A stretch of DNA of 64,000 bases. Source: Ramlibacter rhizophilus (lineage in GTDB: Bacteria > Pseudomonadota > Gammaproteobacteria > Burkholderiales > Burkholderiaceae_C). This document shows, in pieces, positions 1 to 64,000 of this stretch (position 1 is the stretch's first letter; each line of letters begins with the position of its first letter). The DNA lies in the NCBI RefSeq assembly GCF_004681965.1, contig NZ_SMLL01000002.1:248001-312000 (forward strand), read 5' to 3'. The position numbers were made by a program, and so were the translations under genes. Below the pieces are notes generated by a model. It searched no databases, was not told the origin of the DNA, and was given only the letters and a program-made list of their open reading frames with translations.

Positions 1-245
1 TGGTCGCCCAACCTGCCGGCCGGCAGGGAACCGACGCCGAAGAAGAAGAATGCTGCAACGCTGTAGGGCATCAGGTCTTCCCAGCGCGCAACCTGGAAGT
101 CGCTCGCGATCGTCGTCACTGCTGTGGCGAAGATCAACAGGAACATGTGGTCGATGGCATGGCCGATGTTCAGCAGCCATCGAGTGGCCATCGAATTGCC
201 CGCGCGGGCCGTGGCTGGCAATGCATCAGCGCTCAGGGTGCTCAT
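1..245 (-). CDS. MFS permease, N-terminal part (cut by window edge)
   Basis: Only the first 81 residues lie inside the window, read leftward from an ATG at 243-245. After a polar start there is a hydrophobic helix (HMFLLIFATAVTTIA, about residues 33-47) and a second hydrophobic stretch ending in GSLPAGRLGD, which fits the loop 2-3 signature of major facilitator permeases. It is divergent from the AraC gene at 434; AraC regulators often control a neighbouring MFS exporter (known for NimR/NimT-type pairs), so regulation by that neighbour is an inference. The substrate cannot be told from this fragment. No clear Shine-Dalgarno precedes the ATG. Confidence 0.7.
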   Translation of the reverse strand, partial: MSTLSADALPATARAGNSMATRWLLNIGHAIDHMFLLIFATAVTTIASDFQVARWEDLMPYSVAAFFFFGVGSLPAGRLGD

Positions 246-433
246 CTCAGTTCTCCGTGGCGCGGGTCTCGGACGCGGGTGGGCAAGTTCTGCCGAACGG
301 CGAGCTGACGGCATTGATGGCCGTGGCGACCTCGCGGCCGGTGGGAGTGAGGGGCATATCGGACTGCAGGGCTTCGGGGCGATCGGCCTGGATTCTGTGC
401 AAGACTGGCTCTCCTGTCTCGCGCCAAACGTCC

Positions 434-1249
434 ATGAACCATCGCAAAACGGACACGCCATCCACACAGGCCCCGCCACCGCTGCACCAGGTGTTGAAGG
501 AGATCGAGGCGGTGTCCTCGCCGGTCGCCGGCCGTGCGACGGACTACCCGCCGGGCTGGCACATCGCGCCGCACACGCACACCAAGCACCAGCTGATCTA
601 CGCAGTACGCGGCGTGATGGTGGTGCAGGCGGACGCCGGCCACTGGGTGGTGCCGCCGACGCGGGCGATATGGATGGAGGCCGGGATGACCCATGCCATC
701 CGCTGTGTCGGCGCGGTGCACATGCGCAGCCTGATGGTGGCACCTGAGGCCGCACCGAAGCTGCTGAACGGCACGCAAGCGGTCGGCATTTCGACGCTGC
801 TGCGCGAGTTGATCCGCGCCGCGATGGACGTGCGGCAACCCTATGTGGCGAACAGCCGCGATGGGCGCCTCATGCGCCTGATCCTCGATGAGCTGCGAGC
901 GCTGCCTGTCCTGCCACTGCACCTGCAGATGCCGAGCGACGCGCGGCTTGTCCGGATCTCGGAGGCGCTGCAGCAGAACCTGGGCGATGCATCCACGGTG
1001 GCCGACTGGGCTCAGCGCCTGCGGGTCGATGCGAAGACGATCCAGCGGCTGTTCGTGAAGGAGACCGGCATGACCTTTGGCCAATGGCGGCAGCAGGCGC
1101 GATTGCTTCGGGCGCTGCAACTGCTCGCCACCGGGGACAAGGTGATCGATGTAGCGCTTGCGCTCGGCTACGACAGCCCGAGTGCGTTCGCCTCCATGTT
1201 CAGGAAGCAGCTCGGAGAGACGCCGAGCGCATTCTTCGCCGAGGTCTAG
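434..1249 (+). CDS. AraC family transcriptional regulator with cupin sensor domain
   Basis: 271 residues from the ATG at 434; the frame stays open upstream but the conserved part starts here. The N-terminal half is a cupin-type sensor (PPGWHIAPHTHTKHQLIYAVRGVMVV, with histidines typical of the ARD/cupin fold). The last 100 residues are a double helix-turn-helix AraC domain, with the second helix region near ALALGYDSPSAFASMFRKQLGETPSAFF. This architecture is common in regulators of adjacent MFS efflux genes, and such a gene starts divergently at 245. The promoter for both should lie in 246-433, where I see no clear palindrome. No strong ribosome binding site is visible before the start, so the start is provisional. 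Confidence 0.88.
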   Translation: MNHRKTDTPSTQAPPPLHQVLKEIEAVSSPVAGRATDYPPGWHIAPHTHTKHQLIYAVRGVMVVQADAGHWVVPPTRAIWMEAGMTHAIRCVGAVHMRSLMVAPEAAPKLLNGTQAVGISTLLRELIRAAMDVRQPYVANSRDGRLMRLILDELRALPVLPLHLQMPSDARLVRISEALQQNLGDASTVADWAQRLRVDAKTIQRLFVKETGMTFGQWRQQARLLRALQLLATGDKVIDVALALGYDSPSAFASMFRKQLGETPSAFFAEV

Positions 1250-1337
1250 GCGAGTCAGACGTCATGTGCCGCTCCCGGAACGTGGGAATGACGCCCTCAT
1301 GCCCTTGCCGCGGAGTGGCCCATACTCCGCCACTGAG

Positions 1338-2903
1338 ATGATCCTCGCTCCCCTCGTCATCGCCTTCGGCCTGCTGGGCGCCTGCCTGCCGGCACACGCG
1401 TCCGACCCCGTGGTCGTCGGCTCCAAGCGCTTCACCGAAAGCTATGTGCTCGGCGAAGTGCTGCGCCAGACCCTGGAGGACGCCGGCGTGCCGGCCCTGC
1501 ACCGCCAGGGCCTGGGGAACACGGCGGTGATGGAGCAGGCACTGGCCAGCGGTGCCATCGCCGTGTATCCCGAGTACACCGGGACCATCGTGCGCGAGCT
1601 GCTGAAGAAGGAAGGCGCGCAGGCCGCCGCTCCCCCGCTGGAGCAGATCAACCGCTGGCTCGCCCCACGCGGGCTGAAGGCGGCGGTGCCGCTCGGTTTC
1701 AACAACAGCTACGCGCTCGCCATGCGCGAGGACGACGCCGCGCGCCTGGGCATTGAAACGCTGTCGGACCTGGCGCGGGCTGGCGCTTCCTTGCGCTTCG
1801 GCCTGTCGCATGAGTTCCTGCAGCGCGCCGATGGCTGGAATGCGCTCAAGGCGGCGTACGGCATGCCCTTCACGCCCGGCAGCGGCCTGGACCACGGGCT
1901 GGCGTACCAGGCACTCGCGCGCAAGCAGGTGGACGTGATGGACGTCTACACCACCGACGCGCAGATCGCCCGGCTGGGCCTGCGCGTGCTGCGCGACGAT
2001 CGCAACTTCTTTCCGCGCTACGACGCCGTGCTGCTGATGCAGGCGCAGCTGGACGAAGCTCCGCTCGCCGCGGCGCTGGCCGGCCGCATCGACGAACGCA
2101 CGATGCAGGCGCTGAACGCCGAAGCGGAGATCGACGGCAAGAGCTTCGAGCAGGTCGCGCGCGACTTCATCGCCCGCAACAAGGCAGCCACCGGCTCCGG
2201 CCCGTCCGCTGCCGTGCGCTCGGCCCCGGCCTCCCACGGACAGCGTTTCCTGGACCGCCTGCTGGCGCCGGACCTTGGGCGCCTGCTGCGCGAACATGTC
2301 ACGCTGGTGGCCGCCTCGGTCGCCATCGCCGCGGCCATCGGCATTCCGGCGGGCGTGCTGGCGGTGCGGCGGCCCCGCCTGGGTCAGCCGCTACTGGCCG
2401 CCATCGGCATGCTGCAGACCGTGCCCTCGCTCGCGCTGCTCGCGTTCCTGATTGCGCTGGTGGGCGGCATCGGCTTCGTGCCGGCCCTGCTGGCGCTGTC
2501 GCTCTACGCACTGCTGCCGATCGTGCGCAACACGCACGCGGGGCTGGTCTCGCTGCCGCCCGGCATGCGGCAGGCAGGACTGGCGCTGGGGCTGCGCAGT
2601 GGCCAGGTGCTGCGCGGCATCGAGCTGCCGCTGGCCGCGCCGACCCTTCTCGCCGGCATCCAGACGGCCGCGGTGATCAACGTCGGCGTGGCCACCATCG
2701 CGACCTTCATCGGCGCCGGCGGCCTGGGGGAGCGGATCGTGGCCGGCTTGGCCGTCAACGACACGGCGTACATGCTCGCAGGCGCCGTGCCGGCGGCAAT
2801 CCTCGCCTTGCTGACGCAGTACCTGTTCGATGGCCTCGAATGGGCGCTGCTGCGCAGGCGCAGCCACGCCGCGGGGTCCGCTCGCGCCGGATCCGGCCGC
2901 TGA
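1338..2903 (+). CDS. Fused osmolyte-type ABC transporter receptor and permease (OpuC/ProX-like + ProW-like)
   Basis: 521 residues. A signal-like N-terminus (MILAPLVIAFGLLGACLPAHA) is followed by a periplasmic receptor domain of the glycine betaine/choline type (VVVGSKRFTESYVLGEV, YPEYTGT, VDVMDVYTTDAQI), roughly residues 23-275. A permease domain with about five helices follows from about residue 310, carrying the binding-protein-dependent transport motif around GMRQAGLALGLRSGQVLRGIELPLAAPTLLAGI. Receptor-first fusions like this are known in proteobacteria for quaternary amine or related uptake. The ATPase subunit expected beside it is absent: AraC precedes it and a secreted protein follows. 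Ergothioneine (EgtU-like) or another small zwitterion is an alternative substrate. The start is the ATG at 1338, chosen because the signal peptide begins there. Confidence 0.85.
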   Translation: MILAPLVIAFGLLGACLPAHASDPVVVGSKRFTESYVLGEVLRQTLEDAGVPALHRQGLGNTAVMEQALASGAIAVYPEYTGTIVRELLKKEGAQAAAPPLEQINRWLAPRGLKAAVPLGFNNSYALAMREDDAARLGIETLSDLARAGASLRFGLSHEFLQRADGWNALKAAYGMPFTPGSGLDHGLAYQALARKQVDVMDVYTTDAQIARLGLRVLRDDRNFFPRYDAVLLMQAQLDEAPLAAALAGRIDERTMQALNAEAEIDGKSFEQVARDFIARNKAATGSGPSAAVRSAPASHGQRFLDRLLAPDLGRLLREHVTLVAASVAIAAAIGIPAGVLAVRRPRLGQPLLAAIGMLQTVPSLALLAFLIALVGGIGFVPALLALSLYALLPIVRNTHAGLVSLPPGMRQAGLALGLRSGQVLRGIELPLAAPTLLAGIQTAAVINVGVATIATFIGAGGLGERIVAGLAVNDTAYMLAGAVPAAILALLTQYLFDGLEWALLRRRSHAAGSARAGSGR

Positions 2904-3111
2904 CTGGCAAGGACGAGGAGCGCGGCAGGCGCCGGGCTCGCCTCCCGAGCACCTCGCGGTGCTGCTGTGCGCCGGCCAGCTCCGCGGCAGTGAGTGCAGT
3001 TGCTACACAACTTACCCGCCTGCGGCGTTCTGTCACCCGCGCAGCGCTTGTCCCGCCTCCGGATGTCGCTGCACGATGGCCGCGCCATGTTCCTCGCTTC
3101 GGGGGTACGCC

Positions 3112-4677
3112 ATGTTGTCCATCAGCTCGCGGCCACGTGCGTCCGCACTCGTCGCAGGTGCCTGGGTCGGCACCTGGATCGTGGCCGGTGCTGCCGCCGT
3201 ACTACCCGCGCAGGCGGAGGTTCCGATCAGCGGGCTGAGCCCCTACCTCGTCGATGGGAGCGAGAGCGATTTCGCCGCGGTGACGCGGTGCAACGGCGCG
3301 CCGCAGGCAGGAAACCTCTTCCGCAACAGTGAAAGCGAGCCGCACCTTGCGGTGAATCCGGTCAACCGGGCCAACATGATCTCCAGCTGGCACCAGGACC
3401 GGTGGAGCTCGGGCGGCGCCCAAGGCCTGGGCGCCGCGTACACGATCGACGGCGGCACCACGTGGCAGCCGGTGACCATCCCGTTCACCCGCTGTTCCGG
3501 CGCGCAGGCGCGCTCCAGCGGCGACTACGAGCGCGCTTCCGATCCGTGGGTCAGCTTCGGCCCGGACGGGACCGCGTACCTCATGGGGCTGGTCACGGAC
3601 AACTCGGTGAACGAAAACGCCATGGTGGTCGCGCGTTCGTCGGACGATGGCGTGAGCTGGTCGGCGCCGGTCGTGATCGTGCGTTCGCCGGCCCAGGACC
3701 CGACGCTGAGATCCCTGTTCCACGACAAGAACTCGATCACGGCCGATCCCTTCGACCCGAACTACGTCTACGCCACCTGGACGGTGTTTCGCTTGCGCTC
3801 GTGGTCGGTCATGTTCTCGCGGTCCACGGACAAGGGCCTCTCATGGAGCGCGCCCCGTCCGATCGCCACCTTGAATGTGGAGCAGCCACCCGAGCAGGCG
3901 TACTTCCGGCAAGGCGCGCAGGTCATCGTCCTGCGTGACGTTGGAGGTAACCCGACGCTCCTGAACGTGTACTACCGCCTTGTCTTCAACCCCAGGACCG
4001 GCGAGGAGCGCACCGAGCAGTCCGTGCTGCGCTCCACAGACCAGGGCAAGAGCTGGTCGCGGGTGGACCTGCCCATCGCGACCTTCCGTGGCGCGACGGC
4101 CGTGGACATCGAAAGGGGAATCCCCGTACGCGACGCGGGCACGCTGCCGAGTGCCGCAGCCAACCCGACCACCGGCTACGCCTACGTTGCGTGGCAGGCG
4201 AGACGCAGCGACGGCCGCGTCGGCGTCAACATTTCCGTCTCGTCGGATGGTGGCAGGCAGTGGTCGGCCCCGGTCCGGGTGAACCAGGGCTCGGCCGAAG
4301 ACGTGCAGGCGTTCTTGCCGATCGTCGCCGTGAACCAGGACGGAACGGTCGGTGTGCTGTTCTACGATTTCCGCAACGACCAGCCTGGCGACCCATCGCT
4401 GAGCACGGATGTCTGGCTGTCGGTCTTCACGCCCGAACTCGGCTTCGTGAGGGAGTGGAGACTGACGTCGTCTTCGTTCGACATGCGCATGAGCGCCCTG
4501 ACCCAGCGCGGCTACTTCCCCGGCGACTATGTCGGACTGGCGAGCGACGGCGAGGATTTCGTCGCGGCATTCACCAGGACGAACAACGTCGGCACACCGG
4601 CCGCCTGGCCGCCGGGGTCCGGCGTCGTCGACCCGCGCGACAGGCAAAGCATCGTGTTTGCCCGGCAGGCGCCTTGA
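3112..4677 (+). CDS. Secreted Asp-box (sialidase-fold) beta-propeller protein
   Basis: 521 residues. The ATG at 3112 gives a signal peptide with a basic start, a hydrophobic core and a probable cleavage after AQA. The mature part carries repeated Asp boxes of the S-x-D-x-G-x-S/T-W type: SSDDGVSW, STDKGLSW, STDQGKSW and SSDGGRQW, plus a degenerate TIDGGTTW. This repeat marks six-bladed propellers of the exo-alpha-sialidase/BNR superfamily. The catalytic arginine triad and nucleophilic tyrosine of true sialidases cannot be confirmed by eye, so the activity is unknown; carbohydrate binding or hydrolysis in the periplasm or outside the cell is an inference. A P-type ATPase relic follows directly. 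Confidence 0.8.
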   Translation: MLSISSRPRASALVAGAWVGTWIVAGAAAVLPAQAEVPISGLSPYLVDGSESDFAAVTRCNGAPQAGNLFRNSESEPHLAVNPVNRANMISSWHQDRWSSGGAQGLGAAYTIDGGTTWQPVTIPFTRCSGAQARSSGDYERASDPWVSFGPDGTAYLMGLVTDNSVNENAMVVARSSDDGVSWSAPVVIVRSPAQDPTLRSLFHDKNSITADPFDPNYVYATWTVFRLRSWSVMFSRSTDKGLSWSAPRPIATLNVEQPPEQAYFRQGAQVIVLRDVGGNPTLLNVYYRLVFNPRTGEERTEQSVLRSTDQGKSWSRVDLPIATFRGATAVDIERGIPVRDAGTLPSAAANPTTGYAYVAWQARRSDGRVGVNISVSSDGGRQWSAPVRVNQGSAEDVQAFLPIVAVNQDGTVGVLFYDFRNDQPGDPSLSTDVWLSVFTPELGFVREWRLTSSSFDMRMSALTQRGYFPGDYVGLASDGEDFVAAFTRTNNVGTPAAWPPGSGVVDPRDRQSIVFARQAP

Positions 4678-4720
4678 TCGCCCGCCAGCAGTCCCTTGCA
4701 GGACCACTCCCGCCGGATAG

Positions 4721-5035
4721 TCAGCGATCCACGCGCCCTGGGGAAAGAAGGAGCGACCGCCCGATGTGCACTGGGGCACCGCAGGGACCCGCCTCCTGAC
4801 CGGCACGGCATGCCTGCGGGTCATCGCCATCGGCGCGCAAATCCGCTATGGCGAGATCGCGCGCGCGGCGGCCGCGGGCGGCCACGCCGCGACACCGCTG
4901 CAGCAGGCGATCGGGCGCCTCGTCGTCGTCCTGCTCGGCGCATCCGTCGCGCTGTGCATCACGCTGGCCGCGGTGCGGATGCGCCAGGGCCACGGCTGGA
5001 TCGGCGCCCTCGTGAGCGCCGCGACCTGCCCACAT
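4721..5035 (+). pseudogene. Relic of a cation-transporting P-type ATPase
   Basis: Between the Asp-box gene and the reversed acetyltransferase, one frame reads SAIHAPWGKKERPPDVHWGT, then AGTRLLTGTACLRVIAIGA, then a segment with TPLQQAIGRLVVVLLGASVA, and ends near GWIGALVSAAT. This matches the actuator-to-helix region of soft-metal or calcium-type P-type ATPases (GTRLLTGTA, YGEIARA, TPLQ..IGRLV). A TAG at 4718-4720 closes the frame on the left and the similarity stops abruptly after 5035. The phosphorylation loop (DKTGT) and everything after it are absent, so this is a non-functional fragment of about 100 codons. The flanks (4678-4720 and 5036-5097) show nothing else recognisable. Confidence 0.65.
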
Positions 5036-5097
5036 CGGTCAACTTTCCCAGCTCCCCACGTGACGTCCAAGCAATTCCTGTGCTTGGATCTTTGCGT

Positions 5098-5561
5098 TCA
5101 TGGCTCGTCGTTCGAGGTGAAGTACTCGAGTATCTCGTCACCGGCAGCGTCGATCTGTCCGGTCGAGCGCCAGCCCAGCCGACGATAGAACCCATACGAG
5201 CGACTGTTAGGGTCCGTGGAGCAACCCAGGAACAAACGCGCCAGGCCCAGCGTCGCAAGTTCTTCGATGGCCATTGCCAGCAAACGCTTGCCAATACCGC
5301 GACCTTCCCACTCGGGCAGGATGGCAAGCACGACGATTTCCCCGACATCCGTTCGGCGAAGCAGTAGCCGATGACTTGGCCGTGCACGCAACAGACATGG
5401 CCCGACAGTGCGCCCGTCTCGACCGCGGCACGCCAGCTCTCGCGCGTAATGCCCAACGCTCGCAATTCCTCGATCGAGAACGCGTTCTCGCGCGTTCGTC
5501 CTCGCACCTCGATGCAGGCGTCAATGTCCTCGGGAACAGCGGGCCGTAGCGAGTAAAGCAT
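5098..5561 (-). pseudogene. GNAT acetyltransferase with a one-base frameshift
   Basis: The first part, read from the ATG at 5561, is LRPAVPEDIDACIEVRGRTR followed by a stretch ending in GQVIGYCFAE. The second part is in another frame: DVGEIVVLAILPEWEGRGIG, then LLAMAIEELATLGLARLFLG and a C-terminal SYGFYRRLGWRSTG. Together they form one complete acetyltransferase domain, including the acetyl-CoA loop (PEWEGRGIG) and the FYRRLGW motif. The frame breaks at about 5349-5352, where adding a single G (CGGAT to CGGGAT on the reverse strand) would restore the frame exactly. It may be a real null allele or a sequencing error. Acceptor unknown. Divergent from the nucleotidyltransferase gene at 5714. 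Confidence 0.75.
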
Positions 5562-5677
5562 TCATGCATTCCAAAGTTCGCGTCCTAAGGGTCGTTCTTT
5601 TATGAATGCGGGACACACCTGCTAAAGCAGAAAGCAACCCTCGCGGCGAACGCGCTGCGCCAGACTCGCCCCACATT

Positions 5678-5713
5678 GGCCGTATAAAATCGGGTTTTGA
5701 TGTTTTTACGGCC
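5678..5713. promoter_or_regulatory. Imperfect palindrome abutting the start codon of the nucleotidyltransferase gene
   Basis: Arms GGCCGTATAAAA (5678-5689) and GTTTTTACGGCC (5702-5713) pair at 10 of 12 positions and end directly before the ATG at 5714. The left arm contains a TATAAA that could serve as a -10 box. If the transcript begins upstream, the arms would fold into a hairpin occluding the start; if it begins inside, the palindrome would be an operator. No separate ribosome binding site is visible, so a leaderless transcript is also possible. Confidence 0.4.
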
Positions 5714-6655
5714 ATGGACTACCTCCCCCTCCCCGACAACGCGGCCCGGCAACTCATCGACTCGACCGCGGTCTTCGATGAGTTCCGTCGCGTGAAGGCG
5801 GAAGCGGGGAAGTACGCCGGCGGCATGTACTGGAAGCGGCAGGGCGACTACGAGTACCTGGTGAAGACCAGCCCGGACAATCGCCAGCAGCGGATCGGGC
5901 CGCGCTCGCCGGAGACGGAGCGCAGCTACGAAGTGTTCACGCGCCACAAGCAGGAGGTCGAGCAGCGCCTGCGTTCACTGCGCGAGGCCATGACGGAGGC
6001 GCAGCGGCTGAACAAGGCGGTGAAGCTGGGTCGGGTGCCGCCCCTGGTGGTCACGCTGCTGCAGACCCTCGACGACGCGGGGCTCGGGCAGCACTTCGTG
6101 GTCGTAGGCACGCATGCACTGTATGCCTACGAAACGGCAGCGGGCGTTCGCGTGGTGCAGGGCGCGCTGGCAACGCAGGACGTGGACCTGCTATGGGACG
6201 CGCGCCGGCGCGTGCAGTTCATCAGCGACCTGCGGCGACTGGATACGTCGATGCTGCGCTTGCTCCAGGGCGTGGACCCTACCTTCCGACGCAAGGAACT
6301 GCACAACGAAACGGCCATCAACGACCGCGGATTCCAGATCGATTTCCTGCGGCGCCAGCCGGTGGACGGTGACCCTCATCCCTTCCGCTTCTCGGAGGAC
6401 GAGGAAGACCTCTGGCCGGTGCAGGCCGTCCGCGCTTCGGTGCTCACCGACGCGCCGCGCTTCGAGCACACCGTCGTATCCAGCACCGGGCGCATGGCGT
6501 TGATGCGCACCATCGCGCCGGAGGCCTTCGTGTCCTTCAAGCTGTGGATGGCCGAGTCCGCCCGCGGCCGACCCGCAATCAAGCGCCGGCGTGACAAGCG
6601 GCAGGCCGAGATCGTGCGCAGCCTGCTCGACGAAGGCCTGCTGCTCGGGAGTTGA
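5714..6655 (+). CDS. GSU2403-family nucleotidyltransferase-fold protein
   Basis: 313 residues from the ATG at 5714. An N-terminal helical part (MDYLPLPDNAARQLIDSTAVFDEF and a basic coiled region around residues 60-95) leads into a minimal nucleotidyltransferase core: VVVGTHALYAYE about residues 125-136 and the acidic pair TQDVDLLWD about residues 152-160. This is the pattern of GSU2403/NTP_transf_8 proteins, distantly related to MenA/AbiEii-type toxins. It stands alone between a reversed acetyltransferase and a convergent Bug gene only 3 bases from its stop, with no obvious antitoxin partner. Function unknown; NMP transfer to RNA or protein is an inference from fold. A palindrome touches its start codon. 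Confidence 0.8.
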   Translation: MDYLPLPDNAARQLIDSTAVFDEFRRVKAEAGKYAGGMYWKRQGDYEYLVKTSPDNRQQRIGPRSPETERSYEVFTRHKQEVEQRLRSLREAMTEAQRLNKAVKLGRVPPLVVTLLQTLDDAGLGQHFVVVGTHALYAYETAAGVRVVQGALATQDVDLLWDARRRVQFISDLRRLDTSMLRLLQGVDPTFRRKELHNETAINDRGFQIDFLRRQPVDGDPHPFRFSEDEEDLWPVQAVRASVLTDAPRFEHTVVSSTGRMALMRTIAPEAFVSFKLWMAESARGRPAIKRRRDKRQAEIVRSLLDEGLLLGS

Positions 6656-6658
6656 ACC

Positions 6659-7633
6659 TCACTCCACCTTGATCCCCGCCCCCTTGATCACCTCGCCCTT
6701 CTGCTTGAAGTCCTTCTCGATGAAGGCCCCGAAGTCCTTGGGCGCGCTGCCCACGCGCTGGTAGCCCTTGCCGGTGATCTGGGCGGAGTCGAAGGCCGGC
6801 TCGGCCATGATCTTCGCGACGTCGCGGCTGATCTTGTCCAGCACGGGCTGGGGCGTGCCGGCCGGCGCGAGGATGCCGAACCAGGCCTGCGGGCCGATGT
6901 CGGGGAAGCCCGCTTCCTGCAAGGTGGGCACGTTCGGGTGCAGGGCGCTGCGCTTGGGCGCCGAGATGGCCAGCGGCTTCATCTTGCCGGCGGAGAAGTA
7001 CTGGCCGGTGGTGGCCGCGCCGCCCAGCGTGGCCTGCACCTCGTTGGCGAGCGTGGCCTGGATGGCCGGGGCGATGCCCTTGTACGGCACGTGCGTCATG
7101 TTGATGCCGGTCTGCAGCTTCAGGCCCTCGAAGAGCAGGTTGGGCTGGCTGCCGGCGCCGTAGGAGCCGTAGTTCATCGGCGTGGGCTGCGACTTGGCGA
7201 GCTCGACGAACTCCTTCATGGTGTTCGCCTTGACCGAGGGATGGACCACGACCATCTGGTACAGGTCGATCAGCTGCGTCACGGGCACCAGGTCCTTCAT
7301 CGGGTCCAGCGGCATCTTGGCGTACAGGTGCGGGTTGCTGGTGATGCTGGAGTCGCTCGTGAACAGCAGCGTGTGGCCGTCGGGCGTCGCCTTGGCGACG
7401 TGGTCGCTGCCGATGATCGTGGCGGCTCCGGCCTTGTTCTCCACGATCACCGGCTTGCCCCAGAGGTTGGAGAGCCGTTCGGCCAGGGGCCGCGCCAACC
7501 CGTCCACGCCGCCTCCGGGCGGGTACGGCACCACCAGGCGCACGGGCCCGCTCGGGAAGTCCTGCGCGGCGGCGAACTGGCACACGCCCGCCAGCAGGGG
7601 CACCAGGATGGCGCGGGAGATGGACTTCTTCAT
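6659..7633 (-). CDS. Bug/TctC-family periplasmic solute receptor
   Basis: 324 residues. A signal peptide (MKKSISRAILVPLLAGVCQFAAAQ) precedes the family hallmark PVRLVVPYPPGGGVDGLARP and the ligand-loop motifs ADGHT-like PDGHTLLF and THVPYKG. Bug proteins bind carboxylates or amides in the periplasm, classically for tripartite tricarboxylate transporters or sensors. No TctA/TctB membrane genes are nearby. It is last in a tight reverse-strand operon after a VOC protein, esterase, ACMS decarboxylase, 3-hydroxyanthranilate dioxygenase and 2-aminomuconate deaminase. It therefore may capture the aromatic or pyridine-derived substrate of that pathway; this is an inference. Confidence 0.93.
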   Translation of the reverse strand: MKKSISRAILVPLLAGVCQFAAAQDFPSGPVRLVVPYPPGGGVDGLARPLAERLSNLWGKPVIVENKAGAATIIGSDHVAKATPDGHTLLFTSDSSITSNPHLYAKMPLDPMKDLVPVTQLIDLYQMVVVHPSVKANTMKEFVELAKSQPTPMNYGSYGAGSQPNLLFEGLKLQTGINMTHVPYKGIAPAIQATLANEVQATLGGAATTGQYFSAGKMKPLAISAPKRSALHPNVPTLQEAGFPDIGPQAWFGILAPAGTPQPVLDKISRDVAKIMAEPAFDSAQITGKGYQRVGSAPKDFGAFIEKDFKQKGEVIKGAGIKVE

Positions 7634-7692
7634 GGCTTGTCTCCTAATTGACGTTTGCACAGGGTCGGATGCGGCGAATGCCTGGCGCGCGC

Positions 7693-8577
7693 TCACCGCT
7701 TCTCCAGGGGCTCGAACACCACCGCGATGCCACTGGCCTCTTCGGCCGGCACGACCAGCCGCCCTTCGGCGGTGGTGGCGAAGGGAATGCGCCGCGCGCG
7801 CAGGCGCTGGGCCTGCGCCGGGACATCCGGGCAGCGAAAGCCCACCGCCGCGATGCCGGGCAGCGGCGGGTAGAGCGTCCCGGGCAGATCGCGCAGGGCG
7901 CGCGCGGTGTCCATCAACACGAGGCGGGAACACAGCGCGAAGTCGAAGATGGCGGCGCCCTCCTCCAGCCTCGGGCGCAGGCCGGTATAGACCTCGTAGC
8001 GCTCACGGAAGCGCCGCAGGTCGTCCACCACGACGTAGCCACTCGACAGCTCGGTGCAGCCGTTCTCGTGGCCCGTGTAGCGCGGCTGGTAGATGTACTG
8101 CGGCGTGAGGTGCCGCGCCGCCTGGATGTAGCCTTCGGGCGATTCGTCGGGGGCGAACTGCGCGCGCTCGAACTTCGCCGTGCGAACGCCCTCGGGCGTG
8201 TCGATCTCGCGCTGAAGCGGCAGCACGCCCGAGGTCTTCAGGCCGCTGTCCGTGATGCGCCGCTCCACCGAGGGAAGGTTCTCGGAATTGAAGCAGATGA
8301 TGTGCCCGCCCTGGTGGTGGCGCAGGTACCCTTCCAGCCGGGCGCTGGGCTGCGCCGCGTCCTCGTTGGCCAGGATCTCCAGGTAATTGCGCCCGAACAT
8401 CACGCAGCGGTTGCCCGAGCCCAGGCGCTGCACCGGCTCGCCGGGCTTCCACGCGCCCGAATGCGGCGAAAACGGCGTGAGCGTGAAGCCCAGGGCCTCG
8501 TAGCGCGCGCTGGTCGCGGCCAGGTCGCGCGCGACGATGCCCACGTGGTTGATGCTGTCGATATCCGGTTCGCTCAC
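7693..8577 (-). CDS. VOC-superfamily (glyoxalase-like) protein
   Basis: 294 residues. The start is a GTG at 8577, supported by GGAGA about 8 bases upstream. The N-terminal part is a vicinal-oxygen-chelate module (IDSINHVGIVARDLAATSAR) of the glyoxalase-like PF13468 type. A second module ends with VGFRCPDVPAQAQRLRARRI and a C-terminal V..E-type strand. Members include dioxygenases, hydrolases and isomerases using a metal held by His/Glu. Position 22 bases after the esterase stop puts it in the 3-hydroxyanthranilate operon, but the sequence does not tell which step, if any, it catalyses. Confidence 0.8.
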   Translation of the reverse strand: MSEPDIDSINHVGIVARDLAATSARYEALGFTLTPFSPHSGAWKPGEPVQRLGSGNRCVMFGRNYLEILANEDAAQPSARLEGYLRHHQGGHIICFNSENLPSVERRITDSGLKTSGVLPLQREIDTPEGVRTAKFERAQFAPDESPEGYIQAARHLTPQYIYQPRYTGHENGCTELSSGYVVVDDLRRFRERYEVYTGLRPRLEEGAAIFDFALCSRLVLMDTARALRDLPGTLYPPLPGIAAVGFRCPDVPAQAQRLRARRIPFATTAEGRLVVPAEEASGIAVVFEPLEKR

Positions 8578-8599
8578 GTCGTCTCCAGTGGGTTCTCGT

Positions 8600-9859
8600 T
8601 CAGGCAAAGACCTTCTGCTGCGGCCATTCAGGCCACCCCGGATCGCCATCGCGGATGAAGCCGATCCAGGCCTGCTGCATCTCGGTCACCAGCCGCACAG
8701 CCTCCTCGGGTCGAAGGCCCTGCAGCATCGGTGCGTCCTTGAAAGCCTCCACGGTGCCGAAGACGAAGGGCAGCTCGATGCAGTGGCAGGCCCCGAAGCG
8801 CTCGTTGGGTGCGTGGTCGAAGCGGAAGCTCCAGGCCCGGCGTCCCTGCGCCGCCGCATCGGCCGCCCAGCGCCGGGCCGGTGCGCCGAACACCTCGTCA
8901 CCCAGGCCCGGCGCCGACGGTGTCGGGAACGCGTTCATCTCGTCAGCCGTGTACCCCGCGACGGAATCGACCCGGCCGCTCGCGCGCTTCAGCGCGGCCT
9001 GCTCGTCGGCGGGAAGCACCTCGCCATCGGCCACCGGACCGAAGAGCGCACGGTGGGCGTTCTCGGCGGCGAGCCACGCGAGCACGTCCGGGGCTTTCTG
9101 CGCCTCCAGCAGCGCCGCCACGGGCAGGCGGCGTGCCTCTTCCACGTTGTGGGCGCCTGCCGCCCGAAGGAAGATGCGGGCGATCTCGGCGGCCTGCGCG
9201 GCGCTGCGCATGCCGCGTCCCAGCGAGGCGCTTTGCAGGACGGCGCGCTGGAACTTCGGCTGGCCGCGCATCAGCAGGTTGGCGATGGACATGCCGCCCG
9301 CCGACTGGCCCATGACCGTGACCCGGTCGGGGTCGCCGCCGAAGGCCTCGATGTGCCGCGCCACCCAGTCGAGCGCAAGTTCCTGGTCCAGGATGCCCAG
9401 GTTGGCCGTGCCGCCTTCGGGCGCGAGCCAGCCGAGGCCGGCCAGGCGGTAGTTGGGCGCAACCACCACGATGTCGCCCCGCACCGCGAGGCGCGCACCG
9501 TCGTACCAGTCCACCGCGCCGCCGCCGCTTTGCCAGGCGCCGCCGTGCAGCCACACGAGCACGGGCCTTCGCGCGCGGTCGGGGGCGGGCGTCCAGACGG
9601 TCAGGTGCAGGCAATCCTCGGACTGCGGCGCCGCGAAGTCGCCCATCGCGCCGCGCAGGCGCGATGGAAGTTGCGGCGCAACGGGGCCGGGCCGCGTGGC
9701 ATCGAGCTCGCCCTTCCATGTCGCCGGCAGCGGCGGCTTGAAGCGCAGTTCGGCCACCGGCGCTTGCGCATACGGGATGGCACTGAAGCGGCAGCACGCC
9801 GCCTCGCGCAGGCCGGTGACGGTGCCTTGCGGCATGGTGGCCCGGACAGTCGGAGACAT
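8600..9859 (-). CDS. Type-B carboxylesterase
   Basis: 419 residues, an alpha/beta hydrolase of the carboxylesterase/PnbA group. The oxyanion-hole motif HGGA lies at residues 105-108 and the nucleophile elbow GQSAGG has Ser186. Glu307 (AGYTADEMNAF) and His359 (GACHCIELPF) are the likely remaining triad members, and EDCLHLTVW is the usual family signature. It has no signal peptide and is slightly shorter than typical 480-520-residue members. Three bases separate it from the ACMS decarboxylase gene, so it is co-transcribed with the 3-hydroxyanthranilate operon. It might release an aromatic acid from an ester precursor; the substrate is inferred only from context. Confidence 0.88.
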   Translation of the reverse strand: MSPTVRATMPQGTVTGLREAACCRFSAIPYAQAPVAELRFKPPLPATWKGELDATRPGPVAPQLPSRLRGAMGDFAAPQSEDCLHLTVWTPAPDRARRPVLVWLHGGAWQSGGGAVDWYDGARLAVRGDIVVVAPNYRLAGLGWLAPEGGTANLGILDQELALDWVARHIEAFGGDPDRVTVMGQSAGGMSIANLLMRGQPKFQRAVLQSASLGRGMRSAAQAAEIARIFLRAAGAHNVEEARRLPVAALLEAQKAPDVLAWLAAENAHRALFGPVADGEVLPADEQAALKRASGRVDSVAGYTADEMNAFPTPSAPGLGDEVFGAPARRWAADAAAQGRRAWSFRFDHAPNERFGACHCIELPFVFGTVEAFKDAPMLQGLRPEEAVRLVTEMQQAWIGFIRDGDPGWPEWPQQKVFA

Positions 9860-9862
9860 GAT

Positions 9863-11884
<2,022 letters not shown>

Positions 11885-12002
11885 GCCCGAAAGCCCCCTT
11901 GCTCGTTTTCTGCCGCGGCTGCGGCGTGCAGGCCAGTCTAGTCAGCGGATCTATTCTTGACCAATGACTTCTTCGGCCTGAGCTATAACCCGCAGGACTA
12001 CA

Positions 12003-12983
12003 TCAGCGAGGGCGGCGCAGCGCGCGCGCAGCCTCCTGCAAGGCCTGCAGGAAGCGCTCCGTGGCCGCGGTGGGCGCGCGGTCGGATCTCACCGTGTAGC
12101 CCACCTCGCTGAAGGGGCTCAGGCCTTCCACCGGCAGGGCGCAGAGCAGTCCGGCATCGACGAACTGCGCCGCTGCCGATTGCGGCATCAGCGCCGCCAT
12201 CGAACTGCTGCCGAGGAGCTCCAGGTTGGTCAGCATCGAGATCGACTCGATGGGGTGCCGCGGCAGCGGCAGGCCGTGGTGCTCGAAGAACGCGGTCACG
12301 TGCGGAAAGGCGACCGAGTCGGTCGTGGGAACGATCCATTCGAGCTCCCGCAGCTCGGACGCCTTGATCTTGCGCCGGCCGGCCAGCCGGTGCCGGCTGC
12401 CCACGACCACGCGCAGGGCCTCCTCGTACAGGCTCACGTGCCTGAGCCGGGCGCCCTCGGCGTGCGGGAGCCCGCGCTGCGACTCAAGCGGCAGGAAGCC
12501 CACCACCACGTCGAGCTCCCCCCGCGCGAGCGCTGGAAAGAGCAGGGAATTCGGCCCCACGCGCACGGTGACGGCCACGTTCGGCGCGGCCGCGCGCAGG
12601 CGCGTGATGGCGTGCGGCAGCAGGGTCGCCGACGCGGTGATGAGGGTCCCCACGATGACGTGGCCGGAGCTGCCCGACTGCGCGGCGTTCAGGTCTTCCG
12701 CCAGGTAGCGCAGCTGCGCCAGCATCGTCCGGGCATGGCGCTCGAACACCTGGCCGAACTCCGTCAGCACCACGCCGTACTTGCCGCGAACGAACAGCGG
12801 CGCGCCCAGCTGCTCCTCCAGTTCGTGGATGGACTTGCTGGCCGCCGGCTGGGTCATGGCCAGCTCGCGCGATGCCGCCAGGATGGAGCCCGCCTCGACC
12901 ACCTTCTCGAAGATCACCAGCTGCTGCAGCCGCAGCCGGCGGGCGAGCGAAAGGCGGGTGTGCGGGGACGACGGAGGGCTCAA
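12003..12983 (-). CDS. LysR-family transcriptional regulator
   Basis: 326 residues when started at the TTG at 12983, which places the winged helix-turn-helix (RLQQLVIFEKVVEAGSILAA, then LAMTQPAASKSIHELEEQLG) close to the N-terminus as usual. An ATG at 13055 would add 24 unlikely residues. The rest is a periplasmic-binding-fold effector domain. It lies on the same strand and 118 bases upstream of the 2-aminomuconate deaminase gene, so it probably regulates that operon from the 11885-12002 interval; the effector may be an aminoaromatic intermediate. HTH and effector sequence resemble GbpR/PcaQ-type members (MTQPAASK). Start codon uncertain. Confidence 0.88.
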   Translation of the reverse strand: MSPPSSPHTRLSLARRLRLQQLVIFEKVVEAGSILAASRELAMTQPAASKSIHELEEQLGAPLFVRGKYGVVLTEFGQVFERHARTMLAQLRYLAEDLNAAQSGSSGHVIVGTLITASATLLPHAITRLRAAAPNVAVTVRVGPNSLLFPALARGELDVVVGFLPLESQRGLPHAEGARLRHVSLYEEALRVVVGSRHRLAGRRKIKASELRELEWIVPTTDSVAFPHVTAFFEHHGLPLPRHPIESISMLTNLELLGSSSMAALMPQSAAAQFVDAGLLCALPVEGLSPFSEVGYTVRSDRAPTAATERFLQALQEAARALRRPR

Positions 12984-13155
12984 GGCGATTCTTCGAAACC
13001 GCGCCCCGGGGCGGGGCACGCAGGGATCGCGCGATGGTAGCGCGGTGCTTGCCATCGCCCACGCAGGGCTGGCGCCCGTGGACTGCGTTCGCTTTTTATC
13101 CCAGGTCGGGCCGCTGCCGGCACGGCAGCCTGCCGCACCGCGAGACAATCGGCCC

Positions 13156-13359
13156 ATGACCGACTCGCTGGAGCTCCTGGTGCGCACCCGCATGCCCTAC
13201 GGGAAGTACAAGGGAACGCCCATTGCGGACCTGCCGGGCAACTACCTCAACTGGTTCGCCCGCGAGGGCTTTCCCGCGGGCGAACTGGGGCGACTCCTCG
13301 CGCTGATGCACGAGATCGACCACAACGGCCTCAAGCACCTGCTCGCGCCGCTGCGCTGA
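13156..13359 (+). CDS. DUF3820 family small protein
   Basis: 67 residues. The motif MPYGKYKGTPIADLPGNYLNWFAREGFPAGELG is cut here only as the core (PYGKYKG...LPGNYLNWF), which is the DUF3820 signature, sometimes annotated as a putative quorum-sensing-regulated virulence factor. It is a compact cytosolic protein with no membrane segment. The reading frame is open further upstream but similarity begins at the ATG at 13156. It runs against the convergent E1 beta gene, whose stop is 6 bases away. Its molecular role is not known. Confidence 0.85.
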   Translation: MTDSLELLVRTRMPYGKYKGTPIADLPGNYLNWFAREGFPAGELGRLLALMHEIDHNGLKHLLAPLR

Positions 13360-13364
13360 TCGGC

Positions 13365-14363
13365 TCAGGCGAATTGCGCCTGCTCGCCCTGCCTGGCGGG
13401 CGAGCCCTGCATCAGCGTCCTCGCCGCGCTCACGATGCCCGCGGCCTGCGGCATGAAGGCCTGCTCCAGCATGTAGCTCGATGGCGCCGGCGCGTCCGGT
13501 CCGGTGACCCGCAGCACGGGCGCGCGAAGCTGCGAGAAAGCGTGCTCGGAGACGATGGCGGCCACCTCGGCGCCCACCCCGCACATGCGGCTGGCCTCGT
13601 GCACGACCAGCACGCGGCCGGTCTTGCGCGCCGAGCGCAGGATGGTCTCCTCGTCCAGCGGCTTGAGCGAGCGCAGGTCGATCACTTCGGCGGACACGCC
13701 CGCGTCGGCCAGTTGCGTGGCCGCCTCCATGCAGGTGCCGACCATCTTGGCGTAGGAAATGATCGTCACGTCCGTGCCTTCCCGCAGCACGTTCGCCTTG
13801 CCCAGTGGCACGACATGGTCCTCGTCCTGCGGCACCTCGCCTTCGGTGGGGCCCAGGGCCATGTCCACGAAGAACAGCACCGGGTTGTCGTCCCGCACCG
13901 CGGCCTTCAGCAGCCCCTTGAAGTCGGCCGCGCTCGAGGGCATGACCACCTTCAGTCCCGGGCTGTGGACGAACCAGGCTTCGAGGTTGTGGTTGTGCTG
14001 CGCGCCCACGGTCCAGCCGCTGCCCGTCATGGCGATGACGACCATGGGAAAGGAGAACTGCCCGCCCGAGACGTAGCGCAGCTTGCCCGCGCTGTTGACG
14101 ATCTCGTCCATGGCGTAGCAGAGGAAGGGCGCGAACAGCAGGTCCACCACGGGGCGCAGCCCCGTCGCGGCGGCGCCGGCCGCGGTGCCGGCGATGATGC
14201 CCTCGGCCAGCGGCGTGTTGCGCACGCGCCGGGCGCCGAAGGCTTCGACCAGCTCGGGGCGCTTGGTGGCCACGCCTTCGCCGAACATCACGACGCGGCT
14301 GTCGCGCCGCATCTCTTCGGCCAGCGCCTGGCCGATGGCTTCATTCACGGTGATCCGGTTCAT
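13365..14363 (-). CDS. 2-oxoacid/acetoin dehydrogenase E1 component, beta subunit
   Basis: 332 residues. The transketolase-like pyrimidine domain starts at MNRITVNEAIGQALAEEMRRD and carries the cofactor-activating glutamate region (RNTPLAEGIIAGTAAGAA). The C-terminal transketolase domain (about residues 205-320) includes VIDLRSLKPLDEETILRSA and VVHEASRM. With the alpha subunit 11 bases upstream it would form the alpha2beta2 E1 that decarboxylates a 2-oxoacid or acetoin and passes the acyl unit to lipoate. No lipoyl E2 or E3 gene adjoins, unlike classical aco, bkd or pdh operons. Which oxoacid is used cannot be read from the sequence; acetoin-type is the closest impression. Confidence 0.9.
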   Translation of the reverse strand: MNRITVNEAIGQALAEEMRRDSRVVMFGEGVATKRPELVEAFGARRVRNTPLAEGIIAGTAAGAAATGLRPVVDLLFAPFLCYAMDEIVNSAGKLRYVSGGQFSFPMVVIAMTGSGWTVGAQHNHNLEAWFVHSPGLKVVMPSSAADFKGLLKAAVRDDNPVLFFVDMALGPTEGEVPQDEDHVVPLGKANVLREGTDVTIISYAKMVGTCMEAATQLADAGVSAEVIDLRSLKPLDEETILRSARKTGRVLVVHEASRMCGVGAEVAAIVSEHAFSQLRAPVLRVTGPDAPAPSSYMLEQAFMPQAAGIVSAARTLMQGSPARQGEQAQFA

Positions 14364-14374
14364 GGTGCTGCTCC

Positions 14375-15337
14375 TCAGGCGTAGACATCGGTGGTGAGTT
14401 CGCTCGCGTCCGGGAAGGGCGAGGCGCTCGCGAAGGCAAGGGCCTGCTCGATCCGGACCGCGACCTGCGCCTGCAGGCGGGTCCAGTCCTGCGCGCCCAG
14501 CAGTGCTTCGTCCTGCAGGCGGCGCTGCATGAGCACGATGGGGTCGCGGGCGCGTGCGGCGGCGAGTTCGTCCTTGTCCACGTAGGACTGGTCGTCCGGC
14601 TCGAAGTGGCCGCGCAGGCGATAGGTATTGAGCTCCAGGAAGTAGGGGCCGCCCTCGCGCAGCATGTGCGCCCGTGCCTCCTCGGCGGCGGCCGCGACGG
14701 CCTCCACGTCGTTGCCGTCGATGCTGCGGCTGGGCATGCCGTAGCGCTCGGCCCAGGTGGCGATGCTGTCCGTCAGCATGGTTTCGCGGCGGTGCACGAA
14801 GGCCTGCCACTGGTTGTTCTCGCAGACGTAGAGCACCGGCAGCTTCCACACCGCCGCCAGGTTCAGCGACTCGTGGAAGCGCCCCTCGCAGGCCGCACCG
14901 TCACCGAAGAAGCAGGCCGCGATGCCGTCCTGCGCCAGCATGGACATCGACAGGCCCACGCCCGTGGCCAGGGACAGCTCGCCGCCCACGATGGTGGACG
15001 TGAGCACCACGCCGAGCTCCTTGACGGAGACGTGCAGCGAGCCGCTCTTGCCCCGGCAGTAGCCGGTGCTGCGGCCCATCACCTCGGCCATCATGCGGCC
15101 CGCATCGGCGCCGCGCGCCAGCAGGTGGCCGCCGCTTCGGTGGTTGGTGAGGATGCGGTCTTCCGGCTGGAGCGCCTGCACCACGCCCACGGCGCAGGCC
15201 TCCTGGCCCACCGAGGTGCAGGTGCCGGGCAGGCCCTGCGTGGCGTGCAGCTCGGCGAGCTTTTCTTCATAGGCGCGGATCAGCAGCATGCGCTCGAGCA
15301 TGCGCACGCGGCGCGCTGCGTGGGCGTCGTTTTCCAT
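14375..15337 (-). CDS. 2-oxoacid/acetoin dehydrogenase E1 component, alpha subunit
   Basis: 320 residues of the dehydrogenase E1 (thiamine diphosphate) family. The ThDP-binding motif is clear: GDGAACEGRFHESLNLAAVW followed by VLYVCENN, and the substrate-entry region reads HRSGGHLLARGADAGRMMAE, GRSTGYCRGKSGSLH. The start ATG at 15337 fits the family length. First gene of a two-gene reverse-strand operon with the beta subunit. The 170 bases upstream, up to the TerB-like gene, hold the promoter and an inverted repeat at 15443-15475. Absence of E2/E3 suggests it borrows them in trans or works as a stand-alone ThDP enzyme. Confidence 0.9.
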   Translation of the reverse strand: MENDAHAARRVRMLERMLLIRAYEEKLAELHATQGLPGTCTSVGQEACAVGVVQALQPEDRILTNHRSGGHLLARGADAGRMMAEVMGRSTGYCRGKSGSLHVSVKELGVVLTSTIVGGELSLATGVGLSMSMLAQDGIAACFFGDGAACEGRFHESLNLAAVWKLPVLYVCENNQWQAFVHRRETMLTDSIATWAERYGMPSRSIDGNDVEAVAAAAEEARAHMLREGGPYFLELNTYRLRGHFEPDDQSYVDKDELAAARARDPIVLMQRRLQDEALLGAQDWTRLQAQVAVRIEQALAFASASPFPDASELTTDVYA

Positions 15338-15442
15338 CGTGGTTCCTTCGTCGGGTGGGGTGGCGTCGATGCGCAGCGGAGGACCCGCAACGCAGGGACG
15401 CGAGTGTCTGCCCGACGCGGCCCGATGGAAACACCGATCCGG

Positions 15443-15475
15443 CCGCTTAGCGTTTATTTAATGAACCGCAAGCGG
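15443..15475. promoter_or_regulatory. Inverted repeat with AT-rich centre upstream of the E1 operon
   Basis: Arms CCGCTTAGCG (15443-15452) and CGCAAGCGG (15467-15475) enclose an unusually AT-rich 14-base centre (TTTATTTAATGAAC) in a GC-rich background. It lies about 105 bases upstream of the E1 alpha start and about 30 bases beyond the stop of the TerB-like gene. No T-tract follows on the reverse strand, so an operator or promoter element is somewhat more likely than a terminator. Confidence 0.3.
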
Positions 15476-15506
15476 AGATTTAGGAAAGCGCGCGCTGCGG
15501 CGCCTC

Positions 15507-16508
15507 TCAGGCCCGGCCGCGCACCATCGCCAGCACCTTGCCCGCGTCCAGCGTGCGCGCCTGCTGCTCCATCTGCGGCAGGTAGCGGCCGTGCAGGCCC
15601 TGGGCCTCGTTCGTGATGCTGGCGTAGGTCTCCTTCAGCATCTGCGTGGACAGGGTGCGGCCACCGGCGTAGTAGCGCTTGGCGACGTGACCGAGTGCGA
15701 AGGTCGCGGCGAAGCTCATGCCCGAGCTCACCGCCTGCTTGCCCAGGCCGCCCATCAACCCGCCGCCCATGCGGCCCAGCAGGCCGCCCAGGAGCTTGCG
15801 GCCGGCCTGCTCCAGGTACTGCGAGGTCAGCCCCACGCCCAGCGTGGCGAGGAAGTCCTTCACGTGGCCGGCGTCCAGCTCGTAGCCATAGGACTGGCCG
15901 ATGCGGTAGACCAGGCGCATCTGCAGCGGAATGATGGCCATGGTCGAGAGCGTCTCGGGCAGCAGCTCCAGCGCGCCGTTGGTGATGGCGGCGTTGAGGA
16001 TGGACTGGTCCAGTTCCGCTTCGCTGACCTGCGGCGTGCGCGCGCCGGCACCAGCCGGCGGTTGCGCCGGTGCAGGAACCGGCCCGGCGGCCGCGGCGGC
16101 GCCGGCCGGGGCGGGAAGGGGGCCGTCGATCGGCGCGGCCGCCAGGAATTCGGCATCCTCGGTGAACTGGCGCGCCAGGCCGGCATCGAGCCCGAGCGTG
16201 CTGCGCAGTTCGTTCAGGAAGCGCTGTTCGGGCACGGACTGCGCGCCGTCGGCGTCGCACACGCACACGGCCATCTCGTAGGCGAGCTGGCGCGCGTCCG
16301 CCGAGCGCAGCGCCCCGGCGGCGGTGGCCAGGTCCACCTTCTTCATGAGCACGTCCTGCACCAGGCTGGGCAGGTGCACGGCGTCGGACTGCGCGAGCGC
16401 GTCGGCGATGCGCCGGACTTCGGCGCGCTCGCGGTCGTGCTTGTCGCCGTCCACGAAGGCGGCCATGAGGGAGAGGGACACGATGGCTTGCGTTTCGGTT
16501 TGGGACAT
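15507..16508 (-). CDS. TerB-like N-terminal domain fused to DUF697/YcjF-like C-terminal domain
   Basis: 333 residues. Residues 1-125 resemble the helical TerB/DjlA domain (AIVSLSLMAAFVDGDKHDRERAEVRRIADAL) with conserved acidic residues that bind metal in TerB. An Ala/Pro-rich linker (about residues 128-158) follows. The C-terminal part (ILNAAITNGALELLPETLST, then a glycine-rich GGLLGRMGGGLMGGLGKQAV segment) looks like the DUF697 region of YcjF/GTPase-associated proteins, with membrane-active character. Function is unknown; envelope stress or tellurite-type associations are only by domain name. Divergent from the PACE efflux gene at 16605. Confidence 0.72.
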   Translation of the reverse strand: MSQTETQAIVSLSLMAAFVDGDKHDRERAEVRRIADALAQSDAVHLPSLVQDVLMKKVDLATAAGALRSADARQLAYEMAVCVCDADGAQSVPEQRFLNELRSTLGLDAGLARQFTEDAEFLAAAPIDGPLPAPAGAAAAAGPVPAPAQPPAGAGARTPQVSEAELDQSILNAAITNGALELLPETLSTMAIIPLQMRLVYRIGQSYGYELDAGHVKDFLATLGVGLTSQYLEQAGRKLLGGLLGRMGGGLMGGLGKQAVSSGMSFAATFALGHVAKRYYAGGRTLSTQMLKETYASITNEAQGLHGRYLPQMEQQARTLDAGKVLAMVRGRA

Positions 16509-16604
16509 GGGGAGGCCTGCGGGTGGGGGTCGGGTGGAACGAGCATTGTGGAGTGGCGGCAGGCTCATCGGGTTCCCCGCCACGGCCTGCCTAGAATCAC
16601 GTCG

Positions 16605-17030
16605 GTGCAGGGACTCCAACGCAAGATCGTCTACATCATCAGCTTCGAGGCCATCGCCATCGCGCTCGCCACCGGCCTGCTGCGGCTGCTGTCCGACAGC
16701 CCCACCGGCACGGCCGGCATCACCGCCGCCGCATCCTCGGCCATCGCCATGGCCTGGAACTACCTCTACAACAGCCTCTTCGAAGCCTGGGAGGCCCGCC
16801 AGGCGCGCAAGGGCCGCAGCCTGCTGCGGCGCGCGGCGCATGCCGTGGGCTTCGAGGCCGGCCTGGTCACCCTGCTGGTGCCGCTCTTTGCCTGGGTCCT
16901 GGGGGTCAGCCTGCTGGCTGCGCTGGCGCTGAACGCGGCCATGATCGCGTTCTTCCTGGTGTATGCCTTCGTGTTCAACCTGGCGTTCGACCGGCTCTTC
17001 GGCCTGCCCGCCTCCGCGCAGGCGCGCTGA
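16605..17030 (+). CDS. PACE-family proton-coupled efflux protein (AceI-like)
   Basis: 141 residues with four predicted helices arranged as two bacterial transmembrane pairs. The tandem signatures are recognisable: RKIVYIISFE in helix 1, WNYLYNSLFEAWE after helix 2, RRAAHAVGFEAG before helix 3 and YAFVFNLAFDRLF at the end. This is the proteobacterial antimicrobial compound efflux family, whose AceI member exports chlorhexidine and short-chain diamines. The glutamate in helix 1 (SFEA), needed for proton coupling, is present. The start is a GTG at 16605. The acetyltransferase gene follows 13 bases later, so co-transcription is likely. Confidence 0.87.
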   Translation: MQGLQRKIVYIISFEAIAIALATGLLRLLSDSPTGTAGITAAASSAIAMAWNYLYNSLFEAWEARQARKGRSLLRRAAHAVGFEAGLVTLLVPLFAWVLGVSLLAALALNAAMIAFFLVYAFVFNLAFDRLFGLPASAQAR

Positions 17031-17043
17031 GCGGCACACTGCG

Positions 17044-17523
17044 ATGTCCGCCGTCGTCTCCGTTCGCCTGGCACGGCCCGCGGATGCCCGGGCCATCGCC
17101 GGGATGTCGCGCGAGCTGATCGAAACCGGCCTGCCCTGGCGTTGGCGCCCCCAGCGCGTGCTTGCCGCCATCGCCGATCCGCAGACCAGCGTGGCCGTCG
17201 CGGAACTCCAGGGCGAGCTCGCCGCCTTCGGCATCATGGAATTCCTGGACGACGATGCCTACCTGTCCCTGCTCGCCGTTCGCAGCGCCCGGCAACGGCA
17301 AGGGTTGGGCAGCGCACTCCTGGGCTGGCTGGAGGCATCGGCCCGCGCCGCGGGTGCACGGCGCATCCGCCTGGAAACGCGACGCGACAACGCGGCCGCC
17401 CGCAGCTTCTACAACGAGCTGGGCTTCCATGAAGTCGGCATCCGGCGTGGCCGCTATGGTGCGGGGGTGGACGGGTTGCTGCTGGAGAAGTGGTTGCAGG
17501 TGTCGCGCGCGCCGTCTGATTGA
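17044..17523 (+). CDS. GNAT family N-acetyltransferase
   Basis: 159 residues, a single complete acetyltransferase domain. It starts VRLARPADARAIAGMSRELI, has the acetyl-CoA pyrophosphate loop SARQRQGLGSALLGWLE about residues 80-96, and the C-terminal NAAARSFYNELGFHEVGIRR motif. Resembles RimI-like or small-molecule acetyltransferases; the acceptor is not identifiable. It sits directly after the PACE efflux gene. A cluster of REP-like repeats follows its stop and may end transcription. Confidence 0.88.
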   Translation: MSAVVSVRLARPADARAIAGMSRELIETGLPWRWRPQRVLAAIADPQTSVAVAELQGELAAFGIMEFLDDDAYLSLLAVRSARQRQGLGSALLGWLEASARAAGARRIRLETRRDNAAARSFYNELGFHEVGIRRGRYGAGVDGLLLEKWLQVSRAPSD

Positions 17524-17535
17524 GCCCCACCCCGC

Positions 17536-17738
17536 GAGCCCTTCGACAGGGTCTCAACAAAGAGCGAATCCACGGGACCCCGTCGGGTCCCAACCGTTCG
17601 GGCTGAGCCTGTCGAAGCCCATCGCGCGAGACCGCCACGCGAGCCCTTCGACAGGCTCAGGGCGAACGGATGTGTTTGATCGGCAGTGCCTTTCACCGCG
17701 GCCCCGGCTGCGGTGATTAACCGCTCAGGGCGAACGGA
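17536..17738. repeat. Cluster of REP-like GAGCCCTTCGACAGG elements
   Basis: Four copies of a short element occur in about 200 bases between convergent genes. GAGCCCTTCGACAGG is at 17536-17550; an inverted copy CCGTTCGGGCTGAGCCTGTC starts at 17594 and runs to 17619; the fullest direct copy (GAGCCCTTCGACAGGCTCAG onward) is at 17641-17669; a partial CGCTCAGGGCGAACGG is at 17723-17738. The inverted and direct copies at 17594 and 17641 can pair into a long stem. Elements of this consensus are scattered through intergenic regions of many beta- and gamma-proteobacteria, where they act like REP sequences. Confidence 0.85.
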
Positions 17739-17758
17739 GGTGTTGGACCCCAGCGCGG

Positions 17759-18067
17759 CTACTCGACGACCTTGCCCAAGGCGTTGTCCACGACCAGGGG
17801 CGTGTCGAAATAGCGGATGCGCGGCTCGCTCCCATACGCGTCGCGGATGCGCTGGCGCCAGGCTTCGTCGTGGGCGGCTTCGGCGCTGGCGCGGTCGGTC
17901 CACAGGTAGAAGGCACCGGCCTCGTTGGCCTGCGCGTCGAACACGAAGGTCTTGCGCACCAGGTTCGGCTCGCGGCGCCAGCGCGGGGCCACCTCGCGCA
18001 TGCCCGCGACCACCTCGTCGCGGGTGATGCCGGGCGGCAGCTTGAAGAGCACGTATTCGGTGATCAC
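17759..18067 (-). CDS. YdhR-like putative monooxygenase (ferredoxin-like fold)
   Basis: 102 residues from the GTG at 18067, which has AAAGGA suitably placed upstream. MITEYVLFKLPPGITRDEVVAGMREVAPRW and the later GAFYLWTDRASAEAAH match the dimeric alpha/beta barrel fold of YdhR-type proteins (PF08803), proposed to oxidise small aromatic compounds without cofactor, though activity is rarely shown. Lies 14 bases after a DUF2164 gene on the same strand and faces the REP-like repeats. Confidence 0.75.
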   Translation of the reverse strand: MITEYVLFKLPPGITRDEVVAGMREVAPRWRREPNLVRKTFVFDAQANEAGAFYLWTDRASAEAAHDEAWRQRIRDAYGSEPRIRYFDTPLVVDNALGKVVE

Positions 18068-18081
18068 TCGCGGTCCTTTCT

Positions 18082-18354
18082 TCAGCGGCGCCTGCCGGCC
18101 TTGTTCTCGAACTTCTTCCAGTAGGTGAACTCGTCTTCGTTCACTTCGAGGTCCACCTCCTCCACCCGCAGGCGCAGTCGCTCCTGCACGTCGCGCACGG
18201 CCCGGTTGTAGATGGCGGGGCCGATCTCCTCGACGAAGAAACCGAGCAGCCCACCTGCCGCGATGTTGCCGATCTTCTCGTCCATGTTCTCGCGGAAGTA
18301 GCGCTCGATGGACGCGACCGCCTGGTCGCGGACGTCTTTGGGGAGTTCGATCAT
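18082..18354 (-). CDS. DUF2164 family protein
   Basis: 90 residues with the family pattern MIELPKDVRDQAVASIERYF near the start, GFFVEEIGPAIYNRAVRDVQ in the middle and a C-terminal WKKFENKAGRRR-like basic tail. DUF2164 proteins are small cytosolic proteins of unknown function, common in proteobacteria. Co-oriented with the YdhR-like gene; divergent from the membrane protein at 18399, leaving only 44 bases for both promoters. Confidence 0.85.
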   Translation of the reverse strand: MIELPKDVRDQAVASIERYFRENMDEKIGNIAAGGLLGFFVEEIGPAIYNRAVRDVQERLRLRVEEVDLEVNEDEFTYWKKFENKAGRRR

Positions 18355-18398
18355 GCAGGCATTCTGCCGACGCCCGGCCCCCCTGGGAACGGCATACG

Positions 18399-18920
18399 AT
18401 GCAGCCCTCCATGCCCGAAGCGACCGACCTGCACCTGGAGCACACGCGTCACCTCTTCCTGAGCGAGCGCGCCCGACGCGAAACCATCCGCGGCAGCATC
18501 AGCACGCCGGTTGCCGCGATCTCCTTCGCGGTGTTCGCCCTCGGCACGCTGGCCTCCGAAATCGACGCCAGTCGCTGGCAAGAGGCGCCGGGCCTGGCCA
18601 TCCTGGTGCTCGGCGCCGCCGCCATCGCCGCGCTGTTCGCCTCGGCCTGGCAGGTGCTCATGGCGGAGTGGCTGTTCGTCTATCACGAGCCGCCGCGCGT
18701 CGCGGACCTGGTGCAGCCGCCCGGCACCCCACCGGAGCAAGCGCAGGCGCGCCTGCGTGCGACGCTCACGGCGAGCTACGCGGTCGCCTACGAACAGTAC
18801 CTGCGCGGCAACGCCGCGAGCTCCCGGCACCGGACCTGGGCGCTGCGGCTGATCGTGCTGTCGCTGCTGCTGCAGGCGCTCGCCTTTGCCGTCCTGCCCT
18901 TCCAGCGGGTGGCCGGCTGA
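18399..18920 (+). CDS. Two- to three-helix membrane protein, unknown
   Basis: 173 residues; an internal ATG (MPEATD) at 18411 is an equally good start. Hydrophobic segments lie at about residues 36-54 (PVAAISFAVFALGTLASEI), 64-86 (PGLAILVLGAAAIAALFASAW) and 148-166 (LIVLSLLLQALAFAVLPF). The loop between the second and third is soluble and rich in Ala/Pro/Gln. I do not recognise the family. The following small gene starts 3 bases after its stop, so the two are probably translated together. Confidence 0.7.
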   Translation: MQPSMPEATDLHLEHTRHLFLSERARRETIRGSISTPVAAISFAVFALGTLASEIDASRWQEAPGLAILVLGAAAIAALFASAWQVLMAEWLFVYHEPPRVADLVQPPGTPPEQAQARLRATLTASYAVAYEQYLRGNAASSRHRTWALRLIVLSLLLQALAFAVLPFQRVAG

Positions 18921-18923
18921 CGC

Positions 18924-19166
18924 ATGGGCTGGCTGGACCGCCTCTTCACCCGACGTCGGCTGCCCCGGTTCGCCGACGTGTCCGACGGCACCCGCCTGCG
19001 GCTGGCCGGCGCCTGCCAGGAACTGGGCGAGGACGAAGATCGCGTGGCCGCGCGCCTGGGCCTGGCCAGCCCACCTCGGCTGCTGCTCGTCGACGAGGAA
19101 ACCGCGGTGATCATCCTGCCCGAGCAGCGCGAAGAGATCGCGGGGCTGGCGAAGCGGCGCAGTTGA
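18924..19166 (+). CDS. Small hypothetical protein
   Basis: 80 residues beginning MGWLDRLFTRRRLPRFADVS, with no membrane segment, an acidic middle (ELGEDEDRVA) and the strand-like LLLVDEETAVIILP near the end. Third-codon GC and tight spacing after the membrane protein gene support it as real. Not recognised. Confidence 0.6.
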   Translation: MGWLDRLFTRRRLPRFADVSDGTRLRLAGACQELGEDEDRVAARLGLASPPRLLLVDEETAVIILPEQREEIAGLAKRRS

Positions 19167-19187
19167 ACGGCGCCCCGGCGGCGGCCT

Positions 19188-19661
19188 TCAGCCCCGGCCC
19201 ACCGAGCTGAAGCGCGCTTCCAGCTCCCGGCGCAGCTCGCGGCGCAGCACGGCCTGGCGACTTCGCCGCTGCTGGTCGGGCGTCACCAGCTCCAGCGGTG
19301 TCACCGCCTTCTTGCGACCGTTCTCGTCCATGGCCACCATCGTGAAGAAGCAGCTGTTGACGTGCCGCACCTCGCGGGTCTGGATGTTCTCGGCCAGCAC
19401 CTTGATGCCCACCTCCATGGACGAAGTGCCGACATGATTGACACTGGCCAGGAAGGTGACGAGCTCACCCACCTGGATGGCCTGCCGGAACACGACCTGG
19501 TCCACGCTCACGGTCACCACGTAGCACGCCGCATAGCGGCTGGCGCAGGCGTAGGCCACCTGGTCCAGCAGCTTCAGCAGCGCGCCGCCATGTACCTTCC
19601 CGGAGAAGTTCGCCATGTCGGGTGTCATGAGCACCGTCATCGTCAGTTCGTGGGATCGCAT
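19188..19661 (-). CDS. Acyl-CoA thioesterase, hotdog fold (YciA-like)
   Basis: 157 residues. The N-terminal MRSHELTMTVLMTPDMANFSGKVHGGALLKLLDQVAY is reduced here to its key: the catalytic aspartate/asparagine region NFSGKVHGGALLKLLDQVAY, typical of YciA/BACH acyl-CoA hydrolases. A second conserved block is VVTVSVDQVVFRQAIQVGE. Hydrolyses medium or long acyl-CoA in the cytosol; a basic C-terminal tail (RRSRQAVLRRELRRELEARF) is longer than usual. Convergent with the small gene ending at 19166. A thiolase relic lies just upstream. Confidence 0.88.
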   Translation of the reverse strand: MRSHELTMTVLMTPDMANFSGKVHGGALLKLLDQVAYACASRYAACYVVTVSVDQVVFRQAIQVGELVTFLASVNHVGTSSMEVGIKVLAENIQTREVRHVNSCFFTMVAMDENGRKKAVTPLELVTPDQQRRSRQAVLRRELRRELEARFSSVGRG

Positions 19662-19671
19662 GGCCGGAATG

Positions 19672-19783
19672 CTAGACGCGTTCGAGCACTACGGCGATCC
19701 CCTGCCCCACGCCGGTGGCACATGGTGCACAGGGCCGCTGGCGCCGCCGTTCGGGTTGACGCGCGGATCGTCGTCCTCGACGC
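19672..19783 (-). pseudogene. C-terminal relic of a thiolase (acetyl-CoA acetyltransferase)
   Basis: On the reverse strand, VEDDDPRVNPNGGA is encoded at about 19742-19783 in one frame and CATGVGQGIAVVLERV followed by a stop at 19672-19720 in another. These are the RVNPxGGAIAxGHP and C-x-G-xGQG-A-xxxER motifs that end every thiolase, but the segment between them (GHPLGxSG) is missing and the frame has shifted. Upstream, the catalytic cysteine domain is absent. It is a decayed tail of a degradative thiolase. The rest of the 19662-20006 interval shows no other coding signal. Confidence 0.65.
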
Positions 19784-20006
19784 CAGGTCCCGCAGCACGT
19801 CAGCGATCCGGAGGCGATGAGCGAGGACTGACGGCAGAGCCTGGCAGCCGGGCGATGCGGACGCTGATCGGGTCCCTCAGCGGGCCGCCCACGGCTGCCC
19901 ACTTGACGCGTCCGGACCTCAGGTGTTCACTTTCCTCTCCCACGGCACGGTTGCCGCGGGCCGGCCGTGCGGTGTTCCTTCGGCTGCCCGCGAGAGAGGA
20001 CGACGA

Positions 20007-21053
20007 ATGAACGAAGCCAAACTCCAGGACTTCATGGGCAAGCTGGTCGGGGACATGGGAGGGGCGGCCATGATGGCCAACGTGATCCTCGGTGAAGAGC
20101 TCGGGCTGTACCGGGCCATGGCGGACAACCAGCCGGTCAGCGCGGACGAGCTGGCGCAGCGCACGGGCTGCAACGCCCGCCTGGTGCGCGAATGGCTCAG
20201 CGCGCAGGCCGCCAGCGGCTACGTGGAACACGACAACGGCCGCTTCCGGTTGCCCGAAGAACAGGCCATGGCGCTGGCCGACGAGGACTCGCCCGTGTAC
20301 GTGGCCGGGGGCGCGGTGGTGCTGGCCAGCTTGTACCTGGACAAGGACAAGATCGCGGCGGCCATGCGCGGTGACGGCGCGCTGTCCTGGGGCGACCACC
20401 ACCCCTGCCTCTTCGCAGGCACCGAGCGATTCTTCCGCCCCGGTTACCGGGCTCATCTCGTGAGCAGCTGGCTTCCCGCGCTGGAAGGCGTGGTGTCCAA
20501 GCTGGAAAAAGGCGCGCTGGTGGCAGACGTCGGCTGCGGTCATGGCGCGTCCACGGTGGTGATGGCGCAGGCCTATCCCGCTTCGCGCTTCGTCGGCTTC
20601 GACTTCCACGCCCCCTCCATCGAGCAGGCGCGCCAGCGCGCGGCGGCGCAGGGGTTGGGCGAGCGGGTGCAGTTCGAGCGGGCAACGGCGCAGGACTTCC
20701 CAGGCTCCGGCTTCGACCTCGTGTGCTTCTTCGACTGCCTGCACGACATGGGCGACCCGGTGGGGGCGGCGCGCCGCGCGCATGCCGCACTCAAGCCCGG
20801 CGGCTCGGTGCTGCTGGTGGAGCCCTACGCCAAGGACGAGCTGGACGAGAACCTCAACCCCGTGGGGCGCCTGTTCTACGCGGCATCCACCTGCATCTGC
20901 ACGCCCAACGCGTTGTCCCAGCCGGTCAAGCTGGCACTGGGGGCCCAGGCCGGTGAGCGGCGCCTGCGCGACGTGTTCGAGCAGGCGGGGTTCCAGAGCT
21001 TCCGGCGCGCCACCGAAACGCCGTTCAACCTGGTGCTGGAGGCGCGCAAGTAG
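20007..21053 (+). CDS. Class I SAM-dependent methyltransferase with winged-helix N-terminus
   Basis: 348 residues. The first 100 form a dimerisation/winged-helix domain (LAQRTGCNARLVREWLSAQAAS, then a GYVEHDNGRFRLP wing) as in O-methyltransferase-type and Rv2258c-like enzymes. The SAM site follows at about residues 170-185 (GALVADVGCGHGASTVVMAQA), with FVGFDFHAPSIEQAR and the acidic loop FDLVCFFDCLHDMGD. The substrate is not evident; such proteins methylate small hydroxyl or nitrogen groups. The ATG at 20007 has AGAGAGGACG upstream. Its 3' end meets the CoA-ligase gene on the opposite strand. Confidence 0.85.
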   Translation: MNEAKLQDFMGKLVGDMGGAAMMANVILGEELGLYRAMADNQPVSADELAQRTGCNARLVREWLSAQAASGYVEHDNGRFRLPEEQAMALADEDSPVYVAGGAVVLASLYLDKDKIAAAMRGDGALSWGDHHPCLFAGTERFFRPGYRAHLVSSWLPALEGVVSKLEKGALVADVGCGHGASTVVMAQAYPASRFVGFDFHAPSIEQARQRAAAQGLGERVQFERATAQDFPGSGFDLVCFFDCLHDMGDPVGAARRAHAALKPGGSVLLVEPYAKDELDENLNPVGRLFYAASTCICTPNALSQPVKLALGAQAGERRLRDVFEQAGFQSFRRATETPFNLVLEARK

Positions 21054-21058
21054 CGCGC

Positions 21059-22441
21059 TCAGCGCGTGGCAGCCGCCTCGATGGCCTGCGTCGGCTCCGC
21101 GAACACCGGGCATCCCTGCGCCTGCAGCCACTCACGCTGCCCGGCGCTGAGGATGCCGCTCAGGACCAGGCGCGCCGCGCCGGCATCGGTTCGCAGCTGC
21201 GCGATGCAGTCCTGCAGCAGCGGCCACACGCCCGGCGCCTGTCCCGCGGCGGCGAGGAACACCGCCACCCGGTCGTAGCGGCCGCAGGTCGCCGCGTCGC
21301 GCAGCGCCCGTACGAGCACCTCGGGCTGCGAGAAGACCTGCCCCGTCACGTCGATCGGGTTCACGGTGCTGGCGAAAGGGATCGCGTGCGTGAGCCGCTC
21401 GGCGGCGTCGGCCGGCAGTGGCGGCAGCGCGAGCCCGAGCTCCTCGGCGCGGTCGGCCATCATGATGCCCACGCCGCCCGAGATGCTGAAGATCGCCACG
21501 GCCTGGCCCAACGCGGCCGGTGCGATGGGCGCATACGGCGCCGCCTCGCCGAAGAGGCCGGCGATCGTGGAGACCGTCCGCACGCCACAGGCGTCGAAGA
21601 GCTCGCGGTACTCCCGCGCGTCGCCGGTGTCGCTGCCCGTGTGCAACCGGGCCGCGCGGCGACCCGCCTGCGTGTGGCCCACCTTGGCGAGGGTGACCGG
21701 CTTGCCCGCCGCCCGCGCCGCGAGCAGCGCGGCGCGCAGCCGCTCCAGGTCCCGCGCGCCTTCGAGGTAGGCCAGGATGGACTGGCACGCGGGCTCGCGC
21801 GCGAGCCATGCGATGGCGTCGGCGACCTGCACCCCCGCTTCGTTTCCGGTGGTGATCCAGTGGCCGATGCCCACGCCGCGTTCGCGCGCGAGCGAGAAGG
21901 CATAGCCGCCGAAGGCGCCACTCTGGCTCACCAGGCCGACCGGGCCGGCTGGAGGCGCGCCGCCCAGGACCACCGGCGAGAAGGTGGCAAAGACGTGCTC
22001 GTGCAGGTTCATCGCGCCCAGGCAGTTGGGCCCCAGCAAGGCGAGGCCCGCCTCCCGTGCCATGGCCGCGAGGCGGTCCTGCAGTCGGGCGCCTTCCGGC
22101 GAGACCTCCGCGAAGCCGGAGGTGAAGACGACGGCCGCCCGCGCTCCGGCGCGCACAAGCTGCGCCAGGGCCGCCTCGCACTCCGCCTGCGGCACGGCCA
22201 CCACCCCCAGGTCCACGGGCGCGCCGATGGCGTCCACAGACGGGAACGCCCGCAACCCCTGGATCCGGTCGGCGCTGCGGTGCACCGGGTACACGGCCCC
22301 CGCGTAGCCGTTCTCGCGCAGCAGGCGGATCGGCATGCCGCCCACCTTGTGCGGCTGCGTCGAAGCGCCCACCACCGCGATGGAGCGCGGCGACAGCAGC
22401 GCTCCGAGCCCAGGCGAAGCGTCAGGCGGCGAGGCGTTCAA
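21059..22441 (-). CDS. CoA-binding/succinyl-CoA synthetase-like protein (ADP-forming acyl-CoA ligase alpha half)
   Basis: 460 residues from a TTG at 22441 that has GGAGG just upstream and overlaps the end of the nitronate monooxygenase gene by 20 bases. The N-terminal CoA-binding Rossmann domain reads LLSPRSIAVVGASTQPHKVG. The ligase domain has GPVGLVSQSGAFGGYAFSLA, and the phosphohistidine loop corresponds to ARLHTGSDTGD. There is no ATP-grasp domain, so it is only the alpha half of an NDP-forming acyl-CoA synthetase; the beta partner must be elsewhere. Last gene of an IclR-led acyl-CoA operon. Confidence 0.82.
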   Translation of the reverse strand: MNASPPDASPGLGALLSPRSIAVVGASTQPHKVGGMPIRLLRENGYAGAVYPVHRSADRIQGLRAFPSVDAIGAPVDLGVVAVPQAECEAALAQLVRAGARAAVVFTSGFAEVSPEGARLQDRLAAMAREAGLALLGPNCLGAMNLHEHVFATFSPVVLGGAPPAGPVGLVSQSGAFGGYAFSLARERGVGIGHWITTGNEAGVQVADAIAWLAREPACQSILAYLEGARDLERLRAALLAARAAGKPVTLAKVGHTQAGRRAARLHTGSDTGDAREYRELFDACGVRTVSTIAGLFGEAAPYAPIAPAALGQAVAIFSISGGVGIMMADRAEELGLALPPLPADAAERLTHAIPFASTVNPIDVTGQVFSQPEVLVRALRDAATCGRYDRVAVFLAAAGQAPGVWPLLQDCIAQLRTDAGAARLVLSGILSAGQREWLQAQGCPVFAEPTQAIEAAATR

Positions 22442-23507
22442 GCCGCCTCCAGGCGCGCTCCATGCCAGCCACCAGCTCGGCCATCTGCGCGGCCACGGTG
22501 GTCTCGCCCCGGATGGCGAAGACGCTCTGCCCCGCCGCCTCGTAGATGAGGCGCGCGTCGTCGTGCTCGTGCATGGAGGCGAACACGTCGCCGGTGAGCA
22601 CCTGCTGCAGCGGCATGTCCAGGGGCTCGGGCGCACCGGGCTGCTGCCAGGCGTCGATCCAGTCGCTGCGCACCACGCGGCAGGGCTTGCCGCTGTGCGC
22701 GCGAGTGATCAGCGTGTCCTCGCTGGCGCTGTCCACCAGGCGCTTGAGGAGCGCGGGCGGCGTGTGGTTCTCGCGCGCAGCCATCCAGAGCGTGCCGAGC
22801 CAGGCGCCCTCCGCGCCCATGGCGATGGTGCCCAGCACCTGCTCGCCCGTGGCGATCCCGCCGGCGGCCAGCACGGGCCGGCCCTCGGCCACCGCGATCA
22901 CCTGCGGCAGCAGGGACAGCGTGCCGACCGGGCCGGTGTGGCCGCCCGCGTCGTAGCCCTGCGCCACCAGCACCTCCACGCCCATGTCCATGGCCTTGCG
23001 CGCATGGCGCACGGACCCCACCAGCGAGAAGGTGAGCTTGCCGCGCGCCTTGGCGCGTTCGATCAGGTCGGCCCGCAGGCCGATGGCGGTGGCCACGCCG
23101 CTGCAGTCCGAGGCCAGCACGGCCTCGATCTGTTCGTCGAAGAGCGCCTGCGAGCGCACCTGCGAGGTGAAGAAGCTTTCCTTCACGGGCGGCGGCACCT
23201 CGAAGCGCTCGCGCAAGCCCTGCACGAAGTCCACGTGTGCCGGCGGCAAGGCACCGCGCAGGTCCTCGATGCGTGCGGCCTCGGGCACCTGCGAAGGCAG
23301 CATGAGGTCGATGGCATAGGGCCGGCCCGCAAGCCGCCGCCGTGCCTCGTCCAGCAGCTGCGGCACCTCGTGCGGCAGCTCCCGCGCGAGGCCCAGCACC
23401 GGGTAGCCGCCGGCATCGGCAATCGCCACGACCACGTCGAGCGAGTGGGAGAAGCCGAAGACCGGATGCCGGATGCCCAGGCGCTCGCAGATCGGCGTGC
23501 GCACCAT
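22422..23507 (-). CDS. Nitronate monooxygenase (2-nitropropane dioxygenase family, FMN)
   Basis: 361 residues from the ATG at 23507; a GTG at 23516 overlapping the previous stop is also possible. It has the FMN TIM-barrel pattern: TPICERLGIRHPVFGFSHSL, VLVAQGYDAGGHTG and the phosphate-binding AAGGIATGEQVLGTIAMGAEG. The family oxidises alkyl nitronates, and members in catabolic operons are often misassigned flavin oxidoreductases or enoyl reductase-like. It sits between a Bug receptor and the CoA-ligase half, so it probably belongs to the same carboxylic-acid degradation unit. Confidence 0.85.
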   Translation of the reverse strand: MVRTPICERLGIRHPVFGFSHSLDVVVAIADAGGYPVLGLARELPHEVPQLLDEARRRLAGRPYAIDLMLPSQVPEAARIEDLRGALPPAHVDFVQGLRERFEVPPPVKESFFTSQVRSQALFDEQIEAVLASDCSGVATAIGLRADLIERAKARGKLTFSLVGSVRHARKAMDMGVEVLVAQGYDAGGHTGPVGTLSLLPQVIAVAEGRPVLAAGGIATGEQVLGTIAMGAEGAWLGTLWMAARENHTPPALLKRLVDSASEDTLITRAHSGKPCRVVRSDWIDAWQQPGAPEPLDMPLQQVLTGDVFASMHEHDDARLIYEAAGQSVFAIRGETTVAAQMAELVAGMERAWRRLERLAA

Positions 23508-23512
23508 CACGC

Positions 23513-24490
23513 TCACTGCGGCTCGATGCCGGCCTGCTTGATCACCTTGCTCCACTTCGTGAACTCGCGGTCCACGAAGGCGTCGAACTCGGCACCCTTC
23601 TGCGGGGCCAGCTCCATGCCCATGCCTTGGAGTTTGGCCTTGACGTCCGGCTGCGTGAGGATGTCCGCCACGTCGGCCGAGAGCTTGCGCATCACCGGCT
23701 CGGGCGTCTTGGCGGGCGCGACCAGGCCGAACCAGGTGCCCACTTCGTAGTTGGGCAGCTTGGCGGCTTCGGCCACCGTGGGCAGCTCGGGGGCGGCGCT
23801 CGCGCGGCTGGCGGTGGTCACGGCCAGCGCGCGCAGCTTGCCGGCCTTCACGTGCTGCATGGCCAGGGCCGCCGTGAGCGGCATCAGGTCGACACGGCCA
23901 CCGAGCAGGTCGTTGAGCGCATCGGGCTGGCCCTTGTAGGGCACGTGCGTGAGCTTGATGCCCGCTTCCTGCGCCAGCAGTTCGGCGGCCAGGTGATTGG
24001 AGGTGCCGATGCCGGCCGTGGCGTAGGTCATGGGCGCGCTGGCCTTCTTGGCCAGGTCGATCAGCTCCGGCATGGTCTTGGCGGGCACGCTGGGGTGCAC
24101 CACGATGACGTTGGGCACCACGCCGATCCCGGCCACCGCCTTGAAGTCCCGCGTGGGATGCCAGCTCACCCCCTTCTGCAGCGTGGGCGCGACGGCATGG
24201 CCGGGGCTCACCAGCAGCAGCGTGTAGCCGTCCGCCGGCGCCTTGGCCGCCAGGTCGGTGCCGATGGCCCCACCGGCGCCGGCGCGGTTTTCCACCACCA
24301 CGGGCTGGCCGTAGCGGGTGGACATCTTCTCGCCGATGGTGCGGGCGATGGAGTCCACGATGCCGCCCGCCGTGAAGGGCACGATGATGCGGATCGGCTT
24401 GTTCGGATACGCCTCCTGCGCGAACGCAGGCGCGGCGGCGAGGCCCATGGCGGCAGCGGCGGCCATCAAGGTGCGGCGGTTGAGGGTCAT
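23513..24490 (-). CDS. Bug/TctC-family periplasmic solute receptor
   Basis: 325 residues with a twin-arginine-like or Sec signal (MTLNRRTLMAAAAAMGLAAAPAFAQ), then PIRIIVPFTAGGIVDSIART, DLAAKAPADGYTLLL and LTHVPYKGQPDALNDLLGG. These are standard Bug receptor motifs for a carboxylate ligand. It lies 37 bases after the acyl-CoA dehydrogenase gene in the IclR operon, with no TctAB genes in the window. It presumably captures the acid degraded by the operon. Confidence 0.93.
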   Translation of the reverse strand: MTLNRRTLMAAAAAMGLAAAPAFAQEAYPNKPIRIIVPFTAGGIVDSIARTIGEKMSTRYGQPVVVENRAGAGGAIGTDLAAKAPADGYTLLLVSPGHAVAPTLQKGVSWHPTRDFKAVAGIGVVPNVIVVHPSVPAKTMPELIDLAKKASAPMTYATAGIGTSNHLAAELLAQEAGIKLTHVPYKGQPDALNDLLGGRVDLMPLTAALAMQHVKAGKLRALAVTTASRASAAPELPTVAEAAKLPNYEVGTWFGLVAPAKTPEPVMRKLSADVADILTQPDVKAKLQGMGMELAPQKGAEFDAFVDREFTKWSKVIKQAGIEPQ

Positions 24491-24527
24491 GGCTTGTCTC
24501 CTGGTCGTGGTGGTGGCTGGAAGGGAA

Positions 24528-25691
24528 TCAGTCGCGCGTCGCCTGGGCCATGGTGCGCCGGGCGATGTTGGTCAGGTGGATCTGGCTCGTGCCTTCGTAC
24601 AGGCGGAACAGGCGCACGTCGCGGTAGAAGCGCTCGGCCACGTTGTCGTTGATGTAGCCCTGCCCGCCGAAGACCTGCACGGCGCGGTCGGCCACGCGGC
24701 CGCACATCTCGCTGGCGAAGAGCTTGCACATGGACGCCTCCATGGTCACGTCCACGCCGTCATCGCGCTTGCGCGCGGTCTCCAGCAGCAGCGCGCGGGC
24801 GGCGTGCACCTCGGTGTTGCTCTCGGCGATCATCTGCTGCACCAGCTGGAACTCGGCGATGGCCTGGCCGAACTGCTTGCGGCTCGCGGCGCGCGCCACC
24901 ATTTCCTCGACCAGGCGAATGGCTGGGCCGATGCACAGGCCGGCCAGGTTGATGCGCTGCTTGTTCAGGGCCCGCATGGCGGTGCGAAAGCCCTGGCCCT
25001 CCATGGCCGGCCCCCCCACGATGGCCTCGGCGGACACGCGCACGTTCTCCAGCACCACCTCGCCCACGGGCGAGCCGTGCTGGCCCATCTTGCGGTACGC
25101 CTCGGGCGTGGACAGGCCCGGGGTGCCGCGCTCGACCAGGAAGGCCGTGATGCCCTGGGCACCCTTGCCGTTCGGGTCGGTGCGCGCGAACACGGTGAAG
25201 AGGTTGGCGATGGGCGCGTTGGTGATGAAGCACTTGCGCCCGCTGATGACGAAGTCGTCGCCTTCCCGCACCGCCACGGTCTTCTGCGCGGTGGCGTCGG
25301 AGCCGGCCTCCGGCTCCGTGAGCGCGAAGCAGCCGGTCAGGCGCCCGCTGGCCAGCTGCGGCAGCCAGCGCTCCTTCTGCGCGTCGGTGCCGTCCACCAC
25401 CAGGGACTCGGACGCGATGCCCGTGTTGCCGCCGAAGCGCGCCCGGAAGGTGGTGGCGCATTGCGACACCTCGATGTTCACCAGCGACAGCTCCTCGCTG
25501 GTGAGCCCCGCGCCACCATAGGCTTCGGGGATGCTGTGGCCGAACAGGCCCAAGGCGCGCATGCGCTCGACCACCGGCTCGGGGATGAGGTCGGTGCGGT
25601 CCACCTCGGCCTCGATCGGGATGCACTCTTCGCGCACGAAGCGGCGGACCTCGGCCAGGAGCTTCGCGAAGGATTCAGGGTTGCGGATCAT
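24528..25691 (-). CDS. Acyl-CoA dehydrogenase
   Basis: 387 residues, standard length. The FAD-binding signatures CFALTEPEAGSDATAQKT and the C-terminal RKQFGQAIAEFQLVQQMIAE are present, and the catalytic base is Glu366 in RLYEGTSQIHLTNIARRTM. Oxidises an acyl-CoA to the 2-enoyl-CoA and passes electrons to ETF. It follows the IclR regulator by 20 bases and precedes a Bug receptor. With the divergent CaiB CoA-transferase, it suggests activation of an acid as its CoA thioester followed by dehydrogenation. Chain specificity is not readable. Confidence 0.93.
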   Translation of the reverse strand: MIRNPESFAKLLAEVRRFVREECIPIEAEVDRTDLIPEPVVERMRALGLFGHSIPEAYGGAGLTSEELSLVNIEVSQCATTFRARFGGNTGIASESLVVDGTDAQKERWLPQLASGRLTGCFALTEPEAGSDATAQKTVAVREGDDFVISGRKCFITNAPIANLFTVFARTDPNGKGAQGITAFLVERGTPGLSTPEAYRKMGQHGSPVGEVVLENVRVSAEAIVGGPAMEGQGFRTAMRALNKQRINLAGLCIGPAIRLVEEMVARAASRKQFGQAIAEFQLVQQMIAESNTEVHAARALLLETARKRDDGVDVTMEASMCKLFASEMCGRVADRAVQVFGGQGYINDNVAERFYRDVRLFRLYEGTSQIHLTNIARRTMAQATRD

Positions 25692-25711
25692 GGAAGGTTC
25701 TCGGCGTCTCG

Positions 25712-26557
25712 TCAGTTCGTGGATCGCAGGCCGTGTGCCGCCTCGAGCTGGCGCACCGTCTCCATCAGCAGCGGCGCGACCTCGCGCGTGAGCTGGTCGC
25801 GGCGCATGCGGTAGGCGGCCAGGGTGCAGTTCATCGCCACCGGCTGCTCGCGCTGCGGCAGGCGCACCGGCACGGCGACGGCATGCACGTCCTTCTGCCA
25901 GTCGCCGCGCGAGTGGCAGAAGCCGTGCGCGGCAAAGAGCTTCAGGTCGGCTTCCCAGGCGGGGCGGTGCTGGTCGTACAGGGCGCGGTCGTGCACCTTC
26001 AGGTAATTGAGGATGGCCGTGCGCTCCGCGGCGGGCATGCCCAGGATCAGGGCCCGGCCCATGGAGGTGGCCAGCAGCGGCCGCGTGCTGCCGATGTCGG
26101 GCAGGTGCAGGTTGGCGGCGTCGGCGCGCACCGTGTCCACGTACACGATGTCGGCGCGGTCGCGCATGCCCAGGTTCACCGTGCAGCCGGTCTTGCGCGC
26201 GAGCTGCTCCATGAGCGGCCGGGCCGCCTGGCGCACGTTCAGGCTCGCCAGCAGCGGATGGCTCAGCGACAGCACGCCGCTGCCCAGGCGGTATTTCTGC
26301 AGGGCCGCGTCGCGCGTGAGGTAACCCAGCAGCGTGAGCGTGTAGGTCAGGCGCGAGACCGTGGGCTTGGGCAGGCCGGTGCGGTCGGCGATCTCGCGGT
26401 TGCCGAGCAGGGGCGCGGTGGCGGTGAAGGCGCGCAGCACCTCCAGCCCACGCGCCAGGTTCATGGAGAACTGGCGGTCGTCGGCGAGGTCGTGCGGGTG
26501 CACGAGACCGGGAAGCGCGATCGAACCCATGCTGCGTTTCGGTTTGGTGGAGGCCAT
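25712..26557 (-). CDS. IclR-family transcriptional regulator
   Basis: 281 residues from the ATG at 26557. The winged helix (REIADRTGLPKPTVSRLTYTLTLLGYL) spans about residues 40-75, and the effector domain has the usual C-terminal FCHSRGDWQKDVHAVAVPV and ALNCTLAAYR-like MNCTLAAYR motifs. It heads the acyl-CoA dehydrogenase operon and is divergent from the CaiB gene at 26682. A perfect 17-base palindrome at 26590-26606 lies between them and is the likely operator controlling both directions, including its own gene. Confidence 0.92.
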   Translation of the reverse strand: MASTKPKRSMGSIALPGLVHPHDLADDRQFSMNLARGLEVLRAFTATAPLLGNREIADRTGLPKPTVSRLTYTLTLLGYLTRDAALQKYRLGSGVLSLSHPLLASLNVRQAARPLMEQLARKTGCTVNLGMRDRADIVYVDTVRADAANLHLPDIGSTRPLLATSMGRALILGMPAAERTAILNYLKVHDRALYDQHRPAWEADLKLFAAHGFCHSRGDWQKDVHAVAVPVRLPQREQPVAMNCTLAAYRMRRDQLTREVAPLLMETVRQLEAAHGLRSTN

Positions 26558-26589
26558 GATGCGGGCTCGTGGGCAGGGTTGGAACGGGT

Positions 26590-26606
26590 GTTTCGCTGTG
26601 CGAAAC
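26590..26606. promoter_or_regulatory. Perfect palindrome, probable IclR operator
   Basis: GTTTCGC-TGT-GCGAAAC is a perfect 7+3+7 inverted repeat placed 33 bases from the IclR start and 76 bases from the CaiB start. IclR-family operators are commonly 12-17-base palindromes with a TTTCGC-like arm, and the site sits in the only shared promoter interval of the two divergent units. Confidence 0.65.
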
Positions 26607-26681
26607 GTGCATTGTGGGCAGCGGAACCCTCTGGCACAACCTGCGGTGCGGCCGTGCCATCGCGGCGCAAGGACTCGACCC

Positions 26682-27893
26682 GTGACCCCCTCCCCTACTT
26701 CCGCTGGCGCCCTCGCCGGTGTCCGCATCCTCGACATGGCCACGGTGCTCGCGGCGCCCATGGGCGCCACGCTCTGCGCCGACCACGGCGCCGACGTCGT
26801 GAAGCTGGAGTTGCCCGACGGCAGCGACGCGCTACGCGGCCTGCAGCCGGTCAAGGACGGCGTGCCCCTGTGGTGGAAGGTGGCCAACCGCGGCAAGCGC
26901 GGCATCACGCTGGACGTGCGCCGGCCGCGCGGACGCGAGATCTTCCTGTCCATGCTCCCCCGCTTCGACGTGCTGGTGGAGAACTTCCGAAGCGGCACGC
27001 TGGACCGCTGGGGCCTGGACATCGAGACGCTGCACCGCGCCAACCCGCGCCTGGTGGTGCTGCGCCTCACCGGCTTCGGACAGACCGGCCCCTATAAGGC
27101 GCGCCCCGGGTATGCGCGCATCTTCGAGGCCATGAGCGGCTTCACCAACCTCACCGGCGAGTTCGGCGGCCCGCCGCTGCACAGCAACTTCCCGGTGGGC
27201 GACGCGGTGGCGGGCCTCTTCTGCGCCTTCTCCATCGCCGCTGAAGTCGCGCGCCTGCGCGGCGACCCGGAAGCGAAAGGCGTGGAAGTGGACCTGGCCG
27301 CGACCGAGGCGCTGTTCCGCTTGCTGGACTGCCTGCCCGTGGAGCACGAGATGCTCGGCCAGGTGCGCCGGCCCGAAGGCAACCGCGCGAGCTACACGGC
27401 GCCCTCCAACATTTACCGCAGCCGGGACGGGCAGTTCTTCTCGCTGGTGGCCTCGTCCAACGCCATCTTCGCGCGCCTGTGCGGCGCCATCGGCGAGCCC
27501 GCCCTCGCCGACGACCCGCGCTTTGCCACCAACCCGGCGCGGGTGAAGAACCTGGTTGAACTCGACAACCATCTGGGCGCATGGTTCGCGGCGCATGACT
27601 ACGCCACCATCGCCACCCGGCTGGAGGAAGCGGGCATTCCCTTCAGCAAGGCCTACACCATCGAGGACATCGAGCAGGACCCGCACTACATCGCTCGCGG
27701 GGCCATCGTGCGGTTGCCGGATGCGGACTACGGCTCGCTACCCGCGCCCTGCGTGGTGCCGCGCATCGTGGGCCGCGAGATGCCGGTGCCGCGCACGGGG
27801 CCGGCGGTGGGAGAGCACAACGGGGAGGTGTATGGGGAGCTGGGGATCGGTGCGGCGGAGTTGGAGCGGCTGAAGGACGAGGGGGTCGTGTGA
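26682..27893 (+). CDS. CaiB/BaiF family CoA-transferase
   Basis: 403 residues from the GTG at 26682. It has the class III pattern: GVRILDMATVLAAPMGATLCADHGADVVKLE at the start, FRSGTLDRWGLDIETLHRANPRLV, GYARIFEAMSGFTNLTGEFGGPP and a C-terminal IVGREMPVPRTGPAVGEHN. Each motif is quoted only in part. These enzymes move CoA between carboxylic acids through an aspartyl-CoA intermediate. Divergent from IclR and the acyl-CoA dehydrogenase operon, it probably activates the same substrate. It ends 22 bases from a convergent cold-shock/DUF1294 gene. Confidence 0.9.
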   Translation: MTPSPTSAGALAGVRILDMATVLAAPMGATLCADHGADVVKLELPDGSDALRGLQPVKDGVPLWWKVANRGKRGITLDVRRPRGREIFLSMLPRFDVLVENFRSGTLDRWGLDIETLHRANPRLVVLRLTGFGQTGPYKARPGYARIFEAMSGFTNLTGEFGGPPLHSNFPVGDAVAGLFCAFSIAAEVARLRGDPEAKGVEVDLAATEALFRLLDCLPVEHEMLGQVRRPEGNRASYTAPSNIYRSRDGQFFSLVASSNAIFARLCGAIGEPALADDPRFATNPARVKNLVELDNHLGAWFAAHDYATIATRLEEAGIPFSKAYTIEDIEQDPHYIARGAIVRLPDADYGSLPAPCVVPRIVGREMPVPRTGPAVGEHNGEVYGELGIGAAELERLKDEGVV

Positions 27894-27914
27894 GGCCTGG
27901 GTGACGGGGCGTGC

Positions 27915-28574
27915 TCAGGTCGATCGAAGAATCCACGAGATGCCCGCCGCGGCGGCAAAGTGGGTCATGACGGTGAACCAGTACGCGGTGCGAAAGCTCG
28001 CTTTGAACGACTTGTGGCGCAGCACCTGCTGCGCGAACCAGGCACCCACCCATCCGCCTGCCAGGCTCCAAAGGTGCAGGGTGTCTTCCCTCATGCGCCA
28101 GCGTCCCGTCCGCGCTGCGTACTTGTCCCGCCAATAGGCCGCGAAGGCGGCCAGGTTCAGGAGGATGGACGCGGGGAGTACCCAGGAGGGAAGCAGCCGC
28201 TGGGAGACCAACCAGGTCAGCGCCATGCCGTAGCCGAGCATGAGAGGCAGGACCCACCAGGCATCAGCACGCCGCCTGTCCGGCGCTGGCGACGACGCCG
28301 CCCTCTTCCGCGTCGATGCTGCCGGGCGAGTGAGCTCTCGGCCCGCCTTGCTCGCGAAGGCCTCGGCCGCCGGTCGCACCGCTATCGCGCGTGGCCCCTT
28401 CCCGCCGACCAGGATGTCCTCGAACGTGACACGCAGCCCCTGTCGCGGTGCTTCATCGCCGCTGGCGCGGTAGTCGCGGACATGCACGAACACGTCCTGC
28501 GCGATCGCGGGGCTGCGGATGAAGCCGAAGCCTTTGGCGTCGTCCCAGCGGATGATGGTCCCTTCTTTTCTCAT
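27915..28574 (-). CDS. Cold-shock domain fused to DUF1294 membrane domain
   Basis: 219 residues. Residues 1-68 are a cold-shock (OB-fold) domain with the RNP-like GTIIRWDDAKGFGFIRSP and DVFVHVRDY. A basic linker (about 75-105) leads to a DUF1294 domain with about four short helices (WVLPLMLGYGMALTWLV, ILLNLAAFAAYWRDKYAA, AGGWVGAWFAQQVLRHKS). The RDK and HKS.K.SF motifs are typical of DUF1294. This two-domain architecture is widespread in proteobacteria; membrane-attached nucleic-acid binding is inferred, the biological role is unknown. Confidence 0.9.
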   Translation of the reverse strand: MRKEGTIIRWDDAKGFGFIRSPAIAQDVFVHVRDYRASGDEAPRQGLRVTFEDILVGGKGPRAIAVRPAAEAFASKAGRELTRPAASTRKRAASSPAPDRRRADAWWVLPLMLGYGMALTWLVSQRLLPSWVLPASILLNLAAFAAYWRDKYAARTGRWRMREDTLHLWSLAGGWVGAWFAQQVLRHKSFKASFRTAYWFTVMTHFAAAAGISWILRST

Positions 28575-28762
28575 GACTTCAGCGGGGTTATTTGCCTTAG
28601 TTCGATCTGCGGAGGGGCGGACCTAGTCACTGCGTACGCAGCCTCCAATTCTGAATCGCGCTCTTCTCGCGGACGCTTGTGGCCGGAACCAGCCTTCAGT
28701 ATCACCATCTGAACGGAATGCTCAATCTTCGCGTGCACCAGTATTGGCCGCAAAAACACCCC

Positions 28763-29656
28763 TCAATACGGCGCTTCTATAGCCTCGAACGCCATTGGAT
28801 TGAAGTCGAAGAGTAGCTTGACCGGACCCGGCCCGTCCGGCTGCATATAGGTGCTGTAAAGACAGCCCGCCTGGGCCCACACGAGTCGCAGGCCATCCAA
28901 GTCCGCCCACTCCCAACCGGGGCACCGCGTGACCGAGCCATCGCGCTCACTACGCAACTCGTGTTCGTCAAAGTAGCAGCCGCGGCCAACCAAATGCATC
29001 GCGCTCGTCGCATAAGCGAGCTTGCGAAGCGTCCAACGCTGGTCGATGCGGCGCTCGAAAATGGTCAGTTCATGTTCCATCCGATGCTTCACGCGGGATA
29101 CCATCGTCCAACCATCGCGCTGCAGGCGCGGGTAGTAGACACGTAGGCACGACGTGTCCGAGTACTCTTGCGGCGAACACTTTCCCATGCGCTTGATGTG
29201 CGAAGAATCTTTTAGTAAGTCGTACCCGTAGCGCTGGTTTACCCACACCTCATCGTCCGAGGTGAACAGGCCACCGCCATGATAGGTGCCAACCCATCGC
29301 ATTAACGTTTCCGCTTTGAGATATGGAGCACGAGCGATGGCCGTCCAGGTGGCATGTGCCGGACCATCGCACCGGCCATGCATGGCGAAGTACACCCAGT
29401 GGCGCCCGTCGGGCGATAGGTCACAGCGTCGCTCGTAAATTCGGCCGCGCAGCCATTGACCAAGCGTGAATTGATCGATCGCGCGGTTCCAGGCGATCAC
29501 AGCGACATGCCGGCTCGGCCCTCGGCGAATGACAAGCGCCTGCGGCGAACCCCGCGCCAGCAGCACGTGTAGCCGCGCAGGGGGGCGCTGCCGATCAAAG
29601 CTGCCATCCGCAGACACGGAAACGTCAGCGGCGCCATGATTTCTGCTGTCCTGCAT
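28763..29656 (-). CDS. Hypothetical protein, start uncertain
   Basis: About 297 residues if started at the ATG at 29656; an ATG at 29749 or an earlier one at 29917 (overlapping the nuclease gene) are alternatives. The conserved-looking core begins ARLHVLLARGSPQALVIRRG and continues GQWLRGRIYERRCDLSPDGR, WVYFAMHGR and CPGWEWADLDG. I recall similar proteobacterial hypothetical proteins but no assigned function. It has no signal peptide or membrane helix. Base composition is clearly less GC-rich than the flanks and third positions are more mixed, a sign of recent acquisition together with the nuclease gene upstream. Confidence 0.65.
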   Translation of the reverse strand: MQDSRNHGAADVSVSADGSFDRQRPPARLHVLLARGSPQALVIRRGPSRHVAVIAWNRAIDQFTLGQWLRGRIYERRCDLSPDGRHWVYFAMHGRCDGPAHATWTAIARAPYLKAETLMRWVGTYHGGGLFTSDDEVWVNQRYGYDLLKDSSHIKRMGKCSPQEYSDTSCLRVYYPRLQRDGWTMVSRVKHRMEHELTIFERRIDQRWTLRKLAYATSAMHLVGRGCYFDEHELRSERDGSVTRCPGWEWADLDGLRLVWAQAGCLYSTYMQPDGPGPVKLLFDFNPMAFEAIEAPY

Positions 29657-29858
29657 TTGTGGTATCACGCGATAGCCCTGCAGCGCTATTGCATCGAGTT
29701 CACGAAGGCCCCCCCTGCCAGCCCCGATATGGCTTCCCAATTTATGCATCGGCTGCAGTGGATGAAGGTCAGACGTTAGCCAGTCGCGGGGATCAAGCCT
29801 AGATGTGGGATCCCACACCCCGGGCAATGGCCGCTTCTGACCCCGAAGCGGACGCGTT

Positions 29859-30443
29859 CTACCGAGTCCCCCGGCAAGCCGGATAACGACTGCAACCCCA
29901 AAACTCACCACCGGCATTCACTCCCTTCCGCGCCGTTCGCAAGACCATTTGCGAGTTGCACTTGGGGCATAGGGGATCACTGGAGGCGACCGGCATAACC
30001 GCAGAAACGGATGGCAGTCCGACCGGAAGAACCTTGGCGTTGTTGGACGCCAGAGCCTTCTGAATCAAGTCATGCAGGCCGCTACCGTCGATCAATTCGA
30101 TGTTCCTGCCAGAAGCAAAAGCCTGGGCATCAGGGGTGTACCTGCCCGAAGTCACCACGAACCCGCCTGTGGCCCCTTCAGCCGCCATGACCCCATACAA
30201 CTGCCGCACCACATCCACGCCCACCCGCGTGGCTCGCCACTGTTTGCATTGCACCAGGAAGGTCTCCTTGCCGCGCCGCAGCCGCAGGTCCACGCCGCCG
30301 TCGGGGCCCCCGGCCCCGTTCTCGGTGACTTGGTAGCCGTGAACGCGAAATGCCTCACCCACCAGCAGTTCGAACTCTCGCCAGGACATGCCAGCGATGC
30401 TGCCGGGTCCACTGTCGACTCCCGTTGCGGCCGCATTGGCCAC
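29859..30443 (-). CDS. Mrr-type restriction endonuclease domain with C4 zinc ribbon (downstream part of an amber-split gene)
   Basis: 194 residues from a GTG at 30443. The PD-(D/E)xK nuclease core is visible: MSWREFELLVGEAFRVHGYQ, then GPDGGVDLRLRRGKETFLVQ ending in CKQW, giving the D...QxK motif of Mrr_cat. The C-terminus is a topoisomerase-type zinc ribbon (CPKCNSQMVLRTARKG, then FWGCSRYPACRGT). Relatives in Burkholderiales, as I recall, carry two N-terminal helices in the same chain. Here those helices are encoded directly upstream in the same frame and separated by a TAG at 30450-30452. It is either a split gene, or a nuclease without its anchor. Role in cutting modified DNA is inferred from family. 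Confidence 0.8.
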   Translation of the reverse strand: MANAAATGVDSGPGSIAGMSWREFELLVGEAFRVHGYQVTENGAGGPDGGVDLRLRRGKETFLVQCKQWRATRVGVDVVRQLYGVMAAEGATGGFVVTSGRYTPDAQAFASGRNIELIDGSGLHDLIQKALASNNAKVLPVGLPSVSAVMPVASSDPLCPKCNSQMVLRTARKGVNAGGEFWGCSRYPACRGTR

Positions 30444-30449
30444 GAGTTC

Positions 30450-30719
30450 CTAGCGCTTTCGCCGGCGAAAATAAGACACAACCGCGGCCATCCCGCAGAT
30501 AAGTGGCGCAATCCATTGGCCGGCCATTGCCACGCCGGCAATCATGGTGCCGGTCATCAGCTGTCCTATCTGAGCGGGATTGATGACCTTAGGCGGCGCG
30601 CTCAGCGCGCGGAAGAGCAGGAAGGACGCCAGCGCCAAGCCGAGGCACGCCCACCAGGGCAGCAGTGCGACCAGGTCGACCCATTCTTCGGCATTGCTTT
30701 TTCTTCCCCGCCTTGCCAT
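30450..30719 (-). CDS. Two-helix membrane segment (upstream part of an amber-split Mrr-type gene)
   Basis: 89 residues: a basic start (MARRGRKSNAEEWVDLVALL), a first helix PWWACLGLALASFLLFRAL, a second helix region MTGTMIAGVAMAGQWIAPLICGMAA quoted in part, and a basic end YFRRRKR followed by TAG. The next in-frame codons read ELVANAAATG and lead straight into the nuclease domain at 30443, so the original product was probably one protein of about 286 residues. Whether the stop is suppressed, reinitiation at the GTG rescues the nuclease, or the gene is dead, cannot be told. Confidence 0.65.
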   Translation of the reverse strand: MARRGRKSNAEEWVDLVALLPWWACLGLALASFLLFRALSAPPKVINPAQIGQLMTGTMIAGVAMAGQWIAPLICGMAAVVSYFRRRKR

Positions 30720-30867
30720 CGCTGCTCCTGTCTAAACTGCCGCGACGGTGCGGCACGGAAGCAATGTTACTCAACGGCAGCGGTGAAGCGAGTCAGCGAT
30801 TCCGCATATTCCGACCGAATAAAAGCACCCTAATGAGCACGCCACCCATAAACCCAAGGAGAGCCCG

Positions 30868-31416
30868 ATGAACACCACCCCGACGATGCGCATCGGTCGA
30901 TGCACCTTGCGCGCCGCCACCAACGCGGACGCGAAAGCCGCTACCGCGTTGATCGACAGCGTGTACCGCGAATATGGAGACCGCCTGATGCTCGAAGGAG
31001 CGGATCCCGATCTCCTCGACATCGAAGCCAAATACTTCCAGGCGGGTGGCAGCTTCATCGTCGTCGAGGACGAGGAACGTCGGATCGTCGCCACCCATGC
31101 GGTCCTACCCGCGCCGGGGAGTTCGGGCCTGTGCTCGTTCAAGCGGCTCTACCTGCACCCCACGCACCGCGGTGGCGAGATGGGCAACGTCCTCATGAAC
31201 TGGGCCATCGTCGAAGCGCGCCGGCTGGGTCTTAAGCGCGTCGAATTCTGGTCCGACAGCCGGTTCAAGCGCGCCCACCAGTTCTTCGGGCGCTTTGGGT
31301 ATCGGCGTGACGGCAGGGAGCGGCACATGGACGATGGTGCGATGCCGTACTCCGAATATTTCTTCTGCCTTGACCTGCCCGACGCGACGCTCGCGCCGAC
31401 GACGCTCCGGGTCTGA
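30868..31416 (+). CDS. GNAT family N-acetyltransferase
   Basis: 182 residues. IGRCTLRAATNADAKAATAL opens the domain, CSFKRLYLHPTHRGGEMGNV holds the acetyl-CoA loop (unusually RGGEMG rather than RxxGxG), and RAHQFFGRFGYRRDGRERHM ends it. AAGGAGAGCCCG precedes the ATG at 30868. Divergent from the split nuclease gene. The acceptor is unknown; the altered pyrophosphate loop may lower activity. Confidence 0.85.
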   Translation: MNTTPTMRIGRCTLRAATNADAKAATALIDSVYREYGDRLMLEGADPDLLDIEAKYFQAGGSFIVVEDEERRIVATHAVLPAPGSSGLCSFKRLYLHPTHRGGEMGNVLMNWAIVEARRLGLKRVEFWSDSRFKRAHQFFGRFGYRRDGRERHMDDGAMPYSEYFFCLDLPDATLAPTTLRV

Positions 31417-31782
31417 TCGAAAACGGTATGCACACGCCCGCACTCACGTAAGGGCAGCAGGGCATCGTGCTTCAACCGATGCCCATCGCCGCAGCTCCGA
31501 CAGGAGCCGAATAGGCCTTGCACCGGCTGTGGTGCCGAGGGGCTGGAGAAAAGTAAAAACTGCCGGAATAGACGCCGATTGCAGATTTTCCTGGCTGGCA
31601 TAAAAGAAATGGCTTCAACTATCGCGCTCCCAAATGGCCGGATCCCGGTGGGGTACGAGTTCGTGCGGCAGAGCCTGAACCTCAGCGCGTTCGAGGTGTC
31701 AAGGCCGGCCACCTTGCGCCCTGTCATCCGCCACTGCGCGGCAGCGGCATGATGCCGTCGTCCCACCTCCGAGGAGCGGCAC
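31417..31782. other. Intergenic stretch with one short open frame
   Basis: Between the acetyltransferase and the SemiSWEET gene there are 366 bases. 31417-31608 shows no coding pattern and includes AT-richer tracts around 31550-31610. A frame from an ATG at 31609 to a TGA at 31750-31752 gives 47 residues (MASTIALPNGRIPVGYEFVR, then SLNLSAFEVSRPATLRPV) that look like the start of a longer protein, possibly the N-terminal segment found in some Fic proteins, ending in a low-complexity tail. I treat it as a probable gene remnant. GAGGAG at 31770-31776 is the ribosome binding site of the next gene. Confidence 0.4.
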
Positions 31783-32079
31783 ATGGACCATGGACCCGGC
31801 GCGTCGCAGGCCGCGCCCCCACCGGACAGCCCGGTCGCGAAGATCCTGCCTTTCATGTCCGTCGCCTCCATGGTGATGACCCTGCCGCAGGTCTGGACCA
31901 TCTGGGTGGACGGCGAGGTCGCCGGTGTCTCGCTGCTGTCGTGGGGCACCTACCTGCTCGGCGCGTGCCTGTGGTTCGTCCATGGCTTGGCTCTGCGCGA
32001 CAAGACGATCTATGTGGCCTGCGTCGGCTGGATCCTGCTGAATGCCGCGGTGGTGCTGGGGGTGCTGGTGCAGCGCTGA
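31783..32079 (+). CDS. SemiSWEET / PQ-loop transporter
   Basis: 98 residues with three helices: ILPFMSVASMVMTLPQVWTI, GVSLLSWGTYLLGACLWFVHG and TIYVACVGWILLNAAVVLGVL, each quoted within limits. The PQ motif (TLPQVWTIW) in helix 1 and the SLLSW/N-type residues are characteristic of SemiSWEETs, which dimerise to form a sugar uniporter. A polar N-terminal tail of about 18 residues precedes helix 1. A good GAGGAG site lies upstream of the ATG at 31783. Confidence 0.85.
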   Translation: MDHGPGASQAAPPPDSPVAKILPFMSVASMVMTLPQVWTIWVDGEVAGVSLLSWGTYLLGACLWFVHGLALRDKTIYVACVGWILLNAAVVLGVLVQR

Positions 32080-32303
32080 GGACACGTTGCTGACCAACGC
32101 TGCCGGTTCCGGCAAGTAGGCCGGTTGACCCGGTCTTTTCTTTCCGGGCTGCGCCCCCCGGTACCGACGAGTGGCTTTGTGACATTCGCGATGTGAGTTT
32201 TGCGAATTGGCGGAAGCGGTCCAGGTGGACGACTCGATGCTCCCTGCCCACAATGTTCCGGCCCGCGACCAGGGCCGCGGGATCGGTCAAGGAGGTGCTA
32301 GCC

Positions 32304-33335
32304 GTGCCTGCCGTTCACCTGCTTTGCTTGTGCATGACCGCGCTGTCCTTTGCCGGCGCAGGCGCGGTGCACTCGGCCCCCGCCGAGCCCGAGCCCGGAC
32401 AGGGCCCGGCTCCGGCCATGCTCAGCATATCCGGCCTCTACACGGACACCGCCCTGCGCACCCTCGCACCGGGCGTTCGCGAGTTCGAGCCCCGCTTCCC
32501 GCTCTGGTCCGATGGCGCGGCCAAGCGCCGCTGGGTGCTGCTTCCACCAAACTCGTCCATCGACGCCTCAGACGCCGATCGCTGGGACTTCCCGCCGGGC
32601 ACCCGCTTCTGGAAGGAATTCGCGGTCGCGGGGCGACCGGTCGAGACACGGATGATCCAGCGCCTGGCCAGCGGTCAATGGCGGTTCGTCACGTATGTCT
32701 GGGACGACGCGGGCCGCGATGCCGCGCTCGCGCCCGAATCGGGATTCAAGTCCCTGCCCGTCGCGGGCGCACCGAACGGCAAGTACCGGATACCGAGCCG
32801 GCAGGATTGCCTCGCGTGCCACGAGAGCGCGGCCGTGCCGGTGCTCGGCTTCTCCGCGGTGCAGCTTTCCCGCGCGCCGGCTCCGGGCATGCCCGATCTG
32901 CGCGCGCTCGTGCGCGAGGGCTGGCTGCGCGGCCTGCCCGCGGGTGTGCAGGCGAGCGACATCGAGGCGCGCACGCCCGTGGAGCACGCCGCGCTCGGCT
33001 ACCTGCACGGCAACTGCGCGCATTGCCACAACGGCTCGCCGCAGCGCGTGCCCGTACAGCTGGACCTGCAGCAGCGCTTGCACCCCGGCCGCGAGCAGAT
33101 GGCCTTGCGCACGCTGCTCGGCGAGAGCCGCTTCCGCGAGGCCGGGCGCGACAGCGCAGCCATCGTCGTGCCCGGGCACGCAGCCGACAGCGTGCTCGTC
33201 GACCGGATGCGCTCGACCAATCCGATGACCCGCATGCCGCCCCTCGCCACCATCGTTCCTGACGATGCCGCGCTGGCGGTCATGCGCAGCTGGATCGAGC
33301 AGGACCTCGTCAACCCCAAGGAGCGACCACGATGA
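32304..33335 (+). CDS. SO2930-type secreted diheme cytochrome c
   Basis: 343 residues from the GTG at 32304, set by an AAGGAGG eight bases upstream. The product has a signal peptide (VPAVHLLCLCMTALSFAGAG). It resembles SO2930-like proteins: LSISGLYTDTALRTLAPGVR, then FPLWSDGAAKRRWVLLPP, WDFPPGTRFWKEF and VTYVWDDAGRDA. Two heme c sites are visible, CLACH and CAHCH, and MPPLATIVPDD near the end may supply an axial methionine. Exported electron carrier or oxidase component; the redox partner is probably the monoheme cytochrome whose ATG overlaps this stop by 4 bases. Confidence 0.8.
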   Translation: MPAVHLLCLCMTALSFAGAGAVHSAPAEPEPGQGPAPAMLSISGLYTDTALRTLAPGVREFEPRFPLWSDGAAKRRWVLLPPNSSIDASDADRWDFPPGTRFWKEFAVAGRPVETRMIQRLASGQWRFVTYVWDDAGRDAALAPESGFKSLPVAGAPNGKYRIPSRQDCLACHESAAVPVLGFSAVQLSRAPAPGMPDLRALVREGWLRGLPAGVQASDIEARTPVEHAALGYLHGNCAHCHNGSPQRVPVQLDLQQRLHPGREQMALRTLLGESRFREAGRDSAAIVVPGHAADSVLVDRMRSTNPMTRMPPLATIVPDDAALAVMRSWIEQDLVNPKERPR

Positions 33336-33913
33336 ACCACTGCATTCGCCCCCTTGCCGCCGCGATGCTGGCGGCCGCCACCACCTGCGCATGGGCGGAG
33401 CTGCCCGGTCCGGCATCCGCCGATCCCACCGTGGCGCGCGGCCGGTACCTCGTCGGGACGTCGGGCTGCATGGACTGCCACACCCCGATGAAGATGGGCG
33501 CCAATGGCCCGGAATGGGACATGTCGCGTCTGCTCGCCGGGCATCCGGAGGGACTCGTGATGCCGCCGGTGCCCAAGCTGCCCGAAGGCCCATGGCAGAT
33601 GATCGCATCGGGGACGAACACCGCCTGGGCGGGGCCGTGGGGCGTGAGCTTCACCGCCAACCTCACGCCCGACATGGAAACCGGCCTGGGCCGCTGGAGC
33701 GAGCGTGATTTCATGATGGCCATCCGCACCGGCAAGCACCAGGGGCGCGGGCGCGACATCCTTCCGCCGATGCCGATCCCCGTCTACAAGAACTACACCG
33801 ACGACGACCTCAAGGCGGTCTTCGCCTTCCTTCGCACCATCCCGCCGGTGCGCAACCGCGTGCCGGAACCGTGGGCGCCGGGCGCGCAAGGGCCGGCCAA
33901 ACCGACCAAGTGA
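33332..33913 (+). CDS. Secreted monoheme cytochrome c
   Basis: 193 residues: signal peptide (MNHCIRPLAAAMLAAATTCAWA), one heme site CMDCH at about residues 46-50 in RYLVGTSGCMDCHTPMK, and the C-terminal FLRTIPPVRNRVPEP typical of short class I cytochromes associated with dehydrogenases. Candidate axial methionines occur in ILPPMPIPVY. Overlaps the diheme cytochrome gene by ATGA, so the two are translationally coupled. No adjacent dehydrogenase supplies electrons. Confidence 0.88.
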   Translation: MNHCIRPLAAAMLAAATTCAWAELPGPASADPTVARGRYLVGTSGCMDCHTPMKMGANGPEWDMSRLLAGHPEGLVMPPVPKLPEGPWQMIASGTNTAWAGPWGVSFTANLTPDMETGLGRWSERDFMMAIRTGKHQGRGRDILPPMPIPVYKNYTDDDLKAVFAFLRTIPPVRNRVPEPWAPGAQGPAKPTK

Positions 33914-33962
33914 ATGGGGGCGTCCCCCCCCCGGATTGCCGTTGCTCCGAAGGAGACCTGTC

Positions 33963-34637
33963 ATGAAGCTTTACTGCCATCCCGGTTCAACGACTTCCCG
34001 CGCGGTCATGCTGTTCGCGGCGGAAGAGGGCATTGCGCTGGACCAGCAGGTCGTCGATCTCTTCACGGGTGAGCAGTACAAGCCCGAATACGAATCCGTC
34101 AATCCCAACCACCTGGTGCCGGTGCTGGAGGACGACGGGTTCCGGCTGACGGAGAGCTCGGCCATCCTCAAGTACCTGGCGGAGAAGACCGGCTCGCGCG
34201 CCTACCCCGCCGACCTGAAGCAGCGTGCGCGCGTTAACGAAGTCATGGACTGGGTCAACACGCAACTGAGTCGCGACTATTGCTATGGCTTCGTGTACCC
34301 GCAGATCTTCGGTTTCCACAAGCGACGCAGCGACGAGGCGCATCAGGCGCAGCTCGAGTGGGGACGCGAGCGCGCGCAGGGCTGGCTGAAGGTCCTCGAC
34401 AGCCACTTCCTCGGCCAAGGAAACACCTATCTGTGCGGCGACTCGATCACGCTGGCCGACTACTTCGCCGCACCGTTTGTGCATGTGGGCGAACTCACCG
34501 GCAGCGACTTCGCGGCTTATCCGGCGCTGGACGCCTGGCTCCGCCGCATGAAGGCTTTGCGCAGCTGGAACCCGACGTTCGAGACCATCGAGGCCTATGG
34601 CGCCTCGCTCCGGGGTCAACCGATGGTTGCGGTGTGA
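33963..34637 (+). CDS. Glutathione S-transferase
   Basis: 224 residues, full GST length, from the ATG at 33963 with GAAGGAGA upstream. The thioredoxin-like N-domain (MKLYCHPGSTTSRAVMLFAAE, cis-proline in HLVPVLEDDGFRLTESSAIL) supplies the serine/glutamate glutathione site (ESSAIL), and the helical C-domain ends with DSITLADYFAAPFVHVGELT. Theta-like class. It follows the cytochrome genes by 49 bases and precedes a GFA-family relic. Might serve detoxification of electrophiles from the degradative cluster that begins 1.4 kb downstream; that link is inference. Confidence 0.9.
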   Translation: MKLYCHPGSTTSRAVMLFAAEEGIALDQQVVDLFTGEQYKPEYESVNPNHLVPVLEDDGFRLTESSAILKYLAEKTGSRAYPADLKQRARVNEVMDWVNTQLSRDYCYGFVYPQIFGFHKRRSDEAHQAQLEWGRERAQGWLKVLDSHFLGQGNTYLCGDSITLADYFAAPFVHVGELTGSDFAAYPALDAWLRRMKALRSWNPTFETIEAYGASLRGQPMVAV

Positions 34638-34706
34638 TGCCATGGCGCAAGCTGCATCACCGCGCCTACCGCTGCCGCACCCACCCTGCTCCAGGAGGGA
34701 TGCCGC

Positions 34707-35040
34707 CTACTGAGGCGACTCGGCGAAATGAGGGATGTCGGGGTCGAGGCATACCCAGGGCTGCGCGCGCGAGGTCCAGATGTCCAGCATGGGGGCGAAG
34801 CCTGACGCATGACCTTCGAGCGCAGGGAACCTGATCGACGTGTACTGTGGGTTCACCTCGCTTCGAGTGAATAACGGGGTGCCGCATTCGGCGCAGAAGC
34901 TGCGGGTCGTCACCCGGCCACTGCTTCCCGAACCGCATAGGTCTTGGGGGCGCCAGAGACCTCGAGATCCGAACTCGCGACCACGATGCCGGATGCGAAC
35001 GGATCAGCCTGGGCGCCGAAGCGGCCCCAATGCGGGCTTC
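34707..35040 (-). pseudogene. Truncated, frameshifted GFA-family (formaldehyde-activating-like) gene
   Basis: Reading leftward, one frame encodes GAQADPFASGIVVASSDLEV then SGAPKTYAV, and a second frame encodes GSGSSGRVTTRSFCAECGTP then LFTRSEVNPQYTSIRFPALE and ends in PDIPHFAESPQ with a stop at 34707. This is the central and C-terminal part of a GFA domain (FCxxCGTPLF zinc motif). The frame changes at about 34938-34948, and the N-terminal CxC/CxxC zinc motifs are missing. The region 34638-34706 holds nothing recognisable. Relatives bind zinc and glutathione, which fits the adjoining GST gene only loosely. Confidence 0.7.
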
Positions 35041-35048
35041 CCTGAGCC

Positions 35049-35957
35049 TCAAGTCCTGCGGGAGAACGCCTCCATGCGTGCTTTCAGCGAAACCAGGAAC
35101 GGGGCCAACGCCGGCGAGGGTTGTGCGCCCTGCTTGGTGATGCAGAAGAATCCCGTCGAGACGCTGGGCGACACGATGGGACAGACGTCCACGCGGTAGC
35201 GCCGGCATCCCTGCGTGACGAAGGACGGCAGCACGGCCACGCCACGGCCCGCCTCCGCCATCGCGATCAGCGTGTACAGGTTGGAGAAGGTCGGCGGGTC
35301 CGCTGCGGGTGCGCGGCTGCCCAGGTTCTTGTCGACGAGCTGCTGGATGGCGTTGTCGGTGGGAAGCCGGACCATCGGAAGATTCCTCAGCTGCGCCCAG
35401 GTCACGGAGTTGCGCTTGGCCACCCCCGCCAGAGCGCCGGCGGCGCTCACGCAGACCAGCGGCAGTTGCATGAGCAGTTCCTTGGCGAGCGTCGAGCTCG
35501 ACTTGAACAGGATACCCAGGCCCGCATCGACTTCGCCGGACTCGACCATGGCCTGGATCTGCCGCCGGTCCACATCCTTCACGATCACCCGGATATCCGC
35601 ACGCGTGGTGGTCAGATCCTGGCACACGGCCGGCAGCACGTCCGCCGCCACCAGCGGCGTCGCCGCGACGGTGAGGGTCCGTGCGGCGTGGTCGGACAGC
35701 TTGTTCAAACGGTCCAGCACCTCGGCTGCGTCGCGTAGCGTGCGCTCGGCAAAGGGCAGCAACATCCTGCCGGCTTGCGTGAGCCGCACCGCACGCGTCG
35801 TGCGCTCGAACAGGCTGCAGCCGATCTGCACCTCGAACTCCCGGATCATGAGGCTAAGGCCGGCTTGGGTGATGTGCACCTGCTCGGCGGCGCGCGTGAA
35901 GCTGCCCGACTGCGCGATGGCGACAAAACCCCGGAGTTGACGCAGCGTGACGTTCAT
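35049..35957 (-). CDS. LysR-family transcriptional regulator
   Basis: 302 residues. The N-terminal helix-turn-helix is complete (MNVTLRQLRGFVAIAQSGSF, AAEQVHITQAGLSLMIREFE), followed by an effector domain with TLTVAATPLVAADVLP. Resembles CynR/CbbR-like regulators of aromatic catabolism. It is divergent from a flavin monooxygenase gene at 36060; the inverted repeat at 35956-35985 overlaps its own start codon, which suits autoregulation plus activation of the monooxygenase. Confidence 0.92.
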   Translation of the reverse strand: MNVTLRQLRGFVAIAQSGSFTRAAEQVHITQAGLSLMIREFEVQIGCSLFERTTRAVRLTQAGRMLLPFAERTLRDAAEVLDRLNKLSDHAARTLTVAATPLVAADVLPAVCQDLTTTRADIRVIVKDVDRRQIQAMVESGEVDAGLGILFKSSSTLAKELLMQLPLVCVSAAGALAGVAKRNSVTWAQLRNLPMVRLPTDNAIQQLVDKNLGSRAPAADPPTFSNLYTLIAMAEAGRGVAVLPSFVTQGCRRYRVDVCPIVSPSVSTGFFCITKQGAQPSPALAPFLVSLKARMEAFSRRT

Positions 35958-35985
35958 AAGCTAATCAAATCACTCGATAGCTTAT
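35956..35985. promoter_or_regulatory. Inverted repeat in the LysR/monooxygenase divergent promoter
   Basis: ATAAGCTA (35956-35963) and TAGCTTAT (35978-35985) are a perfect 8+8 inverted repeat with a 14-base spacer in an AT-rich patch between the two divergent starts. The left arm touches the LysR start codon. Such dyads with T/A ends are typical LysR recognition sites. Confidence 0.5.
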
Positions 35986-36059
35986 ACAAAGTTCCCCTAT
36001 GGGCGGGAATGACGTTGAATGGCCTTGTCGGACCCGTGTCTGTCCTGCGAGAACGTTCC

Positions 36060-37289
36060 ATGCCACACCAGACCCATGTCGCCATCATCGGCGCCGGTAT
36101 CGGCGGCCTCACTGCCGCCCTGGCACTGCTTCGGGCAGGCGTCGACGTCGATGTCTTCGAAAAAGCGTCCAGCTTCGGGGACGTGGGCGCGGGCCTCCAG
36201 CTCAGCCCGAACGGGACCCGTTGCCTTTTCCATCTTGGACTGGAGTCCGAGGTCATGCGACTGGCTGCGCAGCCCTCGGGCAAGGAGATCCGGCTGTGGA
36301 GCAATGGCCGGCGCTGGACCTTGTTCGATCTGGGAAAAGATGCTGTTCATCGCTATGGCTTCCCCTACCTGATGATGCATCGGGCGGATCTGCATGCGGT
36401 GCTGGTCAAGGCCATCGAGGACATCCGGCCGGGCACGATCCACCTGCAGCGCCGGTACCTGGCGCATCACGAGCATGCGCACGGCGTAACGCTGACGCTG
36501 GAAGGTGGCGCGGCGATGTCGTTCGACGCGCTGGTCGCAGCCGACGGCGTCCACTCCGCCTGTCGCAGCTCGCTCTTCGGTGGCGGTGCCGTCCCCTGGT
36601 TCACCGGCTGCATGGCGTGGCGGGGCCTGGTGCCCCTGGATGCCCTGCCCGCCCGATTCGCGGAGCCTGTCGGAACGAACTGGGTCGGTCCCGGCGCGCA
36701 TGTGGTCACCTACCCGGTTCGCGCGGGCCGGCTGATCAACTTCGTCGGTGTGGTCGAGCGTGAAGACTGGCGCACGGAGTCATGGACCACGCGTGGCACG
36801 ACCGAGGAGTGCCTGCAGGACTTCGCCGGCTGGCACGAGGACGTCCAGCAGTTGATCCGCGGCATCGAGCAACCCTACAAATGGGCGCTGCTGGGGCGCG
36901 ACCCGATGGACCGCTGGTCATTGGGCCGCGTGACGCTGCTCGGTGATGCCTGCCATCCGATGCTGCCCTTCCTGGCGCAGGGCGCCATGATGGCCATCGA
37001 AGACGGTGTCGTGCTGGCCCGGTGCCTCGCCGCGTCGCCGCACGAGCCCGCGGCGGCGCTCCTGCGCTATGAGCAACTGCGCTCGGCCCGCACGGCTCGC
37101 GCCGTCCGGGGGTCCGCCGAGAACGCCCGGCGCTTTCACGACCACACGCTGGCCCAGGAGCAAGGCGCGGCCGAATACGTTGACCGCGAATGGACCCCCG
37201 ACAAGGTCCACGCCCGCTACGACTGGCTCTTCTCGTACGACGCGCTGAGTGTTGCGGTCGAGCCCGTGGCGGACGCCGCCCTGGGCTGA
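36060..37289 (+). CDS. FAD-dependent aromatic monooxygenase (salicylate hydroxylase-like)
   Basis: 409 residues from the ATG at 36060. Class A flavin hydroxylase motifs are present: the dinucleotide fold VAIIGAGIGGLTAALALLRA, the DG motif (LVAADGVHSACRSSLFGG), and the FAD ribityl motif LLGDACHPMLPFLAQGAMMA. Closest in style to salicylate 1-hydroxylase, 3-hydroxybenzoate 6-hydroxylase and 6-hydroxynicotinate 3-monooxygenase, all of which hydroxylate aromatic acids using NAD(P)H. Divergent from LysR; followed after 244 bases by the TRAP/Rieske unit. The exact substrate is not deducible. Confidence 0.88.
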   Translation: MPHQTHVAIIGAGIGGLTAALALLRAGVDVDVFEKASSFGDVGAGLQLSPNGTRCLFHLGLESEVMRLAAQPSGKEIRLWSNGRRWTLFDLGKDAVHRYGFPYLMMHRADLHAVLVKAIEDIRPGTIHLQRRYLAHHEHAHGVTLTLEGGAAMSFDALVAADGVHSACRSSLFGGGAVPWFTGCMAWRGLVPLDALPARFAEPVGTNWVGPGAHVVTYPVRAGRLINFVGVVEREDWRTESWTTRGTTEECLQDFAGWHEDVQQLIRGIEQPYKWALLGRDPMDRWSLGRVTLLGDACHPMLPFLAQGAMMAIEDGVVLARCLAASPHEPAAALLRYEQLRSARTARAVRGSAENARRFHDHTLAQEQGAAEYVDREWTPDKVHARYDWLFSYDALSVAVEPVADAALG

Positions 37290-37328
37290 CAGGGTTCTCA
37301 TCGACGTTGTCAAGAGGGAATCCTAGAA

Positions 37329-37356
37329 GTTGATTGAGCAACGTTGCAACATCAAC
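37329..37356. promoter_or_regulatory. Palindromic site upstream of the TRAP/Rieske operon (shares a 14-base motif with 40842-40855)
   Basis: A 28-base imperfect palindrome: left half GTTGATTGAGCAAC, right half GTTGCAACATCAAC (37343-37356), pairing at 11 of 14 positions around the perfect core GCAACGTTGC. The right half is, base for base, the reverse complement of GTTGATGTTGCAAC found between the divergent VOC and epoxide hydrolase genes. It lies about 180 bases before the TRAP receptor start. Likely operator for a dimeric regulator, most simply the MarR protein at 42099. Confidence 0.6.
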
Positions 37357-37533
37357 ATGATGGCGACTCGAACCGGAGGCTTTCCATCGAACCCGGCTCC
37401 AACTCGACAGCAGGCGATCGGGATTCCGTGCATGCATGCGCGACGAGCGCAACGGTTCACCGAGCTGCATGAGCCCAGCAGGACGCATCGATCCGCGGCT
37501 GTACCCGATCCAACTCAACTGAAGGAGACAAGC

Positions 37534-38580
37534 ATGATCCAGAGACGCAGCATCCTCAAGTCCGGCGCAGCCCTGGCGCTGGGGGCACCGGTCCTCGGCA
37601 GCCTGGCGCAGCAGCCCGTGACGCTGAAGTTCCATACCTTCATGGCGCCGACGTCCAACGTCTGGACGCTGATGCTCAAGCCCTGGATGGAGAAGGTGGA
37701 GAAGGACTCCGGCGGACGCATCAAATTCGAGGCCTACCCCGCCATGCAGCTCGGCGGCACGCCGGTCCAGCTCTACGACCAGGCGCGCGACGGCGTGGTG
37801 GACGTGGTCTGGACGCTGCCGGGGTACACCGCGGGCCGGTTCGTTCGTTCCGAAGCGTTCGAGCTTCCGTTCATGATGAACGAGGCCGAGGCGACCTCGC
37901 GTGCGTTCTGGGAGTACATCCAGCAGAACGCGCCCGACGAGTTCAAGGACACCAAGGTGCTGGCGCTGCACGTTCACGGCCCGGGCGTGTTCCATTCGAC
38001 CCGCCAGATCAAGTCGCCGAAGGACTTGAACGGAATGAAGGTTCGTGCACCCACCCGCCAGGTTGCCAAGCTGCTCGGTGCGTACGGCGCGATTCCCGTG
38101 GGGATGCCGCTTCCGGCCGTTTCGGACGCACTCGCCAAGGGGACCATCGACGGACTGGCCACGCCCTGGGATGTCGTGCCCTCGGTGAAGGTGCACGAGC
38201 TCACCAAGTTCTCGACCGAGTTCCCGCGCGACGCACCCGCCATGTACACCGGCACCTTCGTCATGGCGATGAACCCGGCCAAGTACAACGCGCTGCCGCC
38301 CGATCTGAAGAAGGTGATCGACGACAACTCGGGCATGCTCACCTCGGGCCTGTTCGGCAAGATCACGCAGGACAGCGACTCGATCGGCAAGAAGGCCGCC
38401 GAGAGCCGCGGCAACACGATCTACACGCTGTCCGATGCAGAGGCGAAGGAGTTCATGAAGCTCTCCTCGAAGATCGACCAGGAGTGGGTCGCCGACATGA
38501 ACAGCCGTGGCCACGACGGCAAGCGCTTGCTCGAATCCGCCAAGTCACTGATTGCCAAGCACGGCAAGAAGGCGTCCTGA
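37534..38580 (+). CDS. TRAP transporter periplasmic solute receptor (DctP/TAXI-like)
   Basis: 348 residues from the ATG at 37534 with GAAGGAGA upstream. Signal sequence MIQRRSILKSGAALALGAPV may be exported folded (RR) though the motif is weak. The receptor has TLKFHTFMAPTSNVWTLMLK, GRIKFEAYPAMQLGGTPVQL and the ligand-arginine region FHSTRQIKSPKDLNGMKVRA of DctP receptors. No DctQ/DctM membrane genes follow; instead a Rieske oxygenase gene begins 29 bases later. Probably binds the organic acid fed into the cluster. Confidence 0.9.
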   Translation: MIQRRSILKSGAALALGAPVLGSLAQQPVTLKFHTFMAPTSNVWTLMLKPWMEKVEKDSGGRIKFEAYPAMQLGGTPVQLYDQARDGVVDVVWTLPGYTAGRFVRSEAFELPFMMNEAEATSRAFWEYIQQNAPDEFKDTKVLALHVHGPGVFHSTRQIKSPKDLNGMKVRAPTRQVAKLLGAYGAIPVGMPLPAVSDALAKGTIDGLATPWDVVPSVKVHELTKFSTEFPRDAPAMYTGTFVMAMNPAKYNALPPDLKKVIDDNSGMLTSGLFGKITQDSDSIGKKAAESRGNTIYTLSDAEAKEFMKLSSKIDQEWVADMNSRGHDGKRLLESAKSLIAKHGKKAS

Positions 38581-38609
38581 ACCATCGCAACGCATAGAGG
38601 AGACCCATC

Positions 38610-39692
38610 ATGTTCATCATGAATGCCTGGTACATCGCGGCCTGGGCCAGCGAGATCGGCGAGAAGCCGTTCGCGCGGACGATCTGCAACGAGCCGCTCG
38701 TTTTCTTCCGTGACAAGGTCTCCGGCAAGATTGCCGCCCTCGAGGACAAGTGCTGCCACCGTGCAGCGCCCTTGTCGCTCGGCGTGGTGGTCGAGGCCGG
38801 CCTGCAATGCGGCTACCACGGCGTGGTGCACGACTGCTCCGGGCGCTGCGTGCACATCCCGGGCCAGGACAAGATTCCGGCGCGGGCCAAGGTTCGCGCC
38901 TACCCGGCCGTGGAGAAGAACGAATTTATTTGGGTGTGGATGGGAAATCCGGAGCTGGCCGACGAGTCGAAGATCATCGACTACCCGTTCAATGACGACC
39001 ACGAGAAGTGGCCGCACCACCAGGGCTTCTATCACATCAAGTCCAACTACGTGCTGATGGTGGACAACCTCATGGACCTGACCCACCTGGGGTACGTGCA
39101 CGGCTCGACCATCGGCGGAAATCCCCAGACGCACGTGGAAGCCTTGATGGACGTCCACAAGACCGAAACCAGCCTCAGCTACGTGCGCTGGATGCTCAAC
39201 TCCATCCCGCCGCCCACCTATGTCGCGGCCGTGGGATTCAAGGGCCGCGTGGACCGGTGGCAGGAGTTCGAATTCGCCCCCCCGAGCAATGTCCTGCAAT
39301 GGAGCGGCGCCGTCGACGCCGGGACCGGTGCGCGTGAAAACGGCAACCGGGAAGGCGGGTTCTCGCTTCGCATCTTCCACGGCCTCACGCCGGAGACGGA
39401 GAATTCCTGCTTCTACTTCTATGCCCCGGCGAACGGCTATCGCCAGGACGACCCGACCGCGACCGACGACCTGATGAAGCACATCTCGACGGCGTTCATG
39501 GAAGACTTGCTGGTCTGCGAAGGGCAGCAGAAGCGGCTGGAGCGATTCGGCGAGTCGGATCTCGTGGACATCGCCTCCGACGCGAGCCGCATTCACCTGC
39601 GCCGCATCATCAACCGGATGGAACAGGAAGACGCCCGGCTTCGGCAACCGGCCGCGCCCCGCTCGCGCGTGCCGGAGGTCGTAGCGCAGTAG
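38610..39692 (+). CDS. Rieske non-heme iron aromatic oxygenase (VanA-like)
   Basis: 360 residues from the ATG at 38610 with GAGGAG upstream. The Rieske centre is Cys48-x-His50 and Cys67-x2-His70 (DKCCHRAAPLSLG, LQCGYHG). The mononuclear iron site is Asp156, His159 and His164 (NLMDLTHLGYVH). Length and lack of a beta subunit put it with vanillate O-demethylase/phenoxybenzoate-type oxygenases, which demethylate or hydroxylate aromatic acids. The usual ferredoxin-reductase partner (VanB) is not in the window. Ends at a strong hairpin at 39698-39728. Confidence 0.93.
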   Translation: MFIMNAWYIAAWASEIGEKPFARTICNEPLVFFRDKVSGKIAALEDKCCHRAAPLSLGVVVEAGLQCGYHGVVHDCSGRCVHIPGQDKIPARAKVRAYPAVEKNEFIWVWMGNPELADESKIIDYPFNDDHEKWPHHQGFYHIKSNYVLMVDNLMDLTHLGYVHGSTIGGNPQTHVEALMDVHKTETSLSYVRWMLNSIPPPTYVAAVGFKGRVDRWQEFEFAPPSNVLQWSGAVDAGTGARENGNREGGFSLRIFHGLTPETENSCFYFYAPANGYRQDDPTATDDLMKHISTAFMEDLLVCEGQQKRLERFGESDLVDIASDASRIHLRRIINRMEQEDARLRQPAAPRSRVPEVVAQ

Positions 39693-39697
39693 AAAGG

Positions 39698-39728
39698 AAA
39701 AGGGGTCGGCGACGAGCCGACCCCTTTT
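39698..39728. terminator. Bidirectional rho-independent terminator
   Basis: AAAAGGGGTCGGC, loop GACGA, GCCGACCCCTTTT forms a perfect 13-base stem with A- and T-runs on both ends. It sits 6 bases after the Rieske stop and 18 before the stop of the convergent GST gene, so it can end both transcripts. Confidence 0.9.
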
Positions 39729-39745
39729 CTTCCACGCCCAGCCTC

Positions 39746-40357
39746 TCAGCCGACCCGTTGAACAGCCGGACGTTGCGCAACCGCCTTCAACCAGCGATCG
39801 ATGGACGGCGTATCGCCAAGTTTCCCGTCCGAAAGCTGCTTGACGCGGCCGAGCCAACCCGCGGTGGAACAGAACGATGGGATGTCGGCGATGGAGTACT
39901 CGCCGCAGATGAATTCGCGCTGTGAAAGGCGCCGCTCCAGCACGTTGAACAGTCGCACGGCCTCGGTGCCGAAGCGCTCGACGGTGCCGGGAATGCGCTG
40001 CGCGAGGTCTGCGTAATGATGCAATTGCGGCAGGGTCGCCCCCAGGGCGCCGGTCCCCCAGAACAGCCATGCCAGGGTGTCGGCACGTGCCGCACCCGAC
40101 GGCGGCAGCAGCCGGCCCGACTTCTCGGCGAGATAGATCAGGATCGCACCGGTCTCGAACACCGCGACTTTTTCTTGCGGGCCCTCGTCGACGATGGCGG
40201 GAATCTTGTTGTTCGGCGAAATCTCGAGGTACTTGGGATCGAACTGCTCGCCCTTGGTGATGTCGATGGTTTGCGTCCGGTACGCCTCGCCGGACTCCTC
40301 GAGCATGATCTGCGCCTTGCGGCTGTTCGGACCCGGGTAGGTGAAGAAGGTGATCAT
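39746..40357 (-). CDS. Glutathione S-transferase
   Basis: 203 residues: FFTYPGPNSRKAQIMLEESG carries the serine-type glutathione site of beta/nu-like (YfcG/YghU) GSTs, followed by NNKIPAIVDEGP with the cis-proline and FETGAILIYLAEKSGRLLPP. The C-domain ends with EYSIADIPSFCSTAGWLGRV. It is 9 bases after the VOC gene and convergent with the Rieske gene. In this cluster it could open epoxides or remove thioether groups (inference). Confidence 0.92.
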   Translation of the reverse strand: MITFFTYPGPNSRKAQIMLEESGEAYRTQTIDITKGEQFDPKYLEISPNNKIPAIVDEGPQEKVAVFETGAILIYLAEKSGRLLPPSGAARADTLAWLFWGTGALGATLPQLHHYADLAQRIPGTVERFGTEAVRLFNVLERRLSQREFICGEYSIADIPSFCSTAGWLGRVKQLSDGKLGDTPSIDRWLKAVAQRPAVQRVG

Positions 40358-40366
40358 CCCGGTCCT

Positions 40367-40804
40367 TCAGGCAGCGACCGTCTTGGAGTCGATCAGCTCG
40401 ATCTTGTAGCCATCAGGATCCTGGACAAAGGCCAGGTGCAGCGTGTCGTTCTTCATCGGGCCCGGCGCACGGGTGATGTTCGCGCCCTTGCGCTTCAACT
40501 CTTCGCACGTGGCGTAGATGTCGTCCACGGCAATGGCCAGGTGCCCGTAGGCGTTGCCGATGTCGTAGGCCTTGTCCTGGTCCCAGTTATGGGTGAGCTC
40601 CACGACGGCGTGGTTGATTTCCGGCCCGTAGCCCACGAAGGCGAGCGAGAAGCGCCCTTCGGGGTAGTCCTTGCGCCGAAGCACCTTCATGCCGAGCAGG
40701 CGGGTGTAGAAATCGAGCGAAGCATCCAGGTCGCGAACGCGGATCATGGTGTGCATCACACGGTGGTTCGCCTGGTGCGGCGCTGGGGAATCGGTCGTGC
40801 CCAT
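40367..40804 (-). CDS. Glyoxalase I-like VOC protein
   Basis: 145 residues from the ATG at 40804 with GGAGAC upstream. It has the glyoxalase I layout: HTMIRVRDLDASLDFYTRLL with GMKVLRR, NHAVVELTHNWDQDKAYDIG, YGHLAIAVDDIYATCEELKR and DPDGYKIELIDSK. The four metal ligands (His, Glu, His, Glu) are recognisable in HTMI, VVELTH, GHLAI and KIELID. Most like lactoylglutathione lyase, which turns the glutathione hemithioacetal of methylglyoxal into S-lactoylglutathione. Its 4-residue-long N-tail is extended by about 12 polar residues. Co-transcribed with the GST; glutathione is the shared cofactor. Confidence 0.9.
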   Translation of the reverse strand: MGTTDSPAPHQANHRVMHTMIRVRDLDASLDFYTRLLGMKVLRRKDYPEGRFSLAFVGYGPEINHAVVELTHNWDQDKAYDIGNAYGHLAIAVDDIYATCEELKRKGANITRAPGPMKNDTLHLAFVQDPDGYKIELIDSKTVAA

Positions 40805-40830
40805 CGGGTCTCCTTCCACGGTTTTGGGTT

Positions 40831-40862
40831 GCAGAATCAACGTTGATGTTGCAACATTCTGC
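40831..40862. promoter_or_regulatory. Nested palindromes between the divergent VOC and epoxide hydrolase genes
   Basis: Outer arms GCAGAAT (40831-40837) and ATTCTGC (40856-40862) enclose two overlapping perfect palindromes, ATCAACGTTGAT (40836-40847) and TGTTGCAACA (40847-40856). The segment GTTGATGTTGCAAC (40842-40855) is identical, in opposite orientation, to 37343-37356. It is about 27 bases from the VOC start and 44 bases from the epoxide hydrolase start, a position suited to repressing both directions. Confidence 0.65.
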
Positions 40863-40905
40863 GCGACGCCAACCAAGTTTTCAAATCCTTTTTCGGGAGA
40901 CTCCG

Positions 40906-42039
40906 ATGAGCCAGGAGACACGATTCACGCTCCACGCCGAACAGGCGCTACTCGATCGCATCGCGCGGCAGGTTGCCGAGTACGAGTGGCCGAAGACACC
41001 GGCTGGCGCCGGCTGGGAAATGGGTGTCGATCCGGCCACGCTGAAGTACGTCGCCGAGCGCTGGACCCACGGGTTCGACTGGCGCGTTCAGGAGGCCCGC
41101 CTCAACGAACTGTCCCATTTCAAGGCCCGCGTGGGCGCCGTGGACCTGCACTACGTCCGCATCGACGCGACGGGCCCGCGCACCGGTGTTCCGGTCGTGT
41201 TGATGCACGGATGGCCGGGCTGCTTCCTCGAGTACATCGAGGTGGGGCGCGAGCTGGCACGCCGCGGATTCGACGCGGTGCTGGTCTCCCTGCCGGGAGT
41301 CGGCTTCTCCAGCGCGCCGGACCAGGTCCTGGGCCCGCGTGGCGTCGCCGCACTGGTGCATGAACTCATGACCCGCGTCCTCGGCCACGAGCGCTATGTT
41401 GCGCATGGGGCCGACTGGGGCTCGATCATTGCCGGATGGCTGGGCTTCGATCATGGGCAGCACTGCATCGGCACCCACATGACCATGGCCAGCCCGAAGT
41501 TCGTGGCCGGTGCCGCATCCACGGAGCAGGAGCAGCAGTGGCTGGCCGGTTTCCGCGAGCGCTTCGAGGATGACGGCGCCTACTTCCGGCTGCAGACCTC
41601 CCGGCCGCTGACCGCCGGCTTCGCGCTGTCGAACAACCCGGTCGGCCTGCTCGCGTGGATGCTGGAGAAGTTCGCGGCCTGGGGCGACCCGGCCGAGGGC
41701 CAGAAGTCCGCCGTCTACCAGACGCCCGAGCGCGCCGACCGCGTGCTGCGCAACGTGATGCTGTACCTGGTGACGAACAGCGTGGCCACGTCCATGTGGA
41801 TCTATCGCGGCATCACGACCGAAGGGCCGCCAGGCTACCCCGGCGGCAAGCGCGTCGAGACGCCGACCGCTTTCGCGGCAACGCGTGACCCGATCTTCGT
41901 TCCGCCGCCCCGCAGCCTGGTCGACAAGGTCTACCGGGTGGTGCGCTGGACCGAGTTCTCCGCGGGCGGTCATTTCCCCGGCTACGACGTCCCGGATGCG
42001 CTGGCCGCAGACATTGCCGAGTTCTCGGCGAACCTGTGA
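40906..42039 (+). CDS. Epoxide hydrolase (EphA/EHN-type alpha/beta hydrolase)
   Basis: 377 residues from the ATG at 40906 with GGGAGA upstream. It has the N-terminal EHN lid (LHAEQALLDRIARQVAEYEW, ERWTHGFDWRVQEARLNEL), the oxyanion HGWPG at 101-105, the nucleophile Asp170 in HGADWGS and the catalytic His356 in SAGGHFPG. The fold hydrolyses epoxides to vicinal diols. Followed 59 bases later by MarR. With Rieske oxygenase, two GSTs and a glyoxalase in the same cluster, an epoxide intermediate or an epoxidised aromatic/terpenoid substrate is plausible (inference). Confidence 0.92.
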   Translation: MSQETRFTLHAEQALLDRIARQVAEYEWPKTPAGAGWEMGVDPATLKYVAERWTHGFDWRVQEARLNELSHFKARVGAVDLHYVRIDATGPRTGVPVVLMHGWPGCFLEYIEVGRELARRGFDAVLVSLPGVGFSSAPDQVLGPRGVAALVHELMTRVLGHERYVAHGADWGSIIAGWLGFDHGQHCIGTHMTMASPKFVAGAASTEQEQQWLAGFRERFEDDGAYFRLQTSRPLTAGFALSNNPVGLLAWMLEKFAAWGDPAEGQKSAVYQTPERADRVLRNVMLYLVTNSVATSMWIYRGITTEGPPGYPGGKRVETPTAFAATRDPIFVPPPRSLVDKVYRVVRWTEFSAGGHFPGYDVPDALAADIAEFSANL

Positions 42040-42098
42040 TGCCGGCCCCAAGGCCGACCCGTTAAAGTCGGCGCTGGGATACGCAGACGAATTCACCG

Positions 42099-42674
42099 AT
42101 GGCAACAGCCGCAACCCGGGTCACCGCCGCCGCGCCGAGCAAGGCCCGGCGCGAGGTTCTCGACCTCTCGCATTACGCGACCTACTTCTTCACGGTACTG
42201 GCCAACAAGCTGTCGAGCGGGGCCTCGCGCCTGTACCTCAGGCGATTCGGAATCGGCATCATCGAATGGCGTGTCATGGCCATGCTGGCGATCGAGCCTC
42301 GGATTGCACCGGCGCGGATTTCGCAGGTCATCGGGCTGGACAAGGCCTCGATCAGCCGCGAGTCACGCAAGCTCGAGGAAAAGGGCTACCTGATCGTGTC
42401 CAGCGATGAAACGTCCTCGCGTCGCAAGACCCTGGAGCTGTCCCCCAAAGGCTACGAGCTGCACGACCAGGTGATCCAGGTTGCCCTGGAGCGGGAGCGA
42501 CGACTTCTGTCCGACCTGACCAGCGAGGAAGCCGACCTCTTCCTCGATCTGCTGGCCCGCACGACGGCCAAGATTCCGTACGTGAACGAGTTCGACCCCG
42601 GCTCCACCGCCGCGACGCGCACGCCGAACAAGCGGCGCGGCGGTGCACCGACCCGCTTGACCAAAGTCCGTTGA
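42099..42674 (+). CDS. MarR-family transcriptional regulator
   Basis: 191 residues. Helices of the dimer interface (SHYATYFFTVLANKLSSGAS), the winged helix (RISQVIGLDKASISRESRKL, EKGYLIVSSDETSSRRKTLE) and the C-terminal helix are all recognisable. It is basic at both ends. MarR dimers bind palindromes with TTGCAA-like cores, and the cluster contains two sites with GTTGCAAC (37343-37356 and 40842-40855), one before its own operon. Autorepression and induction by an aromatic acid or CoA ester are the expected behaviour. Confidence 0.92.
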   Translation: MATAATRVTAAAPSKARREVLDLSHYATYFFTVLANKLSSGASRLYLRRFGIGIIEWRVMAMLAIEPRIAPARISQVIGLDKASISRESRKLEEKGYLIVSSDETSSRRKTLELSPKGYELHDQVIQVALERERRLLSDLTSEEADLFLDLLARTTAKIPYVNEFDPGSTAATRTPNKRRGGAPTRLTKVR

Positions 42675-42708
42675 GCGCGCTTGCGCGCGGTTTCGAGGAG
42701 CCTTTCGA

Positions 42709-44148
42709 GTGAACACCGCCACGCTGCGCGCAGACTGGCTGCTGGCCTCGGCGCGCGCTGGCTCGATCGAGCCAGGGGTGGAGGTCCGCTACGACGCGTC
42801 CGGCGTCCGCGCCATCGAGCGGGATGTGCAAGGGGGCGGCGCCATGCTGCTCATGCCGCCGCTGGCCAACGCGCACGACCACGGCCGCGGCATCCGCTCG
42901 CTGGCCTACGGCGCGCTCGACGCGCCCGTGGAGGCGTGGGTTCCCGCGACCTACACCCTGCCCCCGGTGGACCCTTATCTGGTTGCTGCAGCTGCGTTCT
43001 GCCGCATGGCGCGCAGCGGCATCGGCCATGTGGTGCACTGTCATCTGTCGCGCGACCCGCGCACGCTGGTGCGCGAGGCCGAGGCGGTGTGCCGCGCCGC
43101 CCGCGACGTGGGCATCCGGCTGGCGTTCGTCGTCCCCATGCGCGACCGGCACCGGCTTGGTTACGGGCCCGACGAATCCATCCTGCAGTGGCTGGACGCT
43201 TCGGACGCCGACGCCATCCGCACGCGCTGGTTGCGGCCGATCGCCTCCGTCGAGGAGCAGATGGCCGTGGTCGAAGAGATCGCCGAGGCGTACGAGTCGC
43301 CCCGCTTCCAGGTGCAGTACGGGCCCGTCGGCGCCGAATGGTGCTCTGATCCGCTGCTGGAGCGGATTGCCACTGCATCGGCCGCCAGCGGCCGCCGCGT
43401 GCACACGCACCTGCTGGAGTCACGCTACCAGCGCGCTTGGGCGGATCGCACGTACCCGCAAGGCATCGTGCGCCACCTCGACCAGATCGGACTGCTGTCG
43501 CCGCGGCTCACGGTGGCGCATGGCACCTGGCTGCACCCGGACGAATGCGAGCTCCTCGCCAGCCGCGGCGTGCTCGTCTCGATCAACACGAGTTCCAACC
43601 TGCGGCTGCGCTCCGGCATCGCGCCCCTGCGGCACATCCGGGAAGCGGGCCTGAAGTTCGCCGTCGGCCTGGACGCGCTCGCGCTGGACGACGACGACGA
43701 CCTGCTGCGCGAGATGCGGCTGCTGCGGCTTCTGCATGCCGGCACCGGCTTCGACGCCGGCGTGCCGAGCGACGCCGTGCTGGAGGCAGCCTGCTGCCAC
43801 GGCGCGGCCGCAGCGGGCATCGACGGGGCGGGCGACATTGCGATCGGCGGACCGGCCGACCTGCTGCTGCTCGATCTGAAGCGCGAAGTCGCCGACTTGT
43901 GCGAACCCCTGTCGGACGTAGCGACGCTGTTCCATGCGCGCGCAACCGCGGCGAACGTCCGAACGCTCGTGGTGGCTGGCCAGACCGTCGTGCAGGACGG
44001 CGCGGTGCTTGGCGTGGACGAAGCGGCGGTCGTGTCGGAATTGCACGAGCAGCTGCGAGCCCATTCAGGCGCGATGGCGCAGTTCCTGCCGCTGCTGCGC
44101 CGCTACCAGGAGGCGCTGGCAAGGTTCTACGAACGAAGGGCCGACTGA
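42709..44148 (+). CDS. Amidohydrolase of the cytosine deaminase/TRZ-ATZ type
   Basis: 479 residues from the GTG at 42709 with GAGGAG upstream. The metal motif at the first strand reads LANAHDHGRGIR (HxH, with the second His replaced in spacing as HDH), later HLLESRYQRAW and VAHGTWLHPDECE provide the other ligands, and VGLDALALDDDDDLL the aspartate. Typical substrates are cyclic amides, deaminated heterocycles or chlorotriazines. Follows MarR by 34 bases and is probably in the same transcript, but the link to oxygenase and epoxide chemistry is not obvious. Confidence 0.88.
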   Translation: MNTATLRADWLLASARAGSIEPGVEVRYDASGVRAIERDVQGGGAMLLMPPLANAHDHGRGIRSLAYGALDAPVEAWVPATYTLPPVDPYLVAAAAFCRMARSGIGHVVHCHLSRDPRTLVREAEAVCRAARDVGIRLAFVVPMRDRHRLGYGPDESILQWLDASDADAIRTRWLRPIASVEEQMAVVEEIAEAYESPRFQVQYGPVGAEWCSDPLLERIATASAASGRRVHTHLLESRYQRAWADRTYPQGIVRHLDQIGLLSPRLTVAHGTWLHPDECELLASRGVLVSINTSSNLRLRSGIAPLRHIREAGLKFAVGLDALALDDDDDLLREMRLLRLLHAGTGFDAGVPSDAVLEAACCHGAAAAGIDGAGDIAIGGPADLLLLDLKREVADLCEPLSDVATLFHARATAANVRTLVVAGQTVVQDGAVLGVDEAAVVSELHEQLRAHSGAMAQFLPLLRRYQEALARFYERRAD

Positions 44149-44217
44149 GCTGGAGACTCGCGGTGCGCCCTGATTTGTCATGTGCCAAGCCCCCCGACGC
44201 GTGCGAGTGGACCCGGC

Positions 44218-45351
44218 TCAGGCGTCCTCAGGCACCCAGCCCGGCAGGTTCACGTAGTAGCGGGTCGAGCGGCCCGCGCCGACTTGCTTGAGCACGCCCA
44301 GCTGGTCGAGCTCGATCAGGTCGCGCGAGGCCGTCGGCTTCGACGCTCCCGTGAGCCCCGCATACTTGCGCGTGTTCAGTCCGCCCTCGAAGCCGCCGGG
44401 GCCCAGGTCCAGGACGGCGTTCACCGCCTTGCGCTGGCGCGCATTGAGCTGCAGTGCCGCGTGGCTTGCCCAGAACCGCGCCTTCACCAGCGAAACTTCC
44501 ACGACCTCTGAAGCCGCTTCCCACGCCAGGCGCACCTGCGCGACGAACCAGACCATCCACTCGGTGATGTCCAGGTCGCCATGCTGTGCGGCGGCCAGCT
44601 GCTCGTAGTAGGCCTCGCGCTCAGCGAGCAGGCGCTGCGAGATGCGAACCAGGCGCACGGTCTCCCCGGCGTCGCGCGCCAGGCACTGGTCCACGATGTT
44701 GCGACCCACGCGGCCATTGCCGTCGTCGAAGGGGTGGATCGTCTCGAACCAGAGGTGCGCGAGTGCCGACTTCACGATGCTGTCCTGGCCGTCCTCGGCG
44801 TTGAACCAGGCGAGGAACTTGTCCATGTCGCCAGGCACCTGCTGCGGCGGTGGCGCCTCGTAGTGCACCTTCTCACGGCCGGCGGGGCCGCTCACGACCT
44901 GGATCGGGTCGATGCGGAAGGCACCGGTGCGCACCGGACGGATCCCGGAGAAGCCGGTCGGAAACAGGGCTGCCTGCCAGCTGCATGCCCTCTGGGCAGT
45001 GAGCGGATCCTTCGCGCGCACCACGGCGTCATCCATGATGTCCAGCAGGCCGTCGACGCTGCGCGGCACGATCGGCCCCTTGTGCTCACCTGTGCCGAGC
45101 CGCCGGGCCACGGAGGAGCGCACCGTCAGCAGGTCAAGGCGTTCGCCCTCGATGGCGGCGGTAGCCACGGCGTCCTGCGCCCATGCCTCGGCAGCGAGCG
45201 CCTGCCGCTCCTGGAAGCCGAGGACTGCGAGCTTTCCTTCCACCAGGCCCTGCACCCGCCGGGCGAGCGCAAGCTCCTGCGATACCCGAGCGGTGTCGAA
45301 GCGGAAAGCGGGCCAACTCGGCTGCTGCCAGACGTAGTGAGGTGATTGCAT
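44218..45351 (-). CDS. Fic-domain AMP-transferase, class II (self-inhibited)
   Basis: 377 residues. The Fic active motif is complete at residues 206-217 (HPFDDGNGRVGR, matching HPFx[D/E]GNGRxxR). The inhibitory helix motif TAAIEG at 64-69 matches (S/T)xxxE(G/N) and lies before the Fic core, which makes it class II. The C-terminus is a winged-helix-like region (LTGASKPTASRDLIELDQLG) that could bind DNA or a target. Such proteins transfer AMP to target proteins. It has no partner gene. A 6+6 inverted repeat is upstream at 45370-45387. Confidence 0.93.
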   Translation of the reverse strand: MQSPHYVWQQPSWPAFRFDTARVSQELALARRVQGLVEGKLAVLGFQERQALAAEAWAQDAVATAAIEGERLDLLTVRSSVARRLGTGEHKGPIVPRSVDGLLDIMDDAVVRAKDPLTAQRACSWQAALFPTGFSGIRPVRTGAFRIDPIQVVSGPAGREKVHYEAPPPQQVPGDMDKFLAWFNAEDGQDSIVKSALAHLWFETIHPFDDGNGRVGRNIVDQCLARDAGETVRLVRISQRLLAEREAYYEQLAAAQHGDLDITEWMVWFVAQVRLAWEAASEVVEVSLVKARFWASHAALQLNARQRKAVNAVLDLGPGGFEGGLNTRKYAGLTGASKPTASRDLIELDQLGVLKQVGAGRSTRYYVNLPGWVPEDA

Positions 45352-45369
45352 GCGCTATTCAAATCGTCT

Positions 45370-45387
45370 CGTGATGTGATTATCACG
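45370..45387. promoter_or_regulatory. Inverted repeat upstream of the Fic gene
   Basis: CGTGAT-GTGATT-ATCACG, a perfect 6+6 repeat with 6-base spacer, lies 18 bases upstream of the Fic start on the reverse strand in a locally AT-rich patch. The C-terminal winged helix of the Fic protein makes autoregulation conceivable. Confidence 0.4.
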
Positions 45388-45486
45388 TTTATCGCATCAT
45401 TCGGCGACGCGAATCAGCACCCCAATCGAATCACGCGCACGCGCCCCGTGCACCCGGGTTCAGGTCGGCAGGTCCACAATCCCCCC

Positions 45487-45903
45487 ATGCTGCGCATCCG
45501 CGAAATCGACCACCTCGTCCTGCGCGTGCGGGACGTGGACGCGATGGTCTCCTTCTATGGCGAGGTCCTCGGCTGCCCCGTGCACCGCATCGACGAGCAG
45601 AACCGTCTCGTGCAACTCCGTGCGGGCCGCAGCCTCATCGATCTCGTCCCGGTGGACAGCGAAATTGGCCGCGCGGGAGGTGCACCACCGGGGCCTGAAG
45701 GCCGCAACGTGGACCACTTCTGCCTGCGCGTGGACCCGTGGGATGCAGCCGCGCTGCTCGCCCATCTGCGCGCGCACGGCGTGGAGCCCGGCGCCGTGGC
45801 GTCCCGCTTCGGCGCCGAGGGGCGCGGGCCCTCCATCTACCTCCAGGACCCGGAAGGCAACACGGTCGAACTGAAGGGGCCGCCCGACGCGGTGGCCGGC
45901 TGA
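45487..45903 (+). CDS. VOC family protein (glyoxalase/bleomycin-resistance fold)
   Basis: 138 residues from the ATG at 45487. REIDHLVLRVRDVDAMVSFY and NVDHFCLRVDPWDAAALLAH are the two half-modules, and SIYLQDPEGNTVELKG is the typical C-terminal metal-ligand motif (E). Related to YaeR/dioxygenase-like VOC proteins; the substrate is unknown. It is divergent from Fic and convergent with the MhpA-like monooxygenase. Confidence 0.9.
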   Translation: MLRIREIDHLVLRVRDVDAMVSFYGEVLGCPVHRIDEQNRLVQLRAGRSLIDLVPVDSEIGRAGGAPPGPEGRNVDHFCLRVDPWDAAALLAHLRAHGVEPGAVASRFGAEGRGPSIYLQDPEGNTVELKGPPDAVAG

Positions 45904-45962
45904 GGCCGGTCTTTACCGTGACTCGCCGCGCTCCGCCTGGGTGCCTGCCTCAGCTGCCGCCC

Positions 45963-47606
45963 TCACGCCGCACCGCGCAGCCGATCCACCAGCGCCAGCG
46001 GATCGCCTGGCAATGCATTGCCACGCCAGGCGACGTGCTGGTCCGGCCGGCACAGCACGAAGTCGTGCTCATAGGCAGGCGGCAAGGTCTCGGGCCGCAG
46101 GTCGAGCAGCACCATGGGGACCTTGCGGCTTCGCGCCGCGTCCAGCAGCGCAGACGGGTCGAGCGAACCGCGACACTGCAGCAGCGTGTAGTCGTCCCCG
46201 AAGGCGTCGTAGAGCGATCGGCCATCGGACAGCCACAGGTGCGGCGCCCGACAGCCCGGCACGGTGGATGGAATGAAGCCGCCCATGGAATACGCAGGCG
46301 CCTGCTGCCCGTCATACGCGATCACGGGCGAGGCGTCGTAGAAGTAACCGAAGTTCAGGCCGGCGCAGCAGAACTGCTGCACGTTCAGCTCGTAGGCTTT
46401 CCTGCCGATCTCCTCTCGCACGGCATCGCCCTGCGGGCCCGGCGCTTCGATGTCGGGCGGCACGGCGGCACGCATGCTGGTGAGCGCCAGTGCGTGGTTC
46501 ATCGCGAAGTGCGACACCTGCGCCGTGATGGGCATGCGCTCACGCTCGTATGCAGCCAGCACGCCTTCGTCCGCCCATCCCCGCAGCCGGGCCGCCAGGT
46601 GCCACGAGAGATTCAAGCCGTCCGCGATACCGGCGTTCATTCCATAGCCCGCGTACGGCACCCACAGATGCGCAGCGTCACCGGCGATGAAGGCACGACG
46701 GTCACGAAAGCGGTCGCTGACGAGGCGGCGTGCGACCCAGTCCTCCTTGCTGACCACTTCGTACTGGAAATCGGGGCCCACGCCCAGGATGTCGCGGATG
46801 CAGCGGTCGCGGTCCACCCCCGCGCCCTCCTCTTCCTGCGGCTGGAGGTGGTTGTGCACCAGCCAGGTCTCACGGCCATCGATGGCATACACCGTGCCGG
46901 ACCTGCGCGGGTTGATGGCGTACACCCCCCATGCCGTGCGGTGGGGAATCATGTCCAGCAGCTGCGGCGCGCGGATGCAGGTGGACTGGACGTGGTGGAT
47001 GACGGCCGTCCCCTGCAGCTGTGCGCCCATCGATTTGCGCACGAGCGATCTTCCGCCTTCGCAGCCGATGATGTAGCGGGTGCGGTACGTCCTCGACGTC
47101 CCCGCGTCGTCCGTGGCCGTGGTGGTCACGCCTTCCTCGTCCTGTGCGTAGCCGGTCACTTCGGTCCGATTCAGCAGCTGGACGTGGGGCAAGGTGGCCA
47201 CGTGCTGCTGCAGCAGCGGCTCCAGGTAGGTCTGGTTGATGCGGTGCGGGGGTTCCGGGGTGGGCCAGTTGCCGTCCGGGCCGCTCGTGTCGGTGAAGCG
47301 CTCACCGCGCGAGGGGATGAACACGCGCGACAGCTCGGTGCCGGTCACCGTGGTGCGGAACGCCACGCTGTGTTCGTAGTCCACCGGCAGCCCCGCGCCA
47401 CGCAGCAGGCCAGCCACGCCCAGTCGGCGGAACGACTCCATCGAACGCGCCGACACGTGGTTGCACTTGACGCTGGGCAGTTCGAGGAAGGCCCGGCGCT
47501 CAACGACGATGCAGCCGATCCCGCGGCGATTCAGGTCCATCGCGATCGTCATCCCCACGGGACCTGCGCCGACGATCAGCACGTCGGCATCGAAGGTCTC
47601 GTTCAT
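45963..47606 (-). CDS. FAD-dependent monooxygenase, MhpA-like
   Basis: 547 residues. ADVLIVGAGPVGMTIAMDLN is the FAD fold, GCEGGRSLVRKSMG the DG-like motif, and RRAFIAGDAAHLWVPYAGYG the second FAD motif of class A hydroxylases such as 3-(3-hydroxyphenyl)propionate hydroxylase. The C-terminal thioredoxin-like domain (about residues 440-547) is present. Its start overlaps the stop of the Bug receptor gene by one base (TGATG), so uptake and hydroxylation of one aromatic acid are probably coupled. No ring-cleavage enzyme adjoins. Confidence 0.92.
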   Translation of the reverse strand: MNETFDADVLIVGAGPVGMTIAMDLNRRGIGCIVVERRAFLELPSVKCNHVSARSMESFRRLGVAGLLRGAGLPVDYEHSVAFRTTVTGTELSRVFIPSRGERFTDTSGPDGNWPTPEPPHRINQTYLEPLLQQHVATLPHVQLLNRTEVTGYAQDEEGVTTTATDDAGTSRTYRTRYIIGCEGGRSLVRKSMGAQLQGTAVIHHVQSTCIRAPQLLDMIPHRTAWGVYAINPRRSGTVYAIDGRETWLVHNHLQPQEEEGAGVDRDRCIRDILGVGPDFQYEVVSKEDWVARRLVSDRFRDRRAFIAGDAAHLWVPYAGYGMNAGIADGLNLSWHLAARLRGWADEGVLAAYERERMPITAQVSHFAMNHALALTSMRAAVPPDIEAPGPQGDAVREEIGRKAYELNVQQFCCAGLNFGYFYDASPVIAYDGQQAPAYSMGGFIPSTVPGCRAPHLWLSDGRSLYDAFGDDYTLLQCRGSLDPSALLDAARSRKVPMVLLDLRPETLPPAYEHDFVLCRPDQHVAWRGNALPGDPLALVDRLRGAA

Positions 47607-48598
47607 CAGTCGGCCTTGAAGCCCGTCGTGCGAACAGCGTCGCCCCAGACCTTCGCGTCACTGGCGATGATGCGCGCGAACTCCTCGCGCGTGGTCCCCG
47701 TCGGCGTGAAGCCGGCCGCTTCGATCTTCGCCTGCATCTCGGGCGACTTGATGGCCTTCTGCACATCCGCGCTCAGCTTCCTGATGACGCCGTCGGGCGT
47801 TTGCGCGGGGGCAAAGATGCCGAACCAGGAGGTGATCTCCAGGTCCGCTTGTCCCTGCTCCTTCATGGTGGGAACGTCCGGCAAGGCGGGGTTTCGCGCA
47901 GGGCCGGTGGCCGCAAGCGCGGCCAGCTTTCCGGCCTTCACCTGGGGGGCGGACACGCCGACGCTGGCGAACATGCCATGGACATCGCCGCTGATCAGCC
48001 CCGTGAGCGCGTCACCGGTGTTCTTGTAGTGCACCACCTCCGGCTTGATCTTGACGGCGTCACCGAAGATGTAGGCAGCGAAATGGCCTGGCGTGCCCGC
48101 GCCGAAGGTCCCCATGAAGATGGACTTGGGCTGCTTGCTGCTCCAGTCCACGAACTGCGCCAGGTTGCGCGCGGGCACTTTCGCGGGGTTGGTGAGCAGG
48201 ACGAAATCGTTGCTCACCACCTGGCTGACCGGAACGAAGTCCTTGGCGGGGTCGTAGGGCAACTTCCGGTAGCTCACGGGTGCGATCACCATGTTGCCGG
48301 TCAGGCCCAGCAGCAGGGTGTAGCCGTCCGCCGGCGCTCGCGCCGCCTCGCTCGCGGCGATGACGCCGCCCGCGCCGGGCTTGTTGTCCACGATGACGTT
48401 GGCATTCCCCCAGGTCTCGGAGAGCTTCTGCGCCAACAGGCGTGCCAGGATGTCCGGGCCCGTGCCGGCGGGGAAGCCGACGAGGAGTCGCACCGGCTTG
48501 TCCGGGTAGGACGAAGCGGGCTGGGCACAGACGCCGGCTGCGCCGGTGAGTGCTGCGAGAAGTGCCAAGGCATGACGGCGGGAAAGTGCTGTTGCCAC
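47606..48598 (-). CDS. Bug/TctC-family periplasmic solute receptor
   Basis: 330 residues from the GTG at 48598, positioned by GGAGGA 8 bases upstream. Signal MATALSRRHALALLAALTGA is followed by KPVRLLVGFPAGTGPDILAR, ARAPADGYTLLLGL and a ligand region around VVHYKNTGDALTGLISGD. First gene of a two-gene unit with the MhpA-like monooxygenase, and divergent from a LuxR regulator at 48749. The receptor is likely to bind the aromatic acid that the monooxygenase uses. Confidence 0.92.
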   Translation of the reverse strand: MATALSRRHALALLAALTGAAGVCAQPASSYPDKPVRLLVGFPAGTGPDILARLLAQKLSETWGNANVIVDNKPGAGGVIAASEAARAPADGYTLLLGLTGNMVIAPVSYRKLPYDPAKDFVPVSQVVSNDFVLLTNPAKVPARNLAQFVDWSSKQPKSIFMGTFGAGTPGHFAAYIFGDAVKIKPEVVHYKNTGDALTGLISGDVHGMFASVGVSAPQVKAGKLAALAATGPARNPALPDVPTMKEQGQADLEITSWFGIFAPAQTPDGVIRKLSADVQKAIKSPEMQAKIEAAGFTPTGTTREEFARIIASDAKVWGDAVRTTGFKAD

Positions 48599-48748
48599 AA
48601 GAAAGTCCTCCAGGGAAAACCCGAGCTGGCGCGTCGGTACATCCGTTGTCCCGAGCGTAAACTGCCCCGGCCCGACCGCTGTCCACCATGAAGACGACAG
48701 ACAAACCCGCGAGCATCCTTTCGCTGCCCACCTAGCAAGGCTCGGCAA

Positions 48749-49561
48749 ATGCGCCACTGGCTCCCCATCGAGACCCCGCCTTCCACGCCGACGGCTGTCC
48801 TTCCGGGCCTCATCGCATCGCTGGCGCTGCCGGGCTATGCGTCGACGCTGCTCGCGCAGGTGCGCGAAGTCCTTCCCGCCTGCTCGCTGTCGGTCTACCG
48901 CACAGGCCCAGGATCACGGCCTGAGCGCTACCTGTCGGCCAGTCACGCGCGTCCCGACACCACACTGCGTTGCTGGAACGGCTACCTGTCCGGTCCCTGG
49001 CGGGGCGATGTCACGCTTCTGTCCGCGGTCGAAGCGGCTCATCCGCAGACCCCGGTGCTGTGCCACATCACGGCCCAGGAGGTCCCGGGCGAACACCGCG
49101 TGAAGGTCTACGAGTCCCAGGGCCGCGCGGAGCGCGTATCCGTCGTCGTCCGCGACAGCGACTGCTCCGTCTTCGCGATCAACTTCTACCGGCACGCGGG
49201 CCAGCCGCCGTTCCGGGATGCCGAGCTGGCCGGGTTCGGTCAGATCGCGCCGTCCGTGCTGGCGCTGACGCGCAAGCACCTGGCCCTCACCGGCATCCCA
49301 CTGCACGGCAACCCACTGGCCCACCGCAGCCACGGCCTGGCGACACGCAGTCGCCTCGCGAGCCTCCATCCGCGCCTCACCGAGCGCGAACTCGACGTGT
49401 GCGAGAGGCTCCTGGCGGGAATGACGATGGACGGCATCGCCAACGACCTGGACTTGACCTTGGGGACGGTCAAGACCTACCGCAACCGCGCGTTCCACCG
49501 CATGGGCCTGCACTTTCGCAGCGAGCTGTTCGCTCTGATTCGTAGAGCCGAAGGGCATTAG
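48749..49561 (+). CDS. LuxR-type transcriptional regulator
   Basis: 270 residues. The N-terminal 190 form an undefined sensor (GAF/autoinducer-like fold not confirmed). The C-terminal LuxR helix-turn-helix is clear: LTERELDVCERLLAGMTMDG and IANDLDLTLGTVKTYRNRAF, then HFRSELFALIRRA. There is no receiver domain. It is divergent from the Bug/monooxygenase unit (150-base gap) and probably its activator. The ATG at 48749 lies within a weak context, so the start could be slightly downstream. Confidence 0.88.
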   Translation: MRHWLPIETPPSTPTAVLPGLIASLALPGYASTLLAQVREVLPACSLSVYRTGPGSRPERYLSASHARPDTTLRCWNGYLSGPWRGDVTLLSAVEAAHPQTPVLCHITAQEVPGEHRVKVYESQGRAERVSVVVRDSDCSVFAINFYRHAGQPPFRDAELAGFGQIAPSVLALTRKHLALTGIPLHGNPLAHRSHGLATRSRLASLHPRLTERELDVCERLLAGMTMDGIANDLDLTLGTVKTYRNRAFHRMGLHFRSELFALIRRAEGH

Positions 49562-50071
49562 CGCTTCCCAGCTAATGCAGCAGAAGCCTGAGCAATCGTG
49601 CGATGCAAGCCGCGCCCACGAGCGCCGCGACAACGGTCGGCGACCAGTCGGCCATCTGCGGTGGCTCAGACACGGCCGGCGACTGGTTCGACGCATAGCC
49701 GAGTTCGGCAAAAGGACTGAATGCTGCCCCCTGTGGAACTTCGACGCGGTTTCCAGCGTTGACGACCGACAGCGGTGGGCCTGTGCTACTTGACAGCGAG
49801 TGGACGGCAGGAATATCGGCTCGGTCGAGATGCGTCGGTTCTTGTGCTGGATCTGCTGGCATCTGAGCCCCCGTTTCGCTGCGGCCCCTGCGGCATACGC
49901 TTCCGCAGTTGTGGACCGACAGTCTGTAGCTCGGGGAGATCATGTTCTGTTCGCTACCACACAGAAGTTCTCCGCGGGACGAACCTCCCATTGCTGCTGC
50001 AAGGTGCGTTCACCTACAACTGTCAGGCGACATGGGCGAAGTATGTCTGCGCCCGAAACAGGAACGAGACG
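49562..50071. other. Long intergenic stretch before the Crp/Fnr gene
   Basis: 510 bases with no convincing gene. One reverse frame from an ATG at 49862 to a stop at 49572 gives 96 residues ending in a hydrophobic helix (TVVAALVGAACIARLLRLLL), which could be a small membrane protein, but its middle is low in coding character and it has no ribosome binding site, so I leave it out. The interval presumably carries the promoter of the Crp/Fnr gene. Confidence 0.5.
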
Positions 50072-50872
50072 ATGGTCGAGTGCATCGAAGCCTGCAGGAA
50101 CCGTCTGCTCGCGGCATTGCCGACAGACGTCCTTCGCCGTTGGCTCCCGCAACTCGAGCCCGTCCAATTGAGGCTCGGTGATTCGGTGTACGAGGCTGGC
50201 CAGCCTCAACGTCATGTTTATTTTCCAACGACAGCGCTGGTATCGCTGCTACACGTCCTCCACAACGGCGCCTCGGCGGAGATCGCAATTGTCGGCAATG
50301 ACGGGGCCGTCGGCATCTCGATCTTCCTGGGGGGAGGCAGCACGTCAACCCGCGGGGTGGTCCAGGGTAGCGGGCATGCCATACGCTGCCCTTCGTCGAT
50401 GCTCCTGGCCGAGTTCGAACGTGACGGCGCGGTCATGCACCTGCTGCTGCGGTACACGCAAGCTTTGATCAGTCAGATGACGCAGACCGCGGCCTGCAAT
50501 CGACACCACCGCATCGAGCAGCAACTGTGTCGCTGGTTGCTCCTGAGTCTCGACCGAATTGCCACAACCGATCTGAACATGACCCAGGAGCTCATCTCGA
50601 ACATGCTGGGTGTACGACGCGAAGGAGTGACGCAGGCCGCAGCGAAGCTGCAATGCAAGGGACTGATCCAGTACTCGCGCGGACACATCACAGTCCTGCA
50701 CCGCAAGGAGCTGGAGTTGCATGCCTGCGAGTGCTACGAGGTGGTCAAGAAGGAATACGACCGGCTGCTTGGCCGCGTTTGTGATCAACAGCTCGAGTTC
50801 GCTGGGGGTGTGTGCGAACGAGCCAGAGTGGCCAGGACTTGTGTGCGGTACCGAACGGAACGTGACACCTGA
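50072..50872 (+). CDS. Crp/Fnr-family transcriptional regulator
   Basis: 266 residues from the ATG at 50072. The cyclic-nucleotide-binding-like barrel (GDSVYEAGQPQRHVYFPTTA, GASAEIAIVGNDGAVGISIF) belongs to a Burkholderiales-rich group that lacks the Fnr cysteines and the cAMP-binding RxS residues. The winged helix is present (MTQELISNMLGVRREGVTQA) in the divergent Crp form. The tail after about residue 235 is basic. An inducer is not evident, and no FNR-type iron-sulphur sensor is visible. Confidence 0.9.
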   Translation: MVECIEACRNRLLAALPTDVLRRWLPQLEPVQLRLGDSVYEAGQPQRHVYFPTTALVSLLHVLHNGASAEIAIVGNDGAVGISIFLGGGSTSTRGVVQGSGHAIRCPSSMLLAEFERDGAVMHLLLRYTQALISQMTQTAACNRHHRIEQQLCRWLLLSLDRIATTDLNMTQELISNMLGVRREGVTQAAAKLQCKGLIQYSRGHITVLHRKELELHACECYEVVKKEYDRLLGRVCDQQLEFAGGVCERARVARTCVRYRTERDT

Positions 50873-50929
50873 TCTGCATAGTCTTGGTGCCCGCACCGAA
50901 GTAACCCGGTGCGGCAACAGGAGGTCACC

Positions 50930-51433
50930 ATGAACTCTCGCATCCTTCTCGTTTCCTTGACCGCTGCCGCTGCAACCGTCGCTTTGGCCGGCAATCCCCA
51001 CTTCATCCGCGCGGACGGCTCCATCAACGCCGATGGCGGATACGTGGCGAACTTCAAGGAGGCCGGCCTCGGAGCCAACCAGAACATCAGCTACGTCTTG
51101 AGCGCGGGACCCGGCACTCGATTCACCTATCAGTGCTACACCAGGAGCCACAACACACCCCAGGGCGAGCCCAACCACGTGTTCCCATCGACGCTGCAGA
51201 CGGGCGGCACCTTCAACTCGGGCAAGAACGGCCAGATCACCGCCTCGCTGACGCTGGTACCCAGCCCCGATGACGACTGCCAGGGCGGGGGACTGAAACT
51301 GTGCCTGGTGTCCGTGAGCTACGTGGGCGTCGTTCTGCGCGACACATCCACGCCGACTGAAACGCAGTTGCCTTCGTTGAGCCGAGACTTCCTCGACTCG
51401 CAGAATCGTCCGACGAACTGTGAGCCATTCTGA
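50930..51433 (+). CDS. Secreted hypothetical protein
   Basis: 167 residues from the ATG at 50930, with CAGGAGGTCACC giving an excellent ribosome binding site. Signal peptide MNSRILLVSLTAAAATVALA. The mature part is beta-rich with cysteines at YQCYTRS, DDDCQGGGLKLC and NCEPF that could form two disulphides, and begins GNPHFIRADGSINADGGYVA. Not assigned to a family that I recognise. Follows Crp/Fnr by 57 bases and may be its target or be in its transcript. Confidence 0.8.
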   Translation: MNSRILLVSLTAAAATVALAGNPHFIRADGSINADGGYVANFKEAGLGANQNISYVLSAGPGTRFTYQCYTRSHNTPQGEPNHVFPSTLQTGGTFNSGKNGQITASLTLVPSPDDDCQGGGLKLCLVSVSYVGVVLRDTSTPTETQLPSLSRDFLDSQNRPTNCEPF

Positions 51434-51488
51434 TCATCGGCGACGAGGAGCGGGCATGCGGAGCAAGCAGATTAAGCGACCATGCGGT

Positions 51489-53498
51489 CTAACCCGCAGC
51501 CCGCTCGCCGCTGCCCCCGCGCCCCGCCTGCAGCAAGCGCGCAAGCTCCCCCAGATCCGCCGGCTTCACGCGGTAGTGATCGAACCCCGCGTCGTCACCT
51601 TTTTTCCGGTCCGCTGCGCTCCCATATCCCGTGAGCGCGATCAAGGTGACGTCGGCGTTGGAAGGCTGGGCCCGCAGGCGCCGGGCCAGCGCGTAACCGT
51701 CGAGGCCGGGCAGGCCGATGTCCAGCACGCAGGCGTCGAACGCGTCGTGCCCCACAAGCTCGAGTGCGCGTGCGGAGTCGTGTGCGAGCTGCACCTCGTG
51801 GCCGAGGCTTTCCAGCAGCAGGCCCAGGGTGTCGGCCGCGTCCTGGTTGTCGTCGACAACCAGGATCCGAAGCTTGCGCGAGGCAGCCGGCAGGGACATG
51901 GGGCCCCCGGAAGAAGGCGTGAGCGCTTCGTCCACCGGCAGCAGCGGCAGCCTGACCGTGAAGGCGGCGCCCTGGCCCTGCCCCGCGCTTTCCACGGACA
52001 CCTGGCCGGCGTGCAGTTCCACCAGGCTCTTGACCAGTGCGAGTCCCAGGCCCAGGCCCCCCTGCGCCCGGTCCGGCGTCCGCGCGCCCTGCGTGAACAG
52101 CTCGAAGACGTGGGGCAGCAGTTCGGGCTCGATGCCTGTTCCGTTGTCCGCGACGCGGATCTCCACGGCTTCATCCACGCTCAGGCTCACGGACAGGGCG
52201 CCATTCGGCGGCGTGTATTTCGCGGCGTTGTTCAGCAGGTTGGAGACGACCTGGACCAGGCGGGGCCGGTCGCCCATGACATGAACGCCACCCGGGGGCA
52301 TGCGCGTGGACAGCACGTGTCCGCGCGATTCGACCAGCGGCCGCACCTGCTCGATGGCGTCCGCCACCACGCCCTTCATCTCCACGGGCGCGCGGTCGAG
52401 CTCCACGAGTCCGCGGGTGACGCGCGAGACGTCCAGCAGGTCGTCGACCAGCTCCGTCATGTGCCGCACCTGGCGTTCGATGACCTGCGCCGAATGCTGC
52501 ACCTTGGCCGGGTCCGACGCCGAGGTTTGCAGAAGGTGCGCGGCGGTGCTGATCGGCGCCAGCGGATTGCGCAGCTCATGGGCCAGCATGGCCAGGAAGT
52601 CGTCCTTGCGCCGGTTGCTGGCCAGCAGCTCGTCGCGCATGCGCTTGTGCTCGTGGATGTCGGTGCAGGTGCCCATCCAGCGCACGACATCCCCCGCTTC
52701 GTTGCGCACGGGGAGTGCCCGCACCAGCACCCACCGGTACTCGCCCGAGCGGTGCTGCAGCCGGCACTCGGTTTCGTAAGGCTCGCCGGTTTCCAGGCTG
52801 TGGCGCCACCGGTCCCAGGTGGCCCGCCGTTCGTCCGGGTGGAGGATCTCGGCCCAGCGCTCGCCATCCAGGGTGGCCGCGGGCATGCCGGTGAACTCGT
52901 AGGCCTGCTGGTTGTGATAGTCCGCCTGGCCGTCCGGCAGGGTCGACCACACCATCTGCGGCATGGCGTCGGCGATGGTCCTGAACTGCGCCTCGCTCTC
53001 GCGCAGCTGCCGCTCCGCCGTCAGGCGCTCGGTGACGTCCTCGTGGATCAACAGGACCTCGGCCACGCGGCCATCGGGCGTGATGATGGGCCGTGCCGTG
53101 GCCTCGACCCAGCGCGCGAGTCCGGGCTTGCCGATCTCGGCCGGGTCGTAGCGGATGGCCGGAATCCGCACCGCCTCGCCCGCGAAGGCGCGCCGCAGGT
53201 AAGGCGTGACGCCCTTGGCTTCGAGCTGCGGGTCGGCAAGCATGTCGTAGCCGGACAGCACGAACTCCAGCAGAGGATCGCCCTCGTAGGTGCCCCACAG
53301 GTCCTTCCAGGCGCGGTTCACCTGCAGGGTGTGGCCGTCCACGGAGAGCAGCTGGGCGCTGAAGGGCGCCTGCTCGAACAAGGTCTGGAATCGCTGCTCG
53401 GTCGGGACGCCGGCGGGCGCCAATGGGGATGAGTTCACCTGCGGATTGTGCCGAGGCCGGCGGTGCCGTGGGCGCGTGCGCCTCGGCCAGGGGCTCAT
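51489..53498 (-). CDS. Hybrid sensor histidine kinase/response regulator with two PAS domains
   Basis: 669 residues, no transmembrane helix. PAS domain 1 about residues 32-160 and PAS domain 2 about 165-290 ([20 protein letters not shown], with a PAC motif [16 protein letters not shown]), then HisKA with phospho-His307 ([10 protein letters not shown]), HATPase with N-box [11 protein letters not shown] (420-430) and G-boxes [10 protein letters not shown] and [10 protein letters not shown], and a receiver with Asp593 ([14 protein letters not shown]) and Lys645. A soluble phosphorelay protein sensing an internal signal. Its ATG overlaps the GntR stop by one base; a GTG at 53438 ([10 protein letters not shown]) is an alternative start, because the first 20 residues look non-native. 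Confidence 0.9.
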
Positions 53499-54166
53499 CA
53501 GGCCGGCGCGGCCTCGCGCTGCAGCCGATCGATCATGAAATCCGCCGCCTGCTGGATGTGCTCGCGCGCGAGCTTCTCGGCCTTGCGACCGTCGCCTTCC
53601 ATGAGCGCATGCAGCAGTGCCTCGTGCTGGTCCCAGATGTCGCGCGGGCGCTCGTCGCGCATGAGCACCTCGCCCATCACCCGCTGCGTGTTGGCCCAGT
53701 GCGTGTCCATCGCGGGCGCGACGAGCGGATTGCGCGACAGCTCGTACACGAAGGCGTGGAAGGCCATGTCGGCCTGGATCATGCGGGCGACGTCACCCGC
53801 GGCGACGGCTTCGCGTCCGGCGGCGATGTAGGCCGGGCCTTCGGCCGCGGCACGCTGCGGATTGCGCTCGGCGGCCTTGCGGAAGGCGAGGCCCTCGATC
53901 ACCGCCCGCACGTCGTACATATTGCGCACGTGCTCCAGGTCCAGCGGCGCCACCTGCAGGCCGCGGCCGGGCGCCTCGCGCAGCACGCCCAGGTTGCGCA
54001 GCAGCAGCAGCGCCTGCTGCACCGGCTGGCGCGAGACGCCCAGCTCCTGCGCGAGCTGCTCCTGGATCACGCGCGCGCCGGGCGGCAGCTTGCCGGAGGC
54101 GATCTCTGCCAGGATCGCCTCCTGCACCAGTTCGACCAGCTTGGGCTGCGCGGCGAGGATCTTCAT
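53498..54166 (-). CDS. GntR-family (FadR subfamily) transcriptional regulator
   Basis: 222 residues from the ATG at 54166. The winged helix is clear (KLPPGARVIQEQLAQELGVS, RQPVQQALLLLRNLGVLREA), followed by an FCD all-helical effector domain with conserved histidine/aspartate for metal (DMAFHAFVYELSRNP, DQHEALLHALMEGDGRKAEK). It lies 10 bases after the ThDP enzyme gene, so it probably controls the divergent ThDP enzyme and acyl-CoA ligase genes through the palindrome at 55993-56015. Confidence 0.92.
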   Translation of the reverse strand: MKILAAQPKLVELVQEAILAEIASGKLPPGARVIQEQLAQELGVSRQPVQQALLLLRNLGVLREAPGRGLQVAPLDLEHVRNMYDVRAVIEGLAFRKAAERNPQRAAAEGPAYIAAGREAVAAGDVARMIQADMAFHAFVYELSRNPLVAPAMDTHWANTQRVMGEVLMRDERPRDIWDQHEALLHALMEGDGRKAEKLAREHIQQAADFMIDRLQREAAPA

Positions 54167-54176
54167 GCCGTCAATG

Positions 54177-55898
54177 CTACCGGGCGCGCCACTTCCTCTC
54201 GGCCTCGTCCCAGGCTTCGAGGGGCTGCAGGTCGGGCACCCAGGCGAGGCCGGACTTGGCGTCCGAGGAGACGGCCTCCGGCGTGACCACCACGTCGAGC
54301 AGGGCCGGACGGCTGGCCATCGCACGGGCGATCGCGCCTGGCAGGTCCTCGGCTTTCTCCACGCGCTCGGCGTGCATGCCGAAGGCGCGGGCCATGGCCG
54401 CATGGTCGCTGTACTGCAGCCGCGTGCCGACCACCTTGCCGTGCGACTCCTGCTGGTCGCGCACCTCGATGGCCCAGGACCCGTTGTTCGCCACGACGAT
54501 GAGCACCGGCGCCTGGTGCCGCACGGCCGTGTCGATCTCCATCGCCTGGAAACCGAAGGCGCCATCGCCCGTGGCCACCACCACGGGCCGGTCGGGACAG
54601 GCGAGCGCCGCGGCGATGCCGAAGGGCGTGCCCACCCCGATGCAGCCGAGCGGCCCCGGGTCGAGGTACGTGGACGCGGGCAGGCCCACGCGCGCGAAGC
54701 TCAGGAAGTCGCCGCCGTCGGCCACGACGATCGCGTCGGCCGGCAGCGCCTCGCGCAGCGCGGCGAGCGCGCGGTTCGGATGCATGCGGCCGTCGCTGCC
54801 GGCGGGCGCCTCGCGCATCGTCGCGGCCAGCTTGTCGGAGCGCTCCGCGTGTTTCGCGCGCAGGCCCTGCACCCACGCGCGGTCGGTCGCGGGCTCGCGC
54901 TGGCCGGCCGCGGCCAGGATGGCGTCCAGCGCGAGCGCGGGCGTGGCGAACAGCTCGACGGCGCCGCGGCGGTTGTCGCGCAGCTCCGATGCGGCATCGG
55001 CAATGCGCAGGAAGCGCGCGTCGCCGAACACGGCCGGTGAACCGTAGGCGAGCTGGAAGTCCAGCCTGCGCCCGATGGTGACCACGAGGTCGGCCTGGCC
55101 CATGACCGAGCCGCGCATGGCGGCCACCACGGACGGGTGGTCCTCCGCGACGAGGCCGCGGCTTTCGCCGGTGTCGAGGTAGGCCGCGCCGAGCCGCGTC
55201 AGCAGTTGCGTGAGCTGCGGCCCGGCGCCCTGCGCGCCGCGGCCCGAGATCACCAGCGGACGCTTCGCGGACCACAGCAGATCGACGGCGGCATCGATCT
55301 GCGCCGGATCGGGCGCGAAGCGCGGCGGGGCCTTGGGCGCGAAGTGTTCGGCCAGCTGCACGGCCGCCGGCACCTCGGCGCGCAGCGTGTCCACGGGAAA
55401 GTCGAGGTACACCGGCCCGGGCTCGCCGCCCTCCCCCTGCGCGCGCGACACGGCTTCGTCCAGCTCCTGCAGCACCAGCGCGGGCTCGCGCACGGTGCGC
55501 GCATAGCGCGTGACGGACCTCACCAGGTCGGTGTGCACCATGTCCTGCAGGGCGCCGCGGTTCTCCTGCGGACGCGGCGGCGTTCCCGACAGCACCAGCA
55601 CCGGCGTGCGCGCGACGTGCGCGTTGGCGATGCCGGTCATCGCATTCGTCACGCCGGGGCCGGCCGTGACCAGCACGACGCCGATGGTTCCGGTGAGCTG
55701 CGCCTCGGCCGTGGCCATGTGCACGGCGGCGCGCTCGTCGCGGACGTCGACGATGCGGATGCCTTCCGCATCCAGCCGCATCCAGATCGGCATGACGTGG
55801 CCGCCGCAGAGCGCATAGACGCGCTGCACGCCCCGCTGCCTGAGAAAGCGGGCGATCAGGGCGGCGGCGCTCTGGTCGGTGACGGGAATGGCGGGCAT
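54177..55898 (-). CDS. Thiamine-diphosphate-dependent enzyme (acetolactate synthase/oxalyl-CoA decarboxylase/2-hydroxyacyl-CoA lyase type)
   Basis: 573 residues of the ThDP-POX family. The cofactor-activating Glu is in VRDERAAVHMATAEAQLTG, the FAD/middle domain is about residues 190-330, and the ThDP motif is GDGAFGFQAMEIDTAVRHQA with NNG. The VLSGTPPRPQENRGALQDMVH region is also typical. Individual members (acetolactate synthase, glyoxylate carboligase, oxalyl-CoA decarboxylase, 2-hydroxyacyl-CoA lyase) are not separable by eye. The divergent acyl-CoA ligase gene suggests a CoA-linked substrate, so a decarboxylase or lyase acting on an acyl-CoA is favoured. In the same transcript as GntR. 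Confidence 0.85.
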   Translation of the reverse strand: MPAIPVTDQSAAALIARFLRQRGVQRVYALCGGHVMPIWMRLDAEGIRIVDVRDERAAVHMATAEAQLTGTIGVVLVTAGPGVTNAMTGIANAHVARTPVLVLSGTPPRPQENRGALQDMVHTDLVRSVTRYARTVREPALVLQELDEAVSRAQGEGGEPGPVYLDFPVDTLRAEVPAAVQLAEHFAPKAPPRFAPDPAQIDAAVDLLWSAKRPLVISGRGAQGAGPQLTQLLTRLGAAYLDTGESRGLVAEDHPSVVAAMRGSVMGQADLVVTIGRRLDFQLAYGSPAVFGDARFLRIADAASELRDNRRGAVELFATPALALDAILAAAGQREPATDRAWVQGLRAKHAERSDKLAATMREAPAGSDGRMHPNRALAALREALPADAIVVADGGDFLSFARVGLPASTYLDPGPLGCIGVGTPFGIAAALACPDRPVVVATGDGAFGFQAMEIDTAVRHQAPVLIVVANNGSWAIEVRDQQESHGKVVGTRLQYSDHAAMARAFGMHAERVEKAEDLPGAIARAMASRPALLDVVVTPEAVSSDAKSGLAWVPDLQPLEAWDEAERKWRAR

Positions 55899-55992
55899 GG
55901 CAGGTCTCCTGGTCGAGGCGGACGGTGGCGCGGGCGGGATGGGCGGCGGCCGTGCTTGCGTTCCGCCGCGGCCGCCGGCATCATAGCCGCAT

Positions 55993-56015
55993 TCTGAATT
56001 CAGAGTTCGGAATTC
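55993..56015. promoter_or_regulatory. Palindromic operator candidate between the ThDP enzyme and acyl-CoA ligase genes
   Basis: TCTGAATTCAGA (55993-56004) is a perfect 12-base palindrome, and a second GAATTC follows at 56010-56015, so the TTCnGAATTC unit is tandem. The site is 45-68 bases before the ligase ATG and about 95 before the ThDP start. GntR/FadR regulators bind such short AT-centred dyads; the regulator gene is in the ThDP transcript. Confidence 0.6.
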
Positions 56016-56060
56016 GTCAAGCTCGCCAACACCCTTTGCTCCCGCCACCCGAGGACTTCC

Positions 56061-57608
<1,548 letters not shown>

Positions 57609-57734
57609 GCCGCGCGCACACCTGGATCGGCCGGACCGCTGCTGCTGTCGCCGGCGCGTCCGGGCCGGGCGCCTGCGCCACTTCGCCCAGGACTGCTATA
57701 CATTGGCTGGCGGTAACAATTCCAGAGAGAAACC

Positions 57735-58637
57735 ATGTCGATCCGATCCATCCTGAATGGCACCCTGATGGCACTGGCGGCTGCGACCGCTGCGCCGGCA
57801 TTCGCGCAAGGCACACCCATCGATGCGGCCGCCTTCGACGCGCTGGTGGCGAGCGGCCCCGTGGCCGACGCCAAGACCGTCGTGTCGAACCAATGGGCCA
57901 GCAAGGTCAAGGAGTCCGGCACGCTGCGCCTCGGCGGCACGCGCACCTCCAACCTGTTCTCGCTGCTCAACGAGAAGGACGGCAAGGTCCGCGGCTTCGA
58001 TGCGGGCCTGGCCCAGCTCCTCACGCGCTACATCCTGGGCGACGGGTCCAAGTACCAGCTGACGCAGGTCACCTCCTCCACCCGCGAGCAGGTGCTCATC
58101 AACGACCAGGTGGACGCCGTGCTGGCCACCTACTCCATCACCCCGGCCCGCGCGGAGAAGATTGCGTTCGCAGGCCCCTACTACACCTCGCGGGCGGGGG
58201 TGCTGGTCAAGTCGAACAACAAGGACATCCAGTCCCACACGGACCTGGCCGGCAAGAAGGTCGCCACCCAGGCCGGATCGACCGGCCCCGCCATCCTCGC
58301 GCAGTTCGCGCCCAAGGCCGTCGTGCAGGAGTTCCAGACCCACCAGGAAGCCCTGGACGCCCTGCGCCAGGGACGCGTGGACGCCTACGTGACGGACTAC
58401 ACCCTGCTGCTCAATGCCTTGAGCCTCGGCACCGGCGAGGCGCGCCTGGCGGGTGCCCCCTTCGGCCCGCAGGACCCCTACGGCGTCGGCCTGCCCAAGG
58501 GCTCGGACGGCGTGGCCTTCGTCAACGACTTCCTGAAGAAGATCCAGGCCGATGGCACCTGGGCCAAGCTGTGGACGGTGAGCATCGGCCAGCGCACCGG
58601 CAACACCAACGTCCCGACGCCGCCCCCCATCCGCTGA
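57735..58637 (+). CDS. Polar amino-acid ABC transporter periplasmic receptor
   Basis: 300 residues. Signal peptide MSIRSILNGTLMALAAATAA is cut as MAAAT...PAFAQ; the receptor has TLRLGGTRTSNLFSLLNEKD, RGFDAGLAQLLTRYILGDGS, QVTSSTREQVLINDQVDAVL and ATYSITPARAEKIAFAGPYY, the family-3 (GltI/GlnH) pattern. Two permease genes follow at once (3-base gap). The ligand is likely an acidic or amide amino acid (TSSTREQVLINDQVD region), by similarity only. No ATPase gene follows. Confidence 0.9.
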   Translation: MSIRSILNGTLMALAAATAAPAFAQGTPIDAAAFDALVASGPVADAKTVVSNQWASKVKESGTLRLGGTRTSNLFSLLNEKDGKVRGFDAGLAQLLTRYILGDGSKYQLTQVTSSTREQVLINDQVDAVLATYSITPARAEKIAFAGPYYTSRAGVLVKSNNKDIQSHTDLAGKKVATQAGSTGPAILAQFAPKAVVQEFQTHQEALDALRQGRVDAYVTDYTLLLNALSLGTGEARLAGAPFGPQDPYGVGLPKGSDGVAFVNDFLKKIQADGTWAKLWTVSIGQRTGNTNVPTPPPIR

Positions 58638-58640
58638 GCA

Positions 58641-59303
58641 ATGGACGGTGTCCTTCGGCTGCTGGCCGAGTGGGGGCCTGCCTACGGGCAGGCCCTTTTG
58701 TTCACCTGGAAGCTCACGGTCCTGTCCTTCGCGGCCGGCATGGTGCTGGGCATCGTGGTGACGGTGGCACGGCTGCTTCCGCTGCGGCCGCTTCGCTTCG
58801 TGCTGACGGCCTACGTGGAGGTCTTTCGCAACATCCCGAGCGTGGCGCTGCTGATCTTCATCGTGTTCGCCCTGCCCGATCTCAACGTCCTGATCGACTA
58901 TGAACCCAGCGTGATCCTGACCTTGACCCTGGTGTGCTCCGCCTTCACCGCCGACTATGTGCGCACGGGCATCAACACGGTCGCGCGCGGCCAGGTGGAG
59001 GCCGCGCGCAGCCTGGGCATGCGGCCGCTGGTCGTCATCTTTTCCATCGTGTTGCCGCAGGCGCTGCGCTCGGTCGTCCAGCCGATGACGTCGCTGCTGA
59101 TCGCGCTCATGCTGTCCACCTCACTGGCCTCGCAGGTGCCGGTGCCGGGCCGCGAACTCACGGCCCTCGTGGCCAAGATCGCCACCGACTCCGCCGCCGG
59201 CATCCCGGCGTTCGCGGTCGCTGCGGCGCTGTACCTGGCGTCGGGCCTCGTCATCGCCTGGGCGGGCGCCACCCTGGACAGGAAGCTGCGGATCCTGCGA
59301 TGA
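58641..59303 (+). CDS. Amino-acid ABC transporter permease (HisM/GltJ type)
   Basis: 220 residues with about five helices and the conserved EAA loop RGQVEAARSLGMRPLVVIFS ending in IVLPQAL. It is homologous to the second permease at 59300. The stop of this gene overlaps the next start (ATGA, 4 bases). The membrane subunits form a heterodimer with the next protein. There is no coding sequence for an ABC ATPase among the following genes. Confidence 0.9.
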   Translation: MDGVLRLLAEWGPAYGQALLFTWKLTVLSFAAGMVLGIVVTVARLLPLRPLRFVLTAYVEVFRNIPSVALLIFIVFALPDLNVLIDYEPSVILTLTLVCSAFTADYVRTGINTVARGQVEAARSLGMRPLVVIFSIVLPQALRSVVQPMTSLLIALMLSTSLASQVPVPGRELTALVAKIATDSAAGIPAFAVAAALYLASGLVIAWAGATLDRKLRILR

Positions 59304-60100
59304 GCCGTGCAATGGAAGACATCCTCTTCGGCGACCTGGGTCCGAAGGCGCAGGCCCTGGCCCGCGCCGCGAGCGTGACGCTGGCCGTGGCGCTGCTGGC
59401 CCTGGGCGCGGCTGTCGTCTGGCGCTTCCATGCCGCCGGCCAGTTCGAAGCCCGGCTGTGGGAATTCTTCGCCTGGCAAACGACCTGGGCCTTCCTGGGC
59501 AAGGGCCTGCTGGGCACGCTGGCCTCGGCGGCCATGGCGGCGGCGATCGCGCTGGTCCTCGGCCTGGTGCTGCTCCTGGGGCGCCTGTCGCGCCTGCGGC
59601 TCGTGCGCTGGCCGGCCGTCGCCGTCATCGAATTCCTGCGCGGCGTGCCCACCCTGCTCCTCATCTACGTGTGCTTCCTGGTCCTGCCCTCGGTCGGGAT
59701 CAAGCTGAGTGCCTACTGGATGCTGACCCTGCCCGTGGCCCTGAGCACCGCAGCCGTCGTGGCCGAGGTGTACCGCGCCGGCGTGCTCGCCGTCCCCCGC
59801 GGCCAGACGGATGCGGCGCGCGCCCTGGGCCTGACCGAAGCTCGGGTCTTCGCCCACGTCGTCTTTCCCCAGGCGCTGCGCTTCATCGTCCCGGCCCTGG
59901 TCGCCGTGCTGGTCATCGTGGTCAAGGACACCACCTTCGGCTACGTCGTCACCTACGGCGAACTGCTGCAGAACGCCCGGGTGCTCATCGCCAACTACCG
60001 CTCGCTCGTGCCCGTGTACCTGGTCGTCGCGGTGCTGTATTGCCTGGTGAACTACGCCCTGTCCAGGGCCAGCCGCCGGCTCGCCCGGCCGGTGCATTGA
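59300..60100 (+). CDS. Amino-acid ABC transporter permease (second subunit)
   Basis: 266 residues. It starts MSRAMEDILFGDLGPKAQAL, has a first long helix (ASVTLAVALLALGAAVVW) and the EAA motif GQTDAARALGLTEARVFAHV then VFPQALRFIVPALV. The N-terminal extension of about 50 residues is longer than in the partner. Pairs with the product of 58641. The next gene is a Bug receptor, not an ATPase, so the ATPase is outside or shared. Confidence 0.9.
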   Translation: MSRAMEDILFGDLGPKAQALARAASVTLAVALLALGAAVVWRFHAAGQFEARLWEFFAWQTTWAFLGKGLLGTLASAAMAAAIALVLGLVLLLGRLSRLRLVRWPAVAVIEFLRGVPTLLLIYVCFLVLPSVGIKLSAYWMLTLPVALSTAAVVAEVYRAGVLAVPRGQTDAARALGLTEARVFAHVVFPQALRFIVPALVAVLVIVVKDTTFGYVVTYGELLQNARVLIANYRSLVPVYLVVAVLYCLVNYALSRASRRLARPVH

Positions 60101-60221
60101 CGGGCCGAGAGGCGGCGCGCCGAGCTTTTCCGTGAACCGGAAAACTCATTTCCTGGGCAGCCCATGGGCACCCGGGGCGTGGACTCCTACAGTGCGGACA
60201 AAACCACGACAGGAGACAAGC

Positions 60222-61193
60222 ATGCCCATCACGCGCCGCGCCGCCATGGCCTTCTCTGCATCGGCGATCGTTTCCCCGGCCGTCTTCGCGCAGGCCTACC
60301 CGAGCAAGCCGGTTCGCATCATCGTCCCGCAGCCGCCCGGAGGCGGCTTCGACTCCGTCGGCCGGCTGATCGCGGACCGCATGGGCAAGCTGAGCGGCCA
60401 GAGCTTCGTGGTCGAGAACCGCACCGGCTCGGGCACCCTGGTGGGCACCGACCTGGCCGCGAAGGCGCCGGCCGACGGGTACACGCTGGTGATCGGCTCG
60501 ATCTCCAACATCGCGCTCAACCCGGGCCTGTACGCCAACCTGCCCTACGACAGCCTGCGCGACTTCGAGCCCATCGGCCTGCTGGTGAGCTACAGCTACA
60601 CGCTGCTCGGCCGGAAAGACCTGCCCTTCAACAGCCTGCAGGACGTGCTGGCGCATGCCAAGGCCAACCCGGGCAAGCTGAGCTACGCCTCCGCGGGCAA
60701 TGGCTCCGGCCAGCATGTGCTGGCCGCCGCCCTGTGGCACCTGGCCAAGGTGGACCTGGCCCACGTGCCCTACCGTGGCGCGCAGCCGGCCTACCAGGAC
60801 CTGCTGGGCGGGCGGGTGGACCTGTTCTTCGACCTCTCCCCCACCGCGCGGCCGCAGGTGGACGCGGGCAACGTGAAGGCCCTGGCCGTCTCCGGCGCCG
60901 CGCGCAGTCCGATGCACCCCAACGTGCCCACGGTCAAGGAGACCGGCGCCGCCGACCTGCAGCTCGAATCCTGGTTCGGTCTCTTCGCCCCCACCGGGAC
61001 ACCGCCGGAGGTCCTGCAGAAGCTGCGGGCGGACTTCGCCAAGGTCGCCGCGATGCCGGACGTGCAGGAATCGCTGACCAAGACCGGCGGCAAGCCGATG
61101 TCCGCCCTGGGCGACGAGGCGCGCCAGATCGTCAAGCGGGACGTCGATCACTGGTCGCAGCTGGTCCGGCAGCTGGGCATCCGGGCGGGCTAG
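60222..61193 (+). CDS. Bug/TctC-family periplasmic solute receptor
   Basis: 323 residues from the ATG at 60222, with ACAGGAGACAAG upstream. It has signal MPITRRAAMAFSASAIVSPA, then KPVRIIVPQPPGGGFDSVGR, DLAAKAPADGYTLVIG and LAHVPYRGAQPAYQDLLGGR. The fourth Bug receptor in the window. It follows the ABC permease genes by 121 bases and converges on the LysR gene ending at 61221, so its own promoter is expected in 60101-60221. Confidence 0.93.
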   Translation: MPITRRAAMAFSASAIVSPAVFAQAYPSKPVRIIVPQPPGGGFDSVGRLIADRMGKLSGQSFVVENRTGSGTLVGTDLAAKAPADGYTLVIGSISNIALNPGLYANLPYDSLRDFEPIGLLVSYSYTLLGRKDLPFNSLQDVLAHAKANPGKLSYASAGNGSGQHVLAAALWHLAKVDLAHVPYRGAQPAYQDLLGGRVDLFFDLSPTARPQVDAGNVKALAVSGAARSPMHPNVPTVKETGAADLQLESWFGLFAPTGTPPEVLQKLRADFAKVAAMPDVQESLTKTGGKPMSALGDEARQIVKRDVDHWSQLVRQLGIRAG

Positions 61194-61220
61194 GCGCCGG
61201 AGCAGGTCCGCGGGCGGCGG

Positions 61221-62132
61221 TCAGGACGGGACCACGCGCTCGCCCGACATGTTGTCCCCGAGGAAGTCCAGCAGCCGGCGCACGGCGGGGACCATGCCGC
61301 GGCGTGAGGGGAACACCGCCAGCACCCGGGCGGGTGGAGGCTCCCAGCCGGGCAGCACCGGGACGAGCCGGCCGTCACGCAGTTCGTCGGTGCACAGGTA
61401 GTCGGGCAGCACGCTCATTCCGGTCCCCTGCAGCACCGCGAAGCGCAGCGTGAACAGGTCGTCGGCGGTGTAGACGGGGCGGTGCACCAGCTCGAAGGTG
61501 GCGCCGCGCGGCCCGGCGAGCGTCCACCGCGCCGCGCCGTCCGCGGCAGCCATCGCCACCGTGGGAAGGCGCGCCAGGTCTTCGGCACGGGCCGGCGTGC
61601 CCAGGCGCTGCAGCAGTTGGGGGCTGGCCGCGAGGACGGAGCGCGTGGGGCCGAGGTTCTTCACGACGAGCGAGCCGCTGTCATCGACGGTGCTTCGCAC
61701 CCGCAGTGCAATGTCGATGCCCTCCTGCACCAGGTCCACCACGCGGTTGCTGACCTGCATCTCCACGCGCACCAGTGGGTAGGTGGCCATGAAGCGGGGC
61801 AGCAAGGCGCCGACGGTGGACTGCGCCAGCGTGACGGGGCAGCTGATGCGCACGGTGCCGCTGGGCTCGCTGCGCACGCCCGCCAGCGCCTCCTCGGCCG
61901 CCTGGGCCTGCTCGCGCACGACCACGCAGTGCCGGTGGTAGATCTGCCCCGCCTCGGTGAGCGACAGCTTCCGTGTCGTTCGCTGCAGCAGCCGCACGCC
62001 CAGGCGCTCCTCCAGCTCGGCGACACGGCGCGACAGGCGCGACTTGGGCACGTGCAGCGCGCGCCCGGCCGCGGCAAAACCGCTGCGGTCCACCACTTCG
62101 GCAAAGAAGAACATGTCGTTGAGGTCCTGCAC
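61221..62132 (-). CDS. LysR-family transcriptional regulator
   Basis: 303 residues. [43 protein letters not shown]. The C-terminal effector domain is complete. It is of the DsdC/AaeR-like group that often regulates a divergently transcribed flavodoxin-fold oxidoreductase; here an azoreductase gene starts at 62252, 119 bases away. Quinone or electrophile sensing is a reasonable guess. Confidence 0.92.
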
Positions 62133-62251
62133 GATTGTCCTTCTGGTGGAACGGTGAAAGCCGATTCTGCCGTCTTATCGCATCGTCGTCCCAGTTTCAT
62201 ACTCGTTCCCAAGCGAGTCGCCCTTGGCTCGCATCGCAAAAGGAACCTGAA

Positions 62252-62902
62252 ATGAAACTGCTGCACATCGATTCCAGCCCCCTGGCGGGCGCCTCCGCAT
62301 CGCGTGAACTGACGCGCCGCACCGTCGCGCGCTGGACTGCCGCGCATCCGGGCACGCAGGTCGAGGCGCTCGACCTGGTGGCCGAGGCGCCCGCCCACCT
62401 CGATGGCGACTCCCTCGGCTTCCGCCTGCAGCCCGATGCGGCCGCGCTGACCGACGCCCAGCGCCGCGAAAACGCGGTGTCCGAGCGTCTGGTGCGCCAG
62501 TTCCTGGATGCGGACGTGATCGTCGTGGGCGCGCCGCTCTACAACTTCGGCATCCCGAGCCAGCTGAAGGCCTGGATCGACCGCGTCGCGCAGGCCGGCC
62601 GCACCTTCCGCTACACCGCGAGCGGCCCGGAAGGCCTGGCCGGCGGCAAGACCGTCATCGTGGTGTCCACCCGCGGCGGCCAGTACGCCGGAAAGCCCGC
62701 CATGGAGGCGATGGAGCACCAGGAGAGCTACCTGCGGACGGTGTTCGGCTTCTTCGGGATCACCGACGTGCGCATCGTCCGCGCCGAAGGTCTCGCGATG
62801 GGCGACGAGGCCCGCGCCCGGGCGATGGCCGAGGCCGAGGTGGCCATTGCGGCGCACACGGCCGAGCCCGCGAACCAGGCCCAGGCCGCGCTGCGGGCCT
62901 GA
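62252..62902 (+). CDS. azoR: FMN-dependent NADH:quinone/azo reductase (AzoR-type)
   Basis: 216 residues from the ATG at 62252. It has [20 protein letters not shown] (FMN phosphate loop SSPxxxxSxSR), [20 protein letters not shown] and [14 protein letters not shown], all characteristic of the AzoR family of flavodoxin-like dimers. Reduces quinones and azo dyes with NAD(P)H. Divergent from LysR at 62132. An SDR relic lies immediately downstream. Confidence 0.92.
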
Positions 62903-62937
62903 GCACTGCAAGCCGTGGCACCCCTTGCTTCGGTTCC

Positions 62938-63027
62938 GGGAACGTGGGCTTGCTCGTCTCGCCTCGTGCGGTGGCCATCACGGGAACGGAGTACGTGATC
63001 GACGGGGGGACGGTGCCGATGGCCTGA
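62938..63027 (+). pseudogene. C-terminal relic of a short-chain dehydrogenase
   Basis: The frame ending at the TGA at 63025-63027 reads GNVGLLVSPRAVAITGTEYV then IDGGTVPMA. That is the final 28 or so residues of a classical SDR (LASPxAxxITGTEYVIDGG). The NAD-binding TGxxxGIG and YxxxK parts are not present upstream; the azoreductase stop is only 37 bases earlier. It is a decayed remnant left at the seam between two genes. Confidence 0.7.
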
Positions 63028-63153
63028 GCACGCCAGCTGCCCAGGTGCAGCCGCCCGGCTGCCGTTCGTTACAGCCAGGTGTCGAAACGCCGCCGGCTCG
63101 ATCGTCGTACTCCCGATGGCGCGCATCCGCGCGCCGCAACCAGGAGAACGCAC

Positions 63154-63507
63154 ATGAGTTACGTGGACGGTTTCGTGATCGCCGTGCCCACAGCCAACAA
63201 GGAGATGTACCTCCAGCACGCCCGCGTCGCCGCTCAGATCTTCAAGGAGCTCGGCGCCCTGGAGATCGTGGAGTGCTGGGGCGACGACGTGCCGGAAGGC
63301 AAGCTCACCTCGTTTCCCATGGCCGTCCAGCGCAAGGAGGACGAGACCGTCGTCTTCTCCTGGATCAGCTGGCCAGACAAGGCCCGGCGCGACGAGGGCA
63401 TGAAGAAGTTCATGGACGACCCGCGGCTGAAGGACATGAAGGACATGCCCTTCGATGGCCAGCGCATGATCTTCGGCGGCTTCCAGGCCATCCTGGAGGT
63501 GAAGTGA
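63154..63507 (+). CDS. DUF1428 family protein
   Basis: 117 residues from the ATG at 63154 with CAGGAGAACG upstream. MSYVDGFVIAVPTANKEMYL, VECWGDDVPEGKLTSFPMAV, and ETVVFSWISWPDKARRDEGM and the C-terminal DGQRMIFGGFQAILEV are the DUF1428 signature. The fold is a dimeric ferredoxin-like barrel of unknown function. Its TGA overlaps the next ATG by one base, so it is coupled with a VOC protein. Confidence 0.92.
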   Translation: MSYVDGFVIAVPTANKEMYLQHARVAAQIFKELGALEIVECWGDDVPEGKLTSFPMAVQRKEDETVVFSWISWPDKARRDEGMKKFMDDPRLKDMKDMPFDGQRMIFGGFQAILEVK

Positions 63508-63896
63508 TGCTGCAGGCGTGCCCGATGTACGCCTACATCCCGGCGAAGGACATCGCCCGCGCACGCCGCTTCTATGAGGACGTGCTCGGGCTGCGCCCGA
63601 AGGAAGAGACGAATGGCGGCGTCGTGTACGAGTTCGGCGGCGGCACGGCCGCCTTCCTCTACCCCACGCCGAACGCCGGCACCTCGCAGGCCAGCCAGGC
63701 CTTCTGGTCGGTGCCGGACGTGGACGCGCAGATGCAGGCCCTGAAATCGCGGGGCCTGCGGTTCGAGACCTACGAGGACATGCCCGGTGAACGCAGCCCG
63801 CAGGGAGCGGTCACCGCCGGCGGCGCCAAGGCCGCCTGGTTCAAGGACAGCGAAGGCAACATCATGGCCTTGATCGAGACCGTGTCGAAGGGCTGA
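63507..63896 (+). CDS. VOC family protein
   Basis: 129 residues from the ATG at 63507 overlapping the DUF1428 stop by one base. MYAYIPAKDIARARRFYEDV, VVYEFGGGTAAFLYPTPNAG and AWFKDSEGNIMALIETV are the VOC half-module signatures, of the short type with one metal-ligand set per half. Function unknown; coupling to DUF1428 recurs in proteobacteria. The bases beyond 63896 carry no complete gene; the final ATG-like AT at the window end may begin the next one. Confidence 0.9.
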   Translation: MLQACPMYAYIPAKDIARARRFYEDVLGLRPKEETNGGVVYEFGGGTAAFLYPTPNAGTSQASQAFWSVPDVDAQMQALKSRGLRFETYEDMPGERSPQGAVTAGGAKAAWFKDSEGNIMALIETVSKG

Positions 63897-64000
63897 GAAG
63901 CGCCTTGCCGGCGTCGCTTTACCGGATGCAACAGGCTTGGACAGGACGCGGTCGCGCGCCCTAGTCTCTGGCTCTTCCTCGTACTCGGGAGAGCTGCCAT

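Follow-up and report, generated by a model that had tools for sequence, protein, structure and literature searches.

A predicted MarR regulon with paired GTTG-N6-CAAC operators in a putative aryl-O-demethylation gene cluster of Ramlibacter rhizophilus

The genes analysed here lie in a stretch of 64,000 nucleotides from Ramlibacter rhizophilus, which is called the window below and to which all coordinates refer unless a locus is named. A gene for a TRAP receptor of the DctP family (37534–38580, forward strand; Pfam DctP) is followed by one for a Rieske oxygenase (38610–39692, forward strand), the pair spanning 37534–39692, and no other transporter genes were found between dctP and its neighbours. 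The Rieske protein contains the domain pair of VanA-type enzymes (Pfam Rieske with 66.1 bits and VanA_C with 151.2 bits) and is proposed to be an aryl-O-demethylase. Its nearest solved relative is the dicamba O-demethylase DdmC (3gb4 and others), which matches nearly the whole length (residues 2–344 of 360) but with only 185.6 bits, so that the same substrate is not implied. No gene for a VanB-type reductase was detected beside the Rieske gene of the window, whereas such a gene follows or adjoins the Rieske gene in three related Hydrogenophaga loci (L005, L006 and L007); a 49% homologue is present on another contig of the same genome, beside another VanA-like gene. On the reverse strand, genes for a YfcG-like glutathione transferase (GST; 39746–40357; nearest solved chain 5hfk, YfcG, 149 bits) and a VOC protein of the lactoylglutathione lyase (glyoxalase I) type (40367–40804; TIGR00068 with 166.7 bits, cut-off 120) together span 39746–40804. 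Divergent from these, a forward-strand operon at 40906–42674 starts with an epoxide hydrolase gene (40906–42039; EHN and alpha/beta hydrolase domains; nearest solved chain the epoxide hydrolase 5f4z, 172 bits) and also contains the gene for a MarR-family regulator (42099–42674). An earlier note on this DNA had given the positions of these three gene groups correctly. Upstream of dctP, we find a gene for an FAD monooxygenase (36060–37289, forward strand; FAD_binding_3), whose nearest solved chains are tropone 2-monooxygenase and vanillate 1-hydroxylase, and divergent from it a gene for a LysR regulator (35049–35957, reverse strand).

The MarR protein scored above the cut-offs of three Pfam families (MarR_2 with 30.2 bits against 27, MarR with 25.4 against 24.6, and HTH_34 with 30.2 against 27). 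Its single-chain AlphaFold model (pLDDT 86.4) matched best to 3nrv, a MarR/EmrR regulator of Acinetobacter sp. ADP1 (target TM-score 0.91), which is the closest solved relative by sequence (140.7 bits) as well as by fold, and most of the 50 titles listed by the structure search name MarR-type regulators; those for 3nrv state no function. In family and class scans, close relatives of the protein were rare and patchy, occurring in 22 of 399 genomes at 1e-20 and in 4 of 369 at 1e-30 (own genome included in both cases). None was found at 1e-20 in the five genomes of the same genus listed, which suggests a horizontal gain.

The cluster contains two candidate operators. The 14-base motif GTTGCAACATCAAC is located at 37343–37356 on the forward strand and its exact reverse complement at 40842–40855; no further exact copy exists in the window, and each is embedded in a larger palindrome, both in agreement with the earlier note. 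The larger palindromes each consist of two directly abutting 14-bp units of the form GTTG-N6-CAAC, and this form, rather than the TTGCAA-like core assumed previously, is what is conserved. Operator 1 (37329–37356) reads GTTGATTGAGCAAC followed by GTTGCAACATCAAC and is located 177 bases before the ATG of dctP, while operator 2 (40828–40855) reads GTTGCAGAATCAAC followed by GTTGATGTTGCAAC and occupies the divergent intergenic region, 23 bases from the VOC and 50 bases from the epoxide hydrolase ATG. In the genome of 4,590,519 bp, the 28-bp pattern is matched perfectly at exactly two positions, both in this cluster, and the next best two places show 2 and 3 mismatches. Among 399 genomes of the order, the own genome included, the exact pattern occurs in the own genome only and is therefore too strict as a probe for relatives. 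With up to 3 mismatches, GTTGCAACATCAAC has 8 matches in the window versus 2.95 expected, a value reached in 2 of 100 shuffles. The single 14-bp unit was found at 18 places in the genome versus 15 for a reversed control pattern, as would fit a repeated 14-mer due to chance or to a mobile element without any regulatory role; single units are thus background, in contrast to the abutting pairs. In the AT-richer genomes, degenerate single units are frequent.

A sigma-70-like promoter is predicted for the VOC-GST genes at 40856–40884 on the reverse strand (−35 TTGAAA, spacer of 17 bp, −10 CAGAAT, 9 of 12 consensus positions), where the scan found one promoter versus a mean of 0.1 in shuffled sequences. 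Operator 2 starts at the base directly after the −10 box, and a bound repressor would consequently cover the transcription start. An equivalent layout (TTGGCG-17-CATAAT) is present in L005 and L006 and was not found in L007, so that the predicted promoter abuts the operator in three genomes. Near operator 1, no promoter was detected by the consensus scan, and looser rules gave a weak match of 8 of 12.

To follow the sites in relatives, 24 loci were chosen by similarity to the MarR protein alone, leaving out one further locus (L029) with 24% identity over 98 residues and no unit. In a de novo search, GTTG-N6-CAAC ranked first of 3,328 gapped palindromes near the marR genes (19 of the 24 loci versus 0.76 expected), whereas spacers of 4, 5, 7 or 8 bases in place of N6 gave 0–1 of 24. 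The remaining loci (L005, L006, L024, L026 and L027) have a unit farther off, and each of the 24 thus contains at least one. The three Hydrogenophaga loci keep both the cluster and the sites, which speaks against the possibility, raised beforehand as a refutation, that relatives might retain the genes without the motif. The equivalent of operator 1 is an exact pair in L005 (3574–3601) and has one mismatch in the second unit in L006 (3580–3607), and pairs equivalent to operator 2 are located at 8720–8747 and 8722–8749, respectively. In two branches the paired units are 14 or 16 bases apart and in others wider. We also trained a weight matrix only on the units of the relatives. The 24 loci contain 57 units, 7 of which did not enter the base counts because they were judged to be intragenic or away from the cluster, and one further unit was dropped for the matrix. 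The four window units took ranks 1–4 in the window (20.8, 20.8, 16.1 and 15.0, followed by 10.2 and then values below 1), which is in part built in, since exact arms were common to all sites used for training. In 20 shuffled windows, the top single scores averaged 10.6 and one reached 21.7; what stands out is therefore the four units as a set, with their pairing, and not any single score.

The FAD monooxygenase, TRAP receptor, Rieske, GST, VOC and epoxide hydrolase genes are conserved in L005–L007. The proposal of a common regulon for the last five together with the amidohydrolase encoded 34 bases after marR (42709–44148, forward strand; Amidohydro_1) can be kept except for the amidohydrolase, because no homologue of it was found in the 25 fetched loci L005–L029 (BLAST, E 1e-8, frames of at least 100 amino acids). 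Judging from these comparisons, it probably is a local passenger, carried along by the MarR operon at best. The LysR regulator also has homologues of 47–60% in L005–L007, and in L007, as the only such case, a unit identical to that of the window precedes the FAD monooxygenase gene, lying between it and the LysR gene (15120–15133). Both facts would be expected if LysR owned the sites and activated the cluster. We consider this very unlikely, since the unit accompanies marR in the remaining 21 of the 24 loci, in which no close homologue of the LysR protein was found; its matches beyond L005–L007 reach only 25% and 28% (L013 and L016). Other LysR-type genes occur in some of the 24 loci.

A candidate aryl-O-demethylase is encoded near marR in all 24 loci, belonging to four unrelated types: Rieske oxygenases (16), CYP199A (2), corrinoid methyltransferases (3) and LigM/DesA-like proteins (3). 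As judged from gene content, aryl-O-demethylation is what recurs around this regulator family. The gene combination is therefore not wholly unfamiliar, contrary to the first impression. Epoxide hydrolase, GST and glyoxalase do not fit a plain O-demethylation pathway. As enzymes of glutathione and epoxide metabolism beside operator 2, they might instead be what the regulator guards, with MarR acting as a general stress or electrophile sensor, or binding as an activator, and the demethylase being the passenger. This appears improbable to us because homologues of the three enzymes were found in only 3 of the 24 loci, compared with the O-demethylase candidates in all of them, and because operator 2 overlaps the expected transcription start, as repressor sites do.

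The association was also examined from the side of the enzyme. A search with CYP199A gave 38 matches in 30 genomes, and of the 30 loci examined (L063 being that of the query itself), 12 of 13 with a MarR of the family contained a unit versus 0 of 17 without (Fisher test, 1.5e-7); the unit thus goes with the presence of MarR, again in disagreement with LysR ownership. In ten Bradyrhizobium-type loci (L064–L073), it is located downstream of marR and not before CYP199A. For a sister branch, operators at the operon starts were predicted beforehand, and 9 of the 11 upstream regions then retrieved did contain a unit, 47–81 bases ahead of the first ATG in the operon (14 units in total versus 1.15 expected). 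Together with the abutting pairs and the spacer-specific enrichment, this successful prediction speaks against a chance or mobile-element repeat, which we regard as hardly credible. A set of 28 further loci of about 3.4 kb each was tried as a negative control and showed a unit near marR in 4 of 28 (rank 75 of 3,328), which is no evidence against the site because most of these marR genes occupy late positions in long operons that begin beyond the ends of the loci; for the same reason, a de novo palindrome search there gave nothing clear. In the wider DNA around them, the site appeared at the operon start. Homologues of VanA/VanB or CYP199A are encoded in 22 of the 28, and an exact unit directly precedes CYP199A in 1 of 11 stretches. 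Family members at L074, L118, L119, L121, L131 and L132, as well as at the plasmid loci L137, L139 and L142, had no exact site in the DNA examined. These counts are not independent, because many of the loci are closely related or belong to one genome: three are from Hydrogenophaga, the ten CYP199A loci form one clade and several of the 28 come from one genome. Two badly filled rows of the tree (L040 and L058) are on very long branches, and their placement is meaningless.

Taken together, the sites, their rarity and conservation, their co-occurrence with marR, the arrangement of the promoter and the candidate O-demethylase genes nearby, all read from sequence, argue that the MarR protein very probably owns both predicted operators. 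Palindromic sites at 37329 and 40828, the second preceding the operon that holds marR, are typical of the MarR family, and the unit accompanies this MarR lineage in Alpha-, Beta- and Gammaproteobacteria, which supports the earlier suggestion of MarR as owner of one regulon with two promoters. Our main reading, to which we assign a probability of roughly 80%, is that MarR is a repressor released by a methoxylated aromatic acid and controls the O-demethylation cluster via the two 28-bp sites. A MarR dimer would bind both double palindromes and hold down the TRAP receptor-Rieske, the VOC-GST and its own epoxide hydrolase-MarR operons until a methoxylated or similar aromatic acid entering the cell binds to it and releases it from the DNA. 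The acid would then be O-demethylated by the Rieske enzyme to a phenol, which the FAD monooxygenase may hydroxylate, while members of the wider regulator family would do the same job with different demethylases. The missing consensus promoter at operator 1, the distance of this operator from the dctP start and the lack of a VanB-type reductase gene in the window count against this model, as do the family members without an exact site, the position of the unit in the Bradyrhizobium-type loci and the glutathione and epoxide enzymes that do not fit the pathway.

Palindromes of the type TTG-N6-CAA or similar, often as two sites, are present at marO of Escherichia coli and at the MexR sites of Pseudomonas, where regulators and pathways are different from those of the window. 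A close functional parallel is DesR of Sphingobium sp. SYK-6, which is reported (PMC6888825) to be a MarR-type repressor of ligM, desB and desR responding to the methoxylated acids vanillate and syringate. It resembles our reading of the window in the repression of an aryl-O-demethylation gene, several dispersed promoters and autoregulation, but its operators are described there as 15-bp repeats such as GTTTGTGTCACATAC and differ from GTTG-N6-CAAC. IadR/MarR_73 of Variovorax is described as a dimeric MarR protein sensing aromatic acids and repressing a catabolic locus for auxin degradation (PMC9613470; PDB 7kfo and others); it shows detectable similarity in sequence and fold but scores only about 61 bits with the profile of the family, and it serves a different pathway. 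In L011 and L017, the same MarR family and site adjoin genes for CYP199A O-demethylases (CYP199A4 and PbdA type), and the PbdA paper (PMC11530827) names no regulator, the words 'regulator' and 'MarR' occurring 0 times. Judged by titles and the beginnings of abstracts, the papers listed by our literature searches contain neither a description of the pair of MarR and GTTG-N6-CAAC nor a regulator of CYP199A.

The window regulon would be of a known kind, and unusual in the swapping of enzymes. We lean towards a broader reading, in which a single MarR lineage, together with an operator of at least one GTTG-N6-CAAC unit, acts as a portable switch for O-demethylation. In three proteobacterial classes, this switch would have come to control four demethylase chemistries that are unrelated to each other (Rieske, CYP199A, corrinoid methyltransferase and the folate-dependent LigM/DesA type), with regulator and operator being kept and the enzyme being exchanged. 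The window would then represent a variant whose units abut directly and whose gene set is extended by glutathione and epoxide enzymes. Aryl-O-demethylation is a bottleneck step in the use of lignin-derived aromatics, and the analysis provides a sequence-defined, testable candidate operator and owner for the genes of this step. If the assignment is true, the short pattern could guide searches for new demethylases and ligands, and the family would be an example of a regulator that stays in place as unrelated enzymes for one and the same reaction swap beneath it.

The cluster lies on contig 5 of the 4.59 Mb genome of R. rhizophilus, and an earlier note had described an identical palindromic motif at two of its promoters, each embedded in a larger palindrome. 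Both motifs were present at these places, and the larger palindrome in each case spans 28 bp, with two 14-bp palindromic units of the form GTTG-N6-CAAC directly side by side. Operator 1 (37329-37356) consists of the units GTTGATTGAGCAAC and GTTGCAACATCAAC, and operator 2 (40828-40855) of GTTGCAGAATCAAC and GTTGATGTTGCAAC. The double pattern occurred perfectly at two places in the genome, both in this cluster, with two and three mismatches at the next best two places; 398 further genomes of the order were searched and lacked it. Single units were about as frequent genome-wide as a control pattern (18 vs. 15 places), so the pairing is the outstanding feature. The fifth-best weight-matrix match in the window (GTTTATTTTCCAAC, 50216-50229) is probably due to chance, because its score of 10.2 is close to the mean maximum of shuffled sequence (10.6).

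Operator 1 is situated downstream of a FAD monooxygenase gene (36060-37289) and ahead of the gene for a TRAP receptor (DctP, 37534-38580); the next gene encodes a Rieske oxygenase whose C-terminal domain is of the VanA type (38610-39692). Among solved structures, this oxygenase is nearest to DdmC, a dicamba O-demethylase (185.6 bits), and the FAD monooxygenase to tropone 2-monooxygenase and vanillate 1-hydroxylase. The FAD monooxygenase scored 288 bits with the NCBIfam model for 3-hydroxybenzoate 6-monooxygenase, below the cut-off of 459, and its reaction is therefore not assigned by that model. No permease gene lies between the DctP gene and its neighbours. A second VanA/VanB-like pair is present on contig 12 of the same genome (21951-22898), with a VanA 37% identical to the Rieske oxygenase and a VanB 49% identical to that of the Hydrogenophaga locus L007; this pair may supply the reductase absent from the cluster. 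Operator 2 separates the leftward genes for a glyoxalase-I-type VOC protein and a YfcG-like GST (39746-40804) from the rightward genes for an epoxide hydrolase, MarR (42099-42674) and an amidohydrolase. Further along, a second aromatic-ring FAD monooxygenase (45963-48757; NF004780, 667.9 bits, cut-off 445) adjoins a gene for a TctC-like receptor in the same orientation, and no exact unit was found near this region.

The motif had been attributed to MarR. We counted all 3,328 gapped palindromes (4-base arms, spacers of 0-12) from 450 bp before to 250 bp after the MarR matches of 24 loci (L005-L028), which were picked by protein similarity alone (40-71% identity; a 25th match with 24% was left out). 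GTTG-N6-CAAC ranked first, being present in 19 of the 24 loci vs. 0.76 expected from distant parts of the same loci. Ranks 2 and 3, TTGA-N4-TCAA (13/24) and AGTT-N8-AACT (12/24), are the same motif in another register. In a similar stretch near MarR, spacers of 4, 5, 7 and 8 gave 0, 1, 0 and 1 loci, and the everted CAAC-N6-GTTG gave one. The five loci outside these 19 each contain a unit at a greater distance from MarR. The symmetrical preference of the unit, derived from 54 chosen sites including four from the window, is GTTGAYATRTCAAC.

All 24 loci contain a candidate aryl-O-demethylase within about 6 kb of MarR, and in most of them units lie between MarR and the demethylase genes or directly ahead of the latter. 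Sixteen loci encode a VanA-like Rieske protein, always with a VanB-like reductase gene (40-53% identity to that of L007) and in nine cases with a DctP homologue. Two others, L011 and L017, encode CYP199A cytochromes P450 (598 and 502 bits to CYP199A4 vs. 184 and 200 bits to the best chain of another P450 family), accompanied in L011 by an intradiol-dioxygenase-type and a CoA-transferase gene. Parts of corrinoid methyltransferases (a B12-binding protein and/or a URO-D-type methyltransferase) occur in L010, L013 and L019, and LigM/DesA-like folate-dependent proteins in L022 (380.8 bits to LigM, and 503.6 bits with the model for syringate O-demethylase, which requires 800), L026 (with a GCV_T domain) and L027 (assigned by clustering).

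The cluster is kept in three Hydrogenophaga loci. L005 and L006 keep the order LysR, FAD monooxygenase, DctP, Rieske, GST, VOC, epoxide hydrolase and MarR, with an extra VanB-like reductase (50-51% identity to that of L007) and one further gene between Rieske and GST, which in L005 codes for a dienelactone-hydrolase-family protein. Both double sites are exact in L005; in L006, one is exact and the other deviates at one base. In L007 the same gene set is rearranged; units stand 34-41 bp from each other at the matching promoters, one unit lies ahead of MarR, and another, between LysR and FAD monooxygenase, is identical to that of the window. Loss of the sites from relatives keeping the cluster, which the earlier note regarded as speaking against its regulon, was thus not observed, since L005-L007 retain cluster and sites. 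L005 also has a second, distant DctP homologue (28%) after MarR, with a gene reading like a permease. In the window, L005 and L006, a -35/-10 pair of the VOC-GST genes with 17-bp spacing ends at the base immediately preceding operator 2 (TTGAAA/CAGAAT in the window, TTGGCG/CATAAT in the other two, each with 9/12 matches); this layout was not seen in L007. A protein on operator 2 would cover the VOC-GST start point. At operator 1, the promoter scan found none, and looser rules gave only a weak match.

Starting from the enzyme, we searched 297 genomes from the order to which L017 belongs for CYP199A (38 matches in 30 genomes) and examined 30 loci. A unit was present in 12 of the 13 loci with a family MarR nearby and in none of the 17 without (Fisher, 1.5e-7); ten of the 13 belong to a single clade, and L063 is the locus from which the query came. 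These ten Bradyrhizobium-type loci (L064-L073) share a conserved GTTGCYTARGCAAC-like unit with AT-rich flanks downstream of MarR, after which no nameable gene was found. Among 28 MarR loci from the window's own family, 24 of them from one sister branch and some sharing a cluster or genome, 22 had VanA/VanB or CYP199A homologues close by. Paired units about 5 kb upstream of MarR in L097 and L101 led us to take further upstream DNA for 11 loci. In nine of these regions, a unit precedes an ATG by 47-81 bases, and a GGAG resembling a ribosome-binding site accompanies the ATG. Six of the nine have a second unit at a distance of 16 bases, exact in four cases and with one mismatch in the other two. 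The 107.3 kb of upstream DNA contained 14 units vs. 1.15 expected; none was found in that of L131 and L132. In L099, the only upstream case scanned, the first genes code for a periplasmic binding protein and a branched-chain-type permease. Thirty plasmid records had a MarR match, and three of the six examined had a unit (Pseudomonas koreensis and two Bradyrhizobium), the loci of Roseomonas mucosa, Marinomonas algicola and Neorhizobium galegae having none. On the P. koreensis plasmid p1, a unit lies between MarR and the divergent fdhA gene for formaldehyde dehydrogenase, which would be consistent with formaldehyde being set free by O-demethylation, and another roughly 1.2 kb ahead of a Rieske gene. 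L114 and L115 contain more distantly related MarR genes (32% identity), with paired units at distances of 39 and 45 bases and, nearby, a DctP gene 52-54% identical to the window's; no reference demethylase was found there.

A tree of 68 MarR proteins, obtained by a quick, brief search that left 26 of the 65 inner branches open and some rows badly placed, showed a supported split (SH-aLRT 99). On one side is a lineage of 44 rows, comprising the window, all labelled O-demethylase rows and seven others; on the other is a 24-row sister branch, which carried no partner-enzyme labels. The window MarR groups with L005-L007 (support 98), and the labels require at least five changes on the tree.

The sequence itself shows the sites, their conservation with MarR, their promoter positions and the O-demethylase theme of the neighbours. 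By analogy to known MarR repressors such as DesR, MarR would hold the promoters of both operators down and be released by a methoxylated aromatic acid; vanillate and syringate inhibit DesR binding (PMC6888825). DdmC converts a 2-methoxybenzoate into a salicylate by demethylation. For the window, a suitable substrate would be an ortho-methoxybenzoate whose demethylated form passes to the FAD monooxygenase. GST, glyoxalase and epoxide hydrolase may handle reactive compounds formed from a particular substrate. A search of titles and abstracts found neither the operator strings together with a MarR protein nor, among the papers listed, CYP199A tied to a MarR regulator; three of these papers contain both words. 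A MarR repressor of aromatic catabolism is of an already known kind, and DesR works like the proposed MarR, but its operator differs from GTTG-N6-CAAC. The apparent novelty lies in the pairing of this operator with this MarR and in the use of the pair across four unrelated types of demethylases.
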